Assembly: GCF_001422445.1 (NCBI RefSeq)
Contig: NZ_LMNA01000030.1
Coordinates: 454,781 to 518,780, forward strand
From: Pseudorhodoferax sp. Leaf274
GTDB taxonomy: Bacteria; Pseudomonadota; Gammaproteobacteria; Burkholderiales; Burkholderiaceae_C
Direction: 5' to 3'
DNA: 64,000 bases
Shown here: positions 1-64,000 of the stretch, in pieces
Layout: each line of letters starts with the position of its first letter
Position numbering within the stretch: the stretch's first letter is position 1
Notes under the pieces: model-generated
Database searches by the model: none
Told to the model about the DNA's origin: nothing
The model's input: the letters and a program-made list of their open reading frames with translations, nothing else
Position numbers and translations under genes: made by a program

Positions 1-191
1 GCGCTGCAGGAAGACCGATCCATCATGCTTGGCATGCGCTCGAACGCGAAGCTGAAGAGGCCCGTCACCATGATGCTGTCCGAGCACGTCGTGGATGACT
101 TCAAGGGCATGGCCGACGAGGCAGGGTTCCCCACCAGAGCCTGATCAATCTCTGTCTGCGCGATTGCCTGGCGCAGAACCGCGCATCCAGA
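1..191 (+). pseudogene. BrnA/CopG-type antitoxin remnant with a 1-nt frameshift
   Basis: An open frame running in from the left edge encodes a basic segment (KLKRPVTMMLSEHVVDDFKG, then MADEAGFP) and stops with TGA at 142-144. From 135, one frame over, the next residues are QSLINLCLRDCLAQNR. Together they match the ribbon-helix-helix C-terminus of the BrnA/CopG antitoxins that read PYQ(S/T)LINLYLRDC. The join needs one missing base near 132-133, where CCC-TAC-CAG has become CCC-ACC-AG, so the Tyr codon is lost. No toxin gene follows; the sequence runs into the 3' end of the convergent GST gene. The frameshift and motif are seen directly; the family call is by eye. The upstream part lies outside the window, so an intact partner toxin on the left cannot be excluded. 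Confidence 0.6.
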
Positions 192-266
192 TCAGGTGGC
201 CGAGCGCGGCTGGCAGGCGCGCCTGGAGGCCGAGCTGGCATCTGGCCGTGTTGGGCATCGAGAGCC

Positions 267-884
267 TCAACCTTCGACGGCCACCGTGGCCTGGAACGAC
301 GGCCGGGCGCCGAGCTGCGCGAACCACGGCGCCAGCCGCGGCGCCTGCTGGCGCCAGCCGAAGCCGTCGAAGCGGTAGTCCAGGTAGCCCAGCGCGCAGC
401 CGACCGTCAGCGTGCCGATGGAGAACGGGGCCGCCTGCAGCGCGCCGGCCTCGGCGTCCAGCTGCGCCAGGCAAGCGCGGGCCTTCAGCTCGAACGCATC
501 GGTCAGCGCCTGCAGCGGTTGCGCGCGCTCGCGCTCGTTGCGCCACAGGATGGCCAGGTCCAGCAGGCCATCGCCGAACGCATGCCAGCGCAGCGCCTGC
601 CAGCGTGCCGCGCCTTCCCGCGGGAACAGCGGCCCGTCGGCCAGCGCGTCCAGGTACTCGCAGATCACGGCCGAGTCGAACAGCCGCGTGCCGTCGGCAC
701 AGACCAGCGTGGGGATCTTGGACAGCGGGTTGTCCTGCATCAGCGCCGCATTGGGCTTGAGCATGGCCGCCACCGAGCGCACCAGCTCCAGCTGAGGCAC
801 CAGGCCCAGCTCGTGCGCGCAGACCATCACCTTGCGCACATAGGGCGACTTGGGCGACCAGTGCAGTTGCATCCGTCCGGCCAT
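267..884 (-). CDS. Glutathione S-transferase family protein
   Basis: A 205-residue protein of usual GST length. The N-terminal thioredoxin-like half begins MQLHWSPKSPYVRKVMVCAHELGL; SPYVRKV is the position of the catalytic Ser/Cys loop, NPLSKIPTLV carries the cis-Pro, and DSAVICEYLD is the glutathione-binding segment. The C-terminal half is the all-helical domain. The start MAGRMQ overlaps the stop of the CoA-transferase by one base (TGATG), so the two are translationally coupled; MQLHW at 872 is an alternative start. GSTs beside CoA-transferases often belong to catabolic gene sets, but the substrate cannot be read from sequence. Confidence 0.85.
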   Translation of the reverse strand: MAGRMQLHWSPKSPYVRKVMVCAHELGLVPQLELVRSVAAMLKPNAALMQDNPLSKIPTLVCADGTRLFDSAVICEYLDALADGPLFPREGAARWQALRWHAFGDGLLDLAILWRNERERAQPLQALTDAFELKARACLAQLDAEAGALQAAPFSIGTLTVGCALGYLDYRFDGFGWRQQAPRLAPWFAQLGARPSFQATVAVEG

Positions 885-2113
885 CAGATCGCTCCCGCCG
901 TGCGCAGGCCGGCGATGCGTTCGGCGCTGTAGCCCAGTTCGGCCAGGATGGCCTCGCTGTGCTGGCCCAGCAGCGGCGGCGCGGCCTGCGTCTGCAGGGG
1001 CGCCTGCGCAAAGCGCATCGGGCTGGCCACCTGGGGAACGTCCACGCCGCAGGGGTGGGGCACGTGGCGCAGCATGCCGCGGGCCTGCACCTGCGGTTCC
1101 TCGAACACCTCGGCCACGTTGTTGATGGCACCGCAGGGCACGCCGGCCTTGTCGAGCGCGGCGATCAGCTGCTCGCGCGTCCACCCGGCGAACTGCGCGC
1201 GCAGCAGGGCCGAGAGTTCGCCGATGTTGCGCACGCGCTGGGCGTTGGTGGCAAAGCGCTCGTCCTTGCTCCAGGCGGCGCGGCCCAGCACCTCGCACAG
1301 CTTGGCGAACTGGCCGTCGTTGCCCACCACCAGGATCACGTCGCCGTCGCAGCAGGCGTACACGTCCTGCGGCTGGATGTTGGGGTGGGCGTTGCCGTTG
1401 CGCCGGGGCAGCTTGCCGGACACCAGGTAGTTCATGGCCTGGTTGGCCAGCGTGGCCACCTGCACGTCGAGCATGGCGATGTCGATGCTGTCGCCCACGC
1501 CGGTCTGGTCGCGGCGCGCCAGCGCGGCCAGCACGGCAACGGCGGTGTACATGCCGGTCATGAGGTCGACGATGGGGATGCCCACCTTCTGCGGGCCGCC
1601 GCCGGGCCGGTCGTCGCGCTCGCCGGTCACGCTCATGAGGCCGCCCATGGCCTGGATCAGGAAGTCGTAGGCCGGCTGGTCGCGCCGCGGGCCGGTCTGG
1701 CCGAAACCGGTGACCGAGCAGTAGATGAGGCGCGGGTTGATCCTGCGCAGCGAGGCTTCGTCCAGGCCGTAGCGCGCCAGCGTGCCGGCCTTGTAGTTCT
1801 CCAGCACGATGTCGGCCTGCAGCGCCAGGTCCTTCACGATCTGCTGGCCCTCGGGCGTGTCCAGGCTGACGGTGATCGAGCGCTTGCCGCGGTTCACGGC
1901 CAGGTAGTAGCCGGCCTCCCTGGTGTCGCGGCCTTCGGCATCCTTCAGGAACGGGGGGCCCCAGGTGCGCGTGTCGTCGCCAGCGCCGGGGCGCTCGACC
2001 TTGATGACCTGCGCGCCCAGGTCGGCCAGGATCTGGCTGGCCCAGGGGGCGGCGAGGATGCGGCTGAGGTCGAGCACCTTGACGTGCGAGAGCGGGCCTT
2101 GGGCGGTGGTCAT
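884..2113 (-). CDS. CaiB/BaiF family (class III) CoA-transferase
   Basis: A 409-residue class III CoA-transferase, the usual length. It begins GPLSHVKVLDLSRILAAPWA, continues with NRGKRSITVSLDTPEGQ and VLENYKAGTLARYGLD, and has the CSVTGFGQTGPR and AYDFLIQAMGGLMSVTG segments; the Asp in AYDF aligns with the catalytic aspartate that forms an acyl-anhydride intermediate in formyl-CoA transferase. It should move CoA between carboxylic acids in the cytoplasm, activating a substrate for the acyl-CoA dehydrogenase and hydratase encoded nearby. A GGAGACC sequence precedes the ATG. A perfect ATGCGCC-GT-GGCGCAT dyad lies about 80 bp upstream. The gene is divergent from a Bug receptor gene and coupled to the GST. 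The acid used is unknown. Confidence 0.92.
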   Translation of the reverse strand: MTTAQGPLSHVKVLDLSRILAAPWASQILADLGAQVIKVERPGAGDDTRTWGPPFLKDAEGRDTREAGYYLAVNRGKRSITVSLDTPEGQQIVKDLALQADIVLENYKAGTLARYGLDEASLRRINPRLIYCSVTGFGQTGPRRDQPAYDFLIQAMGGLMSVTGERDDRPGGGPQKVGIPIVDLMTGMYTAVAVLAALARRDQTGVGDSIDIAMLDVQVATLANQAMNYLVSGKLPRRNGNAHPNIQPQDVYACCDGDVILVVGNDGQFAKLCEVLGRAAWSKDERFATNAQRVRNIGELSALLRAQFAGWTREQLIAALDKAGVPCGAINNVAEVFEEPQVQARGMLRHVPHPCGVDVPQVASPMRFAQAPLQTQAAPPLLGQHSEAILAELGYSAERIAGLRTAGAI

Positions 2114-2189
2114 GGCAATGGTCTCCTTGGGGATGGACCGATTCTGGAAGCTGCCCCCGCCCGGGGCTACCCGCCAGCCGGCAAGGCTG

Positions 2190-2208
2190 TGATGCGCCGT
2201 GGCGCATA
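2190..2208. promoter_or_regulatory. Perfect inverted repeat, candidate operator between CoA-transferase and Bug genes
   Basis: ATGCGCC (2192-2198) and GGCGCAT (2201-2207) form a perfect 7-bp dyad with a 2-bp centre in the divergent intergenic region. Read on the minus strand it is TATGCGCCACGGCGCATC. A near-identical site (TATGCGGATCGGCGCATC, three differences in 18) lies upstream of the enoyl-CoA hydratase at 6733-6750. A shared regulator is inferred; no regulator gene is adjacent. Confidence 0.45.
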
Positions 2209-2320
2209 GCTGGCCCCTGGTGCGGCGGGGCCTGCATAGCAGGTATGCGCGCGGCCCCGGTGGCAGGCGGCGGGCCGCTTCCTACAGTGCCAGCACGTTC
2301 AATCCCGTGGAGACATCGAC

Positions 2321-3289
2321 ATGCACCGACTCTTGAAATCCGCCGCCGCCCTCGCGCTGGGCATGGCGGCGTTCTCGGCCCTGGCCCAGGCCTGGCCCGC
2401 CAAGCCCATCCGCCTGGTCGTGCCGTTCCCGGCCGGCGGCCCGGTCGACCAGACGGCGCGCGCGCTGGGCGCCAAGGTCGGCACCGCGCTGGGCCAGAAC
2501 GTGCTGATCGACAACAAGGGCGGCGCCGGCGGCCTGCTGGGCGCCGACGCGGTGGCCAAGGCGCCGGCCGACGGCTACACGCTGCTGTTCTCGTCCGCCG
2601 GCGCGCTGGCCATCGTGCCGCACATCGTGGCCAGCATGCCCTACGACCCGCAGAAGGATCTGATGGCCGTGACCCAGGCGCTCAAGGTGCCGGCGGTGCT
2701 GGTGGTCTCCAGTGCGTCGCCCTACAAGACCTTCGCCGAGCTGAAGGCCGCCGCCACCGGCCCCGCCAGCAAGATCAACTACGCCTCGGCCGGCAGCGGC
2801 ACCACGCCGCACCTGCAGGCCGAGCTGCTGCGGCGCGAGGCCGGGCTGACCATCAACCACATCCCCTACCGCGGCGCGGCCCCGGCCATCACCGACATCC
2901 TGGGCGGCCAGGTCGACATGATGATGGTCGACATCCCGGTGGCGCTGCCCTTCATCCAGTCCGGCAAGCTGCGCGCGCTGGCCGTCACGAACAACAGGCG
3001 CATCCCGGTCCTGAAGGACGTGCCCACCGTGGCCGAGCTGGGCCTGCCCAAGGCCGAGGCCTACAACTGGTACGGCATGCTGGCGCCTGCGCGCACTCCC
3101 GCCGACATCGTGGCCCGGCTCTACACCAGCGTGGGCGCGGCGCTGCACTCGCCGGAGCTGCAAAAGCAGTTCGACCAGCAGGGCGTGGAGGTGGTGGGCA
3201 GCAAGCCCGAGGAGTTCGGGCCGTTCATCGCGGCCGAGTCGGCGCGCTGGGGGGCGCTGGCCAAGGCGGTGGGGGCCAAGCTGGATTGA
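2321..3289 (+). CDS. Bug-family tripartite tricarboxylate transporter substrate-binding protein
   Basis: A 322-residue periplasmic receptor of the Bug/TctC family. A Sec signal peptide (residues 1 to about 23, ending ALAQA) is followed by the hallmark WPAKPIRLVVPFPAGGPVDQ, IDNKGGAGGLLG, APADGYTLLF, YASAGSGTTPHLQ and HIPYRGAAPAITDILGGQVD segments that line the carboxylate site of this family. No TctA/TctB membrane genes lie anywhere in the window, so the receptor either feeds a transporter encoded elsewhere or acts as a sensor. It is divergent from the CoA-transferase, which suggests a shared substrate, for example a short carboxylic acid. GGAGACATCGAC precedes the ATG. Confidence 0.92.
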   Translation: MHRLLKSAAALALGMAAFSALAQAWPAKPIRLVVPFPAGGPVDQTARALGAKVGTALGQNVLIDNKGGAGGLLGADAVAKAPADGYTLLFSSAGALAIVPHIVASMPYDPQKDLMAVTQALKVPAVLVVSSASPYKTFAELKAAATGPASKINYASAGSGTTPHLQAELLRREAGLTINHIPYRGAAPAITDILGGQVDMMMVDIPVALPFIQSGKLRALAVTNNRRIPVLKDVPTVAELGLPKAEAYNWYGMLAPARTPADIVARLYTSVGAALHSPELQKQFDQQGVEVVGSKPEEFGPFIAAESARWGALAKAVGAKLD

Positions 3290-3358
3290 GCTTGCGTACC
3301 GGCGCCAGTGGTTGTTGATCATTTGCACTAAGATGTTCGCTCAAACGAGAGGAAAGCA

Positions 3359-3904
3359 ATGACCGCAAAGATGCAGCCCCGCGCCACCCGCAAGCACAGC
3401 GTTCCCCGCGCCAAGCCGTCTGGCAAGACACGTCTGCCGCCACACGCTGCTGCAGTGCCACGCCAGGATACGGACATCTATTCGTTCATCGACGTGTTCC
3501 GCGCGGAGCCATTGGCACGCGTGCGCATGATCAAGGCCGGCCTGCCCGCCGACTACCTCGACCAGCTCGCGCGCCGCATGAAGATGCCCAAGGAGCGTTT
3601 GCTGCCGACGCTGGGCATCGCGCCCGCTACGGTCAGCCGCAAGGTGCGGCAGGCATTGCCGCTGTCCAGCGACGACAGCGAACGCGCCCTGGGCATGGCC
3701 CGTCTGGTCGGTCAGGTGCAGGCGATGGTGGAAGAGTCTGGCGATCCGGAAGGGTTCGACGCCGCGCAGTGGCTCGCCCAATGGATGGAAGAGCCACTGC
3801 CTTCGCTGGGCGGTGCGCGTCCCTCGGAGCTGATGGACACTTCCGAAGGGCAGGCAATGGTGTCGAATGCGCTGGCCCGCATGCAAAGCGGGGCCTACGC
3901 TTGA
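3359..3904 (+). CDS. parS: Xre/MbcA/ParS-type (DUF2384) antitoxin
   Basis: A 181-residue protein with a basic, disordered N-terminus (residues 1-35). A helical DNA-binding region follows (RVRMIKAGLPADYLDQLARRMKMPKERLLPTLGIAPATVSRKVR), then the C-terminal DUF2384 domain (LGMARLVGQVQAMVEESG, FDAAQWLAQWMEEPLPSLGGARPSELM, SEGQAMVSNALARMQSGAYA). The PLPSLGGxxPxELM...G core is diagnostic. Such antitoxins bind and inhibit RES-domain toxins and autorepress their operon. The toxin gene begins within 10 bases of the stop. Base composition is a little lower in GC than the neighbours, which fits horizontal mobility. The promoter probably lies in 3290-3358, where TTTGCACTAAGAT is a plausible -10 region. 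Confidence 0.88.
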   Translation: MTAKMQPRATRKHSVPRAKPSGKTRLPPHAAAVPRQDTDIYSFIDVFRAEPLARVRMIKAGLPADYLDQLARRMKMPKERLLPTLGIAPATVSRKVRQALPLSSDDSERALGMARLVGQVQAMVEESGDPEGFDAAQWLAQWMEEPLPSLGGARPSELMDTSEGQAMVSNALARMQSGAYA

Positions 3905-3912
3905 CACCAGCC

Positions 3913-4398
3913 ATGACGCTTTGGCGCATCGCCGTCGATGCGCCCGAGTACCTGGCTGACGACTTGAGCGGCAAGGGCGCCGAGATCACCGGAGGCCGTT
4001 GGAATCGCAAGGGCCGGCCGGTCCTCTACACGTCCACCAGCATCGCGCTCGCCTGCCTGGAGACAGTCGTGCACCTGCAGCAGCGCGGGCTGCCGCTCAA
4101 CCGCTACCTGGTCCGGATCGACATTCCGACCCAGGCGTGGAGCGCACGTGACACCTTCGGCGTCGACGCCCTCCCGGTCGGTTGGGACGCACTGCCGGAG
4201 GGAAAGGTCTCGCTCGACCTGGGGGACGACTGGCTCCTCGGCGCCGGCTCGCCACTGCTCGTGGTGCCGTCGGTGGTCGTGCCCGAGGAATACAACGTGT
4301 TGATCAACCCTGCGCATGCGCTTGCGCAAGGGATCACGGCGCGCAAGGTGCGTAGGTGGCTCTACGACCCGCGGCTGCGGGGGCACAAGCCGGTTTGA
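3913..4398 (+). CDS. RES-domain toxin, NAD+-degrading
   Basis: A 161-residue RES toxin. R29 (in GGRWNRKG), Y39 (VLYTS) and E50 (ALACLE) occupy the spacing of the NAD-binding residues R31/Y41/E52 of characterised RES toxins. VPEEYNVLINPAHALA is the C-terminal core and DPRLRG ends the domain. Family members deplete cellular NAD+ and halt growth when freed from the antitoxin. The ATG at 3913 lies 8 bases after the antitoxin stop; an in-frame TTG at 3901 would overlap that stop. Both are tandem with the ParS-type gene. All key residues are intact, so the toxin is predicted to be active. It converges on the acyl-CoA dehydrogenase gene. Confidence 0.9.
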   Translation: MTLWRIAVDAPEYLADDLSGKGAEITGGRWNRKGRPVLYTSTSIALACLETVVHLQQRGLPLNRYLVRIDIPTQAWSARDTFGVDALPVGWDALPEGKVSLDLGDDWLLGAGSPLLVVPSVVVPEEYNVLINPAHALAQGITARKVRRWLYDPRLRGHKPV

Positions 4399-4428
4399 AC
4401 CGGTGGGCACCGGCGCATCCCCACCATC

Positions 4429-5646
4429 TCAACGCCGCTTGGCCAGCTCCAGCTTGGCGATCGCATTGCGGTGCACCTCGTCCGGCCCGTCCACGATGCG
4501 CACCGTGCGCTGGTGGGCATAGGCCTCGGCGAGCCAGAAGTCCTGGCTCACGCCGGCCGCGCCGTGCGCCTGGATCGCCCAGTCCACCACCTTGCACGAC
4601 ATGTTGGGCGCCACCACCTTGATCATCGCGATCTCGGCACGCGCCTCCTTGTTGCCCACGGTGTCCATCTTCCAGGCGGCGTTCAGCGTCAGCAGCCGGG
4701 CCTGGTCGATCAGGCAGCGCGATTCGGCGATGCGCTCGTGCCAGACCGACTGCGCGGCCAGCGGCTTGCCGAAAGCGATGCGGGCCTGCAGCCGGTCGAC
4801 CATCATCTCCAGCGCGCGCTCGGCCGCGCCGATGGAGCGCATGCAGTGGTGGATGCGCCCGGGGCCGAGGCGGCCCTGCGCGATCTCGAAGCCGCGGCCT
4901 TCGCCCAGCAGCATGTTGGCCACCGGCACGCGCACGTTCTCCAGCAGCACCTCCATGTGGCCATGGGGGGCGTCGTCGTAGCCGAACACCGAGAGGTGGC
5001 GCACCACGGTCACGCCCGGCGTGTCGCGCGGCACCAGCACCATCGATTGCTGGGCGTGGCGCGGTGCGTCGGGGTCGGTCTTGCCCATCACGATGTAGAT
5101 CTTGCAGTCCGGGCTGCCCGCGCCGGACGAGAACCACTTGCGGCCATTGATCACGTAGTCGCCGCCATCGCGCACGATGGAGCACTGGATGTTGGTCGCA
5201 TCCGACGAGGCCACGGCCGGCTCGGTCATCAGGAAGCCCGAGCGGATCTTGCCGGCCAGCAGCGGCTCGAGCCATTCGTCCTTCTGCGCCTCGGTGCCGT
5301 AGCGCTCGATGGTCTCCATGTTGCCGGTGTCCGGCGCCGAGCAGTTGAAGACCTGGCCCGACCAGGAGACGCGGCCCATCAGCTCGCACAGCGGTGCGTA
5401 GTCCAGGTTGGAGATGCCGGGCACGCCGCGGTGCTCGTGCGGCAGGAACATGTTCCACAGCCCGGCCTCGCGCGCGAGGGGCTTGAGCTCCTCGATCAGC
5501 GGCGAGACCTGCCAGGGATTGCCGGCGCGGCGGAAGGCGGCCATCTCTTCATGGTGGCGCGCTTCGTTGGGGTAGATGTGGCGGTCGAAGAAGGCCCGCA
5601 TGCGCTGCAGCAGGTCGGCCGTCTTGGCGGATGGTTCGGCGAACAT
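4429..5646 (-). CDS. Acyl-CoA dehydrogenase
   Basis: A 405-residue flavoprotein of the acyl-CoA dehydrogenase family. It has the N-terminal helical domain with [19 protein letters not shown], the middle-domain signature [26 protein letters not shown] in the FAD/substrate region, and a C-terminal four-helix domain ending [44 protein letters not shown], typical of the longer ACAD10/11-like members. It should introduce a C2=C3 double bond into an acyl-CoA and pass electrons to ETF, which is encoded at 46.1-47.8 kb. The start MFAEPS is preceded by AAGGAGACAACG. The enoyl-CoA hydratase lies upstream on the same strand. Substrate length cannot be read. Confidence 0.92.
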
Positions 5647-5680
5647 CGTTGTCTCCTTGCGTGGACCGCACCGGGGGCGC

Positions 5681-5701
5681 GGCGTGCCACGGTAGCACGC
5701 C
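5681..5701. promoter_or_regulatory. Inverted repeat upstream of the acyl-CoA dehydrogenase
   Basis: GGCGTGC (5681-5687) and GCACGCC (5695-5701) form a perfect 7-bp dyad with a 7-bp spacer, about 35-55 bp upstream of the minus-strand start. It could be an operator or a hairpin; nothing else distinguishes the two. Confidence 0.3.
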
Positions 5702-5744
5702 GTGCCAGGCCGCACGGGTCACGCAATGGACAGTTCGCCGGCGG

Positions 5745-5828
5745 TCAATCCAGCCGGATCGGCTTGTCGGGGTAGCCGGCCGCGCTGGCCAGGCCGGCCA
5801 GGCACAGCGCCGCTTCGCCCAGAATTAG
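5745..5828 (-). pseudogene. Scar of a Bug receptor gene (signal peptide joined to the stop)
   Basis: Between the acyl-CoA dehydrogenase and enoyl-CoA hydratase genes, one minus-strand frame reads LILGEAALCLAGLASAAG, then YPDKPIRLD and TGA. This is the end of a Bug signal peptide followed by the diagnostic mature N-terminus (Y-P-x-K-P-I-R-L). Intact receptors continue VVPFPAGG; here a Bug-like C-terminal ending (LD, stop) follows at once. The simplest reading is an internal deletion that removed nearly the whole gene. No start codon is attached. The residues are seen directly; the origin is inferred. Confidence 0.5.
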
Positions 5829-5861
5829 TTGCGGCGCGCGTGGCAGTGGGTGGGGCGCATC

Positions 5862-6638
5862 TCAGCGGCCGGTGAAGACGGGCGCGCGCTTCTCGGCAAA
5901 GGCGCGCTGCGCCTCCTTGGCGTCGTCGGTCTTGCCGATCTGCGCCGTCATGTCCTGCTCGTAGCGGTAGCCGTCGCGCAGGCTCATGTCCTCGATCACG
6001 TTCAGCGTGTGCTTGCCCATGCGCGTGGAGACGGGGCTCTTGGACGCGATGCCCTGGGCGATCTCCATGGCCGTGGCCATCAGCTCCTCGGGTGCGACGC
6101 AGGCCTCGACGATGCCCAGCCGGTACAGCTCGGCGCCCGGCACGCGCATGCCGGTGAGGGCCATGCGGCGCAGGCGCGAGTGGCTGAACAAGCGCATGGC
6201 GTGGCGGCAGCCGCCCAGCAGGCCGACGTCGACCTCCGGCAGGCCCAGCGAGGCCTTGTCGGACGCCACCAGGATGTCGCTGGAGGCCGCCATGGCCACG
6301 CCCGAACCCAGCGCCGCGCCGTTGATGGCGCACACCACGGGCTTGGCGCATTCGCGGATGGCGTGGAAGCATTCGCGCGTGCGGCGCGAATGCGCGGGCA
6401 GGTCGCCCGGGCCCTGGATGACGGAAGCCCGGCCCTTCAGATCCGCCCCGGCGCAGAACACCTTGCCGGCGCCGGTCAGCACCACGGCGCGCACCTCGTC
6501 CATCTCGGAGATGCGGTCCAGCGCCAGCGTCAGCTCGTCGTTCAGCGTGCGCGTCAGCGCGTTGACGGGCGGGCTGTTCATGGTGAGCGTGGCCACGTGG
6601 CCGTCCAGCGCATAGATCAGTTGGGTCAGGTCGTCCAT
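5862..6638 (-). CDS. Enoyl-CoA hydratase/isomerase family protein
   Basis: A 258-residue crotonase-fold protein of the usual length. It has VAVVLTGAGKVFCAGADLKGR (the first oxyanion-hole segment, CAGADLKG), then KPVVCAINGAALGSGVAMAASSDILVAS (the second oxyanion region and helix), GLPEVDVGLLGGCRHAMRLF, and LTGMRVPGAELYRLGIVEACV. It should hydrate or isomerise an enoyl-CoA. The start MDDLTQLIYAL sits just after GGAGACC. A dyad (TATGCG...CGCATC) lies about 100 bp upstream. It shares a strand with the acyl-CoA dehydrogenase and probably its pathway. In place of the usual catalytic Glu at the second position it has Asp-Val-Gly, so dehydration versus isomerisation is uncertain. Confidence 0.9.
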   Translation of the reverse strand: MDDLTQLIYALDGHVATLTMNSPPVNALTRTLNDELTLALDRISEMDEVRAVVLTGAGKVFCAGADLKGRASVIQGPGDLPAHSRRTRECFHAIRECAKPVVCAINGAALGSGVAMAASSDILVASDKASLGLPEVDVGLLGGCRHAMRLFSHSRLRRMALTGMRVPGAELYRLGIVEACVAPEELMATAMEIAQGIASKSPVSTRMGKHTLNVIEDMSLRDGYRYEQDMTAQIGKTDDAKEAQRAFAEKRAPVFTGR

Positions 6639-6732
6639 GGGTCTCCAATGTGCGGCGGGCCGCGTGTCTCCGGGAAGATGCCAGTCTAGGCAGGCTGCCG
6701 CGGCGCCGCTACGCCGGCTGCCGCAGGGCTGC

Positions 6733-6750
6733 TATGCGGATCGGCGCATC
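6733..6750. promoter_or_regulatory. Candidate operator upstream of enoyl-CoA hydratase, matching the site at 2190
   Basis: TATGCGGATCGGCGCATC contains the dyad ATGCG...CGCAT and differs at only three positions from the site at 2190-2208 read on the other strand. It lies in the divergent region between the hydratase and the histidine kinase gene, so it could serve either, but the match to a site near another CoA-catabolic gene favours the hydratase. Confidence 0.4.
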
Positions 6751-6859
6751 TCTGCGCCGGCCCGGGCCGGCCGGGCGGCGCGCGATGCCTCCTGACGTGG
6801 AACGCCGCGCGTGCGATCATCCGGCCCCCGCGGCGCATGGCCGCCGCCCGTGACCTCCC

Positions 6860-8304
6860 ATGCGCTCACTCCGTGTCCAGCTCACTCTGTTCGGCCTCTT
6901 GCTGGTGGCCCTGTGCGCCACGCTCGCCGTGGTCATGGTGGTGCTCTACCGCAGCAGCGCCGGCGCGCAGGTGGACGCCGGCCGCGCGGTGGCCGAACAG
7001 TCCTGCCGCGCCATCGCCGCGCGCTACGCGCAATCCGTCCCCGGCCCCTCGGCCGCTGCCGCGGCACCGCAGCTCGACCTGCTGCAGGTGCTGCTGCAGC
7101 TGGTGCTGCGCGAGGCCCCGCACGTCGAAGGCGGGGTCTGGCAGGAGCAGGGCGGGTTGCTGGCTTATGCCTACCCCACCTACGAGGGCAGCGGCGTCAA
7201 GCGCGACGTGCCCGCGGCAGAGCAGCCGCTGATCGTCGAACTCGTGCAGCGGGCCGCCCGCACCCAGCAGCCGCAGACCGACGTGGTGCGCGGCAGCCGC
7301 GAGGCGCTGATCGTCGCCGCCTGCCCGCTGGTGGCGCCGGCCAGGGACCTGGCGGCCTGGACCATGACGCGCACGCACGCCGGCGCGCTGGCGGCGCTCG
7401 GCAGCCTCTACACGGGCCTGGCGGTGCTGCTGGCCGTGGTGCTGGTCTCCGCGCTGTGGCTGGGCCTCATCCTGCGCCGCGGCCTGCGCCACGTGGGGCG
7501 GCTGGAGGCCCAGCTGGTGCAGGCCGGCGACGACAGCGTGCCGACGCTGGCCCGCACCGGCGTGCAGGAGCTCGACCGCATCGTCGACAGCTTCAACCAC
7601 TACCGGTCCCGGTTCGAGCAGGCGCGCGCGCAGCTGCAGCTGGCCGCGCAACAGCGCAGCCGCGACCAGCGGCTGGCCGCGCTGGGGCGCATGACGGGCG
7701 GCATCGCCCACGAGATCCGCAACCCCATCGCGGCCATGCGGCTCAAGGCCGAGAACGCGCTGGCCGGCGCCCCCGCGCGCCATGGCGAGGCGCTTGCTGC
7801 CATCGTCGGCCAGATCGACCGGCTCGACGGCCTGGTGCAGAGCCTGCTGGCGCTGGTGCAACCCGTGCAGCTCGCGGCGCACTGCGTCGACCTGCCGGCC
7901 TGGCTGGCCGAACGGCTGGCCGGCGTGGAGCGCCAGGCGGCCCAGCGGGGCGTGCGGCTCGCGCTGCGGCATGCCGGGCCGGCGCAGGCGCGCCTCGACC
8001 CGGTGCACCTCGCGCGTGCGGTCGACAACCTGCTGGACAACGCCGTGCGCCACGCGCCCGCGGGCGGCGAGGTGCTGCTGTCGGCCGCGCGCACGCCGGC
8101 CGGCGCGCTGCTGATCGCGGTGGACGACGACGGCCCCGGCGTGCCCGACGCGCTGCAACCCCAGCTGTTCGAGCCCTTCGCCACCGGCCGCGCCGACGGC
8201 ACCGGCCTGGGCCTGGCGCTGGCGCGCGAGGTGGCGCTGGCCCACGGCGGCGAACTGCGCCATGTGGCGCGCGCGCCGGGTGCGCGCTTCGAACTGGAGA
8301 TGCC

Positions 8305-8320
<16 letters not shown>
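6860..8320 (+). CDS. Membrane sensor histidine kinase paired with a sigma-54 response regulator
   Basis: A 486-residue two-component kinase. Transmembrane helices lie at about residues 8-29 and 183-206, enclosing a roughly 150-residue periplasmic sensor. A HAMP-like linker follows, then the HisKA domain with H284 in GGIAHEIRNPIAAMRLKAE and an HATPase domain (N box DNLLDNAVRHAP, G1 DDDGPGVPD, G2 GTGLGLALA). HEIRNP is typical of NtrB-like kinases that pair with AAA+ regulators, and the next gene encodes one, overlapping by 16 bases. The signal is unknown; the neighbouring transporter and exported proteins suggest an envelope or ion cue. Confidence 0.92.
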
Positions 8321-9669
<1,349 letters not shown>

Positions 9670-9672
9670 ACC

Positions 9673-9707
9673 GTCCGCAAAGGAGACGCCGGGCTGTCCG
9701 CTTTGCA
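9673..9707 (+). promoter_or_regulatory. Upstream activator boxes, copy 1
   Basis: GTCCGCAAAGGAGAC (9673-9687, an imperfect dyad centred on 9680) and TGTCCGCTTTGCA (9695-9707) align with the perfect dyad and second box at 10993-11026. The centre lies 83 bp upstream of the GG of the -24 element at 9763, the same distance as in copy 2. Another TGTCCGC occurs at 9802-9808. They are predicted binding sites of the adjacent NtrC-type regulator. Confidence 0.6.
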
Positions 9708-9732
9708 TCCACCGTGCGCGCCCGCCACGCGG

Positions 9733-9776
9733 CAAGTCCTTGATCAACAAGGCAGGGCGGCTGGCACGGAAATCGA
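9733..9776 (+). promoter_or_regulatory. IHF-like site and sigma-54-type promoter, copy 1
   Basis: CAAGTCCTTGATC (9733-9745) matches the IHF consensus YAANNNNTTGATW at all but the last base. TGGCAC at 9762-9767 is a perfect -24 core; 10 bp after its GG comes GA at 9775-9776, where consensus has GC. The order activator box, IHF site, -24/-12 is classical for sigma-54 promoters. The -12 deviation is the weak point, but copy 2 has the same one. The start point would be near 9787, ahead of the transporter ATG at 9821. Confidence 0.55.
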
Positions 9777-9820
9777 ATCACCCAGGGGTTGCACCACCGT
9801 GTGTCCGCTTTTTTTCCACC

Positions 9821-10966
9821 ATGCCTCAACCGACCGCCGCTGCCCCCGCCCCACCCAACCACCCCGATGCCGAGGCGCCCGCGCCGGCCGGCAACATGCT
9901 GCTCTGGATCCTGCTGGCGCTGGCCGCCGCGTTCGCGGTGTGGCATCCACGTGCACCGCTGGCCACGCTGCAGCTGGTGGACTGGCAGACCATCGGCGCG
10001 CTGGCCGGGCTGCTGGCCGTCACCCAGGCGGTGGAGCGCAGCGGCATGCTGCAGGCCACGGCCCAGCGGCTGCTCGCGCGCGTGTCCACGCTGCGCGGGC
10101 TGGCGCTGCTGCTGACGGCGGCGGCAGCCCTGCTGTCGGCCCTGGTCACCAACGACGTGAGCCTGTTCCTGCTGGTGCCGCTCACGCGCGTGCTGGCCAC
10201 GCAGGCGCACCTGCCGCTGGCGCGGCTCGTCGTGCTGCAGGCGCTGGCCGTGAACGCAGGCTCGGCGCTCACGCCCATCGGCAACCCGCAGAACCTGTAC
10301 CTGTGGCACCGCTCGGGCGAGAGCTTCCTCGGCTTCATGGGGATGATGGCGCCCACCGTCGGCGTCATGCTGTTCTGGCTGTTCGCCGCGGTCTGGTGGC
10401 TGGTGACGCGCACGCCGATCGCGCTCAAGCCCGCCGCCGAGGCGGCCGCGGTGCAGCCGCGCCTGCTGGCGCTGGCGGCGGTGCTGTTCGTCGCCTTCGT
10501 GGTGGCGCTGGACCGCCACTGGCTGCTCGCGGGCCTGGCCATGGTGTTCGGCGTCTTCGCGCTGGCGGCGCCGCGCGTGCTGCGCGGGGTGGACTGGGCG
10601 CTGCTGGCCACCATCGCGCTGATGTTCGTGGTGCTGCGCCAGGTGGCCGAGCTGCCGGCCATCGCCGCGCTGCTGCGGCAGTGGCCGATCGAAGAGGGGT
10701 GGCGTGCCTACCTGGCGGCCATCCTGGCCTCGCAGGTGATCAGCAACGTGCCGGCCACCATCCTGCTGGACGGCACCGTGCGCGACCTGCCGGCGCTGGC
10801 CGCCGGTGTCAGCGTGGGCGGCTTCGGCTGCGTGCTGGGCTCGCTGGCCAACCTCATCGCGCTGCGGCTGGCACGGCTGCCCCATGGCATGCGCGACTTC
10901 CACCGCATCAGCATCCCGTTCCTGCTGGTGTGCGCGGCCTCGGCCGCGCTGCTGCGGCTGGGCTGA
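9821..10966 (+). CDS. ArsB/NhaD (SLC13-like) superfamily anion/ion transporter
   Basis: A 381-residue polytopic membrane protein of the ion transporter superfamily. About ten hydrophobic helices follow a Pro/Ala-rich N-terminus. Conserved segments are ALVTNDVSLFLLVPL (first half) with ALTPIGNPQNLYLWH, and SQVISNVPATILL (second half); TN and SNVPA mark the two re-entrant substrate loops. The substrate (citrate-like anion, arsenite or Na+/H+) cannot be assigned. The start chosen is MPQPTA; an upstream in-frame ATG at 9740 would lie inside the promoter elements. No strong ribosome site precedes it. Its promoter region duplicates that of the next gene, so the two are probably co-induced by the two-component system upstream. 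Confidence 0.85.
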   Translation: MPQPTAAAPAPPNHPDAEAPAPAGNMLLWILLALAAAFAVWHPRAPLATLQLVDWQTIGALAGLLAVTQAVERSGMLQATAQRLLARVSTLRGLALLLTAAAALLSALVTNDVSLFLLVPLTRVLATQAHLPLARLVVLQALAVNAGSALTPIGNPQNLYLWHRSGESFLGFMGMMAPTVGVMLFWLFAAVWWLVTRTPIALKPAAEAAAVQPRLLALAAVLFVAFVVALDRHWLLAGLAMVFGVFALAAPRVLRGVDWALLATIALMFVVLRQVAELPAIAALLRQWPIEEGWRAYLAAILASQVISNVPATILLDGTVRDLPALAAGVSVGGFGCVLGSLANLIALRLARLPHGMRDFHRISIPFLLVCAASAALLRLG

Positions 10967-10992
10967 AGCCGCCGGGGATGCGCAGCCCCGGC

Positions 10993-11026
10993 GTCCGCAA
11001 AGCGGACACCGCCTGTCCCGCAGGCA
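10993..11026 (+). promoter_or_regulatory. Upstream activator boxes, copy 2 (perfect dyad)
   Basis: GTCCGC-AAA-GCGGAC (10993-11007) is a perfect 6-bp dyad, followed by TGTCCCGCAGGCA (11014-11026). Both align with the boxes at 9673-9707. The dyad centre (11000) lies 83 bp upstream of the -24 GG at 11083. This is the best candidate consensus for the regulator encoded at 8305-9669. Confidence 0.65.
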
Positions 11027-11051
11027 TCCATCCCGGCCGAGAACCTTTTTG

Positions 11052-11096
11052 CAAGTCGTTGATTTGAAAGAATCTGCGGGCTGGCACGGCGCTTGA
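11052..11096 (+). promoter_or_regulatory. Perfect IHF-consensus site and sigma-54-type promoter, copy 2
   Basis: CAAGTCGTTGATT (11052-11064) is a perfect match to YAANNNNTTGATW. TGGCAC (11082-11087), a 5-bp spacer and TTGA (11093-11096) follow; consensus is TGGCAC-N5-TTGC. The predicted start near 11108 leaves a 20-base leader with AGGAG before the ATG at 11129. The shared GGCTGGCACGG string and order with copy 1 indicate one regulon. Confidence 0.65.
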
Positions 11097-11128
11097 GAGC
11101 CAAGAGGCACCTCAACAGGAGTCTTGCC

Positions 11129-11920
11129 ATGCGACAGCTTCAACGCCCCCTCGTCCTTGCCACCTTGCTGCTGGCTGCCGGCGCCTTCGCGCAGCCGGCG
11201 CCGACACCGCCCGGTCCGCTCGCGCCGCCACCGCCGCTGGCCGCGCCCCAGGCCGATGCGGCCATGCCCACCGTCACCGGCCGCCTGCAGCAGTGGCTGG
11301 TCAACCCCAATGGCGAGGTCGACGGCTTCCTGCTGGCCGATGGCACGCAGGTGGCTTTCGCGCCGCACCTCTCGGCCGAACTGCTGCAGACCGCCAGCCT
11401 GGGCGACACCGTGCAGGTCGGCGGCTGGCGCACGCCCGGGCTGCCGGTGCTGCGCGCCAACAGCGTGACGGCCACCGCCAGCGGCCGCAGCGTGGTGGAC
11501 ACCCCGCCCGTGCCCGGTGCGCGCGGCCCCCGCGACCCCGGCGCGCTCACCGCCATGAGCGCCAGCGGCCGCGTCACGCGCGTGCTGTACACCGACCGCG
11601 GCGACGCCAACGGCGTGCTGCTGGACGGCGGCAGCATCGTGCGCTTTCCGCCGCACCTGGGCACCATGCTGCTGCCCGGCCTGCAGGTGGGCGCCACCGT
11701 GCATGCGCGCGGCTGGGGCAGCCGCAGCGCCCAGGGCAGCGCGCTCGAGGCCACCGCCATCGGCCCGACGGCCCAGGCCATGCAGGAACTCTTCGCCGGC
11801 CCCGGCGTTGCCCCCAGGCCGCGCGGCGAACCGCGTGGCCCCCGCGGGCCGCGCGGGCCGCAGCCGCCCATGGCCGGCCAGCCGCTGCCGCCCACCCCGC
11901 CGACCCCGCCGGCCTCCTGA
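11129..11920 (+). CDS. Exported two-repeat beta-domain protein (DUF5666-like)
   Basis: A 263-residue secreted protein. The signal peptide is residues 1 to about 20 (VLATLLLAAGAFAQ), followed by a Pro/Ala linker. Two copies of a roughly 55-residue beta-rich repeat come next: VTGRLQQWLVNPNGEVDGFL...GDTVQVGGW and ASGRVTRVLYTDRGDANGVL...GATVHARGW. The tail is Pro/Arg/Gly-rich with PRGPRG steps. The pattern (G-x-V/L, N-G-x-x-L-x-D/L-G-x-x-V-x-F, G-x-x-V-x-x-x-G) resembles DUF5666/OB-like domains of unknown function. The next gene encodes the same two repeats without a signal peptide. A sigma-54-type promoter lies immediately upstream. The function is unknown. Confidence 0.8.
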   Translation: MRQLQRPLVLATLLLAAGAFAQPAPTPPGPLAPPPPLAAPQADAAMPTVTGRLQQWLVNPNGEVDGFLLADGTQVAFAPHLSAELLQTASLGDTVQVGGWRTPGLPVLRANSVTATASGRSVVDTPPVPGARGPRDPGALTAMSASGRVTRVLYTDRGDANGVLLDGGSIVRFPPHLGTMLLPGLQVGATVHARGWGSRSAQGSALEATAIGPTAQAMQELFAGPGVAPRPRGEPRGPRGPRGPQPPMAGQPLPPTPPTPPAS

Positions 11921-11979
11921 GCCGCTCCCCGTCCGCGGCCCACCACCACCCCATCCTCTTCACGCACAAGGAATCCACC

Positions 11980-12540
11980 ATGCCCCGCCCCAACCACCAA
12001 CGCCACCACGCCCCCGATGACGACGTCTGGTCCGTCGAAGGACGCTTTCAGCACCTGGTCTACAGCCCCAAGGGCGGCATCGAAGGCCTGCTGATCGACA
12101 CCGACGGCATCGCCACGCAGTTCACCGTCGATCCGCACGACGCCGCCGCCGTGGGCGCCTTGCTCGGCCTGCGCCACGGCCAGGCGCTGGCCGTCGAAGG
12201 CCGCAAGACCGGGCCCTCGCCCAAGGGCGAGGGCGCGCACGTGGTCTACCGCTTCGAGCGCCTGGCCGCCATCGACGGCCAGGAACCCGAGGCGCGCAAC
12301 GACGTGCAGGCGCACGGCAAGGTCGTGCGTTTCAACTTCGCCAAGCACGGTGCCCCCAACGGCGTGGTGCTGGACAGCGGCGACTTCGTCCACACCCGGC
12401 CCGACGGGCTGGAACGGCTGCGGCTGCAGATCGGCGACGCGGTGCGTGCGGAAGGCCCGGCACACCCGCTGGCCACCGGCAGCGGCCGCGTGATCGAGGC
12501 GCGCAGCGTCAACGGCCAGCCCCTCGCACCCGCCCACTGA
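11980..12540 (+). CDS. Two-repeat beta-domain protein, cytoplasmic paralogue of the preceding gene
   Basis: A 186-residue protein beginning with a His/Asp-rich stretch (NHQRHHAPDDD) and no signal peptide. It has two repeats: VEGRFQHLVYSPKGGIEGLL...GQALAVEGR and AHGKVVRFNFAKHGAPNGVV...GDAVRAEG. Each aligns with the repeats of the upstream exported protein, including the N-G/E-G turn and the final G-D/Q-x-V/L-x-x-x-G. The ATG follows AAGGAATCCACC, 59 bases after the previous stop, so one transcript from the sigma-54-type promoter is likely. The His-rich N-terminus could bind a metal, but that is inference. The function is unknown; the paralogue pair is the informative point. Confidence 0.8.
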   Translation: MPRPNHQRHHAPDDDVWSVEGRFQHLVYSPKGGIEGLLIDTDGIATQFTVDPHDAAAVGALLGLRHGQALAVEGRKTGPSPKGEGAHVVYRFERLAAIDGQEPEARNDVQAHGKVVRFNFAKHGAPNGVVLDSGDFVHTRPDGLERLRLQIGDAVRAEGPAHPLATGSGRVIEARSVNGQPLAPAH

Positions 12541-12548
12541 GCACGGCC

Positions 12549-13787
12549 ATGGCAACCCCGAGTTCCCTGCTGGCACTGACCTGGCTGGCGTTCTTCATGG
12601 CCGACGTGCGCGACGGCCTGGGGCCGTTCCTTGCAACCTACCTGCAGGAGAGCGGGGTGCGCCAGGAGCTCATCGGCGCCACCATGACCGCCGGCGGCCT
12701 GGCCGCCGTGGCCATGACGCCGCTGGCCGGCGCCTGGGTGGACAACAGCCAGGCCAAGCGCGCGATGACGGTGGTGGCGGCGCTGGCCGTCACCGCGGCC
12801 AGCGCGCTGGCGTTCACGACGCTGTCCGCGCCCTTGCTGGTCGCATCGCAGGTCGTCACCGGCGTGGCCGGGGCGGTGTTGGGCGCGACCATGGCGGCGC
12901 TGACGCTGGGCCTGTCGCGCGCGGAAGGCTTCAAGCGCCAGATGGGGCGCAACGAGGCCTGGAGCCACGCCGGCAACATGCTCTCCGCGGTGGGGGCGGG
13001 CCTGGCCGCCCACTGGTTCGGCGCGCCCTGGCTGCTGGCGGTGATGGCCGCCATGGCGGTGGGCATGCTGGTCTCGGTGGCGGGCATCCGCGCGGCCGAC
13101 ATCGACCACGCCGCGGCCCGCGGCGACGAATCGGCCGCCGCGGCCCCGCGCGCGGCCGACGACCCCGATGCCGGCGGCATCGGCGCGCTGCTGCGCAACC
13201 GGCCCCTGCTGCTGTTCGCGCTGGCCTGCGCGCTGTTCCACCTCGGCAATGCGGCCATGCTGCCGCTGCTGAACCAGCGCCTGGCGGCCACGGTGGCCGA
13301 CTCCGCGCCGCTGCTGTGGACCGGCATCGCCATCGTGGTGGCCCAGGCCACCATGGTGCCGGTGGCGCTGTGGGTGTCGCGCAGCCGGCGGCTGGACATC
13401 ACCTGGTTCGTCTACGCCGCCATCCTGGTGCTGCCCGTGCGCGGCCTGCTGGCCTATGCCTTCACGAGCGCCTGGAACAACATCCCGGTGCAGGTGCTCG
13501 ACGGCCTGGCCGCCGGCGCGCTGGGCGTGGCCACGCCGCTGCTGGTGCAGCGCTACAGCGCGGGCAGCGGCCGCTTCAACACCGCGCTGGGCTTCGTCAT
13601 GACGCTGCAGGGCGTCGGCGCGGCGCTGAGCCCGGGCGTGGCCAACTGGGTGGTGGGGCCGCAGCTGCGCTTCGGCACGGCCTTCATGGTGCTGGCGGGC
13701 GCGGCGCTGCTGGCGCTGCCGCTGTTCTGGTGGGCGCAGCAGGGCAGCCGGCGCGGCGCGCTGCCGGTGGCGCCGGCAGCCGTCTGA
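12549..13787 (+). CDS. Major facilitator superfamily transporter
   Basis: A 412-residue, 12-helix MFS protein. The first helix (LLALTWLAFFMADVRDGLGPFLATYL) and the loop after helix 2 (PLAGAWVDNSQAKRAM, a variant of the MFS motif A) are clear. A charged central loop (about residues 183-215) separates the two halves. The ADVRDGLGPF sequence is typical of a Burkholderiales and rhizobial MFS subgroup of unknown substrate. The start lies 8 bases after the previous gene, so it probably belongs to the same transcript as the two beta-domain proteins. It converges on msrB with no obvious terminator in the 51-base gap. Confidence 0.9.
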   Translation: MATPSSLLALTWLAFFMADVRDGLGPFLATYLQESGVRQELIGATMTAGGLAAVAMTPLAGAWVDNSQAKRAMTVVAALAVTAASALAFTTLSAPLLVASQVVTGVAGAVLGATMAALTLGLSRAEGFKRQMGRNEAWSHAGNMLSAVGAGLAAHWFGAPWLLAVMAAMAVGMLVSVAGIRAADIDHAAARGDESAAAAPRAADDPDAGGIGALLRNRPLLLFALACALFHLGNAAMLPLLNQRLAATVADSAPLLWTGIAIVVAQATMVPVALWVSRSRRLDITWFVYAAILVLPVRGLLAYAFTSAWNNIPVQVLDGLAAGALGVATPLLVQRYSAGSGRFNTALGFVMTLQGVGAALSPGVANWVVGPQLRFGTAFMVLAGAALLALPLFWWAQQGSRRGALPVAPAAV

Positions 13788-13838
13788 GCAGGTCGACGCG
13801 CGAGCATCGTCTGCAAGCCGTCGCAGATCGGCCGCTCG

Positions 13839-14357
13839 CTACACCGCGGGCGGCGTTCCAGCCGTGAAGGCCAGCGCCAATCCGTTCATGCAGTAGCGCA
13901 GGCCGGTCGGCTTCGGGCCATCGTCGAACACGTGGCCCAGGTGCCCGCCGCAGCGGGCGCACAGCGTCTCGTCGCGCACCATGCCGTAGCTGCGGTCGCT
14001 CTTCTTCTCCACCGCATCGGGCAGGGGCTTCCAGAAGCTCGGCCAGCCGGTGCCGCTGTCGAACTTGGTGGCCGAGGAGAACAGCGGCGCCTGGCAGCCC
14101 GCGCACGAGAACGTGCCCGCGCGCTTCTCGTCGTTGAGCGGGCTGGAGAAGGGCCGCTCGGTGCCGGCCTGGCGCAGCACCTGGTACTGCTGGGGCGTGA
14201 GCTGCGCCTTCCATTGCGCGTCGGTGCGGGTCACGGCGTAGGCCTTGGCCGCGCGGGCCACGGGCGAGAGCTGCCAGCCGGTGGCCAGCAGCGCGCCTGC
14301 GCCCAGGGCCTGCAGAATCTGTCTGCGTGCGTTCGTCAAGGCGGCTCTCCCGGTCAT
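13839..14357 (-). CDS. msrB: Exported peptide-methionine (R)-S-oxide reductase MsrB
   Basis: A 172-residue MsrB with an N-terminal export signal ([17 protein letters not shown], twin-arginine-like), so it should act outside the cytoplasm. Zinc ligands C85/C88 (CAGC) and C133/C136 (CARC) are present, as are [23 protein letters not shown] and catalytic C156 in RYCMNG (usually RYCINS). It reduces the R epimer of methionine sulfoxide in proteins, needing an electron donor such as a periplasmic thioredoxin-like protein. The start overlaps the msrA stop (ATGA). It is the last gene of the minus-strand methionine-repair operon. Confidence 0.94.
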
Positions 14358-15094
14358 GTGCCCGCGCCGACCAGCACCGGCTTGTCGCGGTACAGGGCCG
14401 GGAACACGCGGTGCAGGTTCTCGCGCTTGGGCAGGTCGTTCATGGCGATGTAAGGCTGGTTGGGGTGCAGCGTCATGTAGTCCTGGTGGTAGGCCTCGGC
14501 CGCATAGAAGGGCTTCATGGTCTCGATGGTGGTGGCGATGGGCGCGCCGAAGCTGCGCGCCTGGTCCAGCTGGGCGATGTAGGCCTTGGCCACGCGGGCC
14601 TGCTCGGCGCTCTGCGCGAAGATGGTCGAGCGGTACTGCGTGCCCACGTCCGGGCCCTGGCGGTTGCGCTGGGTCGGGTCGTGCACCACCGAGAAGTAGA
14701 TCTGCAGGATCTGGCCGAAGCCGATCTGGCGCGGGTCGTAGGTGATGCGCACGGCCTCGGCATGGCCGGTGCGGCCCGAGCCGATGGCCTCGTAGTTGGC
14801 CGTGCGCGCCTCGCCGCCGGCATAGCCGGACACGGCCTGCGTGACGCCCTTGACGTGCTGGAACACGCCCTGCACGCCCCAGAAGCAGCCGCCGGCCAGC
14901 ACGGCGGTCTCGGTGGTGGCGCCGGCCGCGGGGGTGCCGGCGTCCTGCGGCGGCGGGATCACGACGGCGCTCTCGGCGGCCATGGCGGGCAGCGCCTTCC
15001 AGGCCACGGCGCCGCCGCTCAGCAGCAGCGCCATGGCCCAGAGCGCGCCGCGGCGCGGCAGGGCGGATGGGCGGGATGGAACGGAATGGGGCAT
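14354..15094 (-). CDS. msrA: Exported peptide-methionine (S)-S-oxide reductase MsrA
   Basis: A 246-residue MsrA. Residues 1-40 form a long signal sequence ([26 protein letters not shown]) and the domain starts near residue 60. The active-site motif GGCFWG puts the nucleophilic Cys at position 70. Further family segments are [32 protein letters not shown] and [12 protein letters not shown]. No C-terminal resolving Cys pair is obvious, so recycling may use an external thiol partner. It is exported like its neighbour MsrB, so together they can repair both sulfoxide epimers in envelope proteins. It lies 97 bases downstream of the MXKDX-repeat gene in the same direction. Confidence 0.94.
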
Positions 15095-15191
15095 GGGAAC
15101 CTCGTTGGCTTGTGGGGCTGCGTGCCGCAGCGGTTGCGGCCGGGGCCGGGCGACATGGTGCGCCGGCCCGGCAGATTGCGCAGGCCTGGGG

Positions 15192-15458
15192 CTATTGCTT
15201 CATCGCGTCCTTCTTCATGCCGTCCTTGGCCATGGAATCCTTGGCCATGCCGTCCTTTTTCATGCCGTCCTTGGCCATGGCGTCCTTGCCCATGCCGTCC
15301 TTCTTCATGCCATCTTTCTTCATGCCGTCCTTGGCCATGGAATCCTTGGCCATGCCGTCCTTGGCCATGCCGTCCTTCTTCATCTCGTCGGCGGCCATGG
15401 CCGACACGGAGCCGATGGCCAGGAAAGCGGCCAGCACGGTGGTGGTGAGCTTGTTCAT
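15192..15458 (-). CDS. Methionine-rich pentapeptide MXKDX repeat protein (MrpX-like)
   Basis: An 88-residue secreted protein. The signal peptide (MNKLTTTVLAAFLAIGSVSAMA) is followed by 12 tandem M-x-K-D-x pentapeptides (x mostly A/K, then G/S). The mature part of about 65 residues contains 13 Met and no Cys or aromatic residues. It is predicted to be disordered and highly charged. It sits between genes for an MsrP-like oxidoreductase and exported MsrA/MsrB. Established parallel: in Azospira suillum the methionine-rich MrpX is oxidised by hypochlorite in the periplasm and re-reduced by a YedY-type reductase. By analogy this protein would be a reusable oxidant sink. Its role here is inferred from composition and context. 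Confidence 0.88.
   Translation of the reverse strand: MNKLTTTVLAAFLAIGSVSAMAADEMKKDGMAKDGMAKDSMAKDGMKKDGMKKDGMGKDAMAKDGMKKDGMAKDSMAKDGMKKDAMKQ
15195..15390 (-). repeat. 15-bp tandem repeats encoding MXKDX units
   Basis: About a dozen imperfect 15-bp units of the form ATGGCCAAGGACGGC (minus strand) are arranged head to tail. Repeats this similar can expand or shrink by slippage or recombination, changing the number of methionines. Confidence 0.9.
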
Positions 15459-15556
15459 TGCAGAGTCCTCGGGGTGGGTTGGGTGGGGTGGGGGATGGAG
15501 AGCCGGTTCGTGCCGAACGCGGCCCGACGTGTCGCAGGCGCCGGGGCGTTCGTGCC

Positions 15557-16348
15557 TCAGCTGCCTCCGAACCAGTTGTAGCCCTGGTCTTCCCAGTAGC
15601 CGCCAGGGTTCGTATTGGTCACGAACATCGCCTGGATGTGTTTGGGGTTCTTGTAGCCCAGCTTGGTGGGCATGCGCAGCTTCACCGGGAAGCCGTACCG
15701 CGGGGGCAGCGGCTCGCCGTCGTAGGTCAAGGCCAGCAGCGTCTGCGGGTGCAGCGCGGTGGGCATGTCGATGCTGGTGTAGTAGTCGTCGGCGCATTGG
15801 AAGCCGACGTACCTGGCGCTGGTGTCGGCGCCCACACGCGCCAGGAAGTCGGAGAAGCGCACGCCGCCCCATTTGCCGATGGCGCTCCAGCCTTCCACGC
15901 AGATGTGGCGCGTGACCTGGTCGTGCTGCTGCATGGCGCGCAGCGCGGCCAGCGTCCACTGGCGCTTGTCGGCCACCAGGCCGGTCACTTCCAGCCGCCA
16001 GGCGGCGCCATCCACCTGCCGGACCTCGTCTTCGCCGTAGTAGGCGTTGAACGGGAAGGGCCGCGTGATCATCGACTCCGGGTAGGTCGGGGCCAGTCGC
16101 GCGGGGTCGAAGATGAGGCCCTGGACCGTGTCGTTGAACTGCGAGATGCGCGTGAGCGCGGCCTCCACGCCGGCGTTGTCGCTGATGCTGCAACCCGTGA
16201 GCATGGACAGGCCGCCGAGTGTCAGCGAGCGCTGCAGGAAGGCGCGGCGGGCCGGCTGTTCGACGCGGCGGCCGATCAACTGCCGGGCTTCGGCCAGCGC
16301 GGCGCCGGCGTCGATGCCGGGGAGCGGGGGGCGTCGGAAGATCTTCAT
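15557..16348 (-). CDS. MsrP/YedY-like periplasmic molybdopterin oxidoreductase
   Basis: A 263-residue sulfite-oxidase-fold protein. A twin-arginine signal (ARRAFLQRSLTLGG, residues 33-46) ends in a lipobox-like LTGC at C53, so it may be a Tat-exported lipoprotein. The molybdenum ligand is predicted as C150 in RHICVEGWSAIGKW, matching RxxCVExWS of YedY; DDYYTSIDM, YGFPVKLRMP, LGYKNPKHI and NPGGYWEDQGYNWFGG are further cofactor and fold segments. The start overlaps the stop of the cytochrome b gene (ATGA), and that cytochrome probably delivers quinol electrons. It resembles the YedY1 type linked to methionine-rich peptides more than E. coli MsrP, which lacks this C-terminal ending. Confidence 0.88.
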   Translation of the reverse strand: MKIFRRPPLPGIDAGAALAEARQLIGRRVEQPARRAFLQRSLTLGGLSMLTGCSISDNAGVEAALTRISQFNDTVQGLIFDPARLAPTYPESMITRPFPFNAYYGEDEVRQVDGAAWRLEVTGLVADKRQWTLAALRAMQQHDQVTRHICVEGWSAIGKWGGVRFSDFLARVGADTSARYVGFQCADDYYTSIDMPTALHPQTLLALTYDGEPLPPRYGFPVKLRMPTKLGYKNPKHIQAMFVTNTNPGGYWEDQGYNWFGGS

Positions 16349-16998
16349 GCGGCCTCCTTGGCAGCGTGGGCCGTGCGGTCGGTGCGGCCGGCGCGGCCAC
16401 TCAGCATGGGCAGCAGCGTGCGCGGCACCAGCGCCACCATGGCCAGGTGCACCGCCACGAAACCGACCAGGCCGGCCATGGCGACGAAGTGGATGCGGCG
16501 CGCGGCCTCGTAGCCGCCCAGCAGCTCGCGCAGCAGCCCGAACTGCACCGACTTCCACAGCACCAGGCCCGAGAGCACCAGCACCGCGGTGTCGAGCATC
16601 ACGAACAGGTAGGCCGCCCGCTGCACGCTGTTGTAGTGGCGCGGGTCGGCGTGGGCCAGCGCGCCGCGCAGCGCGGCCCGGGCGTCGTGCCAGATGCCGC
16701 GCAGCGTGAGCGGGAAGAACCTGCGCGCCAGCCGGCCGCTGGCGATGTTCAGCAGCAGGTAGACCAGCCCGTTGGCCGCCAGCAGCCACATGGCCGCGAA
16801 GTGCCACTGCAGCGCGCCGCCGAGCCAGCCGCCCAGCGTCAGCGCCTTGGGGAATTCGAACGGAAAGAACGGCGCCGCGTTGTAGATGCGCCAGCCGCTG
16901 GCCACCAGCACCAGCACGGCCAGTGCGTTGAGCCAGTGGCAGGCGCGCAGCCAGCCGGGGTGGATCGGCGTCGCGGTGGGTGGATGGGCGTTCGGCAT
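16345..16998 (-). CDS. Cytochrome b561-type membrane subunit, electron donor to the MsrP-like enzyme
   Basis: A 217-residue, four-helix haem protein. H21 (RACHWLNAL), H66 (LQWHFAAMWLL) and two late His in RIHFVAMAGLVGFVAVHL are the likely ligands of two b haems. The pattern fits the Ni,Fe-hydrogenase/cytochrome b561 family rather than classical MsrQ, as in the YedZ1 partner of YedY1 systems. It should take electrons from quinol and pass them to the molybdoenzyme. It is the first gene of the operon and is divergent from the response regulator gene, with a 98-bp gap holding the candidate operator at 17035-17059. Confidence 0.88.
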   Translation of the reverse strand: MPNAHPPTATPIHPGWLRACHWLNALAVLVLVASGWRIYNAAPFFPFEFPKALTLGGWLGGALQWHFAAMWLLAANGLVYLLLNIASGRLARRFFPLTLRGIWHDARAALRGALAHADPRHYNSVQRAAYLFVMLDTAVLVLSGLVLWKSVQFGLLRELLGGYEAARRIHFVAMAGLVGFVAVHLAMVALVPRTLLPMLSGRAGRTDRTAHAAKEAA

Positions 16999-17034
16999 GG
17001 GGCGCAGTGTGGACCGAAGCCCCTCGCCGTTTCA

Positions 17035-17059
17035 TCACGGAATGTTCAATGAATCGTGA
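17035..17059. promoter_or_regulatory. Spaced dyad between cytochrome b and response regulator genes
   Basis: TCACG (17035-17039) and CGTGA (17055-17059) flank an AT-rich 15-bp centre that itself contains two TTCA steps, in a region otherwise very GC-rich. It lies where a divergent operator would be expected. It may bind the adjacent OmpR-type regulator, but it overlaps the alternative start codon at 17049 and is weak as a motif. Confidence 0.3.
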
Positions 17060-17096
17060 CAACTCGGCGGCCGGCTTCGCCCCACAATCCGGCCCC

Positions 17097-17843
17097 ATGG
17101 ACACCCCCAAGCGCGTACTGATCGTCGAGGACGATGCCCACATCGCCGAGCTGATGCGCATGCACCTGCACGACGAGGGCTACGCCGTGACGCACGCCGC
17201 CGACGGCCACGCCGGCATGCAGGCGCTGGCGCGCGGCCCCTGGGACGCGCTGGTGCTCGACCTCATGCTGCCCGGCGTGGACGGGCTGGAGATCTGCCGC
17301 GCCGCCCGCGCGGACCACAGGGTGGCGCGCTACACGCCCATCATCATCACCAGCGCCCGCTCCAGCGAGGTGCACCGCATCCTGGGCCTGGAACTGGGCG
17401 CCGACGACTACCTGGCCAAGCCCTTCTCGGTGCTGGAGCTGGTGGCGCGCGTGCGCGCGCTGCTGCGGCGCAGCGAGGCCATGGCGCGCAACGCGCGCGT
17501 GGAGGCCGGCCGGCTGGAGGTCGGCAAGCTGGGCCTGGACCCGGTCACGCGCGAGGTGCAGGTGGACGGCAAGCCCATCGAGCTGACGCCGCGCGAGTTC
17601 GACCTGCTGCACTTCTTCGCGCGGCATCCGGGCCGCGTGTTCTCGCGGCTGGAGTTGCTCAACAGGGTCTGGGGCTACCAGCACGACGGCTACGAGCACA
17701 CCGTCAACACGCACATCAACCGGCTGCGCACCAAGGTCGAGGCCGACCCGGCGCAGCCGCGCCGCATCCTCACCGTGTGGGGCCGGGGCTACCGGCTGGT
17801 GGCGGGCGAGCCCGGCGAGCACGACGGCGGGGACGCGGCATGA
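17097..17843 (+). CDS. OmpR/PhoB-family response regulator
   Basis: A 248-residue regulator. The receiver has D12/D13, phosphoacceptor D55 (ALVLDLMLPGVDG), the conserved Ser/Thr in IIITSAR and Lys in LAKPFS. The winged-helix C-terminus reads IELTPREFDLLHFFARHPGRVFSRLELLNRVWGY, then HTVNTHINRLRTKVE and TVWGRGYRL. MDTPKR at 17097 is the preferred start because the receiver begins at once; an in-frame ATG at 17049 would add 16 residues. The gene overlaps the kinase gene (ATGA) and is divergent from the methionine-repair operon, which is its most likely target. Known YedY1/MrpX systems use a SigF/NrsF pair instead. Confidence 0.93.
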   Translation: MDTPKRVLIVEDDAHIAELMRMHLHDEGYAVTHAADGHAGMQALARGPWDALVLDLMLPGVDGLEICRAARADHRVARYTPIIITSARSSEVHRILGLELGADDYLAKPFSVLELVARVRALLRRSEAMARNARVEAGRLEVGKLGLDPVTREVQVDGKPIELTPREFDLLHFFARHPGRVFSRLELLNRVWGYQHDGYEHTVNTHINRLRTKVEADPAQPRRILTVWGRGYRLVAGEPGEHDGGDAA

Positions 17844-19324
17844 AGTCCCCCGGTGCCTGGACCCTGTCGCGCCGGCTGTCGCTGGTGTTCGCCGTGCTGC
17901 TGCTGGCCTGCTCGGGCGTGTCGGCCTGGCTGCAGATGGCGTCCAGCGCGCGGCACGAGCGCGAGGTGACGCAGCGCCTGTCGCTGGGCCTGGCCGCGCA
18001 CATCGCGGGCAACGCCGAGCTGATGCAGCGCGGCGGGCTCAACACCGCCGCGGTGCGCGACCTGTTCGACAAGCTCATGGCCGTGAACCCGAGCGTGGAG
18101 GTCTACCTGCTCGACCCGCAGGGCCGCATCGTGGCGCAGGCCGCGCCGCCCGGCCACCTGAAGCTGGAGCGCGTGGACCTGGCGCCCGTGCGCAGCCTGC
18201 TGGCGGGCGCACCGCTGCCGGTGCTGGGCGACGACCCGCGCGGCATGGGCCCCAAGGTGTTCAGTGCGGCGCCGCTGCAGGTCGACGGCCGCGATGCGGG
18301 CTATGTCTACGTGGTGCTGTCGGGCGAGGACCGCGCCGCGATCAGCGCGCGGCTGGCCGCGGGCTCGGCGCTGCGCACCACGCTGTGGTCCATGGCCGTG
18401 GTGGCCTTGCTCGGGCTGGTGGCGGGCCTGGTGGCGTTCCGCTTCATCACGCGGCCGCTGCGCCAGCTGACCGGCGCGGTGCAGGAATTCGAGCGCGACG
18501 GCATCGCCGCGCTGGGCCATGCGCCCGCGCTGGACGCGGTGGCGCGCCGCACCGACGAGATCGGCGTGCTGGGCCAGGCCTTCGTGCAGATGGCGCAGCG
18601 CATCGACGCGCAATGGAAGGCCTTGACGGCGCAGGACCAGCAGCGGCGCGAGCTGTTCGCCAACATCTCGCACGACCTGCGCACGCCGCTGACCTCGCTG
18701 CACGGCTACCTGGAGACGCTGCGCATGAAGGCCGACCTGCTGGACGCCGGCGAACGCGCGCGCTACCTGGACATCGCGCTGGGCCAGAGCCGCAAGGTCG
18801 GCCGGCTGGCGCAGGAGCTGTTCGAACTGGCGCGGCTCGAATACGGCGTGGTGCAGCCCGAGAAGGAACGCTTCGCGCTGGCCGACCTGGTGCAGGACGT
18901 GTTCCAGAAGTTCGAGCTGGCGGCCGAGGCCCGGCGCCAGCGGCTGGTGGCCGACATCGCGCCCGGCCTGCCGGTGGTGCATGCCGACCTCGGCATGATC
19001 GAGCGCGTGCTGACCAACCTGCTGGACAACGCCATCCGCCACACGCCCGAGGGCGGCGAGATCGCGGTGCGGCTGCTGCATGGCGCGGGCGGGGCGCAGG
19101 GGGGCGTGGGCGGCGTGCAGGTGGAAGTGGCCGACACCGGCCCCGGCATCCCGCGCGAGCTGCAGCCGGTGCTCTTCACGCGGCCGGCCTTCGCCGGGAG
19201 CGGCGCGCGCGGCGGCGGCCTGGGGCTCATGATCGTGCGGCGCATCCTGCAGCTGCACGGCAGCGACATCCGGCTGGAGCCGCGCGCCGGGGCGGGGGCG
19301 GTGTTCCGCTTCGGGCTGGAGTAA
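17840..19324 (+). CDS. Membrane sensor histidine kinase
   Basis: A 494-residue kinase. Helices at about 13-31 and 182-201 enclose a 150-residue periplasmic sensor with a PAS/Cache-like look (VEVYLLDPQGRIVAQAAPPG). The HAMP domain starts at FITRPLRQLTGAVQEFE. HisKA has H278 in LFANISHDLRTPLTSLHGYLE; the HATPase N box is LTNLLDNAIRHTPEGG, G1 ADTGPGIP and G2 GGGLGLMIV. The start overlaps the regulator stop by ATGA. An oxidant or envelope-damage signal is plausible from the divergent Msr operon but is not shown by sequence. Confidence 0.93.
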   Translation: MKSPGAWTLSRRLSLVFAVLLLACSGVSAWLQMASSARHEREVTQRLSLGLAAHIAGNAELMQRGGLNTAAVRDLFDKLMAVNPSVEVYLLDPQGRIVAQAAPPGHLKLERVDLAPVRSLLAGAPLPVLGDDPRGMGPKVFSAAPLQVDGRDAGYVYVVLSGEDRAAISARLAAGSALRTTLWSMAVVALLGLVAGLVAFRFITRPLRQLTGAVQEFERDGIAALGHAPALDAVARRTDEIGVLGQAFVQMAQRIDAQWKALTAQDQQRRELFANISHDLRTPLTSLHGYLETLRMKADLLDAGERARYLDIALGQSRKVGRLAQELFELARLEYGVVQPEKERFALADLVQDVFQKFELAAEARRQRLVADIAPGLPVVHADLGMIERVLTNLLDNAIRHTPEGGEIAVRLLHGAGGAQGGVGGVQVEVADTGPGIPRELQPVLFTRPAFAGSGARGGGLGLMIVRRILQLHGSDIRLEPRAGAGAVFRFGLE

Positions 19325-19409
19325 GAGCGGCTGGAGCAGGCGCAGCTGGAGGCGGGGCGCCGCGCCTGTGGCAGTATGCGGCGCGACCCACGCCCCCCGG
19401 AGCCCACCC

Positions 19410-20312
19410 TTGGACCTGCGCGATCTCCAGTACTTTGAAGTCATGGCCGAGCTGGAACACATGGGCCGTGCCGCCGAGCGGCTGCACCGCACCCAGCCGG
19501 CCCTGACCAGCTGCGTGCGCCGGCTCGAGGAGGCCTGCGGTGCCGCGCTGTTCGAGAAGACCGGCCGCGGCATCCGGCTCACCGCGGCCGGCCACGCGCT
19601 GCGGCGCTGGGCCCAGCGCACCCGGCTGGACGTGGAGAGCGCGCGGCGCGAGATCGGCGACATAGGCCGCGGCCTGGTCGGCCACGTCAAGCTGGGCATC
19701 GTGCCGACGGCCGCGCAGTTCCTGCTGCCGCCGGTGGCGCGCGACCTGATCGCCGAAGCCCCCGATGTGACGCTGCGCACCCACGTGGCGCTGGTCGACG
19801 CGCTGACGCCGCTGCTGCGCGCTGGCGACATCGACCTCATGGTGGGCACCGAGGGCGCGCGCGAGCCCGGTTTCACGTCGCAGCTGCTGGCCGAGGACAC
19901 CATCGTCGTGGCGGCCCACGCGGGCCACCCCTTGTTCGACAAGCCCCGCCCGGCGCTCAAGGACCTGGCGCCCTGGCGCTGGGTGCTGCAGACGCCGGGC
20001 GCCCCCACGCGCGACTGGCTGGACCAGACCTTCGACCGCCACAACCTGCCGCGCCCCGTGGTGCAGGTGGAGTCCACCATGCTGCTGATGCTGCCCACGC
20101 TGATCGGCGAGACCGGGCTGCTGAGCTTCATCTCGCGGCTGCACCTGCAGGCCGGCCGCTCGGGCGCCGGGCTGCGCGAGGTGGCGATCCCGGCGGCCAC
20201 CATGCGCCGCCGCCTGGTGGTCACCTGGCGCGACAGCGGCTATGTCTCGCCCGCCGCGCAGCGGCTGATCGCGCTGCTGGCCCGGCATGCCGGGCACGAG
20301 AACCTGGGCTGA
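19410..20312 (+). CDS. LysR-family transcriptional regulator
   Basis: A 300-residue LysR protein. The winged helix-turn-helix occupies residues 1-60 (LRDLQYFEVMAELEHMGRAAERLHRTQPALTSCVRRLEEACGAALFEKTGRGIRLTAAG). The effector-binding domain follows (VKLGIVPTAAQFLLPP, LRAGDIDLMVG). The best start is TTG at 19410, which places DLRDLQYF at the canonical N-terminus; earlier in-frame codons add nonsense residues. It precedes the catabolic cluster of Bug receptors and lactonases in the same direction and probably controls it in response to a pathway intermediate. Confidence 0.92.
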   Translation: MDLRDLQYFEVMAELEHMGRAAERLHRTQPALTSCVRRLEEACGAALFEKTGRGIRLTAAGHALRRWAQRTRLDVESARREIGDIGRGLVGHVKLGIVPTAAQFLLPPVARDLIAEAPDVTLRTHVALVDALTPLLRAGDIDLMVGTEGAREPGFTSQLLAEDTIVVAAHAGHPLFDKPRPALKDLAPWRWVLQTPGAPTRDWLDQTFDRHNLPRPVVQVESTMLLMLPTLIGETGLLSFISRLHLQAGRSGAGLREVAIPAATMRRRLVVTWRDSGYVSPAAQRLIALLARHAGHENLG

Positions 20313-20331
20313 ATACCCCAAGTCCGATCTA

Positions 20332-20355
20332 TCGATTGCAAGAAAGATTCGATTG
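20332..20355 (+). promoter_or_regulatory. Direct repeat TCGATTG x2 upstream of the Bug/lactonase cluster
   Basis: TCGATTG occurs at 20332-20338 and 20349-20355, a 17-bp period, in an AT-richer island of the 136-bp gap after the LysR gene. ATCGAT and ATTCGAT also give a partial dyad. It is a candidate LysR binding site; AGGGATCG and GGAGACAAG follow before the ATG at 20449. Weak evidence. Confidence 0.3.
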
Positions 20356-20448
20356 GACCGTTAGGGATCGCGCACCAATACTTGCCGCCATCGAACGCCT
20401 GCCGCGCAGTGGTTGCGCCAAGGCAGTTCGGCCATCGGAGACAAGTCC

Positions 20449-21456
20449 ATGCACGCCATCCACCGGCCCGGCGCCACGCGCCGCCTCGTCCTCGTCGCCT
20501 CGGCGATCGCCACCATCGCCACCGGCCTCGCCGGCACCGCCGCACTGGCGCAGCCGGCGTACCCGTCGCGGCCCATCCGCCTGGTCGTGCCGTTCCCGGC
20601 CGGCGGCGGCACCGACCTGATCGCCCGCGAAGTGGCCAACAAGGTGGCCACCAGCAACAACTGGTCCATCATCATCGACAACAAGCCGGGCTCCGGTGGC
20701 AACCTGGGCGTGGACGCCGCCGCCAAGGCTCCGGCCGACGGCTACACGCTGGTGCTGGGCCAGACCAGCAACCTGGCGATCAACCCCACGCTGTACCCCA
20801 AGCTGCCCTACAAGCCCGAGAAGGACCTGGACGCCGTCGGCCTGGTCGCCCAGGCCCCGCTGGTCGTCGTGGTGGCGGCCGATTCGCCCTACAAGACGCT
20901 GGCCGACGTGGTCGCCGCGGCCAAGGCCAAACCTGAATCGCTGAACTACGCCAGCTCGGGCAACGGCACGGTGGCCCACCTGGCGGCCGAGCTGCTGCAG
21001 AAGGCCGCCGGCGTGAAGTTCACGCACGTGCCCTACAAGGGCGCGGCCCAGGGCTCGACCGACCTGATCGGCGGCCAGATCCAGATGTATGTCTCGTCCG
21101 TGCCCACGCTGATCGGCTACATCAAGAACGGCAAGATGCGCGCGCTGGCCGTGACCTCGCAGCAGCGCACGGCCGACCTGCCGGGCGTGCCCACGGTGGC
21201 CGAGTCGGGCTACAAGGGCTTCGAAGCCGTCACCTGGTTCGGCGTGGCCGGCCCCGACGGCCTGCCCAAGGACGTGATCGCCAAGCTGAACACCGCCTTC
21301 AACAAGGCGCTGCAGGACCCCGAGGTCAAGTCCAAGCTGGCCGCCCAGGGCGCCGATGTGCGCTCCAGCACGCCGGAGCAGTTCGCCGCGCTGGTGCGCA
21401 GCGAGATCGTGCGCTGGGGCAAGGTCGTGCAGGAATCCGGCGCCAAGGTCGACTGA
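20449..21456 (+). CDS. Bug-family substrate-binding protein (cluster receptor 1)
   Basis: A 335-residue receptor. A long signal (RRLVLVASAIATIATGLAGTAALAQ) precedes AYPSRPIRLVVPFPAGGGTDLIARE, IDNKPGSGGNLG, APADGYTLVLGQTSN, YASSGNGTVAHLA and HVPYKGAAQGSTDLIGGQI, all Bug hallmarks. GGAGACAAGTCC precedes the chosen ATG; an in-frame codon at 20413 is less likely. It is the first structural gene after LysR. The clustering with LigI-like lactonases suggests a di- or tricarboxylate ligand. No TctAB genes are present. Confidence 0.92.
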   Translation: MHAIHRPGATRRLVLVASAIATIATGLAGTAALAQPAYPSRPIRLVVPFPAGGGTDLIAREVANKVATSNNWSIIIDNKPGSGGNLGVDAAAKAPADGYTLVLGQTSNLAINPTLYPKLPYKPEKDLDAVGLVAQAPLVVVVAADSPYKTLADVVAAAKAKPESLNYASSGNGTVAHLAAELLQKAAGVKFTHVPYKGAAQGSTDLIGGQIQMYVSSVPTLIGYIKNGKMRALAVTSQQRTADLPGVPTVAESGYKGFEAVTWFGVAGPDGLPKDVIAKLNTAFNKALQDPEVKSKLAAQGADVRSSTPEQFAALVRSEIVRWGKVVQESGAKVD

Positions 21457-21484
21457 GCACAGCCCCCATCCGCCAGAGCGCGAG

Positions 21485-22390
21485 ATGCCAACCCAACACG
21501 AAGAGACGGTGTCCGCACCGTTCTCGGCGGGGCAGGGCCGTGCCCGCGTGCCGGTGCCGCCGCTGGCCTGCGACTGCCATGTGCACGTCTACGACAGCCG
21601 TTTCGCGGCCGTCCCCGGCGCGCGGCTGACCCCGCCCGACGCCAGCGTGGCCGACTACCGCGCGCTGCAGCGGCGGACCGGCACGCAGCGCGTGGTGTTC
21701 GTCACTCCCTCGACCTACGGCACCGACAACCGGCCATTGCTGCAGGCGCTGGACGCATTCGGCGCGCTGGCCCGCGGCGTAGCGGTCATCGATGCGCAGA
21801 CCGACGAGGCTGCGCTGCAGGCCCTGCATGCGGCCGGCGTGCGCGGTGCGCGGCTGAACCTGTCGCTGGGCGTCACGCACGACGCCGCGCAACTCGAGGC
21901 GCTGGCCGCGCGCATCGCGCCGCTGGGCTGGCACCTGCAGCTGCTGGCGCCGCCCGACCTGCTGGCAGCACTGGGCGAACGCCTGATGCGCCTGCCCGTG
22001 CCGCTGGTGCTGGACCACTTCGGCCGCATCGCCCCGGCGCTGGCCGGCCGGCACCCCGCGCATGCGCTGGTGCTGCGCCTGCTGGCGCAGGGCCGCACCT
22101 GGCTCAAGCTGTCCGGCGGCTACATCGTGAGCCCCTCGGGCCGGGTGGACGACTCTGGCGTGGCGGCGCTGGCGCGCGGCTACCTGCGCGCCGCGCCCGA
22201 ACGCATGGTCTGGGGCAGCGACTGGCCCCACGCCTCGGCCTCGGCCGGCCACCAGCCCATGCCCGACGACGCGCAGCAGATGGCGCTGCTCGCGCAATGG
22301 ACCGACGGCCCCGCGCTGCTGCAGCGCGTGCTGGTCGACAACCCCGCCGAGCTCTACGGCTTCGGCACCTCTGCACAAGGAACCCCATGA
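21485..22390 (+). CDS. Amidohydrolase of the 2-pyrone-4,6-dicarboxylate lactonase (LigI)-like family, copy 1
   Basis: A 301-residue TIM-barrel amidohydrolase. HVH in LACDCHVHVYDSRF after strand 1, His in VPLVLDHFGRI and Asp in MVWGSDWPH are the active-site residues of the LigI group (COG3618-type), which opens lactone rings without a recruited metal or with one. VVFVTPSTYGTDNRPLLQAL and LKLSGGYI are family segments. It overlaps the next Bug gene by ATGA. A close paralogue lies at 27030-27914 in the same cluster. Likely reaction: hydrolysis of a pyrone or lactone dicarboxylate; the exact substrate is unproven. Confidence 0.85.
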   Translation: MPTQHEETVSAPFSAGQGRARVPVPPLACDCHVHVYDSRFAAVPGARLTPPDASVADYRALQRRTGTQRVVFVTPSTYGTDNRPLLQALDAFGALARGVAVIDAQTDEAALQALHAAGVRGARLNLSLGVTHDAAQLEALAARIAPLGWHLQLLAPPDLLAALGERLMRLPVPLVLDHFGRIAPALAGRHPAHALVLRLLAQGRTWLKLSGGYIVSPSGRVDDSGVAALARGYLRAAPERMVWGSDWPHASASAGHQPMPDDAQQMALLAQWTDGPALLQRVLVDNPAELYGFGTSAQGTP

Positions 22391-23385
22391 ACGAGACACC
22401 CCGCACCCTGGGCCGCCGCAGCCTGCTCGGCGCACTCGCCACGCCGCTGCTGGCCGCCGCCTGGCCGGCCCTGGCCCAGGGCCACTGGCCGGCCGGCAAG
22501 ACGATCACCTGGGTCGTGCCCTATCCGGCGGGCGGCAGCACCGACATCCTGGGCCGCGCCATCGCCGTGCGGCTCGGGCCGGCGCTGGGCGCCACGGTCA
22601 TCGTGGACAACAAGGCCGGCGCCACCGGCACCATCGGCTCGGCCTTCGTGGCGCGCGCCCCGGCCGACGGCTTCACGCTGCTGGGCACTTCGATCGGCCC
22701 GCAGGCCATCGTGCCGCACCTGATGCCGCGCATGCCCTACGACGCCGTGACCGCCTTCGCGCCCGTGACCCTGGTCGGCACCATTCCCCATCTGCTCGTG
22801 ACCGCGGCCAGCCGGCCCTGGAACAGCGTGGCCGAGCTGCTGGCGCAGGCCAAGGCCAAGCCCGGCCAGCTGTCCTTCGCCTCGGGCGGCAACGGCACCA
22901 TCCTGCAGATGCAGGGCGAGCTGCTGCGCCTGCAGGCCGGCGTGCAGATGACGCATGTGCCCTACAAGGGCGACACGCCGGCCGTGCAGGACGTGCTGGC
23001 CGGCCATGCCGACTGCATGTTCGCGCCGGTCGCGGCCGCCTTGCCGCATGTGCAGGGCGGCAAGCTCAAGGCGCTGGCCGTCACCTCTGCGGTGCGGCAG
23101 AAAGCCCTGCCGGATGTGCCCACCATGGGCCAGGCCGGCTTCAAGGACTTCGTCGTCGAGCAATGGCAGGCGGTCTACGCGCCAGCCGGCACGCCGGCCG
23201 CCGTGGTGCAGCGCCTGCACGGCGAGATCGTGCGCATCCTGAAGGATCCCGAAGTCCTGGCCATGGCCGACAAGCTCGGCGTGACCCTGGTCGGCAGCAC
23301 GCCGCAGCAGCTGGCCGACACGCAGAAAGCCGACCTCGCCACCTGGGGCAAGGTCATCCAGCAGGCCGGCATCAAGGCCGACTGA
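22387..23385 (+). CDS. Bug-family substrate-binding protein (cluster receptor 2)
   Basis: A 332-residue receptor with a twin-arginine-like signal (LGRRSLLGALATPLLAAAWPALAQ), then ITWVVPYPAGGSTDILGRA, VDNKAGATGTIG, APADGFTLLGTS, FASGGNGTILQM and HVPYKGDTPAVQDVLAGHAD. In the last motif an Ala-Gly-His-Ala-Asp replaces the usual Gly-Gly-Gln, the only notable divergence. The start overlaps the lactonase stop (ATGA), so the two are translated together. It differs enough from the other cluster receptors to suggest a distinct ligand. Confidence 0.92.
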   Translation: MNETPRTLGRRSLLGALATPLLAAAWPALAQGHWPAGKTITWVVPYPAGGSTDILGRAIAVRLGPALGATVIVDNKAGATGTIGSAFVARAPADGFTLLGTSIGPQAIVPHLMPRMPYDAVTAFAPVTLVGTIPHLLVTAASRPWNSVAELLAQAKAKPGQLSFASGGNGTILQMQGELLRLQAGVQMTHVPYKGDTPAVQDVLAGHADCMFAPVAAALPHVQGGKLKALAVTSAVRQKALPDVPTMGQAGFKDFVVEQWQAVYAPAGTPAAVVQRLHGEIVRILKDPEVLAMADKLGVTLVGSTPQQLADTQKADLATWGKVIQQAGIKAD

Positions 23386-23423
23386 GCCCCGCATCCCTCC
23401 ATCCACCCGACCGAAAGACCACC

Positions 23424-24107
23424 ATGTCCCTGCCCGACATCATCCGCAGCTTCGACCGCGTTCCCGCCGACCTCGTGCGCGAGGCCGCCCAGTACCAGCC
23501 CGCCATCTTTGCCGACGTGGCCGGCCGCCGCGGCGCGCTGCATGGCCGCATCCGCCCGCTGCACCCGCGCATGAAGCTGGCCGGCACGGCCCTGACCGTG
23601 GAAGTGCGCCCTGGCGACAACCTCATGATCCACGCCGCCATCGCGCTGGCGCAGCCGGGCGACGTGCTGGTCGTCGACGGCAAGGGCGACCAGACCTCGG
23701 CGCTCATGGGCACCATCATGATGAACGCCTGCCGCAAGCTGGGCATCGCCGGCGTGGTGCTGGACGGCGCCGCGCGCGACAGCCTGGAGATCGACGAAAT
23801 GGACTACCCCGTCTTCAGCGTCGGCACCAACCCGAACGGCCCGACCAAGAACGTGGGCGGGCGCATCGGTCACCCGGTGTCGGTCGGCGGCGTCACCGTC
23901 TACCCCGGCGACTTCGTGATCGGCGATGCCGACGGCGTGGTCGTGGTCGAGCGCGAGAAGCTGGCCGGCCTGCTGCCGCTGGCGGCCAAGAAGGTCAAGG
24001 ACGAGGCCGCGCGCATCGCGGCGATCCAGGGCGGCGACACCGCCGCCAAATGGCTGACGGCCGCGCTGCGCACGGCCGGCGTGCTGAAGGAAGGGGAGAC
24101 GCTGTGA
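23424..24107 (+). CDS. RraA-family protein, 4-carboxy-4-hydroxy-2-oxoadipate aldolase-like
   Basis: A 227-residue RraA/CHA-aldolase-fold protein. MKLAGTALTVEVRPGDNLMIHAAI and QPGDVLVVDGKGDQTSALMGTIM form the active-site loop with G-D; GVVLDGAARDSLEI supplies the R-D pair that binds substrate and divalent metal in HMG/CHA aldolases, and YPGDFVIGDADGVVVV ends the fold. CHA aldolase cleaves 4-carboxy-4-hydroxy-2-oxoadipate to pyruvate and oxaloacetate downstream of the LigI lactonase, so its presence beside two LigI-like genes supports a PDC-type or related pathway. The regulator-of-RNase function of E. coli RraA is less likely here. Its stop overlaps the next start (GTGA). Confidence 0.85.
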   Translation: MSLPDIIRSFDRVPADLVREAAQYQPAIFADVAGRRGALHGRIRPLHPRMKLAGTALTVEVRPGDNLMIHAAIALAQPGDVLVVDGKGDQTSALMGTIMMNACRKLGIAGVVLDGAARDSLEIDEMDYPVFSVGTNPNGPTKNVGGRIGHPVSVGGVTVYPGDFVIGDADGVVVVEREKLAGLLPLAAKKVKDEAARIAAIQGGDTAAKWLTAALRTAGVLKEGETL

Positions 24108-25033
24108 GCACCGCGATCGTCGTGACGGGCGCCGACCTGGCGCCGCAGGCCCTGGCGCTGCTGGCCGGCCATGAAGTCGTCTATGCCGGCAAGACGCCGA
24201 CCGAAGAAGACCTGGTCGCGCTGTGCCGTGCCCACGATCCCGTGGCCATCATCGTGCGCTACGGCAAGGTCGGCGCGGCCGTCATGGACGCGGCGCCCTC
24301 GCTGAAGGTCATCTCCAAGCACGGCAGCGGCACCGACACCATCGACAAGGTGGCGGCGAAGGCGCGCGGCATCGAGGTGGTGGCCGCTGCGGGGGCCAAC
24401 GCGGCGGCCGTCGCCGAGCAGGCGCTGGCCTTGCTGCTGGCCTGTGCCAAGTCCGTCGTGGCGCTCGACGCCCGCATGCACGCCGGCCATTGGGATAAAG
24501 CTGTTCACAAGAGCCTGGAGCTCGGCGGCCGCACGGTCGGCCTGGTGGGCCTGGGCGCCATCGGCCTGCGTTTCGCGCGCATGGCCGACGCGCTGGGCAT
24601 GCGCGTCATCGGCTTCGATCCATTCGCCAGAAACCTGCCGGACCACGTGCAGAGCGTGGACCTGGCGACGCTGTGGCGCGAGTCCGATGCGGTCTCGCTG
24701 CACTGCCCGCTGACGGAAGAGAACCGCGGCCTGCTCAACGCCGACACGCTGGCCCAATGCAAGCGCGGCGTGATCCTCGTCAACACCGCGCGCGGTGGCC
24801 TCGTCGACGAAGCCGCGCTGCTGGCCGCCGTCCGTTCGGGCCAGGTGGCCAGCGCGGGACTGGACAGCTTCGCCGTCGAGCCCATGGTCGCCGGCCACCC
24901 GTTCCAGGGCGAGAAGAACATCGTGCTGAGCCCGCACATCGGCGGCGTGACCAGCGACGCCTACGTCAACATGGGCGTGGCGGCCGCGCAGAACATCCTG
25001 GCCGTGCTGGCGCAGCAGCGGGTGGCCGCATGA
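24104..25033 (+). CDS. D-isomer-specific 2-hydroxyacid dehydrogenase (NAD-dependent)
   Basis: A 309-residue enzyme. The nucleotide-binding motif is VGLVGLGAIGLRFARMADALGM followed by acidic D in IGFDPF, which favours NAD. The catalytic Arg (VNTARGGLVDE), Glu-equivalent (LDSFAVEP) and His (LSPHIGG) are all present, with HGSGTDTIDK in the substrate domain. It interconverts a 2-oxoacid and its D-2-hydroxyacid. The GTG start overlaps the aldolase stop by GTGA, and the stop overlaps the next Bug start by ATGA. It may reduce or oxidise an oxaloacetate- or pyruvate-like product of the pathway. Confidence 0.92.
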   Translation: MSTAIVVTGADLAPQALALLAGHEVVYAGKTPTEEDLVALCRAHDPVAIIVRYGKVGAAVMDAAPSLKVISKHGSGTDTIDKVAAKARGIEVVAAAGANAAAVAEQALALLLACAKSVVALDARMHAGHWDKAVHKSLELGGRTVGLVGLGAIGLRFARMADALGMRVIGFDPFARNLPDHVQSVDLATLWRESDAVSLHCPLTEENRGLLNADTLAQCKRGVILVNTARGGLVDEAALLAAVRSGQVASAGLDSFAVEPMVAGHPFQGEKNIVLSPHIGGVTSDAYVNMGVAAAQNILAVLAQQRVAA

Positions 25034-26022
25034 GGCCGCCCGTCCGCAGCCTCGCGCGCTGGGGCGCAGGCGCCTGCCTGCTGGCCGGCGCGGCGGCGGC
25101 GTCGGCCCAGTCCGCACCCGCGGCCTGGCCCGCCAAGCCCGTGCGCATCGTGGTGGGCTTTTCCGCCGGCGGCCCCACCGACGTGGTCGCGCGCGCCTTC
25201 GCCGACCATGCGGCGCGCCAGCTCGGCCAGCCCGTCATCGTGGACAACAAGCCCGGTGCCAACACCATCCTGGCGGCCGAGGCCGTGGCCAGCGCCCCGG
25301 CCGACGGCTACACGCTGCTGCTGGGCGCGACCAACCACACCATGATCCCGGCGCTCTACAGCAGCCGCGTGAAGTTCGATGCCGTCAAGTCGTTCGCGCC
25401 GGTCTGCACGCTCGCCGTCAGCCCCACGGTGCTGGCGGTCGGCCCGGCGATGCCGGTCAAGACGCTGGCGGCCTTCCTGCAGCAGGTCAAGGCCGAGCCG
25501 GGCAAGCGCACCTATGCCACGCCGGGCAGCGGCAGCTCGGGCCATTTCGCCAGCGCGCAGTTCACGCGGCTGACGGGCACGGCGATGAACCACATCCCCT
25601 ACAAGGGCGCGGCCCAGGCCGTGACCGATCTCATCGGCGGGCAGGTGGACAGCTCGTTCGCCACGCTGGGCTCGGTGCTGCCGCAGGTGCAGTCGGGCAA
25701 GCTCACGGCGCTGGCCGTGGCCGCGCCCCAGCGCTCGCCGCTGCTGCCGGGCGTGCCGACCTTCGAGGAGGCCGGCGTGAAGGGCTACAGCGCCGACGCC
25801 TGGTACGGCCTGCTGGCCCCGGCCGGCACGCCGGCCGCGGTGCTGGCCCGGCTCGAACGCGCGGCGCAGGACTTCGTGCAGGCGCCGGCCACCGTGGACA
25901 AGCTGCGCGGCATGGGCATGCAGGCGCAAGGCACCTGCGGCGCGCCGTTCGCCGAGCAACTGCAGCGCGAGGTGCGCGATTACAGCCAACTGGCGCGCGA
26001 ACTCGACCTCAAGGCCGAGTGA
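25030..26022 (+). CDS. Bug-family substrate-binding protein (cluster receptor 3)
   Basis: A 330-residue receptor. The signal (WGAGACLLAGAAAASAQS) is followed by WPAKPVRIVVGFSAGGPTDVVARAF, VDNKPGANTILA, APADGYTLLLGATNHT, YATPGSGSSGHFA and HIPYKGAAQAVTDLIGGQVD. VVGFSAGG (rather than VVPFPAGG) marks a different subgroup. It is coupled by ATGA to the dehydrogenase gene and lies 43 bases ahead of a fourth Bug gene, giving two receptors back to back. Confidence 0.92.
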   Translation: MRPPVRSLARWGAGACLLAGAAAASAQSAPAAWPAKPVRIVVGFSAGGPTDVVARAFADHAARQLGQPVIVDNKPGANTILAAEAVASAPADGYTLLLGATNHTMIPALYSSRVKFDAVKSFAPVCTLAVSPTVLAVGPAMPVKTLAAFLQQVKAEPGKRTYATPGSGSSGHFASAQFTRLTGTAMNHIPYKGAAQAVTDLIGGQVDSSFATLGSVLPQVQSGKLTALAVAAPQRSPLLPGVPTFEEAGVKGYSADAWYGLLAPAGTPAAVLARLERAAQDFVQAPATVDKLRGMGMQAQGTCGAPFAEQLQREVRDYSQLARELDLKAE

Positions 26023-26065
26023 ACGACCGCGCCCCAACCCCATCGAAGACCAGGAGACCCTGACC

Positions 26066-27025
26066 ATGAAGAAGACCTTGCAACGCCTGCTGGCCGCCTG
26101 CGCGCTCGTCGCCAGCGTGGCCGCGCACGCCCAGTTCACCGACAAGACCGTCACCATCGTCGTGCCCTACGCGCCCGGCGGCGCGGCCGACGCACTGGCC
26201 CGCGTGCTGGCCCAGCGCCTGGGCACCAAACTCGGCACCAGCGTGATCGTGGACAACCGCGCGGGCGCCAGCGGCACCATCGGCGAAAGCTATGTGGCCA
26301 AGGCCAAGCCGGATGGCACGACGATGCTCTACGACGCGACGCCGTACTCGATCAACCCGCACCTGTTCCCCAAGATGCCGTACGCGGCCGATGCGCTGCA
26401 GCCGCTGGCGCTGGTGGCGCTGGCGCCCAACGTGCTGATCGTCAAGGGCGATTCGCCGATCAAGGACGTCAAGGATCTCGTGGCCCGCGCCAAGGCCCAG
26501 CCCGGCAAGCTCAACTACGCCTCGGGCGGCAGCGGCACGGTGCAGCGCCTGGCCTCCGAACTGCTGCGCCAGAAGCTCGCCCTGGACATGGTGCACGTGG
26601 GCTACAAGAGCGGCGGCCCGGCCATCGTCGACGTGACCGGCGGCCAGGTCGACTTCATGTTCGCCACGGTGGCCGCGGCCTCGCCGCTGGTGGAATCCGG
26701 CAAGCTGCGCGCGCTGGCCGTGTCCTCGCCCGAGCGCAGCAAGCGCCTGCCGAACGTGCCCACGGTGGCCGAGACCGTGCTGCCCGGCTACGAGGCCTAC
26801 GAATGGCATGGCCTGCTGCTGCCCGCGGGCGTGCCGGCCGCCACGATCGACGCTCTGCACAAGGCGCTGGTCGAGGTCATGGCCGAGGACGAGGTCAAAC
26901 AGCGCTTCGTCGACATGGGCACGCAGCCCGCGGGTTCCACGCCGGCCGAGTTCGCGGCCTTCCTCAAGAAGGAAGACGCCAAGTGGGCCGAGGTGGTGCG
27001 CAAGGGCGGCATCAAGCTGGATTGA
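26066..27025 (+). CDS. Bug-family substrate-binding protein (cluster receptor 4)
   Basis: A 319-residue receptor. The signal (LLAACALVASVAAHAQ) is followed by KTVTIVVPYAPGGAADALARVL, VDNRAGASGTIG, KPDGTTMLYDATPYS (a variant of the PADGYTLL loop), YASGGSGTVQRLA and HVGYKSGGPAIVDVTGGQVD. The replacement of HVPYKG by HVGYKS is unusual and suggests altered ligand contacts. AGGAGACCCTGACC precedes the ATG. It ends IKLD, the same ending seen in the scar at 5745. Confidence 0.9.
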   Translation: MKKTLQRLLAACALVASVAAHAQFTDKTVTIVVPYAPGGAADALARVLAQRLGTKLGTSVIVDNRAGASGTIGESYVAKAKPDGTTMLYDATPYSINPHLFPKMPYAADALQPLALVALAPNVLIVKGDSPIKDVKDLVARAKAQPGKLNYASGGSGTVQRLASELLRQKLALDMVHVGYKSGGPAIVDVTGGQVDFMFATVAAASPLVESGKLRALAVSSPERSKRLPNVPTVAETVLPGYEAYEWHGLLLPAGVPAATIDALHKALVEVMAEDEVKQRFVDMGTQPAGSTPAEFAAFLKKEDAKWAEVVRKGGIKLD

Positions 27026-27029
27026 CGGT

Positions 27030-27914
27030 GTGGCCGCCACGCCCATCGCCGCCCCGCACTCCGCGGGCGTGAACCGGCCCGCGCGGGCGCTGCCCGCCGG
27101 CGCCTGCGACAGCCACATGCACATCCTGGACCCGCGCTTCGCGCCGTCGCCGCACTGGCTGCGCACGCCGCCCCGGGCCGAGGTGGCCGCCTACCGGCTG
27201 CTGCAGCAGCGGCTGGGCACGCAGCGCACGGTGGTGGTCACGCCGTCCACCTACGGCACGGACAACGCCTGCACGCTGGACGCGCTGGCGCAACTGGGGG
27301 CCGCGGCACGCGGCGTGGCCGTGGTCGATGCCGAGGTGGCAGAGCCCGAACTCGACCGGCTGGCCGCGCGCGGCGTCTGCGGCCTGCGCGTGAACTTCGT
27401 CTCGCCGCAGTCCTGGGGCACGACCACGCCGCAGATGCTGGACACGCTGGCGCGCAAGGCCGCGCGGCGGGGCTGGCACATCCAGCTGCTGGCCGAGCCC
27501 GACCAGATCGTCGCGATGCAGGCGCTGCTGGCCCGCCTGCCCGCGCCCTTGGTCATCGACCACCTGGGCCGCATCGAACCCGCCGAAGGCCCGGCCAGCC
27601 CGGCCTTCGGCGTGCTGCGCCGGCTGCTGGACGCCGGCCGCACCTGGATCAAGCTCTCGGGCGTCTACATGCGCTCGCGCGAGGGCGGGCCGGCCTACGG
27701 CGATGTCCGCGCCCTGGGCCAGGCCTTCGTGCAGGCCGCGCCCGAACGCATGCTCTGGGGCAGCGACTGGCCGCACACCACCGAGGCGCCGGGTACGGTC
27801 GACGACGCGGCGCTGCTCGACGTGCTGCACGCCTGGTGCGCATCGGATACGGTGCTGCACGGCATCCTCGTCGGCAACCCGGCCCGGCTCTACGGCTTTT
27901 CTGGAGACTCCTGA
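27030..27914 (+). CDS. Amidohydrolase of the LigI-like family, copy 2
   Basis: A 294-residue protein paralogous to the product of 21485-22390. It shares HMH (GACDSHMHILDPRF), VVVTPSTYGTDNACTLDAL, LVIDHLGRIEP, WIKLSGVYM and MLWGSDWPHTTE, with all active-site residues kept. A GTG at 27030, four bases after the previous stop, is the first usable start; a later GTG at 27069 would still leave the HMH motif intact. Its last base overlaps the start of the SMP-30 gene (TGATG). Two non-identical lactonases in one cluster imply two related substrates or stereoisomers. Confidence 0.85.
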   Translation: MAATPIAAPHSAGVNRPARALPAGACDSHMHILDPRFAPSPHWLRTPPRAEVAAYRLLQQRLGTQRTVVVTPSTYGTDNACTLDALAQLGAAARGVAVVDAEVAEPELDRLAARGVCGLRVNFVSPQSWGTTTPQMLDTLARKAARRGWHIQLLAEPDQIVAMQALLARLPAPLVIDHLGRIEPAEGPASPAFGVLRRLLDAGRTWIKLSGVYMRSREGGPAYGDVRALGQAFVQAAPERMLWGSDWPHTTEAPGTVDDAALLDVLHAWCASDTVLHGILVGNPARLYGFSGDS

Positions 27915-28861
27915 TGTATCTGCTGCAAGCACCCCAGGTCCGCGACCTGGAGCTCTTCACCGCCATGCCCGCCACGTTCCGCCGCGCCGAGCGCAGCGAC
28001 TGGGCCGACGCCAACCGCGGCGGCGCCGCCACCGACTCCTTCCTCGAGGGCCCGGTGTTCGACGCGGCCGGCAACCTCTATGTGAGCGACATCCCCTGGG
28101 GACGCGTGTTCCGCATCGACACGGCAGGCCAGTGGTCGCTGGTGGCCGAGTACGACGGCGAGCCCAACGGCCTGAAGTTCCTGGACGCACGCACGCTGCT
28201 CGTCACCGACTACAAGAACGGCCTGATGCGGCTGGACGTGGCGACCGGCACCGTCACCCCGCACCTGCAGCGCCGCAACTCCGAACGCTTCAAGGGCGTC
28301 AACGACATGGTGTTCGACGCGGCCGGCAACCTCTACTTCACCGACCAGGGCCAGACCGGCCTGCACGACCCCACGGGGCGGCTGTACCGGCTGCGGCCCG
28401 GCGGCCAGCTCGACCTGCTGCTGGGCAATGTGCCCAGCCCCAACGGCGTGGCGCTGTCGCCCGACGGCAAGCTGCTGTACCTGGCCGTCACGCGCGGCAA
28501 CTGCGTCTGGCGCGTGCCGCTGCTGGCCGACGGCAGCGTGGCCAAGGTCGGCCAGTTCTTCACCTCCTACGGCCCGAGCGGCCCCGATGGCCTGGCTGTC
28601 GACGCGCAGGGCAGGGTGCTGGTCGCCAACCCGGGGCTGGGCCATGTCTGGGTGCTGAACGGCCGGGCCGAGCCGGTCGAGGTGCTGCGCGGCGCGGCCG
28701 GCGCCTCCATCACCAACCTCGCGTTCGGCGGCGCGGACCGGCGCACGCTCTACGTGACCGACTCCACGCACGGCCAGGTGCTGCGCGCGCGCATGGACAT
28801 TGCCGGGCTGCCGCTGGCACGAGGCGATGCGGTGGGGGACGGGCAGGGGCACAGCGCGTAA
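27914..28861 (+). CDS. SMP-30/gluconolactonase/LRE family protein
   Basis: A 315-residue six-bladed propeller. SFLEGPVFDAAGNLYVSDIPWGRVFRID provides the first metal Glu (EGP), GEPNGLKF and KGVNDMVFDAAGNLYFTDQG the Asn/Asp ligands, and PNGVALSPDGKLLY and GPDGLAVDAQGRVLV the last. These are the Ca/Zn-binding positions of SMP-30 lactonases. It should hydrolyse a sugar or aldonic lactone. It is the last gene of the catabolic cluster and is coupled by TGATG to the second LigI-like lactonase. A third lactonase fold in one operon strengthens the case for a lactone-centred pathway. Confidence 0.88.
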   Translation: MYLLQAPQVRDLELFTAMPATFRRAERSDWADANRGGAATDSFLEGPVFDAAGNLYVSDIPWGRVFRIDTAGQWSLVAEYDGEPNGLKFLDARTLLVTDYKNGLMRLDVATGTVTPHLQRRNSERFKGVNDMVFDAAGNLYFTDQGQTGLHDPTGRLYRLRPGGQLDLLLGNVPSPNGVALSPDGKLLYLAVTRGNCVWRVPLLADGSVAKVGQFFTSYGPSGPDGLAVDAQGRVLVANPGLGHVWVLNGRAEPVEVLRGAAGASITNLAFGGADRRTLYVTDSTHGQVLRARMDIAGLPLARGDAVGDGQGHSA

Positions 28862-28874
28862 GCTCGCCCCCGCC

Positions 28875-29642
28875 ATGCACAAACTGCCCGCCGAACTCCA
28901 GCGCCTGTACCTCACCCGCCCGCCCGTCCCGGCGGGCGCCGAAACCCCGCCCCCCAGCCTGGCCGGGCCGGACGGCACGGTGCGCGCGCTGGTCATGGAA
29001 CTTGCGCGCACGCCGGACTGGGAGGTGCTCTCGCGCGTCTGGCAGGGCGTGCAGGCCGAGCTGGACCTGCCGGCCCCGGCCATCGCGGTGTCGGGGACCG
29101 ACGCCCTGCAGCTGTGGTTCTCGCTGGCCGAGCCGGTGGCCGCCGCGCAGGCGCATGCCTTCCTGAAGGGTTTGCGGCAACGCTTCCTGCCCGATGTCGA
29201 CGCGCGGCGCGTGCGCCTGCTGCCCACGCCGGACCTGCAGCGGCAGGCGCAGCCGGTGCCCGCGGCGCAGGCCGACACCGGCAACTGGTCGGCCTTCGTC
29301 GCACCGGACCTCGCGCCGGTCTTTGGCGACACGCCCTGGCTCGACATCCCGCCCAACGAGGAAGGCCAGGCCAACCTGCTGCGCGGCATCGCGGTCACGA
29401 AGAAGGCGGCATTCGACGCGGCACTGCAGGCCCTGGGCACGCCGGCACCGCGGGCTGCGCCTGCGGTTCAGCCCCAGGTGCCGAAGTTGCCGAGAGCCTT
29501 GGACGTGCCGCAGGTGCTGGAGGCGGCGGGCGGCGAGGCCGTGCGCTTCCTGCGCCGGGTGATGGACGACGAAAGCGTGCCCATGGCCTTGCGCATCGAG
29601 GCGGCCAAGGCCTTGCTGCCGCCTTCAGGCCAGCGCGGCTGA
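28875..29642 (+). CDS. Hypothetical protein of Burkholderiales type
   Basis: A 255-residue soluble protein with no signal or membrane segment. I do not recognise a named domain. Visible features are a middle segment (TDALQLWFSLAEPVAAAQAHAFLKGLRQRFLPDVDARRVRLLP) with a strand-helix pattern reminiscent of replication or primase-like folds, a PWLDIPPNEEGQANLLRGI segment, an Ala/Pro-rich linker (about 190-205), and a C-terminal helix (VMDDESVPMALRIEAAKALLP). GC and codon use match the neighbours. It lies 13 bases after the SMP-30 gene but seems unrelated to lactone catabolism, and it overlaps the 3' end of the convergent DTW gene by 18 bases. Confidence 0.7.
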   Translation: MHKLPAELQRLYLTRPPVPAGAETPPPSLAGPDGTVRALVMELARTPDWEVLSRVWQGVQAELDLPAPAIAVSGTDALQLWFSLAEPVAAAQAHAFLKGLRQRFLPDVDARRVRLLPTPDLQRQAQPVPAAQADTGNWSAFVAPDLAPVFGDTPWLDIPPNEEGQANLLRGIAVTKKAAFDAALQALGTPAPRAAPAVQPQVPKLPRALDVPQVLEAAGGEAVRFLRRVMDDESVPMALRIEAAKALLPPSGQRG

Positions 29643-30377
29643 CGCCTCGGTGGCCGCGACGGCCTCGCGCAGCCGCTGGTGCGCGGGGCTGTCCCGGTCC
29701 ACGGGCTGCTGGTTGCGCGCCTGCAGGTAGTGGTGGGTGAACACGTCCAGGTAGGCGTCCAGGGTTTGGGCCGCCCGCGCCTCGCCGGCCAGTGCCAGGC
29801 ACAGCGCGGCCACCTCGCTGGTGCAGAAGTGGTCGTTGCGGCGCGAGCGGCGCAGCTTGTACTCCGAGGCCCGGTCGGGCTCCAGGCTCAGCACGGGCAG
29901 GGCGGCCAGGTAGGGGCTCTTGCCGAACATCTTGCGGGCCTCGGACCAGGTGCCGTCCAGCAGCACGAACAGCGGGCGCCGGGCCGGCGCGGCCGGGTCC
30001 GGCCGCACGGCATGCACCACGCGCTCGGGCGCCGCATATTCGCCCGGGAACACCACATACGGCTGCCACTGCGGGTCGGCCAGCAGCGCCAGCAGGGCCG
30101 GGTCGACGGCGGTGCGCGCCCAGGTGAACGCGAACGTGTCGGCCACCATGTCGGCGATCAGCCAGCCCGTGTTGCTGGGCTTGAGCGGCTCGATGTCGGC
30201 CATCAGCAGGCACATGCCGGCGTGCGTGGGCACCACGGGCCGCAGGCTGCAGATGCAGTGGCTGGGCAACAGCCGGCAGCCGGCGCAGCGCGGGCTGCGC
30301 GAGCCGCGGCGTGCGAGGAAGGGCTTGACGCTGTGCGTGAGCCGCGCGGCACGCAAGAGGGAGACGGCATGGGGCAT
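29625..30377 (-). CDS. tapT: DTW-domain tRNA-uridine aminocarboxypropyltransferase
   Basis: A 250-residue DTW protein. C31, C34, C41 and C43 (CAGCRLLPSHCIC) form the N-terminal zinc-type cluster. D142-G-T-W145 in FVLLDGTWSEARKMF is the family signature, and LSLEPDRASEYKLRRSRRNDHFCTSEVAAL is the SAM/substrate segment. E. coli TapT (YfiP) transfers the 3-amino-3-carboxypropyl group from SAM to U47 of tRNA, making acp3U. The length and all motifs fit. A longer N-terminus (MPHAVSLLRAARLTHSVKPF) precedes the Cys cluster. The symbol is by family resemblance. Confidence 0.8.
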   Translation of the reverse strand: MPHAVSLLRAARLTHSVKPFLARRGSRSPRCAGCRLLPSHCICSLRPVVPTHAGMCLLMADIEPLKPSNTGWLIADMVADTFAFTWARTAVDPALLALLADPQWQPYVVFPGEYAAPERVVHAVRPDPAAPARRPLFVLLDGTWSEARKMFGKSPYLAALPVLSLEPDRASEYKLRRSRRNDHFCTSEVAALCLALAGEARAAQTLDAYLDVFTHHYLQARNQQPVDRDSPAHQRLREAVAATEASAALA

Positions 30378-30420
30378 GCCGCCGATTGTCCCCGCGATGG
30401 CGGGCCCCGCCCGGCAGCTC

Positions 30421-31344
30421 CTAACGCTCGCCCTTGCGGTAGGGCTTCATGAGCGCCTGCGGATACGCTGCCTTGCGCGCCACCACGATGAGCGCCAGGA
30501 TGGACAGCACGTAGGGCAGCATCAGGTACAGCTGGTAGGGCAGCACGGCATCGCCCGATTGCTGCAACCGCAGCTGCAGCGCATCGAAGAACGCGAACAG
30601 CAGCGCGCCCAGCAGCGCCTTGCCGGGCCGCCACGAGGCGAACACCACCAGCGCCACGCAGATCCAGCCGCGGCCGTTGACCATGTTGAAGAAGAAGGCG
30701 TTGAAGGCCGACAGCGTGAGGAAGCTGCCCGCCACGCCCATCAGCGCCGAGCCCGCCACGATGGCGGCCGTGCGCGTGCGCGCCACCGACAGGCCCTGGC
30801 CTTCGGCGGCCTGCGGGTTCTCGCCGACCATGCGCAGCGCCAGGCCCGCCGGCGTGCGGTAGAGCCCATAGGCGATCAGCGGCACCAGCAGCAGTGCCAG
30901 CAGCGTGAGCGGGGTCTGCGCGTTCAGCACCGGGATCGGCAGCCAGTCCATGGGCGCGAACGGCGTGACCGTGGGTGGCGTCGTGACCTTGGGAAAGCTC
31001 ACGCGGTAGCCGTAGTACGACAGCGCCGTGGCCAGCATGGTGATGCCCAGGCCCGAGACGTGCTGCGACAGCGCCAGCCCCACGGTCAGGAACGCATGCA
31101 GCAGGCCGAACACCGCGCCCGTGAGCGCCGCGACGGCCACGCCGATCCAGAGCGGCCAGCCCAGATAAACGGCCAGCCAGCCGGCGAAGGCGCCTGCGAC
31201 CATGATGCCCTCGATGCCCAGGTTGAGCACGCCGGCGCGCTCGCACAGCAGCACGCCCAGCGTGCCGAGGATCAGCGGCGAGGCGATGCGCAGCACCGCG
31301 ACCCAGAAGGCGCTGTTGGCCAGGATGTCCAGGATGTCGCTCAT
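30421..31344 (-). CDS. BMP-type ABC importer permease 2 (nucleoside/purine-like)
   Basis: A 307-residue permease of the BPD-transporter type 2 (branched-chain/ribose-like) family. About eight helices are visible; VLLCERAGVLNLGIEGIMVAGAFAG at the N-terminus is diagnostic of the YufQ/NupQ subgroup, and LALRMVGENPQAAEGQGLSVARTRT is the cytoplasmic coupling loop. Homologues import nucleosides or purine-like compounds in a system of BMP lipoprotein or binding protein, double ATPase and two permeases. The start overlaps the upstream permease by ATGA. It is the last gene of the four-gene minus-strand operon. Confidence 0.9.
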   Translation of the reverse strand: MSDILDILANSAFWVAVLRIASPLILGTLGVLLCERAGVLNLGIEGIMVAGAFAGWLAVYLGWPLWIGVAVAALTGAVFGLLHAFLTVGLALSQHVSGLGITMLATALSYYGYRVSFPKVTTPPTVTPFAPMDWLPIPVLNAQTPLTLLALLLVPLIAYGLYRTPAGLALRMVGENPQAAEGQGLSVARTRTAAIVAGSALMGVAGSFLTLSAFNAFFFNMVNGRGWICVALVVFASWRPGKALLGALLFAFFDALQLRLQQSGDAVLPYQLYLMLPYVLSILALIVVARKAAYPQALMKPYRKGER

Positions 31345-32399
31345 CGGCGGACCCTGTACTGCGTCAGCAGCGTGGCCACCAGCACCGCGAGCAGCGCGGT
31401 GGCCACGATCACGTCGGCGATGTAGGTCGGCACGCCCACGGCACGGCTCATGGTGTCGGCGCCCACCAGCACGCCAGCCACGAAGACGGCCGAGGCGACC
31501 ACGCCCAGCGGGTGCAGGCCGGCCAGCATGGCGATCACGATGCCGGCGTAGCCATAGTTGGGCGACATGTCCAGCGTCACGTAGCCGGTGCGGCCCGCGA
31601 CCTCAATGGCGCCGGCCAGGCCGGCCAGCGCGCCCGACAGCAGGGCCGTGAGCACCACCGTGCGCGTGACGGGCACGCCGGCGAAGGCCGCAGCGCGCGC
31701 ATTGGCGCCCAGCGCGCGGATGTCGAAGCCCAGCACCGTGAAGCGGAAGATCGCCCACACCAGCACGGCCAGCACCAGGCCCCACAGCAGCCCGGTGTGC
31801 ACGCGCGTCTGCGCGATGAGCTTGGACAGCTCCAGTTCGCCCTGCAGCGCCACGCTCTGCGGCCAGCCCATGGCCAGCGGGTCCTTCATGGGGCCGTCGA
31901 GCAGCGCGCCGACAGCCAGCAGCATGATGAAGTTGAACAGCAGCGTGGTGACGACCTCGTCCACGCCCAGCTTGTTCTTCATGAGCGCGGGGCCCAGCAG
32001 CAGCAGCGCGCCGGCCAGCGCCGCGGCCGCCATCATGAGCGGGAACAGCACCCACACCGGCCATGCGAGTCCGGTGCCGCCGTGCATGCCGCCGACAGCC
32101 ACGGCGGCGATGGCGCCGGCATAGAGCTGGCCCTCGGCACCGATGTTGAACAGCCGGGCCTTGAAGGCCACGGTGGCGGCCAGGCCGGTCAGGATCAGCG
32201 GGATGGCGCGGGTGAGCGTTTCGCTCCAGGCGAACACCGAGCCGAAGCCGCCGGCCAGCAACAGGCCGTAGGTGCGCGCGACGGGCGCGCCGGCCCACAG
32301 CACCAGCAGCGCGGCCACGAGCAGCGTGAACGCGACCGCGCCCACGGGTGCCAGCAGCAGCGCGCCGCGCGAGACTTCGTGGCGACGTTCCAGCCTCAT
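31341..32399 (-). CDS. BMP-type ABC importer permease 1 (nucleoside/purine-like)
   Basis: A 352-residue permease of the YufP/NupP type. Eight or more helices; TRAIPLILTGLAATVAFKARLFNIGAEGQLYAGAIAAV is the family hallmark, with KNKLGVDEVVTTLLFNFIML, and FDIRALGANARAAAFAGVPVTRT as the coupling loop. It should pair with the second permease to form the membrane channel. The start MRLERRHEV overlaps the ATPase stop by ATGA, so all three membrane-complex genes are translationally coupled. Confidence 0.9.
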   Translation of the reverse strand: MRLERRHEVSRGALLLAPVGAVAFTLLVAALLVLWAGAPVARTYGLLLAGGFGSVFAWSETLTRAIPLILTGLAATVAFKARLFNIGAEGQLYAGAIAAVAVGGMHGGTGLAWPVWVLFPLMMAAAALAGALLLLGPALMKNKLGVDEVVTTLLFNFIMLLAVGALLDGPMKDPLAMGWPQSVALQGELELSKLIAQTRVHTGLLWGLVLAVLVWAIFRFTVLGFDIRALGANARAAAFAGVPVTRTVVLTALLSGALAGLAGAIEVAGRTGYVTLDMSPNYGYAGIVIAMLAGLHPLGVVASAVFVAGVLVGADTMSRAVGVPTYIADVIVATALLAVLVATLLTQYRVRR

Positions 32400-34036
32400 G
32401 CCGTCACCTCCGCGCTGCCGGCCATCGCCAGGCCGATGGCCTCGCGCGTCCATTGTTCGGCCGGCCGCGCCGGGCCCAGGTGGCCGGCGTGCATGACGGC
32501 CACGCGGTCGCCCAGCGTCAGCACCTCGTCGAGGTCGTCGGAGATCAGCAGCAGCGCGGCACCGGCGTCGCGCGCGGCGATCAGCTGCTGCTGCACGAAG
32601 GCGACGGCGCCGATGTCCAGGCCCCAGGTGGGCTGGTGCACGACGATGAGGGCCGGAACGGAGACCGTGGCCCCCACGCTCCCCGCTGCGCGTGGTTCGC
32701 TGCCCCCCGAGGGGGCTGCCCCGCCTTGGGGCGGCCCGGCGGCGGGGCATGCCGCGTCGGCCGCCGGCAACAGCGCCCTGCCCAGGATGAGTTTCTGCAT
32801 GTTGCCGCCCGACAGCGACCGGGCAGAGGTGTGCAGGCCGCCGCCGCGCACGTCGAAGGTTTCCATGATGCGCTGGGCCTGCGCCGTGGCGGCACGCTGG
32901 CGGATCCAGCGCAGGCCGGCCAGCGCGCGCGAGAAGGTGGGCGTGCGCAGCCGTTCGGACACGGCGTTCTCCCACTGCGGCAGGTCGCCGACCACGCCCG
33001 TGCCGTGCCGGTCTTCCGGGATCCGCGCCACGCCCTGCTGGACGAGCCCGCCTGGCGTCTGCGGCAGCGGCCGGCCTTGCAGCGTCGCCGTGCCGGCGGT
33101 GGCGGGGCGCATGCCGGTCAGCAGCTCGGCCAGCGCGGCCTGGCCGTTGCCGGACACGCCGGCGATCGCGGTGATCTCGCCGGCGCGCAGGGTCAGGCAC
33201 AGGTCGCGCAGGCGGTCGTTGCCGTGGCCGGCGGTGTGCACGTTCGTCAGTTCGCAGACCACGGCGCCGACCCGCTGCGCGGGCTGTCGCTCGCGCTGCT
33301 GCACGGCATGGCCGACCATCCAGCGTGCCAGCTGGGCTTGGTCGCAATCGGCGGTGCGGCCCTCGGCCACGAGCTTGCCATGGCGCAGCACGGCCACGCG
33401 GTGCGACACGCGCAGCACCTCGCCGAGCTTGTGGCTGATGAAGACGATGGCCAGGCCCTGGGCGACCATTTCGGCCAGCGTGCCGAACAGCTGCTCGCTC
33501 TCCTGCGGCGTCAGCACGGCCGTGGGCTCGTCCAGGATCAGGATGCGCGCGCCGCGGTACAGCGCCTTGAGGATCTCCACGCGCTGGCGCTCGCCCACCG
33601 ACAGGTCGCCCACCCGCGCGTCCGCGTCGACCGGCAGGCCGAAGCGCTGCGCCACGTCGAGCAGGTGCGCGCGTGCGGCGGCGCGGCGCGACACCGGGCG
33701 CCACAGCGGCTCGGTGCCCAGGATGATGTTGTCGAGCACGCTCAGGTTGTCGGCCAGCGCGAAGTGCTGGTGCACCATGCCCACGCCGGCCGCGAGCGCC
33801 GCGCGCGGGTTGCCGGGCGCAAGCACGCGGCCGAACACCTCGATGCGGCCGGCGTCGGCGGTGTAATGGCCGAACAGGATGGACATCAGCGTGGACTTGC
33901 CGGCGCCGTTCTCGCCCAGCAGGGCCAGCACCTCGCCCTGGCGCAGGTCCAGCGAGATGCCGTCGTTGGCAACCAGGCTGCCGAAGCGCTTGGTGATGCC
34001 CTGCAGGCGCAGCACCATCGGCGCTTCGACGCTCAT
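32396..34036 (-). CDS. BMP-type ABC importer ATPase (two NBDs) with an in-frame repeat insertion
   Basis: A 546-residue double ATPase. NBD1 (1-255) has Walker A GENGAGKS, signature LSVGERQRVEILKAL and Walker B ILILDEPTAVL. NBD2 (256-546) has a degenerate Walker A (GVSGNGQA), signature LSGGNMQKLILGRAL and Walker B LIVVHQPTWGLD, as is normal for this subfamily, which usually runs to about 510 residues. Between LGRALL and PALIVVHQPTWG lies an extra stretch of about 37 residues, rich in Pro/Ala/Gly, encoded by a GC-rich palindromic repeat at about 32666-32760. It separates the signature from Walker B of NBD2. All catalytic motifs remain, so activity may persist. Confidence 0.9.
   Translation of the reverse strand: MSVEAPMVLRLQGITKRFGSLVANDGISLDLRQGEVLALLGENGAGKSTLMSILFGHYTADAGRIEVFGRVLAPGNPRAALAAGVGMVHQHFALADNLSVLDNIILGTEPLWRPVSRRAAARAHLLDVAQRFGLPVDADARVGDLSVGERQRVEILKALYRGARILILDEPTAVLTPQESEQLFGTLAEMVAQGLAIVFISHKLGEVLRVSHRVAVLRHGKLVAEGRTADCDQAQLARWMVGHAVQQRERQPAQRVGAVVCELTNVHTAGHGNDRLRDLCLTLRAGEITAIAGVSGNGQAALAELLTGMRPATAGTATLQGRPLPQTPGGLVQQGVARIPEDRHGTGVVGDLPQWENAVSERLRTPTFSRALAGLRWIRQRAATAQAQRIMETFDVRGGGLHTSARSLSGGNMQKLILGRALLPAADAACPAAGPPQGGAAPSGGSEPRAAGSVGATVSVPALIVVHQPTWGLDIGAVAFVQQQLIAARDAGAALLLISDDLDEVLTLGDRVAVMHAGHLGPARPAEQWTREAIGLAMAGSAEVTA
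32666..32760 (-). repeat. GC-rich double-hairpin (REP-like) element inserted in frame in the ABC ATPase gene
   Basis: The stretch contains two adjacent palindromes, CCCCCCGAGGGGG and GCCCCGCCTTGGGGCGGC, next to a CCCCCACGCTCCCCGCTGCG flank. I recognise this arrangement from intergenic repeats common in Comamonadaceae genomes, but I could not count copies. It sits within NBD2 of the ATPase and keeps the frame open. It is the only copy I could see in this window. Confidence 0.7.
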
Positions 34037-34046
34037 CGGCCCTTGC

Positions 34047-35048
34047 TCACTTGGCCGTGGACTTGGGCTGGCCGTCGTCGATCTTGACCGTGTACTTGCC
34101 GGCCAGGATCTCGGCCTCGCGCGCGCGCACCTTGGCCACCAGGTCGGCCGGGATCTTCTTCTCGAAGGTGCCGAGCGGCGAGAGCGCCGAGCCCTTGTGC
34201 TGCATGTGCGAGTAGACGCCGTAGTCCTCGGGCTTGAACTGGCCCTCGCGCACGAGCTTGAGCGCGCGGTCGATCGAGGGCTCCATGTTCCACAGCGCCG
34301 AGACGACCACGGTGTCGGGGTACTGGGCCTGGGTGTCGATCACGTTGCCGATGGCCAGCACCTTGCGTTCCTTGGCCGCGTCGCTGACGCCGAAGCGCTC
34401 GGCGTAGAGCACGTCCGCGCCCTTGTCGACCATGGCGAAGGCGGCTTCCTTGGCCTTGGGCGGATCGAACCAGCTGTTGATGAAGCTCACGCTGAACTCG
34501 ACCTTGGGGTTGATCTCCTTCGCGCCGGCCATGAAGGCGTTCATGAGCCGGTTGACCTCGGGGATCGGGAAGCCGCCGACCAGGCCGATCTTGTTGCTCT
34601 TGGTCATGCCGCCGGCCACCATGCCGGTGAGGTAGGCGGGCTCCTGGATGTAGTTGTCGAACACGCTGAAGTTGGGCGCCTGCGGCTTGCCCGAGCTGCC
34701 CATCAGGAACATGGTCTTGGGGAAGTCCTTGGCCACCTTGCGGGCCGCGGCCTCGACCGCGAAGGCCTCGCCCACGATGAACTGGTTGCCGGCCGTGGCG
34801 TACTCGCGCATCACGCGCTCGTAGTCGGCGTTGGCCACGTTCTCGGTGGCCTTGTATTCGATCTCGCCGCGCGCCTCGGCAGCCTTGAGCGCCTTGTGGA
34901 TGCGGCCCACCCATTGCTGCTCGAAGGGCACGGTGTAGACCGCGGCCACCTTGAGCTTGGCCTGCTGGGCGATGGCGGTGTGCGGCAGGCCCATGGCAGT
35001 GACTGCGGCGGCTGCGGCGGCGAGGATCAGGGGACGGCGTTGGGTCAT
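34047..35048 (-). CDS. BMP family (PnrA-like) ABC importer substrate-binding protein
   Basis: A 333-residue periplasmic binding protein. The signal peptide (LILAAAAAAVTAMGLPHTAIAQ) is followed by KVAAVYTVPFEQQWVGRIHKAL, the N-terminus of the BMP/PnrA-like family, then NANDYERV-type and VGEAFAVEAAARKVAKDFP segments, and GLVGGFPIPEVNRLMNAFMAGAKEINP, the ligand-binding core. Members of this subgroup bind nucleosides or purines; some bind autoinducers or lipophilic compounds. No lipobox is present, as is usual for Gram-negative versions. It is the first gene of the operon; AGGAATCCACCAAC precedes the ATG. Confidence 0.9.
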   Translation of the reverse strand: MTQRRPLILAAAAAAVTAMGLPHTAIAQQAKLKVAAVYTVPFEQQWVGRIHKALKAAEARGEIEYKATENVANADYERVMREYATAGNQFIVGEAFAVEAAARKVAKDFPKTMFLMGSSGKPQAPNFSVFDNYIQEPAYLTGMVAGGMTKSNKIGLVGGFPIPEVNRLMNAFMAGAKEINPKVEFSVSFINSWFDPPKAKEAAFAMVDKGADVLYAERFGVSDAAKERKVLAIGNVIDTQAQYPDTVVVSALWNMEPSIDRALKLVREGQFKPEDYGVYSHMQHKGSALSPLGTFEKKIPADLVAKVRAREAEILAGKYTVKIDDGQPKSTAK

Positions 35049-35276
35049 GTTGGTGGATTCCTCCAGGGCAAGATGGCGGGGTTCAGCAATATCGGTGCCA
35101 TGTGCATTGTGGCGCGCCCAGCGCGGTGCGCGGCGCAGGGGCGGGCGGCGTGCGCCGCCGTGCTGCATGGAGCCGGGCGCATGCACGCGCGCCGTGCGGC
35201 CGTGCACCATGGCGTGCAGCGCCACGGCCGGCATGGCGGCATGCACGGCGGCACCGTGGGCGGATCGGCAGCCGCC

Positions 35277-35326
35277 TAGAATGCCGACGCTTTTCCGAAG
35301 GCGCCTGTCCGGGCGCTTTTTCTTTT
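35277..35326 (+). terminator. Promoter-proximal hairpin and T-tract ahead of the MFS gene (attenuator-like)
   Basis: A -10-like TAGAAT (35277-35282) is followed within 20 bp by the hairpin AAGGCGCC-TGTCCG-GGCGCTT (35298-35318) and TTCTTTT, ending 10 bases before the GTG start at 35336. A terminator this close to a start codon would act on the gene's own transcript. The rest of the 287-bp divergent gap (35049-35335) is GC-rich with no other clear element. Confidence 0.45.
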
Positions 35327-35335
35327 GGCCACGCC

Positions 35336-36589
35336 GTGAGCGCTTCCCCTTCTCCCCCATCCGCCGCACGGCATGTGCTGCGGCATCCGGGCATGCGTGC
35401 CTTCATGGCCGCGCGCGTGGCCGCCGTGCTGGCCACCCAGGTGCAGGCGGTGGTCGTGGCCTGGCAGGTCTACGACCTCACGCGCGAACCGCTGGCTCTG
35501 GCCTATGTGGGCCTGGCGCAGTTCATCCCGATGCTGTGCCTGCTGCTGCCGGCCGGCGACCTCATGGACCGCTTCGCGCGCCGGCCCATCCTGGCCGCCA
35601 GCTGGGTGGTCTCGGCGCTGTGCAGCGCGCTGCTGTGGTGGCTGTCGGGCCATGGACTGGCGGGCGTCTCGTCCATCTACGGCGTGCTGGTGCTGTACGG
35701 CTGCGCGCGCGCCTTCGCCGGGCCGGCGCTGCAAAGCCTGCTGCCGCAGATCGTGCCGCGCGCGCAGCTGGCCCAGGCGATCGCGGTCAACAGCATGCTG
35801 ATGCGCAGCGCCACCATCACCGGCCCCTTCCTGGGCGGGCTGCTGTATGCGGTGGGCGGCGGCGAACTCACCTACCTGGTGTGCCTGGGCTGCTTCGTGC
35901 TCGGGGCCATCCTGCTGCGCTACGTGACGGTGGTGCATGCCGGGCCGCGCGTCGTGGGCGGCACGATCTGGACGCGCTTTGCCGAGGGCATCGGCTTCAT
36001 CCGCTCGCGGCCCGTGATCCTGGGCTGCATCTCGCTGGACCTGTTCGCCGTGCTGCTGGGCGGCGTGGTGGCACTGCTGCCGATCTATGCGCACGAGGTG
36101 CTGCACGTGGGGCCGCAGGGGCTGGGTGCGCTGCGCAGCGCGATGGCGGTGGGCGAAGTCGGCATGGGGCTGTACCTGAGCGCGCGGCCCCTGAACCGGC
36201 GCGTGGGCGCGACCATGTTCGGCGCGGTGGCGGTGTTCGGCGTGGCCAACCTGGTGTTCGCGCTGTCGCACTGGTTCTGGCTGTCGTTCGCGGCGCTGCT
36301 GGTGGCCGGCATGGCCGACATGGTCAGCGTCTACATCCGCGGGGCGCTGGTGCAGTTCTCCACGCCGGACGCCATGCGCGGGCGGGTGCAGGCGGTCAAC
36401 ATGCTGTTCATCGGCTCGTCCAACGAGCTGGGCGAGTTCCGCGCCGGCACCAGCGCAGCCTGGCTGGGGCCGGTCGGGGCCGCCCTGGCCGGTGGAATCT
36501 GCACGCTGGCCGTGGTCGGCACCTGGGCCGCAGCCTTCGGCGGCCTGCGCCGGCTGGACCGCTTCGAGCAGGCCAGCCCCCCGCCTTGA
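35336..36589 (+). CDS. MFS transporter (enterobactin exporter EntS-like fold)
   Basis: A 417-residue, 12-helix MFS protein. Early segments (RHVLRHPGMRAFMAARVAAVLATQVQAVVVAWQVYDLTREPLALAYVGLAQFIP) and motif A variant GDLMDRFARRPI are typical of the DHA3/EntS-type group, and MRGRVQAVNMLFIGSSNELGEFRAG is the conserved cytoplasmic loop of helix 10-11. The GTG start at 35336 is the best, because upstream in-frame codons read through the promoter and hairpin; no strong ribosome site precedes it. The substrate is unknown. It is divergent from the BMP importer operon. Confidence 0.88.
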   Translation: MSASPSPPSAARHVLRHPGMRAFMAARVAAVLATQVQAVVVAWQVYDLTREPLALAYVGLAQFIPMLCLLLPAGDLMDRFARRPILAASWVVSALCSALLWWLSGHGLAGVSSIYGVLVLYGCARAFAGPALQSLLPQIVPRAQLAQAIAVNSMLMRSATITGPFLGGLLYAVGGGELTYLVCLGCFVLGAILLRYVTVVHAGPRVVGGTIWTRFAEGIGFIRSRPVILGCISLDLFAVLLGGVVALLPIYAHEVLHVGPQGLGALRSAMAVGEVGMGLYLSARPLNRRVGATMFGAVAVFGVANLVFALSHWFWLSFAALLVAGMADMVSVYIRGALVQFSTPDAMRGRVQAVNMLFIGSSNELGEFRAGTSAAWLGPVGAALAGGICTLAVVGTWAAAFGGLRRLDRFEQASPPP

Positions 36590-36629
36590 AGGCCCTGGGG
36601 TTGCCACCAGCTATGGCATACTGTTTCGG

Positions 36630-36713
36630 CGCAGAACGGTGGCTCCACCGGCCCTGCGAAGCCTGATGGTTCCGCTTCCCGGGACCATGGCAGTGCAACC
36701 GCAAGGAGGTCAC
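36630..36713 (+). ncRNA. Structured leader: two hairpins then a strong ribosome site
   Basis: Hairpin 1 pairs GCAG/CTGC (36631-36634 with 36654-36657) and CGGTG/CACCG (36637-36641 with 36646-36650). Hairpin 2 pairs ATGGTTCC (36666-36673) with GGGACCAT (36681-36688). AAGGAGGT follows at 36703-36710. With the 12-codon peptide and terminator downstream it has the form of a regulatory leader. I cannot match it to a known riboswitch class. Confidence 0.4.
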
Positions 36714-36752
36714 ATGGCAAGATGCTTCACGGAAGGCGATGGCTTCGCATAA
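36714..36752 (+). CDS. 12-residue leader peptide
   Basis: ATG at 36714 lies 4 bases after a near-perfect AAGGAGGT. The peptide is MARCFTEGDGFA and its TAA overlaps the first codons of the membrane-protein gene in another frame. A strong ribosome site on so short an ORF, directly ahead of a terminator hairpin, suggests a leader peptide or translational coupling rather than chance. Confidence 0.4.
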   Translation: MARCFTEGDGFA

Positions 36753-37413
36753 GGGCGATCCGTCGTTCTGGAGGCCCAGCTTCGTGCTGGGCCTTTTGTT
36801 TTTTGCGGCACTGATTTCCTTGGCCGTGTTCTTCTGGTGGCATGCCTGGCTGCGCCGCACGGCGCCGGCCGAGGCGCTGGACAAGCAGCAGATCGTGGTG
36901 CTGCTGGCGGCCTGGCTGGCCGTGATCGGCTGGATCACCACGGCCTGGACCTCGATCCGCAATTCGGTCAAGCAGCACACCGTCAACACGCTGCTGCAGT
37001 CGCGCCTGTCGGCCACCTACATGGAGCGCGCCGACCGCGTCAACAAGTTCTTCGGCGCCTACGAGGCGCACCATCCACTGCGCACGCGCGACCCCGATGC
37101 CGACCCGACGCAGGGCATTGCCGGCGACGACGAGGAGGCGCTGCGCTACATCCTCAACTACTTCGAGTACATCGCCATCGGCGTGCGCCACGGCGACCTG
37201 CACGAGGCCATGCTGCGCGCCAGCCTGCGCTCGATCCTCACCAAGACCACCTTCTACTCGCGCGACTGGATCGAGCGGCGCGTGGGTGGCGGCCCCTCGC
37301 TGTCGCCCAATCCGCTGCTGTACCGCAACCTGCGCTGGCTGTATCTGCGCTGGCGCGACGTGGATGGGGTGCCGGGCAACGACCTGCGCGCGTTCTCGAT
37401 GGTGCGCAGCTGA
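36739..37413 (+). CDS. Membrane protein of DUF4760-like type
   Basis: A 224-residue protein. Two N-terminal helices (about 11-32, SFVLGLLFFAALISLAVFF, and 51-68, VVLLAAWLAVIGWITTAW) are followed by a cytoplasmic domain: SIRNSVKQHTVNTLLQSRLSATYMERADRVNKFF, then DDEEALRYILNYFEYIAIGVRHGDLHEAMLRASLRSIL. The last part is typical of DUF4760 (helical, unknown function). The first helix is coded across a perfect terminator hairpin at 36772-36804, and the start lies inside a 12-codon leader ORF. The ribosome site for ATG 36739 (GGAAGGCG) is closely spaced. The function is unknown. Confidence 0.78.
   Translation: MASHKGDPSFWRPSFVLGLLFFAALISLAVFFWWHAWLRRTAPAEALDKQQIVVLLAAWLAVIGWITTAWTSIRNSVKQHTVNTLLQSRLSATYMERADRVNKFFGAYEAHHPLRTRDPDADPTQGIAGDDEEALRYILNYFEYIAIGVRHGDLHEAMLRASLRSILTKTTFYSRDWIERRVGGGPSLSPNPLLYRNLRWLYLRWRDVDGVPGNDLRAFSMVRS
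36772..36804 (+). terminator. Perfect rho-independent terminator inside the 5' end of the membrane-protein gene
   Basis: AGGCCCAGC (36772-36780) pairs perfectly with GCTGGGCCT (36786-36794) around a TTCGT loop, followed by TTTGTTTTTT. It lies in codons 12-22 of the gene starting at 36739. Either it attenuates that gene or the true gene start is downstream. Confidence 0.7.
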
Positions 37414-37420
37414 ACCCGGC

Positions 37421-38530
37421 TCAGCGGTCCAGCGCCTCGCGCACCGCCTGCCCGAGTTCCAGCACCGCCATCGCGTAGTAGCTGGACCAGTTGTAGCGCG
37501 TGATCACGTAGAAGTTCTCGGTGCCGGCCACGTACTGGGCCGGCTCGGCGCCGTTCTGCAGTTCGACCAGCGCCAGCGGCCCCGTGTGCGCCAGCGCCTC
37601 GCCCTGCAGCACCGCGCCCTTGGCCGTGAAGCTCTCCACGCCGAAGCTGGGCAGGATGTCGGGTGCCAGCAGCGTGTCCATGTCCGCCTGCGCGGTGAAG
37701 CCGACCGGGTAGGTGGCCGGCATGCCGGTCTTCCAGCCGAAGGCCTTGAAGTAGTTGGCGACCGAGCCGATCACGTCGTCCACGCTGCCGAACAGGTCGA
37801 TGCGGCCATCGCCGTCGAAGTCCACCGCGTAGCGCACCCAGCTGGACGGCATGAACTGCGGCATGCCCATGGCGCCCGCGTAGCTGCCGCGCCAGGCATG
37901 CGGGTCCACGCCGGTGCGTTGCGACAGGCTCAGCAGCTGCTCGAGCTCGCCCAGGAAGAACGCGCTGCGCTCGGCCGCGCGCGGGTGCGCCTTCGGGAAG
38001 TCGAAGGCCAGCGTGGTCACGGCGTCGATGACGTTGAAGCCGCCCATCTGCTGGCCGTAGATGGACTCGACGCCGACGATGCCCACGATGATCTCGGCCG
38101 GCACGCCGTATTCGCGCTCGGCGCGCGCCAGGGCCTCGCGGTGCTCCTGCCAGAAGCGCACGCCGGCGCGGATGCGGATCGGCTCGACGAAGCGGCTGCG
38201 GTAGACGCGCCAGTTCTTGGGCGTGCCGCTGGGCGCCGGCGTCATGAGCCGCTGCACCTGCGGCAGCAGCCGGGCCTGGCCGATGGCCTGGCGCACCCAT
38301 TCGCGGTCCAGGTCGCGGCGCGTGGCGATGTCGTCGGCCGCGCGCAGCACCTCGGGCCGGGTGGCGTAGAGCGGGCCGGGGGCGGGGGCGGCGGCCTTGG
38401 CGGCGGGGCGCTTCTTGCTGGGAGCCGTGGATTGGGCGTGCGCGGGGGTGGCGAGCAGGGCGGCGGCCAGGAGTGCGAGTGGCGCGAGTGGCGCGAATGG
38501 CGCGAGGCTGGATCGGAGCAGGCGGTTCAT
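37421..38530 (-). CDS. mltB: Membrane-bound or periplasmic lytic murein transglycosylase B
   Basis: A 369-residue lytic transglycosylase of family 3. The signal peptide (residues 1-33) has repeated A-P-L/F units and no lipobox Cys, so the protein is probably soluble in the periplasm. Catalytic E155 lies in VGIVGVESIYGQQMG; SYAGAMGMPQFMPSSW and DFDGDGRIDLFGSVDDVIGSVANYFK complete the muramidase-like fold, and YAMAVLELGQAV ends it. It cleaves peptidoglycan to 1,6-anhydro products. The start overlaps the transglutaminase stop (ATGA), tying it to the MoxR/DUF58/TgpA-type unit upstream. Confidence 0.92.
   Translation of the reverse strand: MNRLLRSSLAPFAPLAPLALLAAALLATPAHAQSTAPSKKRPAAKAAAPAPGPLYATRPEVLRAADDIATRRDLDREWVRQAIGQARLLPQVQRLMTPAPSGTPKNWRVYRSRFVEPIRIRAGVRFWQEHREALARAEREYGVPAEIIVGIVGVESIYGQQMGGFNVIDAVTTLAFDFPKAHPRAAERSAFFLGELEQLLSLSQRTGVDPHAWRGSYAGAMGMPQFMPSSWVRYAVDFDGDGRIDLFGSVDDVIGSVANYFKAFGWKTGMPATYPVGFTAQADMDTLLAPDILPSFGVESFTAKGAVLQGEALAHTGPLALVELQNGAEPAQYVAGTENFYVITRYNWSSYYAMAVLELGQAVREALDR
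38471..38507 (-). repeat. 9-bp tandem repeat in the mltB signal-peptide region
   Basis: About three and a half copies of the unit GCGCGAGTG (with one GCGCGAATG) lie in the signal peptide and encode repeated A-P-L/F. Copy-number change by slippage would lengthen or shorten the hydrophobic core in 3-residue steps without a frameshift. Confidence 0.7.
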
Positions 38531-40569
38531 GCGGGGGATGTTGGGGTGGGCCAGGGCAGGCGTCGGTACTCGCGCCGCAGCGTGGCCAGTTCCAGGGCCG
38601 GCCCGCGTGCATAGCGCTGCGCCTCCAGGCGCAGCAGCCAGTCGCGCAAGGGCGCCAGCTGCTGCGGCCCGGCCGCGGCAGCCGGCAACTGTACAAGCAG
38701 CAGGGCTAGCTGCCGCGGCGCCGCCTGCGGCGGCACGGCCAGGCCGGCGGCGCGCAGGCGCTCGCGTGCCTGGTGCAACAGGCGCAGCCAGGGATCGTGC
38801 TGGCGCCGCTCCCACAGCGTCCAGCCGACACCGCCCAGGCTGGCCAGCACCAGCAGCGCGGCGAGCAGTCGGCCCAGGTCCTGCCAGTCGGGCGCGTCGA
38901 AGCCCAGCGCGCGCAGCAGGTCCAGCTGGCGGCTCTGCGTGTAGTTCAGCACCCACTGGTTCCAGCGGTTGTTGACGGCCTCCCAGGCCGCGCGGAGCTG
39001 GGCCGCGACGTTGGGGTTGACGTTGCCCACCGCCGTGGCGAAGGCACCCTGCGGCGCGCGCAGCCGCTGCAGGCTGCCGATGCGGCCCGGCGCCACGGCG
39101 CCGGTGGGGTCCACGCGCACCCAGCCCTGGCCGGCGTGCCAGACCTCGGTCCAGGCATGGGCATCGCTCTGGCGCACGGTCCAGTAGCCGTCCACGGCAT
39201 TCATCTCGCCGCCCTGGTAGCCGGTGACGATGCGGGCCGGCACGTCCAGGGCACGCATCAGCACCACGAAGGCCGAGGCGATGTGCTCGCAAAAGCCCTC
39301 CTTGCGGTCGAACCAGAACTCGTCGGCTGTGTGCTCGCCATAGACGCCGGGCTCCAGCGTGTAGCTGTAGCCGCCCGTGCGCAGGCGCTCCAGCGCCGCG
39401 GCCACCAGCACAGCGCTGCCGGCCTCGGCGTAGCGCGGGTCGCGCCGCAGCTCGGCGGCCAGCGCCAGCGTGCGCGGATTGCGGCCCGGTGGCAGCTGCA
39501 GGTCGGCCTGCAGCTCGGCCGTGCGGCGCTGCGGTCCGTAGCGGAAATCGGTGTGGCTCTGGGCGCGGTAGCGCACGAGGTCGGTGATGGGCCGGTTGGC
39601 CAGCCAGGCCAGGTCCTGCGTCTGCAGGGCCTGCAGGCCGGCGAGTTCGGGCCGGCGCGAGGCCACGTCCAGCAGCAGCAGCCAGGGCCGGTTGTGCGGC
39701 TCCAGCGTGACCTCGTAGGCGGTCGGCGCGCCGTTCAGCTGCAGGTTGCGCTGGGGCGGGGTGTTGAAGCTGTAGTCGCCGCGGCCCTGGCGCCACTGGC
39801 GGCCGTCGAACTCCGACAGCACCGGCCCGCGGAAGTACAGCTCGCCCTGCAGCGGCGGCTGGCCGTCGAAGCGGATGCGCATGGCGATGCTGTCGTCCAG
39901 CGCCAGGCTGGCGAGGTTGCCGACCTCCATGGTGGAGGACAGGCCGCTGCGCCCGCTCATGGCGTCGCTCGGGATGCCCCACAGCGGCGCCAGCCGCGGG
40001 AACAGCAGGAACAGCACCAGCATGATGGGCGCGCCCACGGTGGCCATGCGCAGGGCGTGGCGGGCCGATTCCGCCAGCGGTGGCCGGCCCACCGGCATGT
40101 GGGCGTTGACCAGCGCCGTCAGCAGGCCCAGCAGGCCGACCAGCATGGCCGCCGCGGTGACCAGCGACTGCGAGAAGAAGAAGTTCGTGAGCATCGTGAA
40201 GAAGCCCAGGAAGAACACCACGAAGGCGTCGCGCCGTGCGCGCAGCTCCAGCGTCTTGAGCGCCAGCAGCGAGACCAGCAACGTGACGCCGGCGTCGCGG
40301 CCCAGCAGCGTGCGGTGGCTCATGAGCGTGAGGCCCAGCGTCAGCGCCAGCAGCGCCGCCAGCCACCAGCGCGAGGGCAGGGGCCGCGCGCCGAGCGCGA
40401 TCCAGCCGCGCCACAGCAGCACAGCGCCGGCCAGGAGGCTGCACCACAGCGGCAGCCGCGCCACCTGCGGCAGCAGGATCCAGCCGATCACGGCCAGCAG
40501 GAACAGCGTGTCGCGGCCGTCGCGCGGCAGCTCGCCCGCGAGGCGCCGGGGCACGAGACGGCTCAGCAC
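38527..40569 (-). CDS. TgpA-like transglutaminase-domain membrane protein
   Basis: A 680-residue protein. An N-terminal DUF3488-type membrane domain with about six helices (DTLFLLAVIGWILLP through MLVLFLLFPRL) is followed by a periplasmic domain (about 200-560) and a last helix near 570-590 with a short cytoplasmic tail. The transglutaminase-like triad is Cys in KEGFCEHIASAFVVLMRALDVPARIVTGYQGGE, His in SDAHAWTEVW and Asp in WVRVDPTGAV. P. aeruginosa TgpA is essential and of unclear substrate. The GTG start overlaps the DUF58 stop. It follows MoxR and DUF58 genes in the usual order. Confidence 0.92.
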   Translation of the reverse strand: MLSRLVPRRLAGELPRDGRDTLFLLAVIGWILLPQVARLPLWCSLLAGAVLLWRGWIALGARPLPSRWWLAALLALTLGLTLMSHRTLLGRDAGVTLLVSLLALKTLELRARRDAFVVFFLGFFTMLTNFFFSQSLVTAAAMLVGLLGLLTALVNAHMPVGRPPLAESARHALRMATVGAPIMLVLFLLFPRLAPLWGIPSDAMSGRSGLSSTMEVGNLASLALDDSIAMRIRFDGQPPLQGELYFRGPVLSEFDGRQWRQGRGDYSFNTPPQRNLQLNGAPTAYEVTLEPHNRPWLLLLDVASRRPELAGLQALQTQDLAWLANRPITDLVRYRAQSHTDFRYGPQRRTAELQADLQLPPGRNPRTLALAAELRRDPRYAEAGSAVLVAAALERLRTGGYSYTLEPGVYGEHTADEFWFDRKEGFCEHIASAFVVLMRALDVPARIVTGYQGGEMNAVDGYWTVRQSDAHAWTEVWHAGQGWVRVDPTGAVAPGRIGSLQRLRAPQGAFATAVGNVNPNVAAQLRAAWEAVNNRWNQWVLNYTQSRQLDLLRALGFDAPDWQDLGRLLAALLVLASLGGVGWTLWERRQHDPWLRLLHQARERLRAAGLAVPPQAAPRQLALLLVQLPAAAAGPQQLAPLRDWLLRLEAQRYARGPALELATLRREYRRLPWPTPTSPA

Positions 40570-41534
40570 AGCGCCAATGCCTCCAGGCAGCGCCGCCTGT
40601 GGGCCTCGCCGCTGGCGGGCGGCACCTCCATGCCGGGTACGCGCAGGCCGTATTCCAGCGCCAGCCTGTCGGCCTGCAGCACCCAGGCGCACAGGCGCGC
40701 CAGGCGCTGCTCGCTGTCGGGCAGCTGGGCCAGGGCCGCGTCCAGCCAGAGCGTGTGGCGCTGCGCCTGCTGGCTGTCGCGGCTGACCAGCTCGCCGGCC
40801 TTGGCGGCCTTCTTCCAGACCACCAGCTTGAGCGGGTCGCCGCGGCGGTAGGCGCGCACGCCGTCGAATTCGCCCGTGCTGGCGGCCTGGCGCGCCATGG
40901 CGCCTGCGGCATGCGGCTCGCCCGCGGGCAGCGGTGGCGGGTGCGCTTCGGGTTGCGGGTAGACCAGCACCTGGGCGGCCGGGCGCCACAGGGTCCAGAC
41001 GCGGAAGGCGCCCATCGGGAAGCGGGTCTCCAGCGTCAGCGTGGGGATGGGGTGCAGGCCGCGCCGTGCCGGCGAGAAGGCCACGTGCACCTGGCTGCGG
41101 CCGCCCGCGGGCACGTCCACGAAGGCCTGCCTGGCGGTGTCCAGCAGGCTGGCGGCGATGCCATGCCGAGGGGTCTTGCGCGTGCTGGCCAGCTCCAGCG
41201 TGAGCGTGCTGCCGCTGCCTAGGAACTGCGGCTCGGGCGGCAGCAGGTGCAGCTGCAGGCCGCGCAGCGTGGCGTGGCCCACGTGCATGCCGACCAGCGC
41301 GCAGCCGGCCAGCAGGAACGTGAGCAGGTAGCCCAGGTTCAGCTGGTAGTTGATGGATGCCAGCAACAGCACGAGCACGGTGGCGCCCAGCATCAGGCCG
41401 GCGCGCGTGGGCAGGATGTAGATGTTGCGCTGGGTCAGCAGCATCTGGTCGCTGCGCGGCAGCCGTGCCTCCCACCAGCGCTGCATGGCACCGCGCCAGG
41501 GCCGCAGGGGGTTCAGGCGTGCCGTCCAGCTCAC
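40563..41534 (-). CDS. DUF58-domain protein
   Basis: A 323-residue protein. Two adjacent helices near residues 45-80 (AGLMLGATVLVLLLASINYQLNLGYLLTFLLAGCALVGM) are followed by a beta-rich segment and the DUF58 core: TGEFDGVRAYRRGDPLKLVVWKKAAKAGELVSRD, similar to the GSG-DF-x-R-Y-x-x-GD-x-R-x-I-x-W signature. The von Willebrand-like C-terminal half is shortened. The GTG start overlaps the MoxR stop (GTGA). MoxR ATPases work with such proteins to remodel or activate envelope or redox complexes. Confidence 0.9.
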   Translation of the reverse strand: MSWTARLNPLRPWRGAMQRWWEARLPRSDQMLLTQRNIYILPTRAGLMLGATVLVLLLASINYQLNLGYLLTFLLAGCALVGMHVGHATLRGLQLHLLPPEPQFLGSGSTLTLELASTRKTPRHGIAASLLDTARQAFVDVPAGGRSQVHVAFSPARRGLHPIPTLTLETRFPMGAFRVWTLWRPAAQVLVYPQPEAHPPPLPAGEPHAAGAMARQAASTGEFDGVRAYRRGDPLKLVVWKKAAKAGELVSRDSQQAQRHTLWLDAALAQLPDSEQRLARLCAWVLQADRLALEYGLRVPGMEVPPASGEAHRRRCLEALALC

Positions 41535-42451
41535 GGCAGCGGGACGGCCTCGACCATGGCGCGCACCTGCTCCACCGCGCCGCGGCCCGCGTCGCCGACG
41601 GGCACGAGCCGGTGCGCCACGGTCTGCGGCAGGATGGCCTGCACGTCGTCCGGCGCCACGTAGTCGCGCCCGGCCAGCAGGGCCTGGGCCTTGGCCGCGC
41701 GCACGACGGCGATGCCGGCGCGCGGCGACAGCCCCTGCAGGAACCAGCGGCCCGAGCGCGTGGCGGCGATCAGGTCCTGCACGTACTCGACCAGTGGCGG
41801 CGCCACGTGCACCTGCAGCACCTGCTGCTGCAGCGCCTGCAGCTGCGCGGCCGTCAGCAGCGCGGGCAGGGCGTCGACGAGTGCGCGCCGGTCTTCGCCG
41901 GCCAGCAGCAGGCGTTCGGCCGCGCGGTCGGGGTAGCCGATGGAGATGCGCATGAGGAAGCGGTCCAGCTGCGACTCGGGCAGCGCGAACGTGCCGAGCT
42001 GGTCCTGCGGATTCTGCGTGGCGATGACGAAGAAGGGGCGCGGCAGCGGCCGCGTGGCGCCCTCGACCGTCACCTGCTTCTCCTCCATGGCCTCGAGCAG
42101 CGCGCTCTGCGTCTTGGGGCTGGCGCGGTTGATCTCGTCGGCCAGGAGGATCTGCGCGAACAGCGGGCCGGGGTGGAAGACGAAGGCCTCCTTGCCGCGT
42201 TCGTAGACCGAGACGCCCGATAGGTCGGAGGGCATCAGGTCGGAGGTGAACTGCACGCGCGAGAACTGCAGGCCGAAGGTGCGCGCCAGCGCATGGGCCA
42301 GCGTGGTCTTGCCCACGCCAGGCACGTCCTCGATCAGCAGGTGGCCGCCCGCCAGCAGGCATGCCACGCAATCCTGGACCTGGGCCTCCTTGCCCACGAT
42401 CACGCCGTTGAGCTGGCGCAAGAGGTCCTTGACTTTCTCTTGTACGATCAT
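41531..42451 (-). CDS. MoxR-family AAA+ ATPase
   Basis: A 306-residue AAA+ ATPase. Walker A is DVPGVGKTTLAHALA (about 43-57), Walker B ILLADEINRASPKTQSALLEAMEE, sensor 1 VIATQNPQDQLGTFALPESQLDRFLMRI, and sensor 2 lies in LSPRAGIAVVRAAKAQALLAGRDYVAPDDV. It is the first gene of the MoxR-DUF58-transglutaminase-MltB unit and is divergent from an HDAC-family gene, with only 43 bases between starts. Likely role: chaperone-like ATPase for the envelope module. The start is preceded by a weak ribosome site. Confidence 0.93.
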   Translation of the reverse strand: MIVQEKVKDLLRQLNGVIVGKEAQVQDCVACLLAGGHLLIEDVPGVGKTTLAHALARTFGLQFSRVQFTSDLMPSDLSGVSVYERGKEAFVFHPGPLFAQILLADEINRASPKTQSALLEAMEEKQVTVEGATRPLPRPFFVIATQNPQDQLGTFALPESQLDRFLMRISIGYPDRAAERLLLAGEDRRALVDALPALLTAAQLQALQQQVLQVHVAPPLVEYVQDLIAATRSGRWFLQGLSPRAGIAVVRAAKAQALLAGRDYVAPDDVQAILPQTVAHRLVPVGDAGRGAVEQVRAMVEAVPLP

Positions 42452-42494
42452 CGCGAGACCTTACCCGAAAACAATTGCGAGAGAGACGACAGCC

Positions 42495-43448
42495 GTGAAC
42501 CAGACGGGATACTTCAGCCACCGCGATTGTTGGAAGCACGAGATGGGCCCGGGCCATCCGGAATGCCCCGAGCGGCTCGACGCCATCGAGGACCGCCTGC
42601 TCGTCTCGGGGGTGGGCGACGCGCTCGACCGGCGCGAGGCCCCGCTGGCCACGGTCGGCGACCTGGAACTGGCGCACGGCCGCATGCACGTGGCCGCCAT
42701 CCGCGGCATGACCGACAACCTGCAGGAGCAGATCGTGGCAGGCGGTCCCGCGCACGCGCAGATCGATCCCGACACCAGCATGAACGTGCACACCTGGAAT
42801 GCCGCGCTGCGGGCTGCCGGTGCCGCGCTGGCGGCCACCGACGCGGTGATCGGCGGTGAGCTGGAGAACGCCTTCTGCGCCGTGCGCCCGCCCGGCCACC
42901 ACGCCTGCCGCGACCAGGCCATGGGCTTCTGCTTCTTCAACAACGTGGCGATCGCCGCGCGCTACGCACTGGAGCGGCATGGCCTGTCGCGCGTGGCCAT
43001 CGTCGACTTCGACGTGCACCACGGCAACGGCACCGAGGACATCGTGGCCGGCGACCCGCGCATCCTGATGGCCAGCTTCTACCAGCACCCGTTCTATCCG
43101 ATGGACTGGAAGCACCGGCAGGCCGACAACCTCGTGAACCTGCCCGTGCCGGCCTACACGCGCGGCATGGACGTGCGCGAGATGATCGACATGCTCTGGC
43201 TGCCGCGGCTGGAGGCGCACAGGCCCGAGATGGTCTTCATCAGCGCCGGCTTCGACGCGCACCGCGAGGACGACATGGGCCAGCTCGGCCTGGTCGAGCA
43301 GGACTATGTGTGGATCACCGCCTGCATCAAGGACATCGCGCGCCGCCATGCCAAGGGCCGCATCGTGAGCTGCCTGGAAGGCGGCTACCACCTGGGCGCG
43401 CTGGCGCGCAGCGTGGAGGCGCACATCCGCGTGCTGGCCGACCTGTAA
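42495..43448 (+). CDS. Histone deacetylase family (class II) amidohydrolase
   Basis: A 317-residue deacetylase-fold enzyme. H135/H136 in RPPGHHA are the catalytic His pair. Zinc ligands are D173 and H175 (VDFDVHHGNGT) and the Asp in ISAGFDAH; CLEGGYHLGALARSVEAHI is the C-terminal substrate loop. Bacterial members act on acetylpolyamines or acetoin- or acyl-amide-like compounds, so histone activity is not implied. The GTG start (MNQTGYFSH) follows GAGAGACGACAGCC. It stands alone between divergent moxR and a ParA-like gene. Confidence 0.92.
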   Translation: MNQTGYFSHRDCWKHEMGPGHPECPERLDAIEDRLLVSGVGDALDRREAPLATVGDLELAHGRMHVAAIRGMTDNLQEQIVAGGPAHAQIDPDTSMNVHTWNAALRAAGAALAATDAVIGGELENAFCAVRPPGHHACRDQAMGFCFFNNVAIAARYALERHGLSRVAIVDFDVHHGNGTEDIVAGDPRILMASFYQHPFYPMDWKHRQADNLVNLPVPAYTRGMDVREMIDMLWLPRLEAHRPEMVFISAGFDAHREDDMGQLGLVEQDYVWITACIKDIARRHAKGRIVSCLEGGYHLGALARSVEAHIRVLADL

Positions 43449-43539
43449 CGCCACCTGCCGCGTGGCCGGCTGCGGCTACCATGGGCCGCTGCACCCCGCG
43501 CCGGGTGCGCATCCACACAACATCCCAGGGAGTCCACAC

Positions 43540-44223
43540 ATGGCAAACATCCATTTCATCGGCGGCGAGAAGGGCGGCGTCGGCAAGTCGCTGACATCGC
43601 GCCTGCTCGCGCAGTACTGCATCGACCGGCAGCTGCCGTTCACCGCCTTCGACACCGACCGCTCGCACGGCGCGCTGCTGCGCTTCTACGCAGACTATTC
43701 CGCGCCCGTGGCCATGGACCGCACCGAGGCGCTGGACGCCATCGTCGAGGCCGCGGTGGAGCAGCCCGAGCGCCGCGTGCTGGTCGACCTGGCCGCGCAG
43801 ACGCACGAGACGCTGGCCCAGTGGATGGAGGAGGCCAGCCTGCTGGCCGTGGCGGCCGACGAGGGCATCCAGCTGCACTACTGGCATGTGATGGACGCCG
43901 GCAAGGACTCGGCCGACCTGCTGGGCAAGCTGCTCGACCGCTTCGGCGAAGGCCTGCGCTACGTGCTGGTGCGCAACCAGGTGCGCGGCAGCGATTTCTC
44001 GGCACTCGAGCAGTCCGGCCAGCAGCAGCGCGCCGAGGCGCTGGGCGCCAAGGTGGTGCAGATCAAGAAGCTCAACGAGAGTGCGCTGCTCAAGATCGAC
44101 GGCGCCAGCAGCAGCTTCTGGAAGGCGACCACCTCCGGCGGCGGGCTGGGCCTGCTGGACCGCCAGCGCGTGAAGACCTGGCTGGCCGACAGCTACCGCG
44201 AGTTCGACACGGTCGGCCTGTGA
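43540..44223 (+). CDS. ParA/MinD-like P-loop ATPase
   Basis: A 227-residue P-loop protein. The Walker A is a ParA-type deviant (GGEKGGVGKSLTSRLL, signature Lys before the loop). FTAFDTDRSHGALLRFY follows, then VLVDLAAQTHETLAQWM as switch II. It lacks a recognisable ParB/DNA-binding extension. Related proteins in this family are annotated as mobilisation or nucleotide-binding proteins of unclear role. The stop overlaps the next start (GTGA), which ties it to a small ABC ATPase. AGGGAGTCCACAC precedes the ATG. Confidence 0.85.
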   Translation: MANIHFIGGEKGGVGKSLTSRLLAQYCIDRQLPFTAFDTDRSHGALLRFYADYSAPVAMDRTEALDAIVEAAVEQPERRVLVDLAAQTHETLAQWMEEASLLAVAADEGIQLHYWHVMDAGKDSADLLGKLLDRFGEGLRYVLVRNQVRGSDFSALEQSGQQQRAEALGAKVVQIKKLNESALLKIDGASSSFWKATTSGGGLGLLDRQRVKTWLADSYREFDTVGL

Positions 44224-44840
44224 TCGACATCCAGGGCCTGCGCTTCGCCTTTCCGGATGCGGCGGGCGAGGCGCCGCTGATCGCCGGCTGGTCGGCCCGC
44301 ATCGGCCCTGGCATCACGCTGCTGCACGGCGACACGGGCGCGGGCAAGAGCCTGCTGCTGCGGCTGCTGGCGGGCGTGCAGGCCGCCGATGCCGGCCGCC
44401 TGCAGATCGGCGACGCGGTGCTGGCCGATGCGCCGGAACGCTACCGCGCGCAGCTGTTCTTTGTCGATCCGGCCACGCAGCAGTTCGACCAGATGACGGG
44501 CCACGCCTGCCTGGCGCAGCTGGCCGGGGCCGATCCCGACATGGCCTTGCGCGATGCGCTGGTCGAGGGCTTCGGCCTGGCGCCGCACCTGGAGAAGTCG
44601 CTGTACATGCTGTCCACCGGCTCCAGGCGCAAGGTGTGGTTGGCCGCCGGGCTGGCCGGGCGCTGGCCGGTGCTGCTGCTGGACGAACCCACCGCCGCGC
44701 TGGACCAGGGTTCGGTGCGCTGCCTGTGGGATGCACTGGCCACCATCGGCGCGGCGCGCCAGCGCACCGTGCTCGTGGCCAGCAGCGAGGCCGTCACGGC
44801 CGTGCCGCTGACTGCGCGCATCGACCTGCCGCTCTATTGA
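44220..44840 (+). CDS. Small ABC-type ATPase without a membrane partner
   Basis: A 206-residue single-NBD ABC protein. Walker A is GDTGAGKSLLLRLL, the signature LSTGSRRKVWLAAGLA (S-T-G replacing S-G-G) and Walker B VLLLDEPTAALD, with QQFDQMTGH as the Q-loop. ABC ATPases of this short form normally have a permease nearby; none is present. The GTG start overlaps the ParA-like stop. The pair looks like a functional unit of two P-loop proteins whose partner is not encoded here. Its 3' end lies two bases from the convergent dehydrogenase gene. Confidence 0.85.
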   Translation: MIDIQGLRFAFPDAAGEAPLIAGWSARIGPGITLLHGDTGAGKSLLLRLLAGVQAADAGRLQIGDAVLADAPERYRAQLFFVDPATQQFDQMTGHACLAQLAGADPDMALRDALVEGFGLAPHLEKSLYMLSTGSRRKVWLAAGLAGRWPVLLLDEPTAALDQGSVRCLWDALATIGAARQRTVLVASSEAVTAVPLTARIDLPLY

Positions 44841-44841
44841 C

Positions 44842-45828
44842 TCAGCTGCGGTCGCGGTCCTGCGTGGCCAGCAGCACGCCGAGCGCCACGGCGCCCAGCA
44901 CGGCAAGTCCAAGGCCCAGCGCCAGCTTGTTTTTGGGCTTGGGTTCGGGCCGGAAGCCGCCGTGCACGGCCGGATGGCGCGAGGCGTCGAACAGGTTGCC
45001 TTGCGAGATGGGCGTGCGCTGGGCGCGGGCCAGCGCACGGTCGGCCATCCACTTGCCGATGCGGCCCGTGGTAGCCGGCGCCGCCGCCTGGGCCAGCCGG
45101 CCGGCCAGCGCAGCCGAGCCCAGCCACAGCGTGGGCCGCGGCCGGCGTGCCAGCCGCACGATGGCGCTGGCCACGGCATCCGGATCGACCAACGGCGGCG
45201 GTGGCGCGAGCTTGCGCCCGGTGTAGTTGGCACCGTGGCGCAGGCCCGGCGTGTCGACGAAGGTGGGGCAGACATCGCAGACCTGCACGCCCGGCAGGTC
45301 CGACAGCTCCGCCCGCAGCGCGGCCGACCAGCCGCGCAGGCCGAACTTGCTGGCCGTGTAGGCGCCGGCGTAGGGCGTGGCGACCCAGCCGCCCAGCGAG
45401 ATCATGTTGATCAGCACGCCGCTGCCCTGGCTGCGGAAATGCGGCAGCACCGCATGGGCGCCATGCATGTGGCCGAGCAGGTTGGCCTCGACCACGCGGC
45501 GGTGCGCTTCCATGGGCGTGGCCTCGAAGCGGCCCACGGCGCCCACGCCCACGTTGTTGATCCAGACGTCGATGCCGCCGAAGCGCCGCAGCGCCGCACC
45601 GGCCAGTGCGCGCACGGCCTTGGCGTCGGTGACGTCGGTGGGCACGGCGATGGCCTGGGCGCCGAACCGGGCGCATTGCGCGGCCACGCGCTCCAGGGCT
45701 TCGGTGCCGCGTGCCGCCAGCACCAGCCGCGCACGCTGCTGCGCGAAGGCCAGGGCGGTGGCACGGCCGATGCCGCTGGAGGCGCCGGTGATGACGACGA
45801 CGGGGGAAGGGGGGAGGGTGGAGCGCAT
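44842..45828 (-). CDS. Short-chain dehydrogenase/reductase with a C-terminal membrane anchor
   Basis: A 328-residue classical SDR. The cofactor motif is [19 protein letters not shown], followed by NNVGVGA, the catalytic Ser region [24 protein letters not shown] (Y-x-x-x-K) and NPT-like [11 protein letters not shown]. Residues about 240-328 extend the usual 250-residue fold and end with a hydrophobic helix ([20 protein letters not shown]) and a charged tail, so the enzyme is probably tail-anchored in the membrane. The substrate is unknown. It is divergent from etfB. Confidence 0.9.
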
Positions 45829-46144
45829 TCTTGTTTCGGTGCGTTGTGCTCGTGATGACGGAGCGCACAGCATAGTTGCAATGGCAGTGCCCCACGCTGA
45901 AGTGCCTGTGACCGCAGGCATCTTCGGCAACGGTCCGACACAGGGCCGGCGTGCAGCCCTACAGGGCAAGGCACGGCGGCTGCGTGCGCGCGTGGGCGCG
46001 TGCGGGGGCCTGCGGGCGCGCAGGTGTTTCCACTGTCCCGCCGGTGTCTTTGCCGGGGGTGTCCCGGCAGGGGCGCGCACTAGAATCCGGCAGTTTTTGT
46101 TCCTGCAGCCTGCGCAAGCAGCAAATGAAAGAGGAGTCGCATCA
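45829..46144 (+). promoter_or_regulatory. 316-bp divergent gap with the etfBA promoter
   Basis: TAGAAT at 46081-46086 is a likely -10 about 60 bp before etfB; no good -35 lies 17 bp upstream. GAAAGAGGAGTCGCATCA carries the etfB ribosome site. The remaining GC-rich sequence has no ORF or clear dyad that I can support. Confidence 0.5.
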
Positions 46145-46894
46145 ATGAAGGTCCTGGTTCCCGTCAAGCGCGTGGTCGACTACAACGTGAAGGTCCGCGT
46201 GAAGTCCGACGGCAGCGGCGTCGACATCGCCAACGTCAAGATGAGCATGAACCCGTTCGACGAGATCGCCGTCGAAGAAGCCGTGCGCCTGAAGGAAAAG
46301 GGCGTGGTCACCGAAGTCATCGCCGTGTCCTGCGGCGTGCAGCAGTGCCAGGAAACCCTGCGCACCGCCATGGCCATCGGCGCCGACCGCGCCATCCTGG
46401 TCCAGACCGACGCCGAGCTGCAACCCCTGGCCGTGGCCAAGCTGCTCAAGGCCCTGGTCGACAAGGAACAGCCCGGCCTCATCATCCTCGGCAAGCAGGC
46501 CATCGACGACGACGCCAACCAGACCGGCCAGATGCTGGCGGCCCTGGCCGACCTGCCGCAGGCCACCTTCGCCAGCAAGGTCGAAGTGGCTGGCGACAAG
46601 GTCAAGGTCACGCGCGAGGTCGACGGCGGCCTGGAGACGCTGGAGCTGTCCACGCCCGCCGTCATCACCACCGACCTGCGCCTGAACGAGCCGCGCTACG
46701 TCACGCTGCCCAACATCATGAAGGCCAAGAAGAAGCAGCTGGACACCTTCAAGCCCGAGGACCTGGGCGTGGACGTGGCCAGCAAGCTCAAGACGCTGAA
46801 GGTCTCCGAGCCGCCCAAGCGCAGCGCCGGCATCAAGGTGCCCGATGTGGCCACGCTGGTCGCCAAGCTCAAGACCGAAGCCAAGGTCATCTGA
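46145..46894 (+). CDS. etfB: Electron transfer flavoprotein beta subunit
   Basis: A 249-residue EtfB of standard length. [38 protein letters not shown] and [23 protein letters not shown] are typical, and [43 protein letters not shown] is the family signature segment that includes the AMP-binding and partner-docking loop. With EtfA it passes electrons from acyl-CoA dehydrogenases (including those at 4.4 and 47.9 kb) to the ETF:ubiquinone oxidoreductase. A ribosome site AAGAGGAGTC precedes the ATG; etfA follows after 14 bases. Confidence 0.96.
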
Positions 46895-46908
46895 AGGAGA
46901 ACAAGAAC

Positions 46909-47841
46909 ATGACCATCCTCGTCATCGCTGAACACGACAACGCCTCCGTCAAGAGCGCCACCCTGAACACCGTCACCGCCGCCGTCGCCTGTGGTGGCGA
47001 TGTGCACGTGCTGGTCGCCGGCGAGAACGCTGGCGAAGCCGCCAAGGCTGCCGCGCAGATCGCCGGCGTGGCCAAGGTGCTGCTCGCCGACGGCGCCGGC
47101 CTGGGCCACGGCCTGGCCGAGAACGTGGCCGCCCAGGTGCTGGCCATCGCCGGCAACTACAGCCACATCCTGTTCCCGGCCACCGCCAGCGGCAAGAACG
47201 TCGCCCCGCGCGTGGCCGCCAAGCTGGACGTGAGCCAGATCAGCGACATCACCAAGGTCGACGGCCCCGACACCTTCGAGCGCCCGATCTACGCCGGCAA
47301 CGCGATCGCCACCGTGCAGAGCGGCGACAGCGTCAAGGTCATCACCGTGCGCGGCACCGGCTTCGACGCTGCAGCCGCCACGGGTGGCTCCGCTGCCGTC
47401 GAAAGCCTGTCGGCCGTGGCAGCCAGCGACAAGAGCAGCTTCGTCGGCTCGGAGATCGCCAAGAGCGAGCGCCCGGAACTGACGGCGGCCAAGATCATCG
47501 TCTCCGGTGGCCGTGCCCTGGGCAGCGCCGAGAAGTTCACCGAAGTCATGACCCCGCTGGCCGACAAGCTGGGCGCGGCCATCGGCGCCAGCCGCGCGGC
47601 CGTGGACGCAGGCTACGCCCCCAACGACCTGCAGGTCGGCCAGACCGGCAAGATCGTGGCACCGCAGCTGTACATCGCAGCCGGCATCTCGGGCGCGATC
47701 CAGCATCTGGCCGGCATGAAGGACAGCAAGGTCATCGTGGCCATCAACAAGGACCCCGAGGCACCGATCTTCTCGGTGGCCGACTACGGACTGGAGGCGG
47801 ACCTGTTCGTCGCCGTGCCGGAACTGGTCAAGGCCCTGTGA
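46909..47841 (+). CDS. etfA: Electron transfer flavoprotein alpha subunit
   Basis: A 310-residue EtfA. The N-terminal half ends around residue 190; the FAD-binding C-terminal half has [78 protein letters not shown], the diagnostic FAD signature. It heterodimerises with EtfB. AAGGAGAACAAGAAC precedes the ATG. A strong terminator lies 28 bases after the stop, so etfBA probably forms its own transcript, although an acyl-CoA dehydrogenase gene follows. Confidence 0.96.
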
Positions 47842-47869
47842 GGACCTGAGCCCCCACGGTCCAGTGCAA

Positions 47870-47895
47870 GGGCATCGCAGCGCGATGCCCTTTTT
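47870..47895 (+). terminator. Rho-independent terminator after etfA
   Basis: GGGCATCGC (47870-47878) pairs perfectly with GCGATGCCC (47882-47890) around AGC, followed by TTTTT. It ends 30 bases before the next start codon, leaving no room for a full promoter between them. Confidence 0.9.
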
Positions 47896-47925
47896 CATTT
47901 CAGAAGACAGAACGAGGAGATTCGG

Positions 47926-49713
47926 ATGGCCTACACCGCGCCGCTGAAGGACATGCTGTTCAACATCCGCCACCTGGCGCGCATCGACGAGATCGCGCAG
48001 CTGCCGGGCTTCGAGGACGCGGGCCTGGAGACGGCGCAGGCCGTGCTCGAAGAGTCGGCCCGCTTCAACCAGGACGTGGTGGCGCCGCTGAACGAAGCCG
48101 GCGACCGCAACCCCTCGGCCTGGAGCGACGGCGTGGTGACCACCACTCCGGGCTTCAAGGATGCGTTCAAGCAGTTCGCAGCGGGCGGGTGGCAGGGCCT
48201 GCAGCACCCGGCCGACTTCGGCGGCCAGGGCCTGCCCAAGACCATCGGCGCGGCCTGCGGCGAGATGCTGAATTCGGCCAACCTGAGCTTCGCGCTGTGC
48301 CCGCTGCTGACGGACGGCGCCATCGAGGCGCTGCTGACGGCCGGCAGCGAGCAGCTCCAGGCCACCTACCTGGAACGGCTCGTCAGCGGCGAGTGGACCG
48401 GCACCATGAACCTGACCGAGCCGCAGGCCGGCAGCGACCTGGCCCTGGTGCGCACGCGCGCCGAGCCCCTGCCCGACGGGCGCTACAAGCTCTTCGGCAC
48501 CAAGATCTTCATCACCTACGGCGAGCACGACATGGCGGACAACATCGTCCACCTGGTGCTGGCCCGCGTGCAGGGCGCGCCCGAGGGCGTCAAGGGCATC
48601 AGCCTGTTCGTGGCGCCCAAGTTCCTCGTGAACGCCGACGGCTCGCCGGGCCAGCGCAACGACGTGCGCTGCGTGAGCATCGAGCACAAGCTGGGCATCA
48701 AGGCCAGCCCCACCGCCGTGCTGCAGTTCGGCGACGCGGGCGAGGGGGCCATCGGCGAGCTGGTCGGCGAGGAAAACCGCGGCCTCGAATACATGTTCAT
48801 CATGATGAACGCGGCGCGCTACGCCGTGGGCGTGCAGGGCATCGCGGTGGCCGAGAGCGCCTACCAGAAGGCTGCCGCCTTCGCCAAGGACCGCGTGCAG
48901 AGCCGCCCGGTGGACGGCAGCGTGGCCGGCAGCGCCTCCATCGTCCACCACCCCGACGTGCGCCGCATGCTGATGACCATGCGCGCGTTGACCGAGGGCT
49001 GCCGCGCCATGGCCAGCGTGGCGGCTGCAGCGTACGACGCCGCCCACCACCATCCCGACGCCCAGGTGCGCAAGGACAACCAGGCCTTCTACGAGTTCAT
49101 GGTGCCGCTGGTCAAGGGCTACAGCACCGAGATGAGCCTGGAGGTGACCTCGCTGGGCGTGCAGGTGCACGGCGGCATGGGCTTCATCGAGGAAACGGGC
49201 GCGGCGCAGTTCTACCGCGATGCGCGCATCCTGCCGATCTACGAGGGCACGACCGCGATCCAGGCCAACGACCTCGTGGGCCGCAAGACCGCGCGCGATG
49301 GGGGCAAGGGCGCCAAGGCCATCGCCGCCCAGGTGGAGGCGACCGAGGCAGAGCTCGCCGCCAGCGGCAGCGCCGACGCCCAGGCCGTGGCGCGCCGGCT
49401 GGCCGCCGCGCGCCAGGCCTTCGCCGAGGTGGTGGACTTCATCGCGGGCGCGAGCCGCAGCGACCCCAACGCGGTCTACGCCGGCTCCGTGCCCTACCTG
49501 CTGCTGGCCGGCAACCTGGTGGCGGGCTGGCAACTGGCGCGCGGCCTGCTCGCGGCCGAGCAGCACCGTGGCGAAGATCCGGCCTTCATGCAGGCCAAGA
49601 TCGCCACTGCGCGCTTCTATGCCGAGCACATCCTGACCCGCGTGCCGGGCCAGCGCGACGCCATCGTCGACGGTGCCGCCTCGGTGACAGCGCTGCCGCT
49701 CGAAGCCTTCTGA
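47926..49713 (+). CDS. Acyl-CoA dehydrogenase, long (DmdC-like/C-terminal-extended) type
   Basis: A 595-residue ACAD, about 200 residues longer than classic ones. MAYTAPLKDMLFNIRHL is the typical N-terminus of this subgroup. The middle domain has WTGTMNLTEPQAGSDLALVRTRA and KIFITYGEHDM; the C-terminal fold has VQVHGGMGFIEETGAAQFYRDARILPIYEGTTAIQANDLVGRK with the catalytic Glu in YEGTTA. The extra C-terminal helical domain (about 470-595) matches DmdC and FadE-like members acting on 3-methylthiopropanoyl-CoA or acyl-CoAs of varied length. AACGAGGAGATTCGG precedes the ATG. ETF is encoded immediately upstream. Confidence 0.94.
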   Translation: MAYTAPLKDMLFNIRHLARIDEIAQLPGFEDAGLETAQAVLEESARFNQDVVAPLNEAGDRNPSAWSDGVVTTTPGFKDAFKQFAAGGWQGLQHPADFGGQGLPKTIGAACGEMLNSANLSFALCPLLTDGAIEALLTAGSEQLQATYLERLVSGEWTGTMNLTEPQAGSDLALVRTRAEPLPDGRYKLFGTKIFITYGEHDMADNIVHLVLARVQGAPEGVKGISLFVAPKFLVNADGSPGQRNDVRCVSIEHKLGIKASPTAVLQFGDAGEGAIGELVGEENRGLEYMFIMMNAARYAVGVQGIAVAESAYQKAAAFAKDRVQSRPVDGSVAGSASIVHHPDVRRMLMTMRALTEGCRAMASVAAAAYDAAHHHPDAQVRKDNQAFYEFMVPLVKGYSTEMSLEVTSLGVQVHGGMGFIEETGAAQFYRDARILPIYEGTTAIQANDLVGRKTARDGGKGAKAIAAQVEATEAELAASGSADAQAVARRLAAARQAFAEVVDFIAGASRSDPNAVYAGSVPYLLLAGNLVAGWQLARGLLAAEQHRGEDPAFMQAKIATARFYAEHILTRVPGQRDAIVDGAASVTALPLEAF

Positions 49714-49739
49714 CAATACAAGACCACCCGAGGAGACCC

Positions 49740-50693
49740 ATGTCCAAACTGCCTGGCGCCCTGGCCGACCTGCCGCTGCCCATCATCGGCTCGCCGCTGT
49801 TCATCATCAGCAACCCCAAGCTCGTCATCGCGCAGTGCACGGCCGGCGTGGTCGGCTCCATGCCTTCGCTCAATGCGCGGCCGGCGGAGCTGCTGGAGGA
49901 GTGGCTCATCGAGATCACCGAGGGCCTGGCCGCCTGGAACCGCGACCACCCGGACCAGCCGGCCGCGCCGTTCGCGATCAACCAGATCGTGCACAAGTCC
50001 AACGAGCGGCTGGAACACGACATGGCGCTGTGCGTGAAGTACAAGGTGCCGATCATCATCACCTCGCTGGGCGCGCGCGAGGACATCAACGCCGCGGCGC
50101 ACAGCTATGGCGGCGTGGTGCTGCACGACATCATCAACAACCGGTTCGCGCGCAAGGCGATCGAGAAGGGCGCCGACGGCCTGATCGCGGTGGCCGCCGG
50201 TGCCGGCGGCCATGCGGGCGTGAAGAGCCCGTTCGCGCTGGTCCAGGAGATCCGCCAGTGGTTCGACGGCCCGGTGGCGCTGTCGGGCAGCATCGCCACA
50301 GGTGGCGCCGTGCTGGCGGCGCAGGCCATGGGCGCCGACTTCGCCTACATCGGCTCGGCCTTCATCGCCACCGAGGAAGCGCGCGCGGCAGAGGGCTACA
50401 AGCAGGCCATCGTCGCCGGCACGTCCGACGACATCGTCTACAGCAACCTGTTCACGGGCGTGCACGGCAACTACCTGGCGCCCAGCATCCGCGCGGCCGG
50501 GCTCGACCCGGAGAACCTGCCCGAGAGCGACCCGAGCAAGATGAACTTCGGCGGCGACGCCAAGAAGGCCTGGAAGGACATCTGGGGCTGCGGCCAGGGC
50601 ATCGGCGTGGTCGACAAGGTGCGCCCGGCCGGCGAATTCATCGCGCAACTGCGCCGCGAGTACGACACCGCGCGCCGCCGCCTGCTGGCCTGA
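49740..50693 (+). CDS. Nitronate monooxygenase/2-nitropropane dioxygenase family protein
   Basis: A 317-residue FMN TIM-barrel protein. It has LPIIGSPLFIISNPKLVIAQCTAGVVGSMPSLNARP, then VLHDIINNRFARKAIEKGADGLIAVAAGAGGHAG, the G-A-G-G-H-A-G phosphate/FMN loop with the catalytic-type His, and ALSGSIATGGAVLAAQAMGADFAYIGSAFIATEEA. Members oxidise nitronates or act as flavin-dependent enoyl reductases. It begins 26 bases after the acyl-CoA dehydrogenase gene with GAGGAGACCC ahead of the ATG, so co-transcription is likely. Its role in the acyl-CoA pathway is unknown. Confidence 0.92.
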   Translation: MSKLPGALADLPLPIIGSPLFIISNPKLVIAQCTAGVVGSMPSLNARPAELLEEWLIEITEGLAAWNRDHPDQPAAPFAINQIVHKSNERLEHDMALCVKYKVPIIITSLGAREDINAAAHSYGGVVLHDIINNRFARKAIEKGADGLIAVAAGAGGHAGVKSPFALVQEIRQWFDGPVALSGSIATGGAVLAAQAMGADFAYIGSAFIATEEARAAEGYKQAIVAGTSDDIVYSNLFTGVHGNYLAPSIRAAGLDPENLPESDPSKMNFGGDAKKAWKDIWGCGQGIGVVDKVRPAGEFIAQLRREYDTARRRLLA

Positions 50694-50706
50694 AGCGCCT
50701 GGCTCC

Positions 50707-51759
50707 ATGACCGATCGGCTCGGGCCGGTCGACGCACTCAAGGCGTTCGCCTGCGTGCTGATCGTCTGGCACCACCTGGCCTTCTACGGGCCGATGTCCG
50801 ACCTTGCCCGGCCGCTGGCGCCGGCCGTGGTCGACTGGCTCTACACCTACGGCCGCATGGCGGTCCAGCTGTTCCTGGTGGCCTCGGGCTTCCTGCTGGC
50901 ACGCGGCATGGGGCCGGGCCGCAGGCCGTCCGGGCCGTGGCCCGCGCAGGTCGGCCGGCGCTACCTGCGGCTGCTGGTGCCCTATGCGGCCGCGCTGGTG
51001 CTGGCCATCCTGGTGGCCGACCTGGTGCGCAACAGCGTCGGCCATCCGGATGCGCCGGCGACGCCCACCTGGGCGCAGCTGCTGGCGCACCTGCTCATGG
51101 TGCAGGACCTGCTGGGCGAGGAGGCGCTCTCGGCCGGCGTCTGGTACGTGGCGATCGACCTGCAGCTGTTCGCGCTGGCGGCGCTGCTGTGCCGCCTGCC
51201 CGGTGCGGCAGCCGCTGCCGCCGTCGCGGGCCTGACGGCGGTCTCGCTGTTCTGGGGCAACCTGGACCACCGGTTCGAGGCGACGGCGCTGTATTTCTTC
51301 GGCGCGTATGGGTTCGGCCTGCTGGCGGGATGGTCGGCCCGCTCGGCCCGGCCCTGGGCGGGGCTGGCCGCCGTGGCCGCGCTCGGCATCGCCGCGCTGG
51401 TGCTCGATTGGCGCGACCGCATCGCGGTCGCGTGGGTGTGCGCCCTGGCCCTGGGCGCGCTGCAGGCCGCCGGGGCGATGGCCTGGCAGCCGCCGCGCTG
51501 GATCGGCTGGCTGTCGCGCATCTCCTACCCGGTCTTCCTCGTGCATTTCTCCGTGCTGTTGGGGACTGGCGCGCTGTGGGCCTGGCTGTGGCCCGATGGC
51601 GCGGCCGTGCACGCCTTGGGCATGGTGGTGGCGTTCGCGCTGTCGCTGGCGGCGGGGGCTGCACTGCAGCGGCTGGAGCAGCGCATCGTGCGCCCGCGCG
51701 CCGCACTGGGCTGGCAGCTGGCGGTGCTGGCGGCCGGCCTGGTCGCGATGGGGATCTGA
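50707..51759 (+). CDS. Acyltransferase 3 (OafA-type) family membrane protein
   Basis: A 350-residue polytopic protein with about ten helices. The N-terminus DALKAFACVLIVWHHLAFYGP carries the R/K-x-x-A-x-x-x-V-x-x-x-H-H pattern of the acyltransferase-3 family, with VQLFLVASGFLLARG after helix 2. RRYLRLLVPYAAALVLAILVA and ISYPVFLVHFSVLLGTGALW complete the pattern. These proteins O-acetylate polysaccharides, lipids or antibiotics at the membrane. It starts 13 bases after the nitronate monooxygenase gene. The acceptor is unknown. Confidence 0.88.
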   Translation: MTDRLGPVDALKAFACVLIVWHHLAFYGPMSDLARPLAPAVVDWLYTYGRMAVQLFLVASGFLLARGMGPGRRPSGPWPAQVGRRYLRLLVPYAAALVLAILVADLVRNSVGHPDAPATPTWAQLLAHLLMVQDLLGEEALSAGVWYVAIDLQLFALAALLCRLPGAAAAAAVAGLTAVSLFWGNLDHRFEATALYFFGAYGFGLLAGWSARSARPWAGLAAVAALGIAALVLDWRDRIAVAWVCALALGALQAAGAMAWQPPRWIGWLSRISYPVFLVHFSVLLGTGALWAWLWPDGAAVHALGMVVAFALSLAAGAALQRLEQRIVRPRAALGWQLAVLAAGLVAMGI

Positions 51760-51791
51760 GGCCGTCCGGGCCAAGCGCTCCACAGGACCGC

Positions 51792-51911
51792 ATGCCACCG
51801 CACTTCACCATCTCTGCAGCGCCCGACGGCGCCCGGTTCGCCGCCCGCGCGCGGTCCGGGCGCGCGCGCCATGTGCAGCCCGTCGCCGATGCCGGCACCC
51901 GGTCGGACTGA
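51792..51911 (+). CDS. Possible 39-residue ORF overlapping the Bug gene start
   Basis: ATG at 51792 opens a 39-codon frame (MPPHFTISAAPDGARFAARA...) ending in TGA that shares one base with the ATG at 51911. No strong ribosome site or known motif is seen. It is noted because the exact TGATG overlap is the coupling used throughout this window, but chance is the safer reading. Confidence 0.2.
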   Translation: MPPHFTISAAPDGARFAARARSGRARHVQPVADAGTRSD

Positions 51912-52930
51912 TGGTGCAGGCGGTCCGGATGCCCACCTCTGTTCCACCGTCTCGCCGCCGCGCCCTTGGCTGGCTCGGCCTGCCGCTGCTCGGCACGCTG
52001 GCGCCGGCCCGTGCGGCCGGCGACTATCCGGCGCGGCCCGTGCGCATCCTCGTGCCGTTCACGCCCGGCGGCTCCAGCGACATCCTGGCGCGCGCCATCG
52101 GGCAGGAGCTGGGCCGGGGCTGGCAGCAGCCCGTCGTCGTCGAGAACGTTCCGGGTGCGGGCGGCACGCTGGCCTCCGAGCGCGCCGCGCGCTCGGCCGC
52201 AGACGGCCACACGCTGTTCATGGGCCACACCGGCACGCTGGCGGTGAACCCGTGGCTGTATCCGCGGTTGCGTTTCGACCCGCTCGCGGCGTTCGCGCCC
52301 GTGGCGGCGGTGGCGGGCGTGCCCAATGTGCTGGTGGTGCATCCGTCCGTGCCTGCGGCCAGCCTGGCCGAGCTGCTGGCGCACGCCAAGGCCAGGCCCG
52401 GGCAGTTGGCCTACGGCTCGGGCGGCAACGGCAGCGCCGCGCACCTGACGATGGAATACCTCAAGCTGCAGACCGGCCTGCAGGCGCTGCATGTGCCGTA
52501 CAAGGGCACGGCGCCTTCGGTCAACGACCTGCTGGGCGGACAGGTGCAGCTGCTGTTCACCGGCGCGCCGGCGCTGTTGCCGCACATCAGGGCGGGCGGC
52601 ATGCGGGCTATTGCCGTCTCCAGCGCGCGCCGCCTGCCGCAGCTGCCCGACGTGCCCACCGTGGCCGAGACCGGCGTGGCCGGCACGCGCGGCTTCGAGG
52701 CCGACCAGTGGTACGGGCTGGTGGCACCGGCCGGCACGCCGGCCGCGGTGGTGCAGACGCTCAACATGCGCGTCAACCAGGCGCTGGCCAGCGAGGGCGT
52801 GCGCGCGCGGCTCGCCACCGAGGGCGCGGACCCGATGCCCATCACGCCGCAGGCCTTCGGCCAGTGGATCGCCAAGGACAAGGCGCGCTGGGAGGCCGTG
52901 ATCAAGGCCGCCCACGTGACGGTCGAGTAG
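51911..52930 (+). CDS. Bug-family substrate-binding protein (after the acyltransferase)
   Basis: A 339-residue receptor with an Arg-rich signal (SRRRALGWLGLPLLGTLAPARAAG), possibly twin-arginine. YPARPVRILVPFTPGGSSDILARAI, VENVPGAGGTLA, SAADGHTLFMGHTG, YGSGGNGSAAHLTM and HVPYKGTAPSVNDLLGGQV follow. H replaces Y in the DGYTL loop, a divergence from the other receptors. ATG 51911 or 51929 is possible; the second still contains the whole signal. It lies in the same direction as the nitronate monooxygenase and acyltransferase genes and converges on the GST gene. Confidence 0.9.
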   Translation: MVQAVRMPTSVPPSRRRALGWLGLPLLGTLAPARAAGDYPARPVRILVPFTPGGSSDILARAIGQELGRGWQQPVVVENVPGAGGTLASERAARSAADGHTLFMGHTGTLAVNPWLYPRLRFDPLAAFAPVAAVAGVPNVLVVHPSVPAASLAELLAHAKARPGQLAYGSGGNGSAAHLTMEYLKLQTGLQALHVPYKGTAPSVNDLLGGQVQLLFTGAPALLPHIRAGGMRAIAVSSARRLPQLPDVPTVAETGVAGTRGFEADQWYGLVAPAGTPAAVVQTLNMRVNQALASEGVRARLATEGADPMPITPQAFGQWIAKDKARWEAVIKAAHVTVE

Positions 52931-52938
52931 GCCTGCCG

Positions 52939-53604
52939 CTACGGCTCGTCCGGGCCGAAGACCGTGGGGGCGTCTCCCGGCTGCCAGGGTGGCAGCCTTC
53001 GCATGGCGCTGGCGAAGAGCGCCGACTGTTGCCAGCCATCCAGCCACTGCCGCAGCGCGGGCCACGGCTGCGCGGCGAACCAGTCCGGCGCCACGCCGGC
53101 GAACTGCCGTACGAAGGGCGCCAGCGCGGCGTCGGCCAGCGTGGCGTGGCCGCCGCAGAGGAAGGGGCCGGCCTGCAGCCGCGCCTGCAGCGCCATGAGG
53201 AAGGGCAGGCAGGCCTGGCGTGCGGCCGTGCCGTCGGGCTCGCCATGGCGCTCTGGGTACTTGTAGCGGTCCAGCAGGGGCTTGAACTGCGTGTCGTTGG
53301 CTGCCACCAGCTCCAGCATCTGCGCCGGCGTCGCCTCGCTCGGGCGGCCCCAGCCCAGGGGGTCGTGGCGTGCGAGCGCCCATTGCATGATGGCCAGGCT
53401 TTCGTCGATGACCTGGCCATCGGCCAGCACCAGCACCGGCACGGTGGCCTTGGGCGAGGCGTTGCGCAGGGCCTGGGGCTTGTCGCGCAGCACCACTTCG
53501 CGCAGCTCGCAGGCCTGGCCGGCGGCCAGCAGCGCCAGCCGCGCGCGCATGGCGTAGGGGCAGCGGCGGAACGAGTACAGCAGCGGCAGCGGCGGCGGCG
53601 TCAT
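52939..53604 (-). CDS. Glutathione S-transferase family protein
   Basis: A 221-residue GST. The active-site loop FRRCPYAMRARLAL has C-P-Y, a Cys-type (omega/beta-like) centre. KATVPVLVLADGQVIDESLAIMQWAL carries the cis-Pro and glutathione-binding S. The C-terminal helical domain is complete (SALFASAMRRLPPW). It overlaps the TrhO gene stop by ATGA and is the last gene of the antiporter operon. Role there: perhaps redox or thiol maintenance under alkaline or ionic stress; this is inference. Confidence 0.9.
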   Translation of the reverse strand: MTPPPLPLLYSFRRCPYAMRARLALLAAGQACELREVVLRDKPQALRNASPKATVPVLVLADGQVIDESLAIMQWALARHDPLGWGRPSEATPAQMLELVAANDTQFKPLLDRYKYPERHGEPDGTAARQACLPFLMALQARLQAGPFLCGGHATLADAALAPFVRQFAGVAPDWFAAQPWPALRQWLDGWQQSALFASAMRRLPPWQPGDAPTVFGPDEP

Positions 53605-54527
53605 GCCGGGTCGGGCAGGCCGAGGTGGGTGCCGTCGCGCGTGGCGGCCAGTTCCATCTGGCGCTGGCGTTCCCGGTAGCCGGCGCGCTGGCCTTCGTTG
53701 CGCTGCGTGGCGCAATGCGCGCACTGCACGCCTTCGACGAAGTGCGGCGAGGTGCGGTCGGCCAGGCCCAGCGGCTGGCGGCACGAACGGCACAGGCTGT
53801 GCGTGCCGGCGGCCAGGCCGTGGCCCAAGGACACGCGCTCGTCGAACACGAAGCACTCGCCGCGCCACAGGCTGTCCGCGGGCGCGACCTGCTCCAGGTA
53901 GTTAAGGATGCCGCCCTCGAGCTGGTAGACCTCGGCAAAGCCCTGGGCACGCAACAGGCTGGATGCCTTCTCGCAGCGGATGCCGCCGGTGCAGAACATG
54001 GCGACGGCCGGCTGGCCGTCGAGCAGCCCGCCCGGTTGCGATTGCGCGGCGATCCAGGCCGGCCAGTCGGTGAAGGCCGCGGTTGCGGGATCGACGGCAT
54101 CGGCGAAGCTGCCGATGGCGACCTCGTAGCGGTTGCGCACGTCCAGCAGCACGAGGCCCGGGCGCTGCAGCAGCGCATTCCATTGCGCGGGCGGCACGTG
54201 CTCGCCGGTCTGGCCGGCCGGGTCCAGGCCGCGCACGCCCATGGTCACGATCTCGCGCTTGCAGCGCACCTTGAGGCGGTGCAGCGGCACGCTGGCGCAG
54301 GCGGCGCTGCGCACGGCCAGGGCCGCCAGCCGCGGGTCGGCACGCAGGTGGTCGAGCACCGCCTGCACGGCGCCGTCCTGGCCGGCGATGCTTCCGTTGA
54401 TGCCCTCGGGCGCCAGCAGGATGTTGCCGCGCACGTCGTGCGCCGCGCACAGCGCGCGCAAGGGCTCCACGCGCGCGGCGCAGTCGGGCAGCGCGGCGAA
54501 GCAGTAGAACGAGGCGGTGCGCGGCAC
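53601..54527 (-). CDS. trhO: Rhodanese-domain tRNA uridine hydroxylase TrhO
   Basis: A 308-residue member of the YceA/UPF0176 family. The N-terminal acylphosphatase-like part (SFYCFAALP...GNILLAPEGINGSIAG) precedes the rhodanese domain with the active loop AMFCTGGIRCEKASS; C179 is the catalytic Cys. The C-terminus has two CxxC pairs (LCRSC and VQCAHC) that may bind zinc. E. coli TrhO makes 5-hydroxyuridine at tRNA position 34 using O2. GTG at 54527 after TTGAGGGGCACC is preferred. It lies 8 bases after the antiporter subunit G gene, an unusual location. Confidence 0.88.
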   Translation of the reverse strand: MPRTASFYCFAALPDCAARVEPLRALCAAHDVRGNILLAPEGINGSIAGQDGAVQAVLDHLRADPRLAALAVRSAACASVPLHRLKVRCKREIVTMGVRGLDPAGQTGEHVPPAQWNALLQRPGLVLLDVRNRYEVAIGSFADAVDPATAAFTDWPAWIAAQSQPGGLLDGQPAVAMFCTGGIRCEKASSLLRAQGFAEVYQLEGGILNYLEQVAPADSLWRGECFVFDERVSLGHGLAAGTHSLCRSCRQPLGLADRTSPHFVEGVQCAHCATQRNEGQRAGYRERQRQMELAATRDGTHLGLPDPA

Positions 54528-54535
54528 GGTGCCCC

Positions 54536-54901
54536 TCAATCGCCGGTGTCGGGAGGCAGGGGCTGCGAGTGGCTGGCGTGCGGCAGGTCCACGCCCTTCT
54601 GCCGGTCGCGGAACAGGGCCGCGCGCATCAGGAAGATGGTGGTGACCGGGGCCGTCAGCGCCACGAACAGGGCGATCAGGATGGCGTGCAGGAACAGGTT
54701 GGTGCCCTGCACCGAGAAGTAGACGACGGTTGCCAGCATCACGCACCAGGCGCCCGCGGTGGCGCCCAGCGTGGGGGCGTGGATGCGGTTGTAGAAGCTG
54801 GGCAGGCGCACCAGGCCAAAGGAGCCGATGGCGGCGAAGGCCGCGCCGGCCACGGCGAACAGCGCGGTCAGGATCTCGGCCCAGATCGGCAGCGGGGTCA
54901 T
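54536..54901 (-). CDS. phaG: Mrp/Pha-type cation:proton antiporter subunit G
   Basis: A 121-residue protein with three helices: TALFAVAGAAFAAIGSFGLVRLPSFYNRIHAPTLGATAGAWCVMLATVVYF and ILIALFVALTAPVTTIFLMRAAL. The GLVRLPSFYNRIHAPT motif is diagnostic of MrpG/MnhG. It is a small subunit of a seven-part antiporter that exchanges Na+ or K+ for H+. It lies 10 bases from subunit F on the same strand. Confidence 0.92.
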   Translation of the reverse strand: MTPLPIWAEILTALFAVAGAAFAAIGSFGLVRLPSFYNRIHAPTLGATAGAWCVMLATVVYFSVQGTNLFLHAILIALFVALTAPVTTIFLMRAALFRDRQKGVDLPHASHSQPLPPDTGD

Positions 54902-54911
54902 GGCAGCCTCC

Positions 54912-55190
54912 TCACTCGATCACCTCGCCACGCAGCAGGAACTTGGCCAGCACGGTGGAGCCGACGAAGCCGAACAGCGCGATCAGCATCGCCGCCTCGA
55001 AGTAGACGTTGCTGGTGTAGGTGATGCCCAGCACCAGCATGGTCAGCATGCCGTTGATGTACAGGCAGTCCAGCGCCATCACGCGGTCCTGCGCGGCCGG
55101 GCCGACCAGCAGCCTGAACAGCGCGCAGAGCATGGCCACGGCCAGCAGGAACAGGGCGATCTTGAGGCCCCAGAACAGGATGGGTGTCAT
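54912..55190 (-). CDS. phaF: Mrp/Pha-type cation:proton antiporter subunit F
   Basis: A 92-residue, three-helix protein with the subunit-F pattern: ALFLLAVAMLCALFRLLVGPAAQDRVMALDCLYINGMLTMLVLGI and MLIALFGFVGSTVLAKFLLRG. RLLVGPAAQDRVMALD is the conserved loop of MrpF/PhaF. The start overlaps the subunit E stop (ATGA), typical of this tightly coupled operon. The length matches homologues. Confidence 0.92.
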   Translation of the reverse strand: MTPILFWGLKIALFLLAVAMLCALFRLLVGPAAQDRVMALDCLYINGMLTMLVLGITYTSNVYFEAAMLIALFGFVGSTVLAKFLLRGEVIE

Positions 55191-55693
55191 GGCGTGGTCC
55201 CTTCCGGTTGAAAGATCTCGAGCAGCGGGCGTTCGTAGCGCAGCTTCAGGCGGGCGATGAAGTCGTCCTCGTCCACCAGATCGAACACATGGATCAACAG
55301 CTTGCTGCGGTCCAGCGACAGTTCGCCCCAGGCGGTGCCCGGCGTCAGGCACATGATCATGGCCAGCACCGCGAGGCCGTTGGGGTCGCGCAGCTCCAGC
55401 GGCACGACGACGAAGTAGCTGTTGAGCCGCACGTTGCGCCGCGTGAGCACGAGCCAGGCCACGTTCTTGGCCGACACGAGCATGTCGGCGATTGCCGCGC
55501 CGGCCAGGCGCAGCGCCACGCGAGGCTTGCGCATGCGCACGGTGGCCGGGCGCAGGCCTTGCGTGATCAGCGGCACCACCAGCGCCAGCACCAGGGCCGA
55601 CAGCAGCGTGCTGGGCTCCACCGACTGGTGCAGCAGCAGCCAGACCACGAACAGCGTGGCCGACAGCGGCGGCGAGGGCAGCAGGCGCTTCAT
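55187..55693 (-). CDS. phaE: Mrp/Pha-type cation:proton antiporter subunit E
   Basis: A 168-residue protein with N-terminal helices (LFVVWLLLHQSVEPSTLLSALVLALVVPLI) and the subunit-E segment VSAKNVAWLVLTRRN...NSYFVVVPLELRDPNGLAVLAMIMCLTPGTAWGELSLDRSKLLIHVFDLVDEDDF, which includes TPGT as the family signature. The start overlaps the subunit D stop by ATGA. It is part of the stable subcomplex with F and G. Confidence 0.92.
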   Translation of the reverse strand: MKRLLPSPPLSATLFVVWLLLHQSVEPSTLLSALVLALVVPLITQGLRPATVRMRKPRVALRLAGAAIADMLVSAKNVAWLVLTRRNVRLNSYFVVVPLELRDPNGLAVLAMIMCLTPGTAWGELSLDRSKLLIHVFDLVDEDDFIARLKLRYERPLLEIFQPEGTTP

Positions 55694-57405
55694 GGCGTCT
55701 TCTCCTTCAACGGTGGCGGCGGCACGGGGCTGGCTGCCATCACGGCCTGGCGGTAGTGCAGGCCGGAATGCAGCACCTGGGCCGTGGCCTGGGCGTGCTG
55801 CATGACCGGGCCGGCGCCGATGGTCAGGCCGATGGCGGCCAGCAGCAGCCCGGCCACCGGCAGCACCTCCAGCGCCGGCAGCGCGGGCATGTGCGCGTGC
55901 GGCTGGTTCCAGAAGTAGCGGATGCCTGCGCGGCACAGCGCCACCAGCGTGAGGAAGCCGCCGCCGATCAGCAACACCATCACGGCGATGCCGGCATGGC
56001 CGAGCTGGGGCGCCTGCAGCAGGCCCGACAGCATGGCGAACTTGCCGACGAAGCCCGCCAGCGGCGGCAGTCCGGCCAGCAGCAGCGTGCACAGGATGAA
56101 GGCCAGGCCCAGGAAGGCCACGCCGGCCGGGATGGCGCGGCCATACAGGGCCTGGGCGTTGTCGTCCAGGTTGACGTCGGACAGCAGGCGCAGGTCTTCG
56201 CTGAGGAAGGGCGCATCGTCCCGGGCCGCATGCGGCGCCACGCTGGAGCCGTTGCGCCAGCGTTCGACGATGTCGACCAGCAGGAACAGCGCGCTGACGG
56301 CCAGCGTGGAACTCATGAGGTAGTACAGCGCGCCGGCCCAGACGGCGGCCTGGCCCAGGCCCACGGCGGCCAGCAGCGTGCCGGCCGAGACCAGCACGCT
56401 GTAGCTGGCCAGCAGCGCCAGCCGCTGGGTGCCCAGCACGCCCAGCGCGCCGACGAACAGCGTGACCAGGCCCAGGCCCAGGATGGCGGTCTGGCCGAAC
56501 TGGGCCGAGGCACCGGCGTCCACGCCGAACAGCACGCTCCACAGCCGCAGCACGGTGTACACGCCCAGCTTGGTCAGCAGCGCGAACACCGCGCCGACCG
56601 GTGCCACCACGCTGCCGTAGGCAGGCACCAGCCAGAAATTCAGCGGCCAGGCCCCGGCCTTGGCGAAGAAGGCCGTGGCCAGGATGGCGGCGGCCGCGTG
56701 CACGAGGCCGCGGTCGGCCGGGTCGAGCGCGGCGATGCGCTGGCCCAGGTCGGCCATGTTGAGCGTGCCAGTCATGCCGTAGAGCATGGCCGCGCCGATC
56801 AGGAACATGGACGAGGCCGCCAGGTTGATGGCGATGTAGTGCAGGCCGGCCTGCACGCGCTGGCGGCCCGAGCCGTGCAGCAGCAGGCCGTACGAGGCGG
56901 CCAGCATGACCTCGAAGAAGACGAAGAGGTTGAACAGGTCGCCCGTCAGGAACGCGCCGTTCAGGCCCATCAGCTGCAGCTGCAGCATGGGGTGGAAGTG
57001 CACGCCGGCACGGTCCCAGCGCGAGGTGGAGTAGATCGAGGCGGCGAACGCGATCACACCCGTGAGCGCGACCATCATGGTCGAGAGCCGGTCGGCCACC
57101 AGCACGATGCCGAACGGCGCCATCCAGTTGCCGGACAGGTACACGCCGATCGAGCCCGGCCCGTCGCCTGTGGCGGCGGCATTGACCCAGCGCAGCAACG
57201 CCAGCGAGACCAGCATGCCGAGCAGGCCGGAGACCACCGTCAGCGTGGCCTTGGTGCGGCGGTGGCGCTCGTCCAGCAGCAGCATCAGCGCGGCCGTCAG
57301 CATGGGCAGCAGGATGGGCGCCGCGATCAGGTGCGGCATGCTGAACTCCAGCAGCCGGTCGAGCAGATGCATGGCGTCGTCGAAGAGCAGGTGCAGGCTG
57401 TTCAT
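55690..57405 (-). CDS. phaD: Mrp/Pha-type cation:proton antiporter subunit D
   Basis: A 571-residue, 14-helix NuoM/N-like proton-translocating subunit. The conserved Glu in FFEVMLAASYGLLL (about residue 155) and Lys in AKAGAWPLNFWLVPAYGSVVAPVGAVFALLTKLGVY are the proton-channel residues. A central loop (about 378-420) with VDIVERWRNGSSVAPHAARDD is longer than usual. It is one of two large antiporter subunits and overlaps subunit C by ATGA. Which ion is exchanged (Na+, K+ or Li+) is not readable. Confidence 0.93.
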   Translation of the reverse strand: MNSLHLLFDDAMHLLDRLLEFSMPHLIAAPILLPMLTAALMLLLDERHRRTKATLTVVSGLLGMLVSLALLRWVNAAATGDGPGSIGVYLSGNWMAPFGIVLVADRLSTMMVALTGVIAFAASIYSTSRWDRAGVHFHPMLQLQLMGLNGAFLTGDLFNLFVFFEVMLAASYGLLLHGSGRQRVQAGLHYIAINLAASSMFLIGAAMLYGMTGTLNMADLGQRIAALDPADRGLVHAAAAILATAFFAKAGAWPLNFWLVPAYGSVVAPVGAVFALLTKLGVYTVLRLWSVLFGVDAGASAQFGQTAILGLGLVTLFVGALGVLGTQRLALLASYSVLVSAGTLLAAVGLGQAAVWAGALYYLMSSTLAVSALFLLVDIVERWRNGSSVAPHAARDDAPFLSEDLRLLSDVNLDDNAQALYGRAIPAGVAFLGLAFILCTLLLAGLPPLAGFVGKFAMLSGLLQAPQLGHAGIAVMVLLIGGGFLTLVALCRAGIRYFWNQPHAHMPALPALEVLPVAGLLLAAIGLTIGAGPVMQHAQATAQVLHSGLHYRQAVMAASPVPPPPLKEKTP

Positions 57406-57758
57406 TCCTGCCCTCCTTCGCTCTTTTCGGTGCCGTCCACATGGTCGGTGCCCGTGAGGCCGCGCGAGGCCAGCATCACGACCAGGAACAGCGCCGTCAT
57501 CGCGAAGCCGATCACGATGGCCGTCAGCACCAGGGCCTGGGGCATGGGGTCGGCCGTGTTGGCCAGCGTGGCGATGACGCCGGGCACGAGCACGGGCTCG
57601 CTGTCGACCTTGAGCCGGCCCATGCTGAAGATGAACAGGTTCACGGCGTAGGCGATCAGCGTCAGGCCCATGATGACCTGAAAGGTACGTGGGCGCAGCA
57701 GCAGGTACACGCCCGAACTGGTGAGCACGCCGATGGCGATGGCGAGGACGGCTTCCAA
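57402..57758 (-). CDS. phaC: Mrp/Pha-type cation:proton antiporter subunit C
   Basis: A 118-residue NuoK-like protein with three helices: AIAIGVLTSSGVYLLLRPRTFQVIMGLTLIAYAVNLFIFSMG and ALVLTAIVIGFAMTALFLVVMLA. GLTLIAYAVNLFIF and DPMPQALVLTAIVIGFA are the MrpC signature segments. The charged tail ends EGGQE. One base separates its start from the stop of the AB fusion gene. The symbol phaC here means the antiporter subunit, not PHA synthase. Confidence 0.92.
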   Translation of the reverse strand: MEAVLAIAIGVLTSSGVYLLLRPRTFQVIMGLTLIAYAVNLFIFSMGRLKVDSEPVLVPGVIATLANTADPMPQALVLTAIVIGFAMTALFLVVMLASRGLTGTDHVDGTEKSEGGQE

Positions 57759-57759
57759 A

Positions 57760-60711
57760 TCAGTGGTCCTCGCTGCTGTTGCCGGAGAGGGCGGCGCGCG
57801 CTTCGGCCAGGCGCTGGTCCTGCTCCTCGGACCAGCGGTGGCTGCGCACGCTCTGGTGGGCGAGGCTCGTCAAGATCAGCATGGTGGAGCCCAGCACCAG
57901 CGCGAACACGCCGATGTCGAAGAACAGTGCGCTGGGAACGTGCAGTTCGCCCAGCACCGGCAGCGTCACGTGGGCGGTGTGCGTGGTCATGAAGGGGTAC
58001 TGCAGCACGATGGAGCCGGCGCCCGTGGCCAGTGCCAGCAGCAGGCCGATGGCGATCCAGCGGCGCGGGTAGATGCGCAGGTGCTCCTCCACCCACTCCG
58101 TGCCCGAGACGATGTACTGCAGCAGCAGCGCCACCGACATCACCAGACCGGCGACGAAGCCGCCGCCCGGCGCGTTGTGGCCGCGCAGGAAGAAGTAGAC
58201 CGACACCAGCACCGCCAGTGGCAGCAGCAGGCGCACCAGCACGGCCGGCACCATGAGGTAGCCCACCGCGGTGTCCTTGGCCAGGCGCGGGTTGAACACG
58301 TCGCTGCTGCCGTCGTCGGACTGGGCCAGTTGCTGCGGCGGCAGCGCCATGGATTCGGGCGCAGGCCGGAAGCGCCGCAGCAGCGCATAGACCGTCAGCG
58401 CAACGATGCCCAGCACCGTGATCTCGCCGAAGGTGTCGAAGCCGCGGAAGTCGACCAGCATCACGTTGACCACGTTGGTGCCGCCGCCCTCGGTCAGTGC
58501 ACGGTCCAGGAAAAAGGGCGAGATGCTGCCCGGGAAGTTGCGCGTCATGACCAGCCAGGCCAGTGCCGCCATGCCGCAGCCCGCCGCGATGGCCACGGTC
58601 AGGTCGCGGCCGCGCCGGCCCCAGGGCAGGATGCGCTCGCGCGCGGACTGCTTGACGAACTTGCTGCGCATGGGCAGCCAGCGCAGGCCCAGCAGGATCA
58701 GCACGGTGGTGACGGCCTCGACCACCAGCTGCGTGAGCGCGAGGTCGGGGGCGGAGAACCAGATGAAGGTCAGGCAGCAGGTCAGCCCGGCGCCGGCGGC
58801 CAGCATCAGCGAGGCCAGCCGGTGGAACTTGGCCTGCCAGGCGGCGCCGATGGCGCAGATGCAGCCGATCACCCAGGTCATGGCGAACATGGGCGAGAAC
58901 GGCAGCGGCGAGCGCTCGCCGGGCGTGGCCGGGGCGAACCACAGCGAGGCGCCGGCGCCGGCCAGCGCCACGCAGACCAGCAGCAGCAACTGCGTTTGCA
59001 TGCGCTGGGTGGCCAGCAGCCGGCGGCTGCGGCGGCCGGCCTCCGAAGCGCGGGCCAGCAGGTTCTCGAACACGCGCTGGCCGTCGAAACGGTGCAGCAC
59101 GGGCGTGCGTGACAGGCGGCCGGCTTCGCGCTGGCGCCGCTGCACGAGGTACAGCGCGGCGCCCCCGGCCAGCGCGACGAAGCTCATGGCCAGCGGCAGG
59201 TTGAAGCCGTGCCAGACCGCCAGGCTGTACTCGGGCAGCTCACCGCCGACCACGGGGGCTGCGGCCGCGGCCAGCAGCGGGCCGACCGACCATTCCGGCG
59301 CCACCCCCACCACCAGGCAGGCCAGCACCAGCAGCTCGACCGGCACGCGCATCCAGTGCGGCGGCTCGTGCGGCGGCTTGGGCACGGCGCCGATGCAAGA
59401 AGGGCCGAAGAACACATCGAACACGAAGCGCGCCGAGTAGGCCACGCTGAACAGGCCGGCCACCGTGGCCAGCACCGGCAGCGCGCGGTCGACCCAGGGC
59501 GTGGACTGCAGGAACACGGTCTCGGCGAAGAACATCTCCTTGGACAGGAACCCGTTCAGCAGCGGCACGCCGGCCATGGAGGCGCTTGCGATGATGGCCA
59601 GCAGGCCGGTGATGGGCATGAGCCTGGCCAGGCCCGAGAGCTTGCGGATGTCGCGCGTGCCGGTCTCGTGGTCGATGATGCCGGCGGCCATGAACAGCGA
59701 GGCCTTGAAGGTCGCATGGTTCATGATGTGGAAGACGGCCGCGACCGTGGCCATGGGGCTGTTCATGCCCAGCAGCAGCGTGATCAGGCCCAGGTGCGAG
59801 ATGGTCGAGTACGCCAGCAGCCCCTTGAGGTCGTTCTGGAACATCGCCACGTAGGCGCCCAGCAGCAGCGTGATGGCGCCGGCGCCGCCGACCAGCCAGA
59901 ACCACTGCTCGGTGCCCGCCAGCGCCGGCCACAGCCGTGCCAGCAGGAACACGCCGAGCTTGACCATGGTGGCCGAATGCAGGTAGGCCGAGATCGGCGT
60001 GGGCGCCGCCATCGCGCGCGGCAGCCAGAAGTGGAACGGGAACTGCGCGCTCTTGGTGAAGGCGCCCAGCAGCACCAGCACGAGCGCGGCGGGGTAGAGC
60101 GCATGGGCCTTGATCTGCGCACCTGCGGCCAGCACGGCATCGAGGTCGTAGCTGCCGGCGATGCGGCCCAGCAGCAGCACGCCCGCGAACAGGCACAGCC
60201 CGCCCGCGCCCGTGACCGTGAGCGCCATGCGCGCGCCGCGGCGCGCATCCTTGCGGTGGTGCCAGTAGCCGATCAGCAGGAAGGAGAACAGGCTGGTCAA
60301 CTCCCAGAACAGCACCATCTGCACGAGGTTGCCCGACAGCACCACGCCCATCATGGAGCCCATGAAGGCCAGGAAGAACGAGAAGAAGCGCGGGACCGGG
60401 TCGGAGGCCGACAGGTAGTAGCGCGCGTACAGCACCACCAGCGTGCCGATGCCGGTGACCAGCATGCCGAACAGCCACGCGAAGCCGTCGAGCCGCAGCA
60501 CGAGGTTCACGCCCAGCGTGGGCAGCCACAGGTATTCCTCGCGCAGCACGTTGCCATCGGCCAGCTGCGGGAACTGCATGCCCAGGTGGATGGCACAGCC
60601 CAGCGCCACCAGGCCGGCCAGCGTCGCCTCGCGGTTGCGGGCGTACGACGGCATGAACATCGCGAGGACACTGCCGAGGAAGGGAATGAGGACGAGCAGG
60701 GCCAGGGACAT
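57760..60711 (-). CDS. phaAB: Mrp/Pha-type cation:proton antiporter subunits A and B fused
   Basis: A 983-residue NuoL-like protein with about 20 helices. The proton-channel Glu and Lys occur in LFWELTSLFSFLLIGYWHHRKDARRGAR and FTKSAQFPFHFWLPRAMAAPTPISAYLHSATMVKLGVFLL. The C-terminal third carries the MbhD/E-like part (LALTQLVVEAVTTVLILLGL) and then MrpB (GSTEF-like FDTFGEITVLGIVALTVYALL and RGHNAPGGGFVAGLV). The A-B fusion is the Pha/Mnh group 2 form. The ATG at 60711 is preferred over a TTG at 60720. It is the first gene of an eight-gene unit. Confidence 0.93.
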   Translation of the reverse strand: MSLALLVLIPFLGSVLAMFMPSYARNREATLAGLVALGCAIHLGMQFPQLADGNVLREEYLWLPTLGVNLVLRLDGFAWLFGMLVTGIGTLVVLYARYYLSASDPVPRFFSFFLAFMGSMMGVVLSGNLVQMVLFWELTSLFSFLLIGYWHHRKDARRGARMALTVTGAGGLCLFAGVLLLGRIAGSYDLDAVLAAGAQIKAHALYPAALVLVLLGAFTKSAQFPFHFWLPRAMAAPTPISAYLHSATMVKLGVFLLARLWPALAGTEQWFWLVGGAGAITLLLGAYVAMFQNDLKGLLAYSTISHLGLITLLLGMNSPMATVAAVFHIMNHATFKASLFMAAGIIDHETGTRDIRKLSGLARLMPITGLLAIIASASMAGVPLLNGFLSKEMFFAETVFLQSTPWVDRALPVLATVAGLFSVAYSARFVFDVFFGPSCIGAVPKPPHEPPHWMRVPVELLVLACLVVGVAPEWSVGPLLAAAAAPVVGGELPEYSLAVWHGFNLPLAMSFVALAGGAALYLVQRRQREAGRLSRTPVLHRFDGQRVFENLLARASEAGRRSRRLLATQRMQTQLLLLVCVALAGAGASLWFAPATPGERSPLPFSPMFAMTWVIGCICAIGAAWQAKFHRLASLMLAAGAGLTCCLTFIWFSAPDLALTQLVVEAVTTVLILLGLRWLPMRSKFVKQSARERILPWGRRGRDLTVAIAAGCGMAALAWLVMTRNFPGSISPFFLDRALTEGGGTNVVNVMLVDFRGFDTFGEITVLGIVALTVYALLRRFRPAPESMALPPQQLAQSDDGSSDVFNPRLAKDTAVGYLMVPAVLVRLLLPLAVLVSVYFFLRGHNAPGGGFVAGLVMSVALLLQYIVSGTEWVEEHLRIYPRRWIAIGLLLALATGAGSIVLQYPFMTTHTAHVTLPVLGELHVPSALFFDIGVFALVLGSTMLILTSLAHQSVRSHRWSEEQDQRLAEARAALSGNSSEDH

Positions 60712-60806
60712 CTCGATCAATTTTATCGATGGATGATGGCGTCCCCTTTGGTGTTTCCCTTCCGGCGCAAGCTTTTTCGGCCCGTCTACCCGGGGTCAGT
60801 TGGAGG

Positions 60807-61250
60807 TCAGGGCGCGCTGGTCCACGGATCGTAGTTGCCGAAGTTCCAGACATGGCCCTCCGGATCGGCGCAGGTGAAGCCGCGCGCGCCATAGTCCTCG
60901 TCCTTGATCTCCAGCAGGATCCTCGCGCCCGCGGCCTTGGCGCGCGCATAGACCGCATCGGGATCGGACACCACCAGGAAGGCGGACTGCGTCTCGGCGC
61001 CGCCGATCTCGTCGGGCTGGCGGATCAGGCGACCCCACGGCGTGGGCTCGGGACTCACCGAGCCGAGCATGACCATGCCGTTGCCGAACACGAGTTGTGC
61101 ATGGGCGACCAGGCCCTGGTCGTCGAGGTGCACCGCATGGCGCTCGAAGCCGAACGCGGTACAGAGCCAGGCGATCGCGGCATGCGCGTCGCGGTAGCGC
61201 AGGCAGGGGATCACGCCGGCGCGGCAGGGCAGGGCGGGGGAGTTCGCCAT
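60807..61250 (-). CDS. VOC (glyoxalase/bleomycin-resistance) family protein, 1
   Basis: A 147-residue vicinal-oxygen-chelate protein. GVIPCLRYRDAHAAIAWLCTAFGFERHAVH is the first beta-alpha-beta module, AHAQLVFGNGMVMLGSV the metal-side strand, and FTCADPEGHVWNFGNYDPW the final strand pair with the second-module metal-ligand position (DPEGHVW). Proteins of this form include glyoxalases, antibiotic-binding and catechol-dioxygenase relatives; none can be assigned. The stop of the upstream VOC gene lies one base from its start, so the two form a pair. Confidence 0.9.
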   Translation of the reverse strand: MANSPALPCRAGVIPCLRYRDAHAAIAWLCTAFGFERHAVHLDDQGLVAHAQLVFGNGMVMLGSVSPEPTPWGRLIRQPDEIGGAETQSAFLVVSDPDAVYARAKAAGARILLEIKDEDYGARGFTCADPEGHVWNFGNYDPWTSAP

Positions 61251-61251
61251 C

Positions 61252-61689
61252 TCAGGTCTTGCTTGCGCAGTTGAACATCCAGCAGGTGCCGAAGCGGTCG
61301 GTCAGGCTGCCGAAGTAGTCGCCCCAGAACATCTCCTGCAGCGGCATTTCGACCTTGCCGCCTTGCGACAGCGCGGCGAACAGCCGGTCGGTGTCGCCAC
61401 GCGTGTCGGGCTCGAGGTTGATGTGCACGTTGTTGCCCTGGGTGAGCTGAAAGCCCATGGACTCGGGTGCGTCCGTGCCCATCAGCACGTGCCCGCCGAG
61501 CGTGGCCAGCTCCACATGCATGACGAGCTGCTTGTCGGCATCGGGCAGCGACGGCTGGCCCGGCATGGCCGGCGCCTCGCCCATGCGGTGCACGCCGCCG
61601 ATGAACTCGCCGCCGAACACGCTGCGGTAGAAGTCGAAGGCTTCTTCCGTCTTGCGGTTGAAGTTGAGGTAGGTGCTGACGCGGGCCAT
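61252..61689 (-). CDS. VOC family protein, 2 (PhnB/YjdN-like)
   Basis: A 145-residue VOC protein of the PhnB-like group. VSTYLNFNRKTEEAFDFYRSVFGGEFIGGVHRMGE is the N-terminal module, KQLVMHVELATLGGHVLMGTDAPESMGF the middle, and MPLQEMFWGDYFGSLTDRFGTCWMFNC the ending, with the W-G-D/S-x-x-G-x-x-x-D-x-F-G motif diagnostic of PhnB. It is divergent from the radical SAM gene, so the LexA-like site in the gap could influence both. Tandem VOC genes of this kind are common and of unknown function. Confidence 0.9.
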   Translation of the reverse strand: MARVSTYLNFNRKTEEAFDFYRSVFGGEFIGGVHRMGEAPAMPGQPSLPDADKQLVMHVELATLGGHVLMGTDAPESMGFQLTQGNNVHINLEPDTRGDTDRLFAALSQGGKVEMPLQEMFWGDYFGSLTDRFGTCWMFNCASKT

Positions 61690-61758
61690 GGAAACTCCTG
61701 TGAGGGGTTGGGGGACAGGGGCACGACGAAGCGGCGGGCTGGAAATCGACAACGCCGC

Positions 61759-61803
61759 TTGCCGCTCCGAAGCCTGCACAATATACTGGTTAAACAACCA
61801 GTA
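61759..61803 (+). promoter_or_regulatory. Sigma-70 promoter overlapped by a LexA-like palindrome
   Basis: TTGCCG (61759-61764), a 17-bp spacer and TATACT (61782-61787) form a good promoter. TACTGGTT-AAAC-AACCAGTA (61784-61803) is a perfect 8-bp inverted repeat covering the -10; it fits CTG-N10-CAG, the core of gammaproteobacterial and betaproteobacterial LexA boxes (CTGT-N8-ACAG) with G/C at the fourth arm position. The PA0069 homologue in P. aeruginosa is a LexA-regulon gene. Confidence 0.65.
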
Positions 61804-61811
61804 CTCAAGCC

Positions 61812-62903
61812 ATGGCCCGCGAGACCTCCATTCCTGTCGCCGCGCTCAAGGGCCGCGGCGCCGCCACGCAGATCGCGCACCGCTTTTCCAGGGACGCGCG
61901 CAACGCCTTCGACGACGGCTGGGGCACGCTGCAGGAGCAGGGCGCCGAGGCCGGTGCGCCACTGCAGACCGAGGTGATCTTCGAGGACGCGAAGAGCGCC
62001 ATCGTGCAGCAGCAGTCGCCCGACATCTACTTCGAGCAGTCCATCAACCCCTACCGCGGCTGCGAGCACGGTTGCATCTACTGTTTTGCACGCCCCACCC
62101 ACAGCTACCTGAACCTGTCGCCGGGCCTGGACTTCGAGACCAAGATCATCGCCAAGCGCAACATCGCGCAGCTGCTGCGCAGCGAGCTGGCGCGGCCGCG
62201 CTATGTGCCGCAGGGCCTGGTCATCGGCGTGGTGACCGACTGCTACCAGCCGGTCGAGCGCGAATTGCGGCTCACGCGCAGCGTGATCGAGGTGCTGCAG
62301 GACGCCCGGCACGCGTTCTCGCTGATCACCAAGTCCAGCGGCGTGGAGCGCGACCTCGACCTGCTGGCCCCCATGGCAGCGCAGCAGCTCGCCGCCGTCT
62401 ACGTGACCATCACCACGCTGGATGCCGGCATCGCACGCACGCTGGAGCCGCGCGCGGCCTCGCCGCAGCGCCGCCTGCGCACCATCCGCACGCTGGCAGA
62501 GGCCGGCGTGCCGGTGGGCGTGAGCGTGGCGCCGCAGATCCCGTTCGTCACCGAAGACATGGAGCAGGTGCTGGCCGCCGCGTGGGAGGCCGGCGCGCGC
62601 AGCGCCTTCTACACCGTGCTGCGCCTGCCCTGGGAGGTGGCGCCGCTGTTCCGCGAATGGCTGGCGCTGCACCTGCCCGACCGGGCCGAGCGCGTGATGG
62701 CGCGCGTGCAGGAGATGCGCGGCGGCAAGGACTACGACAGCGATTTCGCCACGCGCATGAAGGGCAGCGGCATCTGGGCCGAGTTGATCCGCCAGCGCTT
62801 CGAGAAGGCCTGCGCGAAGCTGGGCTTCAACCGCGAGCGTGCAGCGTCAGACCTCGGCCTGTTCCGCCGTCCGTCGCTGGACGGTCAGGCCAGCCTGTTC
62901 TGA
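61812..62903 (+). CDS. PA0069-family radical SAM protein
   Basis: A 363-residue radical SAM enzyme of the spore-photoproduct-lyase-like group. The cluster motif is C84-x3-C88-x2-C91 in PYRGCEHGCIYCFARPTH, with IGVVTDCYQPVERELRLTRSVIEVL and SLITKSSGVERDLDLL as later barrel strands. The reaction is unknown; resemblance to SPL has led to suggestions of nucleic-acid repair. The ATG lies 9 bases after the LexA-like palindrome, leaving little space for a ribosome site (none strong is seen). Regulation by LexA would fit a DNA-damage role. Confidence 0.9.
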   Translation: MARETSIPVAALKGRGAATQIAHRFSRDARNAFDDGWGTLQEQGAEAGAPLQTEVIFEDAKSAIVQQQSPDIYFEQSINPYRGCEHGCIYCFARPTHSYLNLSPGLDFETKIIAKRNIAQLLRSELARPRYVPQGLVIGVVTDCYQPVERELRLTRSVIEVLQDARHAFSLITKSSGVERDLDLLAPMAAQQLAAVYVTITTLDAGIARTLEPRAASPQRRLRTIRTLAEAGVPVGVSVAPQIPFVTEDMEQVLAAAWEAGARSAFYTVLRLPWEVAPLFREWLALHLPDRAERVMARVQEMRGGKDYDSDFATRMKGSGIWAELIRQRFEKACAKLGFNRERAASDLGLFRRPSLDGQASLF

Positions 62904-62909
62904 GTGCCC

Positions 62910-62937
62910 AAAGAAAACGCGGGCTCAAGGCCCGCGT
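62910..62937 (-). terminator. Rho-independent terminator for dnaJ
   Basis: On the minus strand ACGCGGGC pairs with GCCCGCGT around CTTGA, followed by TTTTCTTT. It lies just after the dnaJ stop. On the plus strand the hairpin is not followed by a T-tract, so it serves dnaJ rather than the radical SAM gene. Confidence 0.85.
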
Positions 62938-62943
62938 CGTTCA

Positions 62944-64000
62944 TCAAGCGCTGAAGAACTTCTTCAGCCGGTCGGTCCAGCTCTCGCCCGAGGGCGAATG
63001 CTTGCCCCCGCCCTTGCGCAGCGAGTCTTCCAGCTCGCGCAGCAGCTTGCGCTGGTGCTCTGTCAGCTTCACCGGCGTCTCCACCGCGATGTGGCAGTAC
63101 AGGTCGCCCGGGTAGCTCTCGCGCACGCCCTTGATGCCCTTGCCGCGCAGGCGGAACTGCTTGCCGGCCTGGGTGCCTTCGGGGATGTCGATCGCGGCCT
63201 TGCCCGACAGCGTGGGCACCTCGATCTCGCCGCCCAGCGCCGCCGTGATGAAGCTCACGGGCACGGTGCAGTGCAGGTCGCCGCCATCGCGCTCGAAGAT
63301 GTCGTGCTTCTTGATGCGCATCTCGATGTACAGGTCGCCCGGCGGGCCGCCGTTGGACCCCGGCTCGCCGTTGCCGACCGAGCGGATGCGCATGCCGTCG
63401 TCGATGCCGGCGGGGATCTTCACCTCCAGCGTCTTCTGCTTCTTGATCTTGCCCTGGCCATGGCAGGCGCTGCACGGCTCGGGAATGATCTTGCCGGTGC
63501 CGCGGCAGGTGGGGCAGGTCTGCTGCACGCTGAAGAAGCCCTGGCGCATCTGCACGGCCCCCTGGCCGTTGCAGGTGGTGCAGGTCTTGGGCTGGGTGCC
63601 GGGCTTGGCGCCACTGCCGTGGCAGGTGTCGCAGGCTTCCCAGCTCGGGATGCGGATCTGCGCGTCCTTGCCGCGCGCGGCCTCTTCGAGCGTGATCTCC
63701 ATCGCGTACGACAGGTCGCTGCCGCGGAACACCTGGCGGCCACCGCCGGCGCCGCCGCGCCCGCGCTGCTGGCCGAACATGTCGCCGAAGATGTCGCCGA
63801 AGGCCTCGGCGAAGCCGCCGAAGCCTTCCGCACCCGGGCCACCGGGGCCGCGCATGTTCGGGTCCACGCCGGCATGGCCGAACTGGTCGTAGGCGGCGCG
63901 CTTCTGACCGTCGGTCAGCATTTCGTAGGCCTCTTTGGCCTCCTTGAACTTCTCTTCGGCCGTCTTGGCGCTGTCACCCTGGTTGCGGTCCGGGTGGTGC
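62944..64000 (-). CDS. dnaJ: Chaperone protein DnaJ (5' end cut by the window)
   Basis: The C-terminal 352 residues of DnaJ. The frame enters from the right edge at HHPDRN, the HPD motif of the J domain that stimulates DnaK ATPase, followed by [25 protein letters not shown] Gly-rich linker ([26 protein letters not shown]) leads to four zinc-finger repeats ([32 protein letters not shown]) and the C-terminal peptide-binding domains. It ends [14 protein letters not shown]. About 25-30 N-terminal residues lie outside the window. It cooperates with DnaK and GrpE in protein folding; a heat-shock promoter would be upstream, out of view. Confidence 0.97.

Follow-up and report, generated by a model that had tools for sequence, protein, structure and literature searches.

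A candidate OrhKR-type periplasmic methionine-oxidation defense locus combining MXKDX, MsrP-like, and exported MsrA and MsrB genes

Gene content and layout of the locus

The 64,000-nucleotide stretch of Pseudorhodoferax sp. Leaf274 DNA analyzed here (the window) carries five minus-strand genes facing a plus-strand two-component system. The initial annotation, made from the sequence alone, had placed all seven genes correctly, and Pfam and NCBIfam profile matches confirm both the calls and the order cytochrome b, MsrP-like enzyme, MXKDX protein, MsrA and MsrB, opposite an OmpR-type regulator and its kinase. The first gene, cytb (16345–16998), encodes a YedZ1-like cytochrome b561-type membrane subunit of 217 aa, a call upheld by PF01292 (91.7 bits), the sole Pfam match of this protein at an E value of 0.001 or better. 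It overlaps by 4 bp with msrP (15557–16348), encoding an MsrP/YedY1-like molybdopterin oxidoreductase of 263 aa. The mxkdx gene (15192–15458), for a secreted MrpX-type pentapeptide repeat protein of 88 aa with 12 repeats, is flanked by gaps of 98 and 97 bp. It is followed by the genes for an exported MsrA of 246 aa (14354–15094) and for an MsrB of 172 aa, likewise exported (13839–14357), which again overlap by 4 bp. On the plus strand lie an OmpR/PhoB-family response regulator (17097–17843; PF00072, Response_reg, and PF00486, Trans_reg_C) and a sensor histidine kinase with a HAMP domain (17840–19324; PF00512, HisKA; PF02518, HATPase_c; PF00672, HAMP). MFS and LysR genes are the next neighbors of the locus. 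A search for consensus promoters at the locus gave 0, as in shuffled sequences. The shuffles of the gene-spacing analysis preserved base composition and nothing more. Two terminator-like sites were detected, a number near the shuffle mean; both are on the plus strand, so none is predicted on the operon strand.

The MsrP-like call stands as regards the fold family (PF00174, Oxidored_molyb, 115.6 bits), but the protein misses the cut-off of the MsrP equivalog (81.5 vs. 207 bits). Canonical MsrPQ was rejected on this score and because the family matched by the cytochrome is PF01292 and not MsrQ. The enzyme carries a Tat motif (RRAFLQ) followed by a lipobox-like L-T-G-C, and a putative molybdenum ligand, Cys150, within CVEGW; its closest solved structure is 1xdq. 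The adjacency of a PF00174 molybdoenzyme and a b561-type cytochrome corresponds to the YedY1–YedZ1–MrpX type of system. Counted from residue 24, a cleavage site read by eye, the MXKDX protein has the 13 Met and 12 M-x-K-D-x units in 65 residues originally reported, and its coding DNA holds a 15-bp unit in 12.4 tandem copies. It reaches 96.9 bits with TIGR02953 (cut-off 41) and is the sole match to this profile in its own genome; none of the 14 control genomes has a TIGR02953 match. In the Rahnella MXKDX protein, Cys and His are interspersed in the repeats.

The identity of the two reductases is likewise borne out (PF01625, PMSR, 192.7 bits for MsrA; PF01641, SelR, 169.2 bits for MsrB); MsrB also carries a Tat-like RR motif in its signal region. 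A fused MsrAB of the PilB/Haemophilus type is ruled out, since MsrA and MsrB are two separate genes. The single Cys of MsrA is the catalytic Cys70 in GGCFWG; the five of MsrB form two CxxC pairs plus the catalytic Cys156, and the SGTGWP motif is present. By residue content at the positions that we take to be those of resolving cysteines, both enzymes are of the 1-Cys kind, as are most linked relatives. No thiol donor was found among the five operon genes or the flanking genes scanned. Elsewhere in the genome, DsbD_TM and DsbC_N each have one match; a CcdA-thioredoxin fusion from Pseudomonas scores 23.8 against the DsbD_TM cut-off of 27.1, so this search could overlook a homolog.

Linkage of the genes among relatives

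Related loci were defined as the best 80 of at least 576 candidates ranked by closeness to the MsrP-like protein of the window, a choice by which linkage is overstated for the wider family. Among these best 80, cytb lies near the MsrP-like gene in 77 and an MXKDX gene in 76, and msrA or msrB occurs within 4.5 kb, in varied arrangements, in 41 (thresholds of at least 200 bits for msrA and at least 150 bits for msrB). This neighborhood survey, which the initial annotation had proposed, bears out its idea of a conserved sink-and-repair gene set that often includes MsrA/MsrB. Indeed, in Comamonadaceae and Alcaligenaceae mxkdx is repeatedly followed immediately by msrA/msrB, and since the order recurs among related loci, a strain-specific gene order, named beforehand as a ground for rejecting the proposal, is ruled out. 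Nevertheless, 11 of the 32 full-flank loci with a two-component system in this best-80 set have no msrA within 4.5 kb. The Tat motif RRxF[LF] is found in all 81 MsrP-like rows from the best 80 of at least 576 candidate loci, followed by a lipobox-like tetrad that reads LTGC in 46, LSGC in 34 and LGGC in 1.

In a family survey of 70 genomes from 69 genera, a close MsrP-like gene (at least 67% identity) was present in five genomes and an above-cut-off MXKDX match in four, always about 80–125 bp from a close MsrP-like gene. The MXKDX/MsrP-like/cytb grouping is thus more than chance. The fifth genome with a close MsrP-like gene (G006) lacks any MXKDX match; in one genome outside those five (G043), a match scoring below the cut-off lies elsewhere. 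Exported 1-Cys MsrA turned up more often in this survey than the MsrP locus: MsrA of at least 200 bits was found in 13 of the 70 genomes, adjoining the MsrP-like gene in 2 of those 13.

No Cys follows the catalytic one in 40 of the 43 linked MsrA rows from the related loci listed (the exceptions being L047, L071, and L081), and SGTGWPS together with five Cys is found in 18 of the 19 linked MsrB rows, the remaining one being a fragment. The window MsrA falls in a clade separate from housekeeping MsrA, in an analysis of the 52 rows kept after a motif filter; the filter removed all three SigF loci with downstream msrA along with 6 of the 11 stand-alone rows and some further ones, and L071 and L081 were not included.

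A shared palindrome and a putative two-arm regulon

A 25-bp palindrome, TCACn-N15-nGTGA, lies at 17035–17059 in the 98 bp between the regulator and the operon, assigned to neither strand (TCACGATTCATTGAACATTCCGTGA on the operon strand). This new observation identifies a candidate operator, which, reading TCACG-N15-CGTGA, fits the published OrhR site TCACA-N15-TGTGA (PMC8550376; statements on published systems refer, here and below, to the portions of the sources available). The palindrome stands just 5′ of cytb in all 39 regulator-bearing related loci, exact in 38 and with one mismatch in the other; in five of the loci (L004, L029, L032, L038, and L040), it precedes the cytb frame by 28 bp. 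Under a strict pattern, 13 of 18 genomes have exactly one site and the control has 0 in all 18; with up to 2 mismatches allowed, the window's own genome has one site and the control 0. A two-component system adjoining the operon, with TCACN-N15-NGTGA between them, is the OrhKR-type arrangement, and a Rahnella locus that shares both the layout and the site has a regulator 69% and a kinase 59% identical to those of the window. Across a 44-row kinase alignment, Met80 is invariant and Cys24 is present in 41. SigF/NrsF is absent from the window locus, where the response regulator and kinase are found, with the MFS and LysR genes beyond. None of the 60 full-flank relatives among the best 80 of at least 576 candidates has both regulator kinds; L034 was tallied as having neither, its regulator adjoining its other copy.

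In the eight Pseudomonas genomes examined (eight of nine site-bearing loci, L077 being left out), the parts are arranged differently. In all eight, a kinase 59–62% identical to that of the window is on a different contig from the MsrP locus (cytb-msrP-mxkdx) and faces exported msrB and msrA, and TCAC-N17-GTGA occurs at both places. In five of the eight, msrB and msrA are separated by a CcdA/thioredoxin fusion, and matches to such fusions come after mxkdx in several Burkholderiales loci. A tenth Pseudomonas locus (L054) is without MXKDX and without the palindrome site. Since both places carry the palindrome, the two repair arms look like one regulon, apparently joined at a single locus in the window. 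The initial annotation had proposed two electron routes, and the co-placement and shared palindrome in Pseudomonas back this idea independently of the gene order in the window, whereas recharge of the MXKDX protein is a step that we infer.

Taken together, the locus probably encodes a periplasmic methionine-oxidation defense switched by an OrhKR-type two-component system, which gives partial support to the initial interpretation. HOCl, peroxide or a similar oxidant would be sensed in the envelope, the regulator would bind the palindrome, and cytb-msrP-mxkdx-msrA-msrB would be switched on as one transcript. The MXKDX protein may then absorb oxidant as methionine sulfoxide, to be reduced, along with other envelope proteins, by the MsrP-like enzyme, presumably quinol-fed through cytochrome b, and by the exported 1-Cys MsrA and MsrB, whose thiols might come from a DsbD-type system elsewhere in the cell. 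More tentatively, a single two-component regulon may recharge the same MXKDX protein from quinol through the MsrP-like enzyme and from cytoplasmic thiols through 1-Cys MsrA/MsrB, with the arms apart in Pseudomonas and fused in the window, and with a dedicated CcdA-thioredoxin fusion as thiol input in some Pseudomonas and Burkholderiales; such a two-input system is less likely than not. If the thiol-fed pair does belong to the same regulon, a periplasmic sink would be rechargeable from two pools and could be found by a known operator. The main reading also fits a published transcriptome of a late cystic-fibrosis Achromobacter isolate, in which a putative sulfite oxidase was up-regulated more than 1500-fold, MsrA 756-fold and MsrB 201-fold (PMC5488654); this joint surge may reflect oxidant defense and not sulfur metabolism.

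It is quite possible, alternatively, that MsrA and MsrB provide general envelope repair and merely have the regulator in common, the MsrP-like enzyme alone serving MXKDX, so that two parallel arms exist and not one cycle. Exported-type MsrA away from any close MsrP-like gene in 11 of 13 family genomes favors such a separation, as do the lack of any mention of MsrA/MsrB in the available descriptions of the Brucella and UPEC units (PMC8315932, PMC8550376) and the repair of envelope proteins by periplasmic MsrAB of H. influenzae (PMC9404787). The recurrence of msrA/msrB straight after mxkdx in Comamonadaceae and Alcaligenaceae argues for a closer tie, and so does the same kind of regulator adjoining msrA/msrB in Pseudomonas.

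Two further readings carry less weight. Met-rich proteins of the periplasm can bind Cu(I) and the Rahnella repeats include Cys and His, so the MXKDX protein might be mainly a metal (copper) buffer with the Msr enzymes guarding its methionine ligands; to our knowledge, however, a Met at every fifth residue, with neither His nor Cys, does not make a classical copper motif. Furthermore, none of the seven locus genes matches a family of metal pumps or copper oxidases, and the regulator scores 171.6 bits against a heavy-metal regulator cut-off of 279.2. Copper buffering is therefore unlikely, even though in Caulobacter a YedY gene is under sigma-F, a regulator that reacts to metal stress (PMC3511200), and periplasmic repair of CusF is the topic of another study (PMC9302797). 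Less likely still is that the MsrP-like enzyme and the cytochrome b together form an oxidoreductase for sulfite or for other sulfoxides or N-oxides, unrelated to protein methionine, as its "sulfur metabolism" annotation would have it. Membership in the fold family of the sulfite oxidases and the missed MsrP cut-off are compatible with that function, but the SorA score of 52.2 is far under the cut-off of 600, and linkage to MXKDX is near-constant, and to MsrA/MsrB frequent, among the best 80 of at least 576 candidates. 

Comparison with known systems

The core gene set has been described before, in Azospira, Brucella, and uropathogenic E. coli (UPEC). In Azospira suillum, yedY1, yedZ1, and mrpX are reportedly under SigF/NrsF, and MrpX is cited as an HOCl sink, with reference to work published by Melnyk in 2015. 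That system shares with the window the combination of YedY1, YedZ1, and a Met-rich protein of the periplasm, but it is under ECF sigma/anti-sigma control instead of a two-component system. E. coli MsrPQ is controlled by HprSR, and MsrQ belongs to a different membrane family from the window cytochrome. HprSR was rejected as the window system, the regulator scoring 161 bits with the HprR equivalog, under the cut-off of 353; what the two have in common is a two-component system in charge of a methionine sulfoxide reductase that acts in the periplasm and has a membrane subunit (PMC13367049).

Brucella bcrXQP, induced by HOCl, likewise pairs an MXKDX protein with an MsrP/MsrQ-like couple, but under ECF sigma control by BcrS, and "msrA" occurs 0 times in the available text (PMC8315932). 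In the Bradyrhizobium EcfF/OsrA regulon, also under ECF sigma control unlike the window, three Msr genes are co-regulated, one of them predicted periplasmic, and a thioredoxin/DsbD-like pair is the proposed electron donor; "MXKDX" and "cytochrome b" each occur 0 times in the available part of that account (PMC3420878). The H. influenzae periplasmic MsrAB is, like the window pair, an exported thiol-based Msr supplied across the membrane, but it is a single fused protein accompanied by CcdA and thioredoxin genes of its own, whereas MsrA and MsrB are separate in the window (PMC9404787).

A further close counterpart is UPEC OrhK/OrhR with c3566-c3567-c3568, where a two-component system lies beside genes for a cytochrome b, an MsrP-like enzyme, and a Met-rich small protein; OrhR binds and controls this peroxide-responsive operon (PMC8550376). 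The presumed kinship of the window system with OrhKR rests on gene set, operator, and the Rahnella locus. In the available text, the UPEC operon is described without MsrA/MsrB, unlike the window, and it continues into a hemolysin operon, a feature that the window does not share (PMC8550376). The earlier statement that a two-component system replaces SigF/NrsF is true of the window locus; since OrhKR already controls such an operon, however, the swap is not new (PMC8550376). In the portions of the literature available, Met-rich periplasmic sinks against bleach-like oxidants are paired with a quinol-fed repair enzyme only, and the joining of known pieces seen here, with their apparent common switching, looks like a new variant.

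Gene content and recurrence of the locus

Five minus-strand genes encode, in transcription order, a b561-type cytochrome (cytb, 16345-16998), an MsrP/YedY1-like molybdoenzyme (msrP, 15557-16348), a secreted MXKDX repeat protein of 88 residues (mxkdx, 15192-15458), MsrA (14354-15094) and MsrB (13839-14357). On the plus strand, the divergent genes at 17097-17843 and 17840-19324 encode an OmpR/PhoB-type regulator and a kinase, respectively; the seven-gene arrangement described in the initial annotation was confirmed. Overlaps of 4 bp were found at cytb/msrP and msrA/msrB, and mxkdx is flanked by gaps of 98 and 97 bp. Elsewhere in the window, two neighbouring genes encode a secreted protein rich in proline and a small protein (11093-11920 and the end of the frame 11293-12540, plus strand); by eye, a similar module of roughly 70 residues seems to occur twice in each, and neither frame gave a Pfam match. 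A LysR regulator gene (19368-20312) adjoins a group in which TctC-type receptors (20413-21456 and 22297-23385, plus strand) lie on either side of an amidohydrolase (21356-22390).

The neighbourhood survey proposed earlier was carried out on 80 loci (numbered with L below), the best of 576 that encode an MsrP-like relative. Near the MsrP-like gene, cytb was found in 77 and mxkdx in 76 of the 80 loci; within 4.5 kb, msrA was present in 39, msrB in 16 and at least one of them in 41. Regulator and kinase occurred in 38 loci and SigF in 13. Among the 60 of these loci flanked by 5 kb or more on each side, 32 carried the two-component system (21 with msrA, 10 with msrB), seven SigF (three with msrA, one with msrB) and 21 neither regulator type within 4.5 kb (six with msrA, four with msrB); none of the 60 combined both.

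The gene order is not unique to this strain, since msrA-msrB also follows mxkdx in L004 and L005. The reverse order, msrB-msrA, was found behind mxkdx in eight of the 12 Achromobacter loci, three others stopping at a contig edge and L066 lacking the pair, and in Bordetella (L034, L063). Only msrA follows mxkdx in most Variovorax and both Acidovorax loci, msrB-msrA lies upstream in L044 and L049, and a divergent msrA is located upstream in L057, L065 and L069. On the L034 contig (Bordetella genomosp. 2, 3307-13573), the cytb-msrP-mxkdx-msrB-msrA block occurs twice in tandem, with a palindrome of the type described below before each copy, which is possibly an assembly artefact. The same block is present in Achromobacter pulmonis LMG 26696 (L027), where neither regulator/kinase nor palindrome was found within the 20.8-kb locus.

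In a separate even draw from the family (70 genomes, 69 genera), a close MsrP-like gene was detected in five genomes and MXKDX above the cut-off in four, each adjoining such a gene. All 70 genomes encode some MsrA, and 13 encode one scoring at least 200 bits; a tight tie between MsrA and MsrP is weakened because the two genes are neighbours in only two of these 13.

A palindrome at both proposed repair arms

The 98-bp region between regulator and cytb contains a putative operator, TCACGGAATGTTCAATGAATCGTGA (17035-17059; outer arms TCACG/CGTGA). The 64-kb window has a single match to TCAC-N17-GTGA, a pattern that arose in 17 of 20000 base shuffles of the intergenic region. Among the best 80 of 576 loci, the site lies directly upstream of cytb in 38 of the 39 with regulator, and with one mismatch in the 39th. 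Of the 38 loci having cytb in which a full regulator was not found, ten carry it, namely nine Pseudomonas loci and L048, where the contig end apparently cuts through a regulator gene; it was not found in the scanned stretch of the other 28. The 48 sites represent 26 different sequences; of their 25 columns, 14 show no variation, and for eight of these the choice of pattern dictates it. With up to two mismatches, the strain's own genome gave the window site as its single match and none for the reversed control pattern. A strict pattern matched exactly once in 13 of 18 genomes, and nowhere in four picked for an MsrP locus without such a regulator or in the L004 genome, whose site deviates; the control matched in none of the 18. 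On a Rahnella plasmid whose genes are laid out alike, TCACATTTTATTTAACTTTGCGTGA lies between regulator and cytb.

The nine Pseudomonas loci comprise cytb, msrP, mxkdx and the palindrome, with no adjoining regulator. In each of the eight examined further, a single kinase match (E <1e-40; 59-62% identity to the window kinase, from residue 7 or 8 to 493) was located on a different contig from the MsrP-locus palindrome. On the kinase contig, exported msrB and msrA lie opposite the regulator and kinase genes in all eight genomes, and in five the two msr genes are separated by a gene whose product fuses a CcdA-like membrane part to a thioredoxin-like and a Thioredoxin_10 domain. TCAC-N17-GTGA is present between regulator and msrB in 8/8 (35-47 of 20000 shuffles per region); these sites deviate mid-palindrome and were missed by the strict pattern. 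Because kinase and regulator face msrB-msrA and the pattern occurs at both places, one Pseudomonas regulator appears to own two operons, a quinol-fed arm that includes the MXKDX protein and a thiol-fed arm; in the window the two make up a single locus. The eight genomes represent a single genus and are therefore not eight independent events. Matches to the 591-residue fusion were also found behind mxkdx: residues up to about 420 are matched in L003, L010, L011 and L035, residues up to 135 in L015, where the contig ends, and just the thioredoxin part in L061. L018 has the membrane part placed between its mxkdx and msrA genes.

Export signals, cysteines and methionines

In the window MsrP-like protein, RRAFLQ precedes a hydrophobic segment with LTGC at its end. 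RRxF[LF] was present in all 81 rows from the best 80 of 576 loci (L034 counted twice), followed by LTGC (46), LSGC (34) or LGGC (1), motifs suggesting a Tat-exported lipoprotein. A Tat-like RR motif was seen in MsrB of the window and the majority of relatives shown, and a plain hydrophobic signal in MsrA of the majority.

The window MsrA has only its catalytic Cys, and MsrB has the catalytic Cys, two CxxC pairs and SGTGWP; the other copies in the genome show three Cys beyond the catalytic one (MsrA) and AGCGWP (MsrB). Within the same 80 of 576 loci, 40 of 43 MsrA rows lack further Cys, the exceptions being L047 (one later Cys) and L071 and L081 (three; distant in score, 126-128 bits), and 18 of 19 MsrB rows have SGTGWPS and five Cys, the remaining row being a fragment. 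The family survey split cleanly: MsrA of at least 200 bits (13 loci) has a hydrophobic segment at its N-terminus and no Cys after the catalytic residue, whereas MsrA below 200 bits (17 loci) has three to five Cys. In a tree of 52 MsrA sequences, the 45 exported-type rows formed one clade (100/100) against seven housekeeping rows, with the window MsrA adjoining Pseudorhodoferax and Xenophilus. A 1-Cys Msr enzyme leaves a sulfenic acid behind and needs a periplasmic reductant; resolving-cysteine positions in both enzymes are presumed here. The SigF/NrsF loci L071 and L081 also contain msrB and msrA with export-like N-termini, their MsrA (GCFWC, three further Cys) being unlike the 1-Cys type.

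From residue 24 onward, the MXKDX protein comprises 65 residues with 13 Met and 12 M-x-K-D-x units. Repeat number across 76 related loci has a median of 11 (range 4-16). Of 812 units, 804 have K at position 3 and 788 have D at position 4, positions 2 and 5 being variable, as measured only inside the selecting pattern M-x-[KR]-[DEN]-x. The Rahnella protein (L092, 4807-5088) has Cys and His among its repeats, which might bind metal.

Among 44 aligned kinases, Met80 is invariant, and Cys24 (first membrane span), His54 and Met62 are found in 41, 42 and 40. HprS is reported, in the excerpt of PMC13367049, to respond to methionine oxidation; that the window kinase might do likewise is a guess by analogy.

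Relation to known systems

The core unit was reportedly described in Azospira by Melnyk in 2015. Excerpts of further papers place it in Brucella (PMC8315932) and in uropathogenic E. coli (PMC8550376), where the OrhR site is TCACA-N15-TGTGA. The initial annotation had proposed a methionine buffer with quinol and thiol routes, its genes faced by a two-component system instead of SigF/NrsF. The recurrence of MsrA/MsrB with the MXKDX unit supports part of this reading; the regulatory swap is already known from OrhR (excerpt of PMC8550376) and is not a novelty. According to other excerpts, Bradyrhizobium has Msr genes, one predicted periplasmic, with DsbD-like partners under an ECF sigma factor (PMC3420878), and Caulobacter sigma-F controls a YedY gene, with no msrA change observed (PMC3511200).

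In a late cystic-fibrosis Achromobacter isolate, the excerpt of PMC5488654 gives a putative sulfite oxidase up >1500-fold, exceeded in level only by a hypothetical protein, with MsrA up 756-fold, MsrB 201-fold and 'KdpD II-V' kinases 9-128 fold. Twelve Achromobacter loci among the best 80 of 576 carry cytb-msrP-mxkdx, none labelled A. xylosoxidans; by analogy, we infer that the surge may reflect an operon of this kind, and guess that the generic KdpD annotation might hide its kinase.

No paper among the matches listed, in a scope leaving most subscription journals outside, placed MXKDX, MsrP-like protein, MsrA and MsrB in one regulon in the text covered. Judged from sequence, the window unit is a variant of the MXKDX/YedY1 oxidant-scavenging kind. 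On this evidence, its new features would be that exported 1-Cys MsrA/MsrB are joined to a unit of that kind and that a palindrome ties both arms across unlinked loci.
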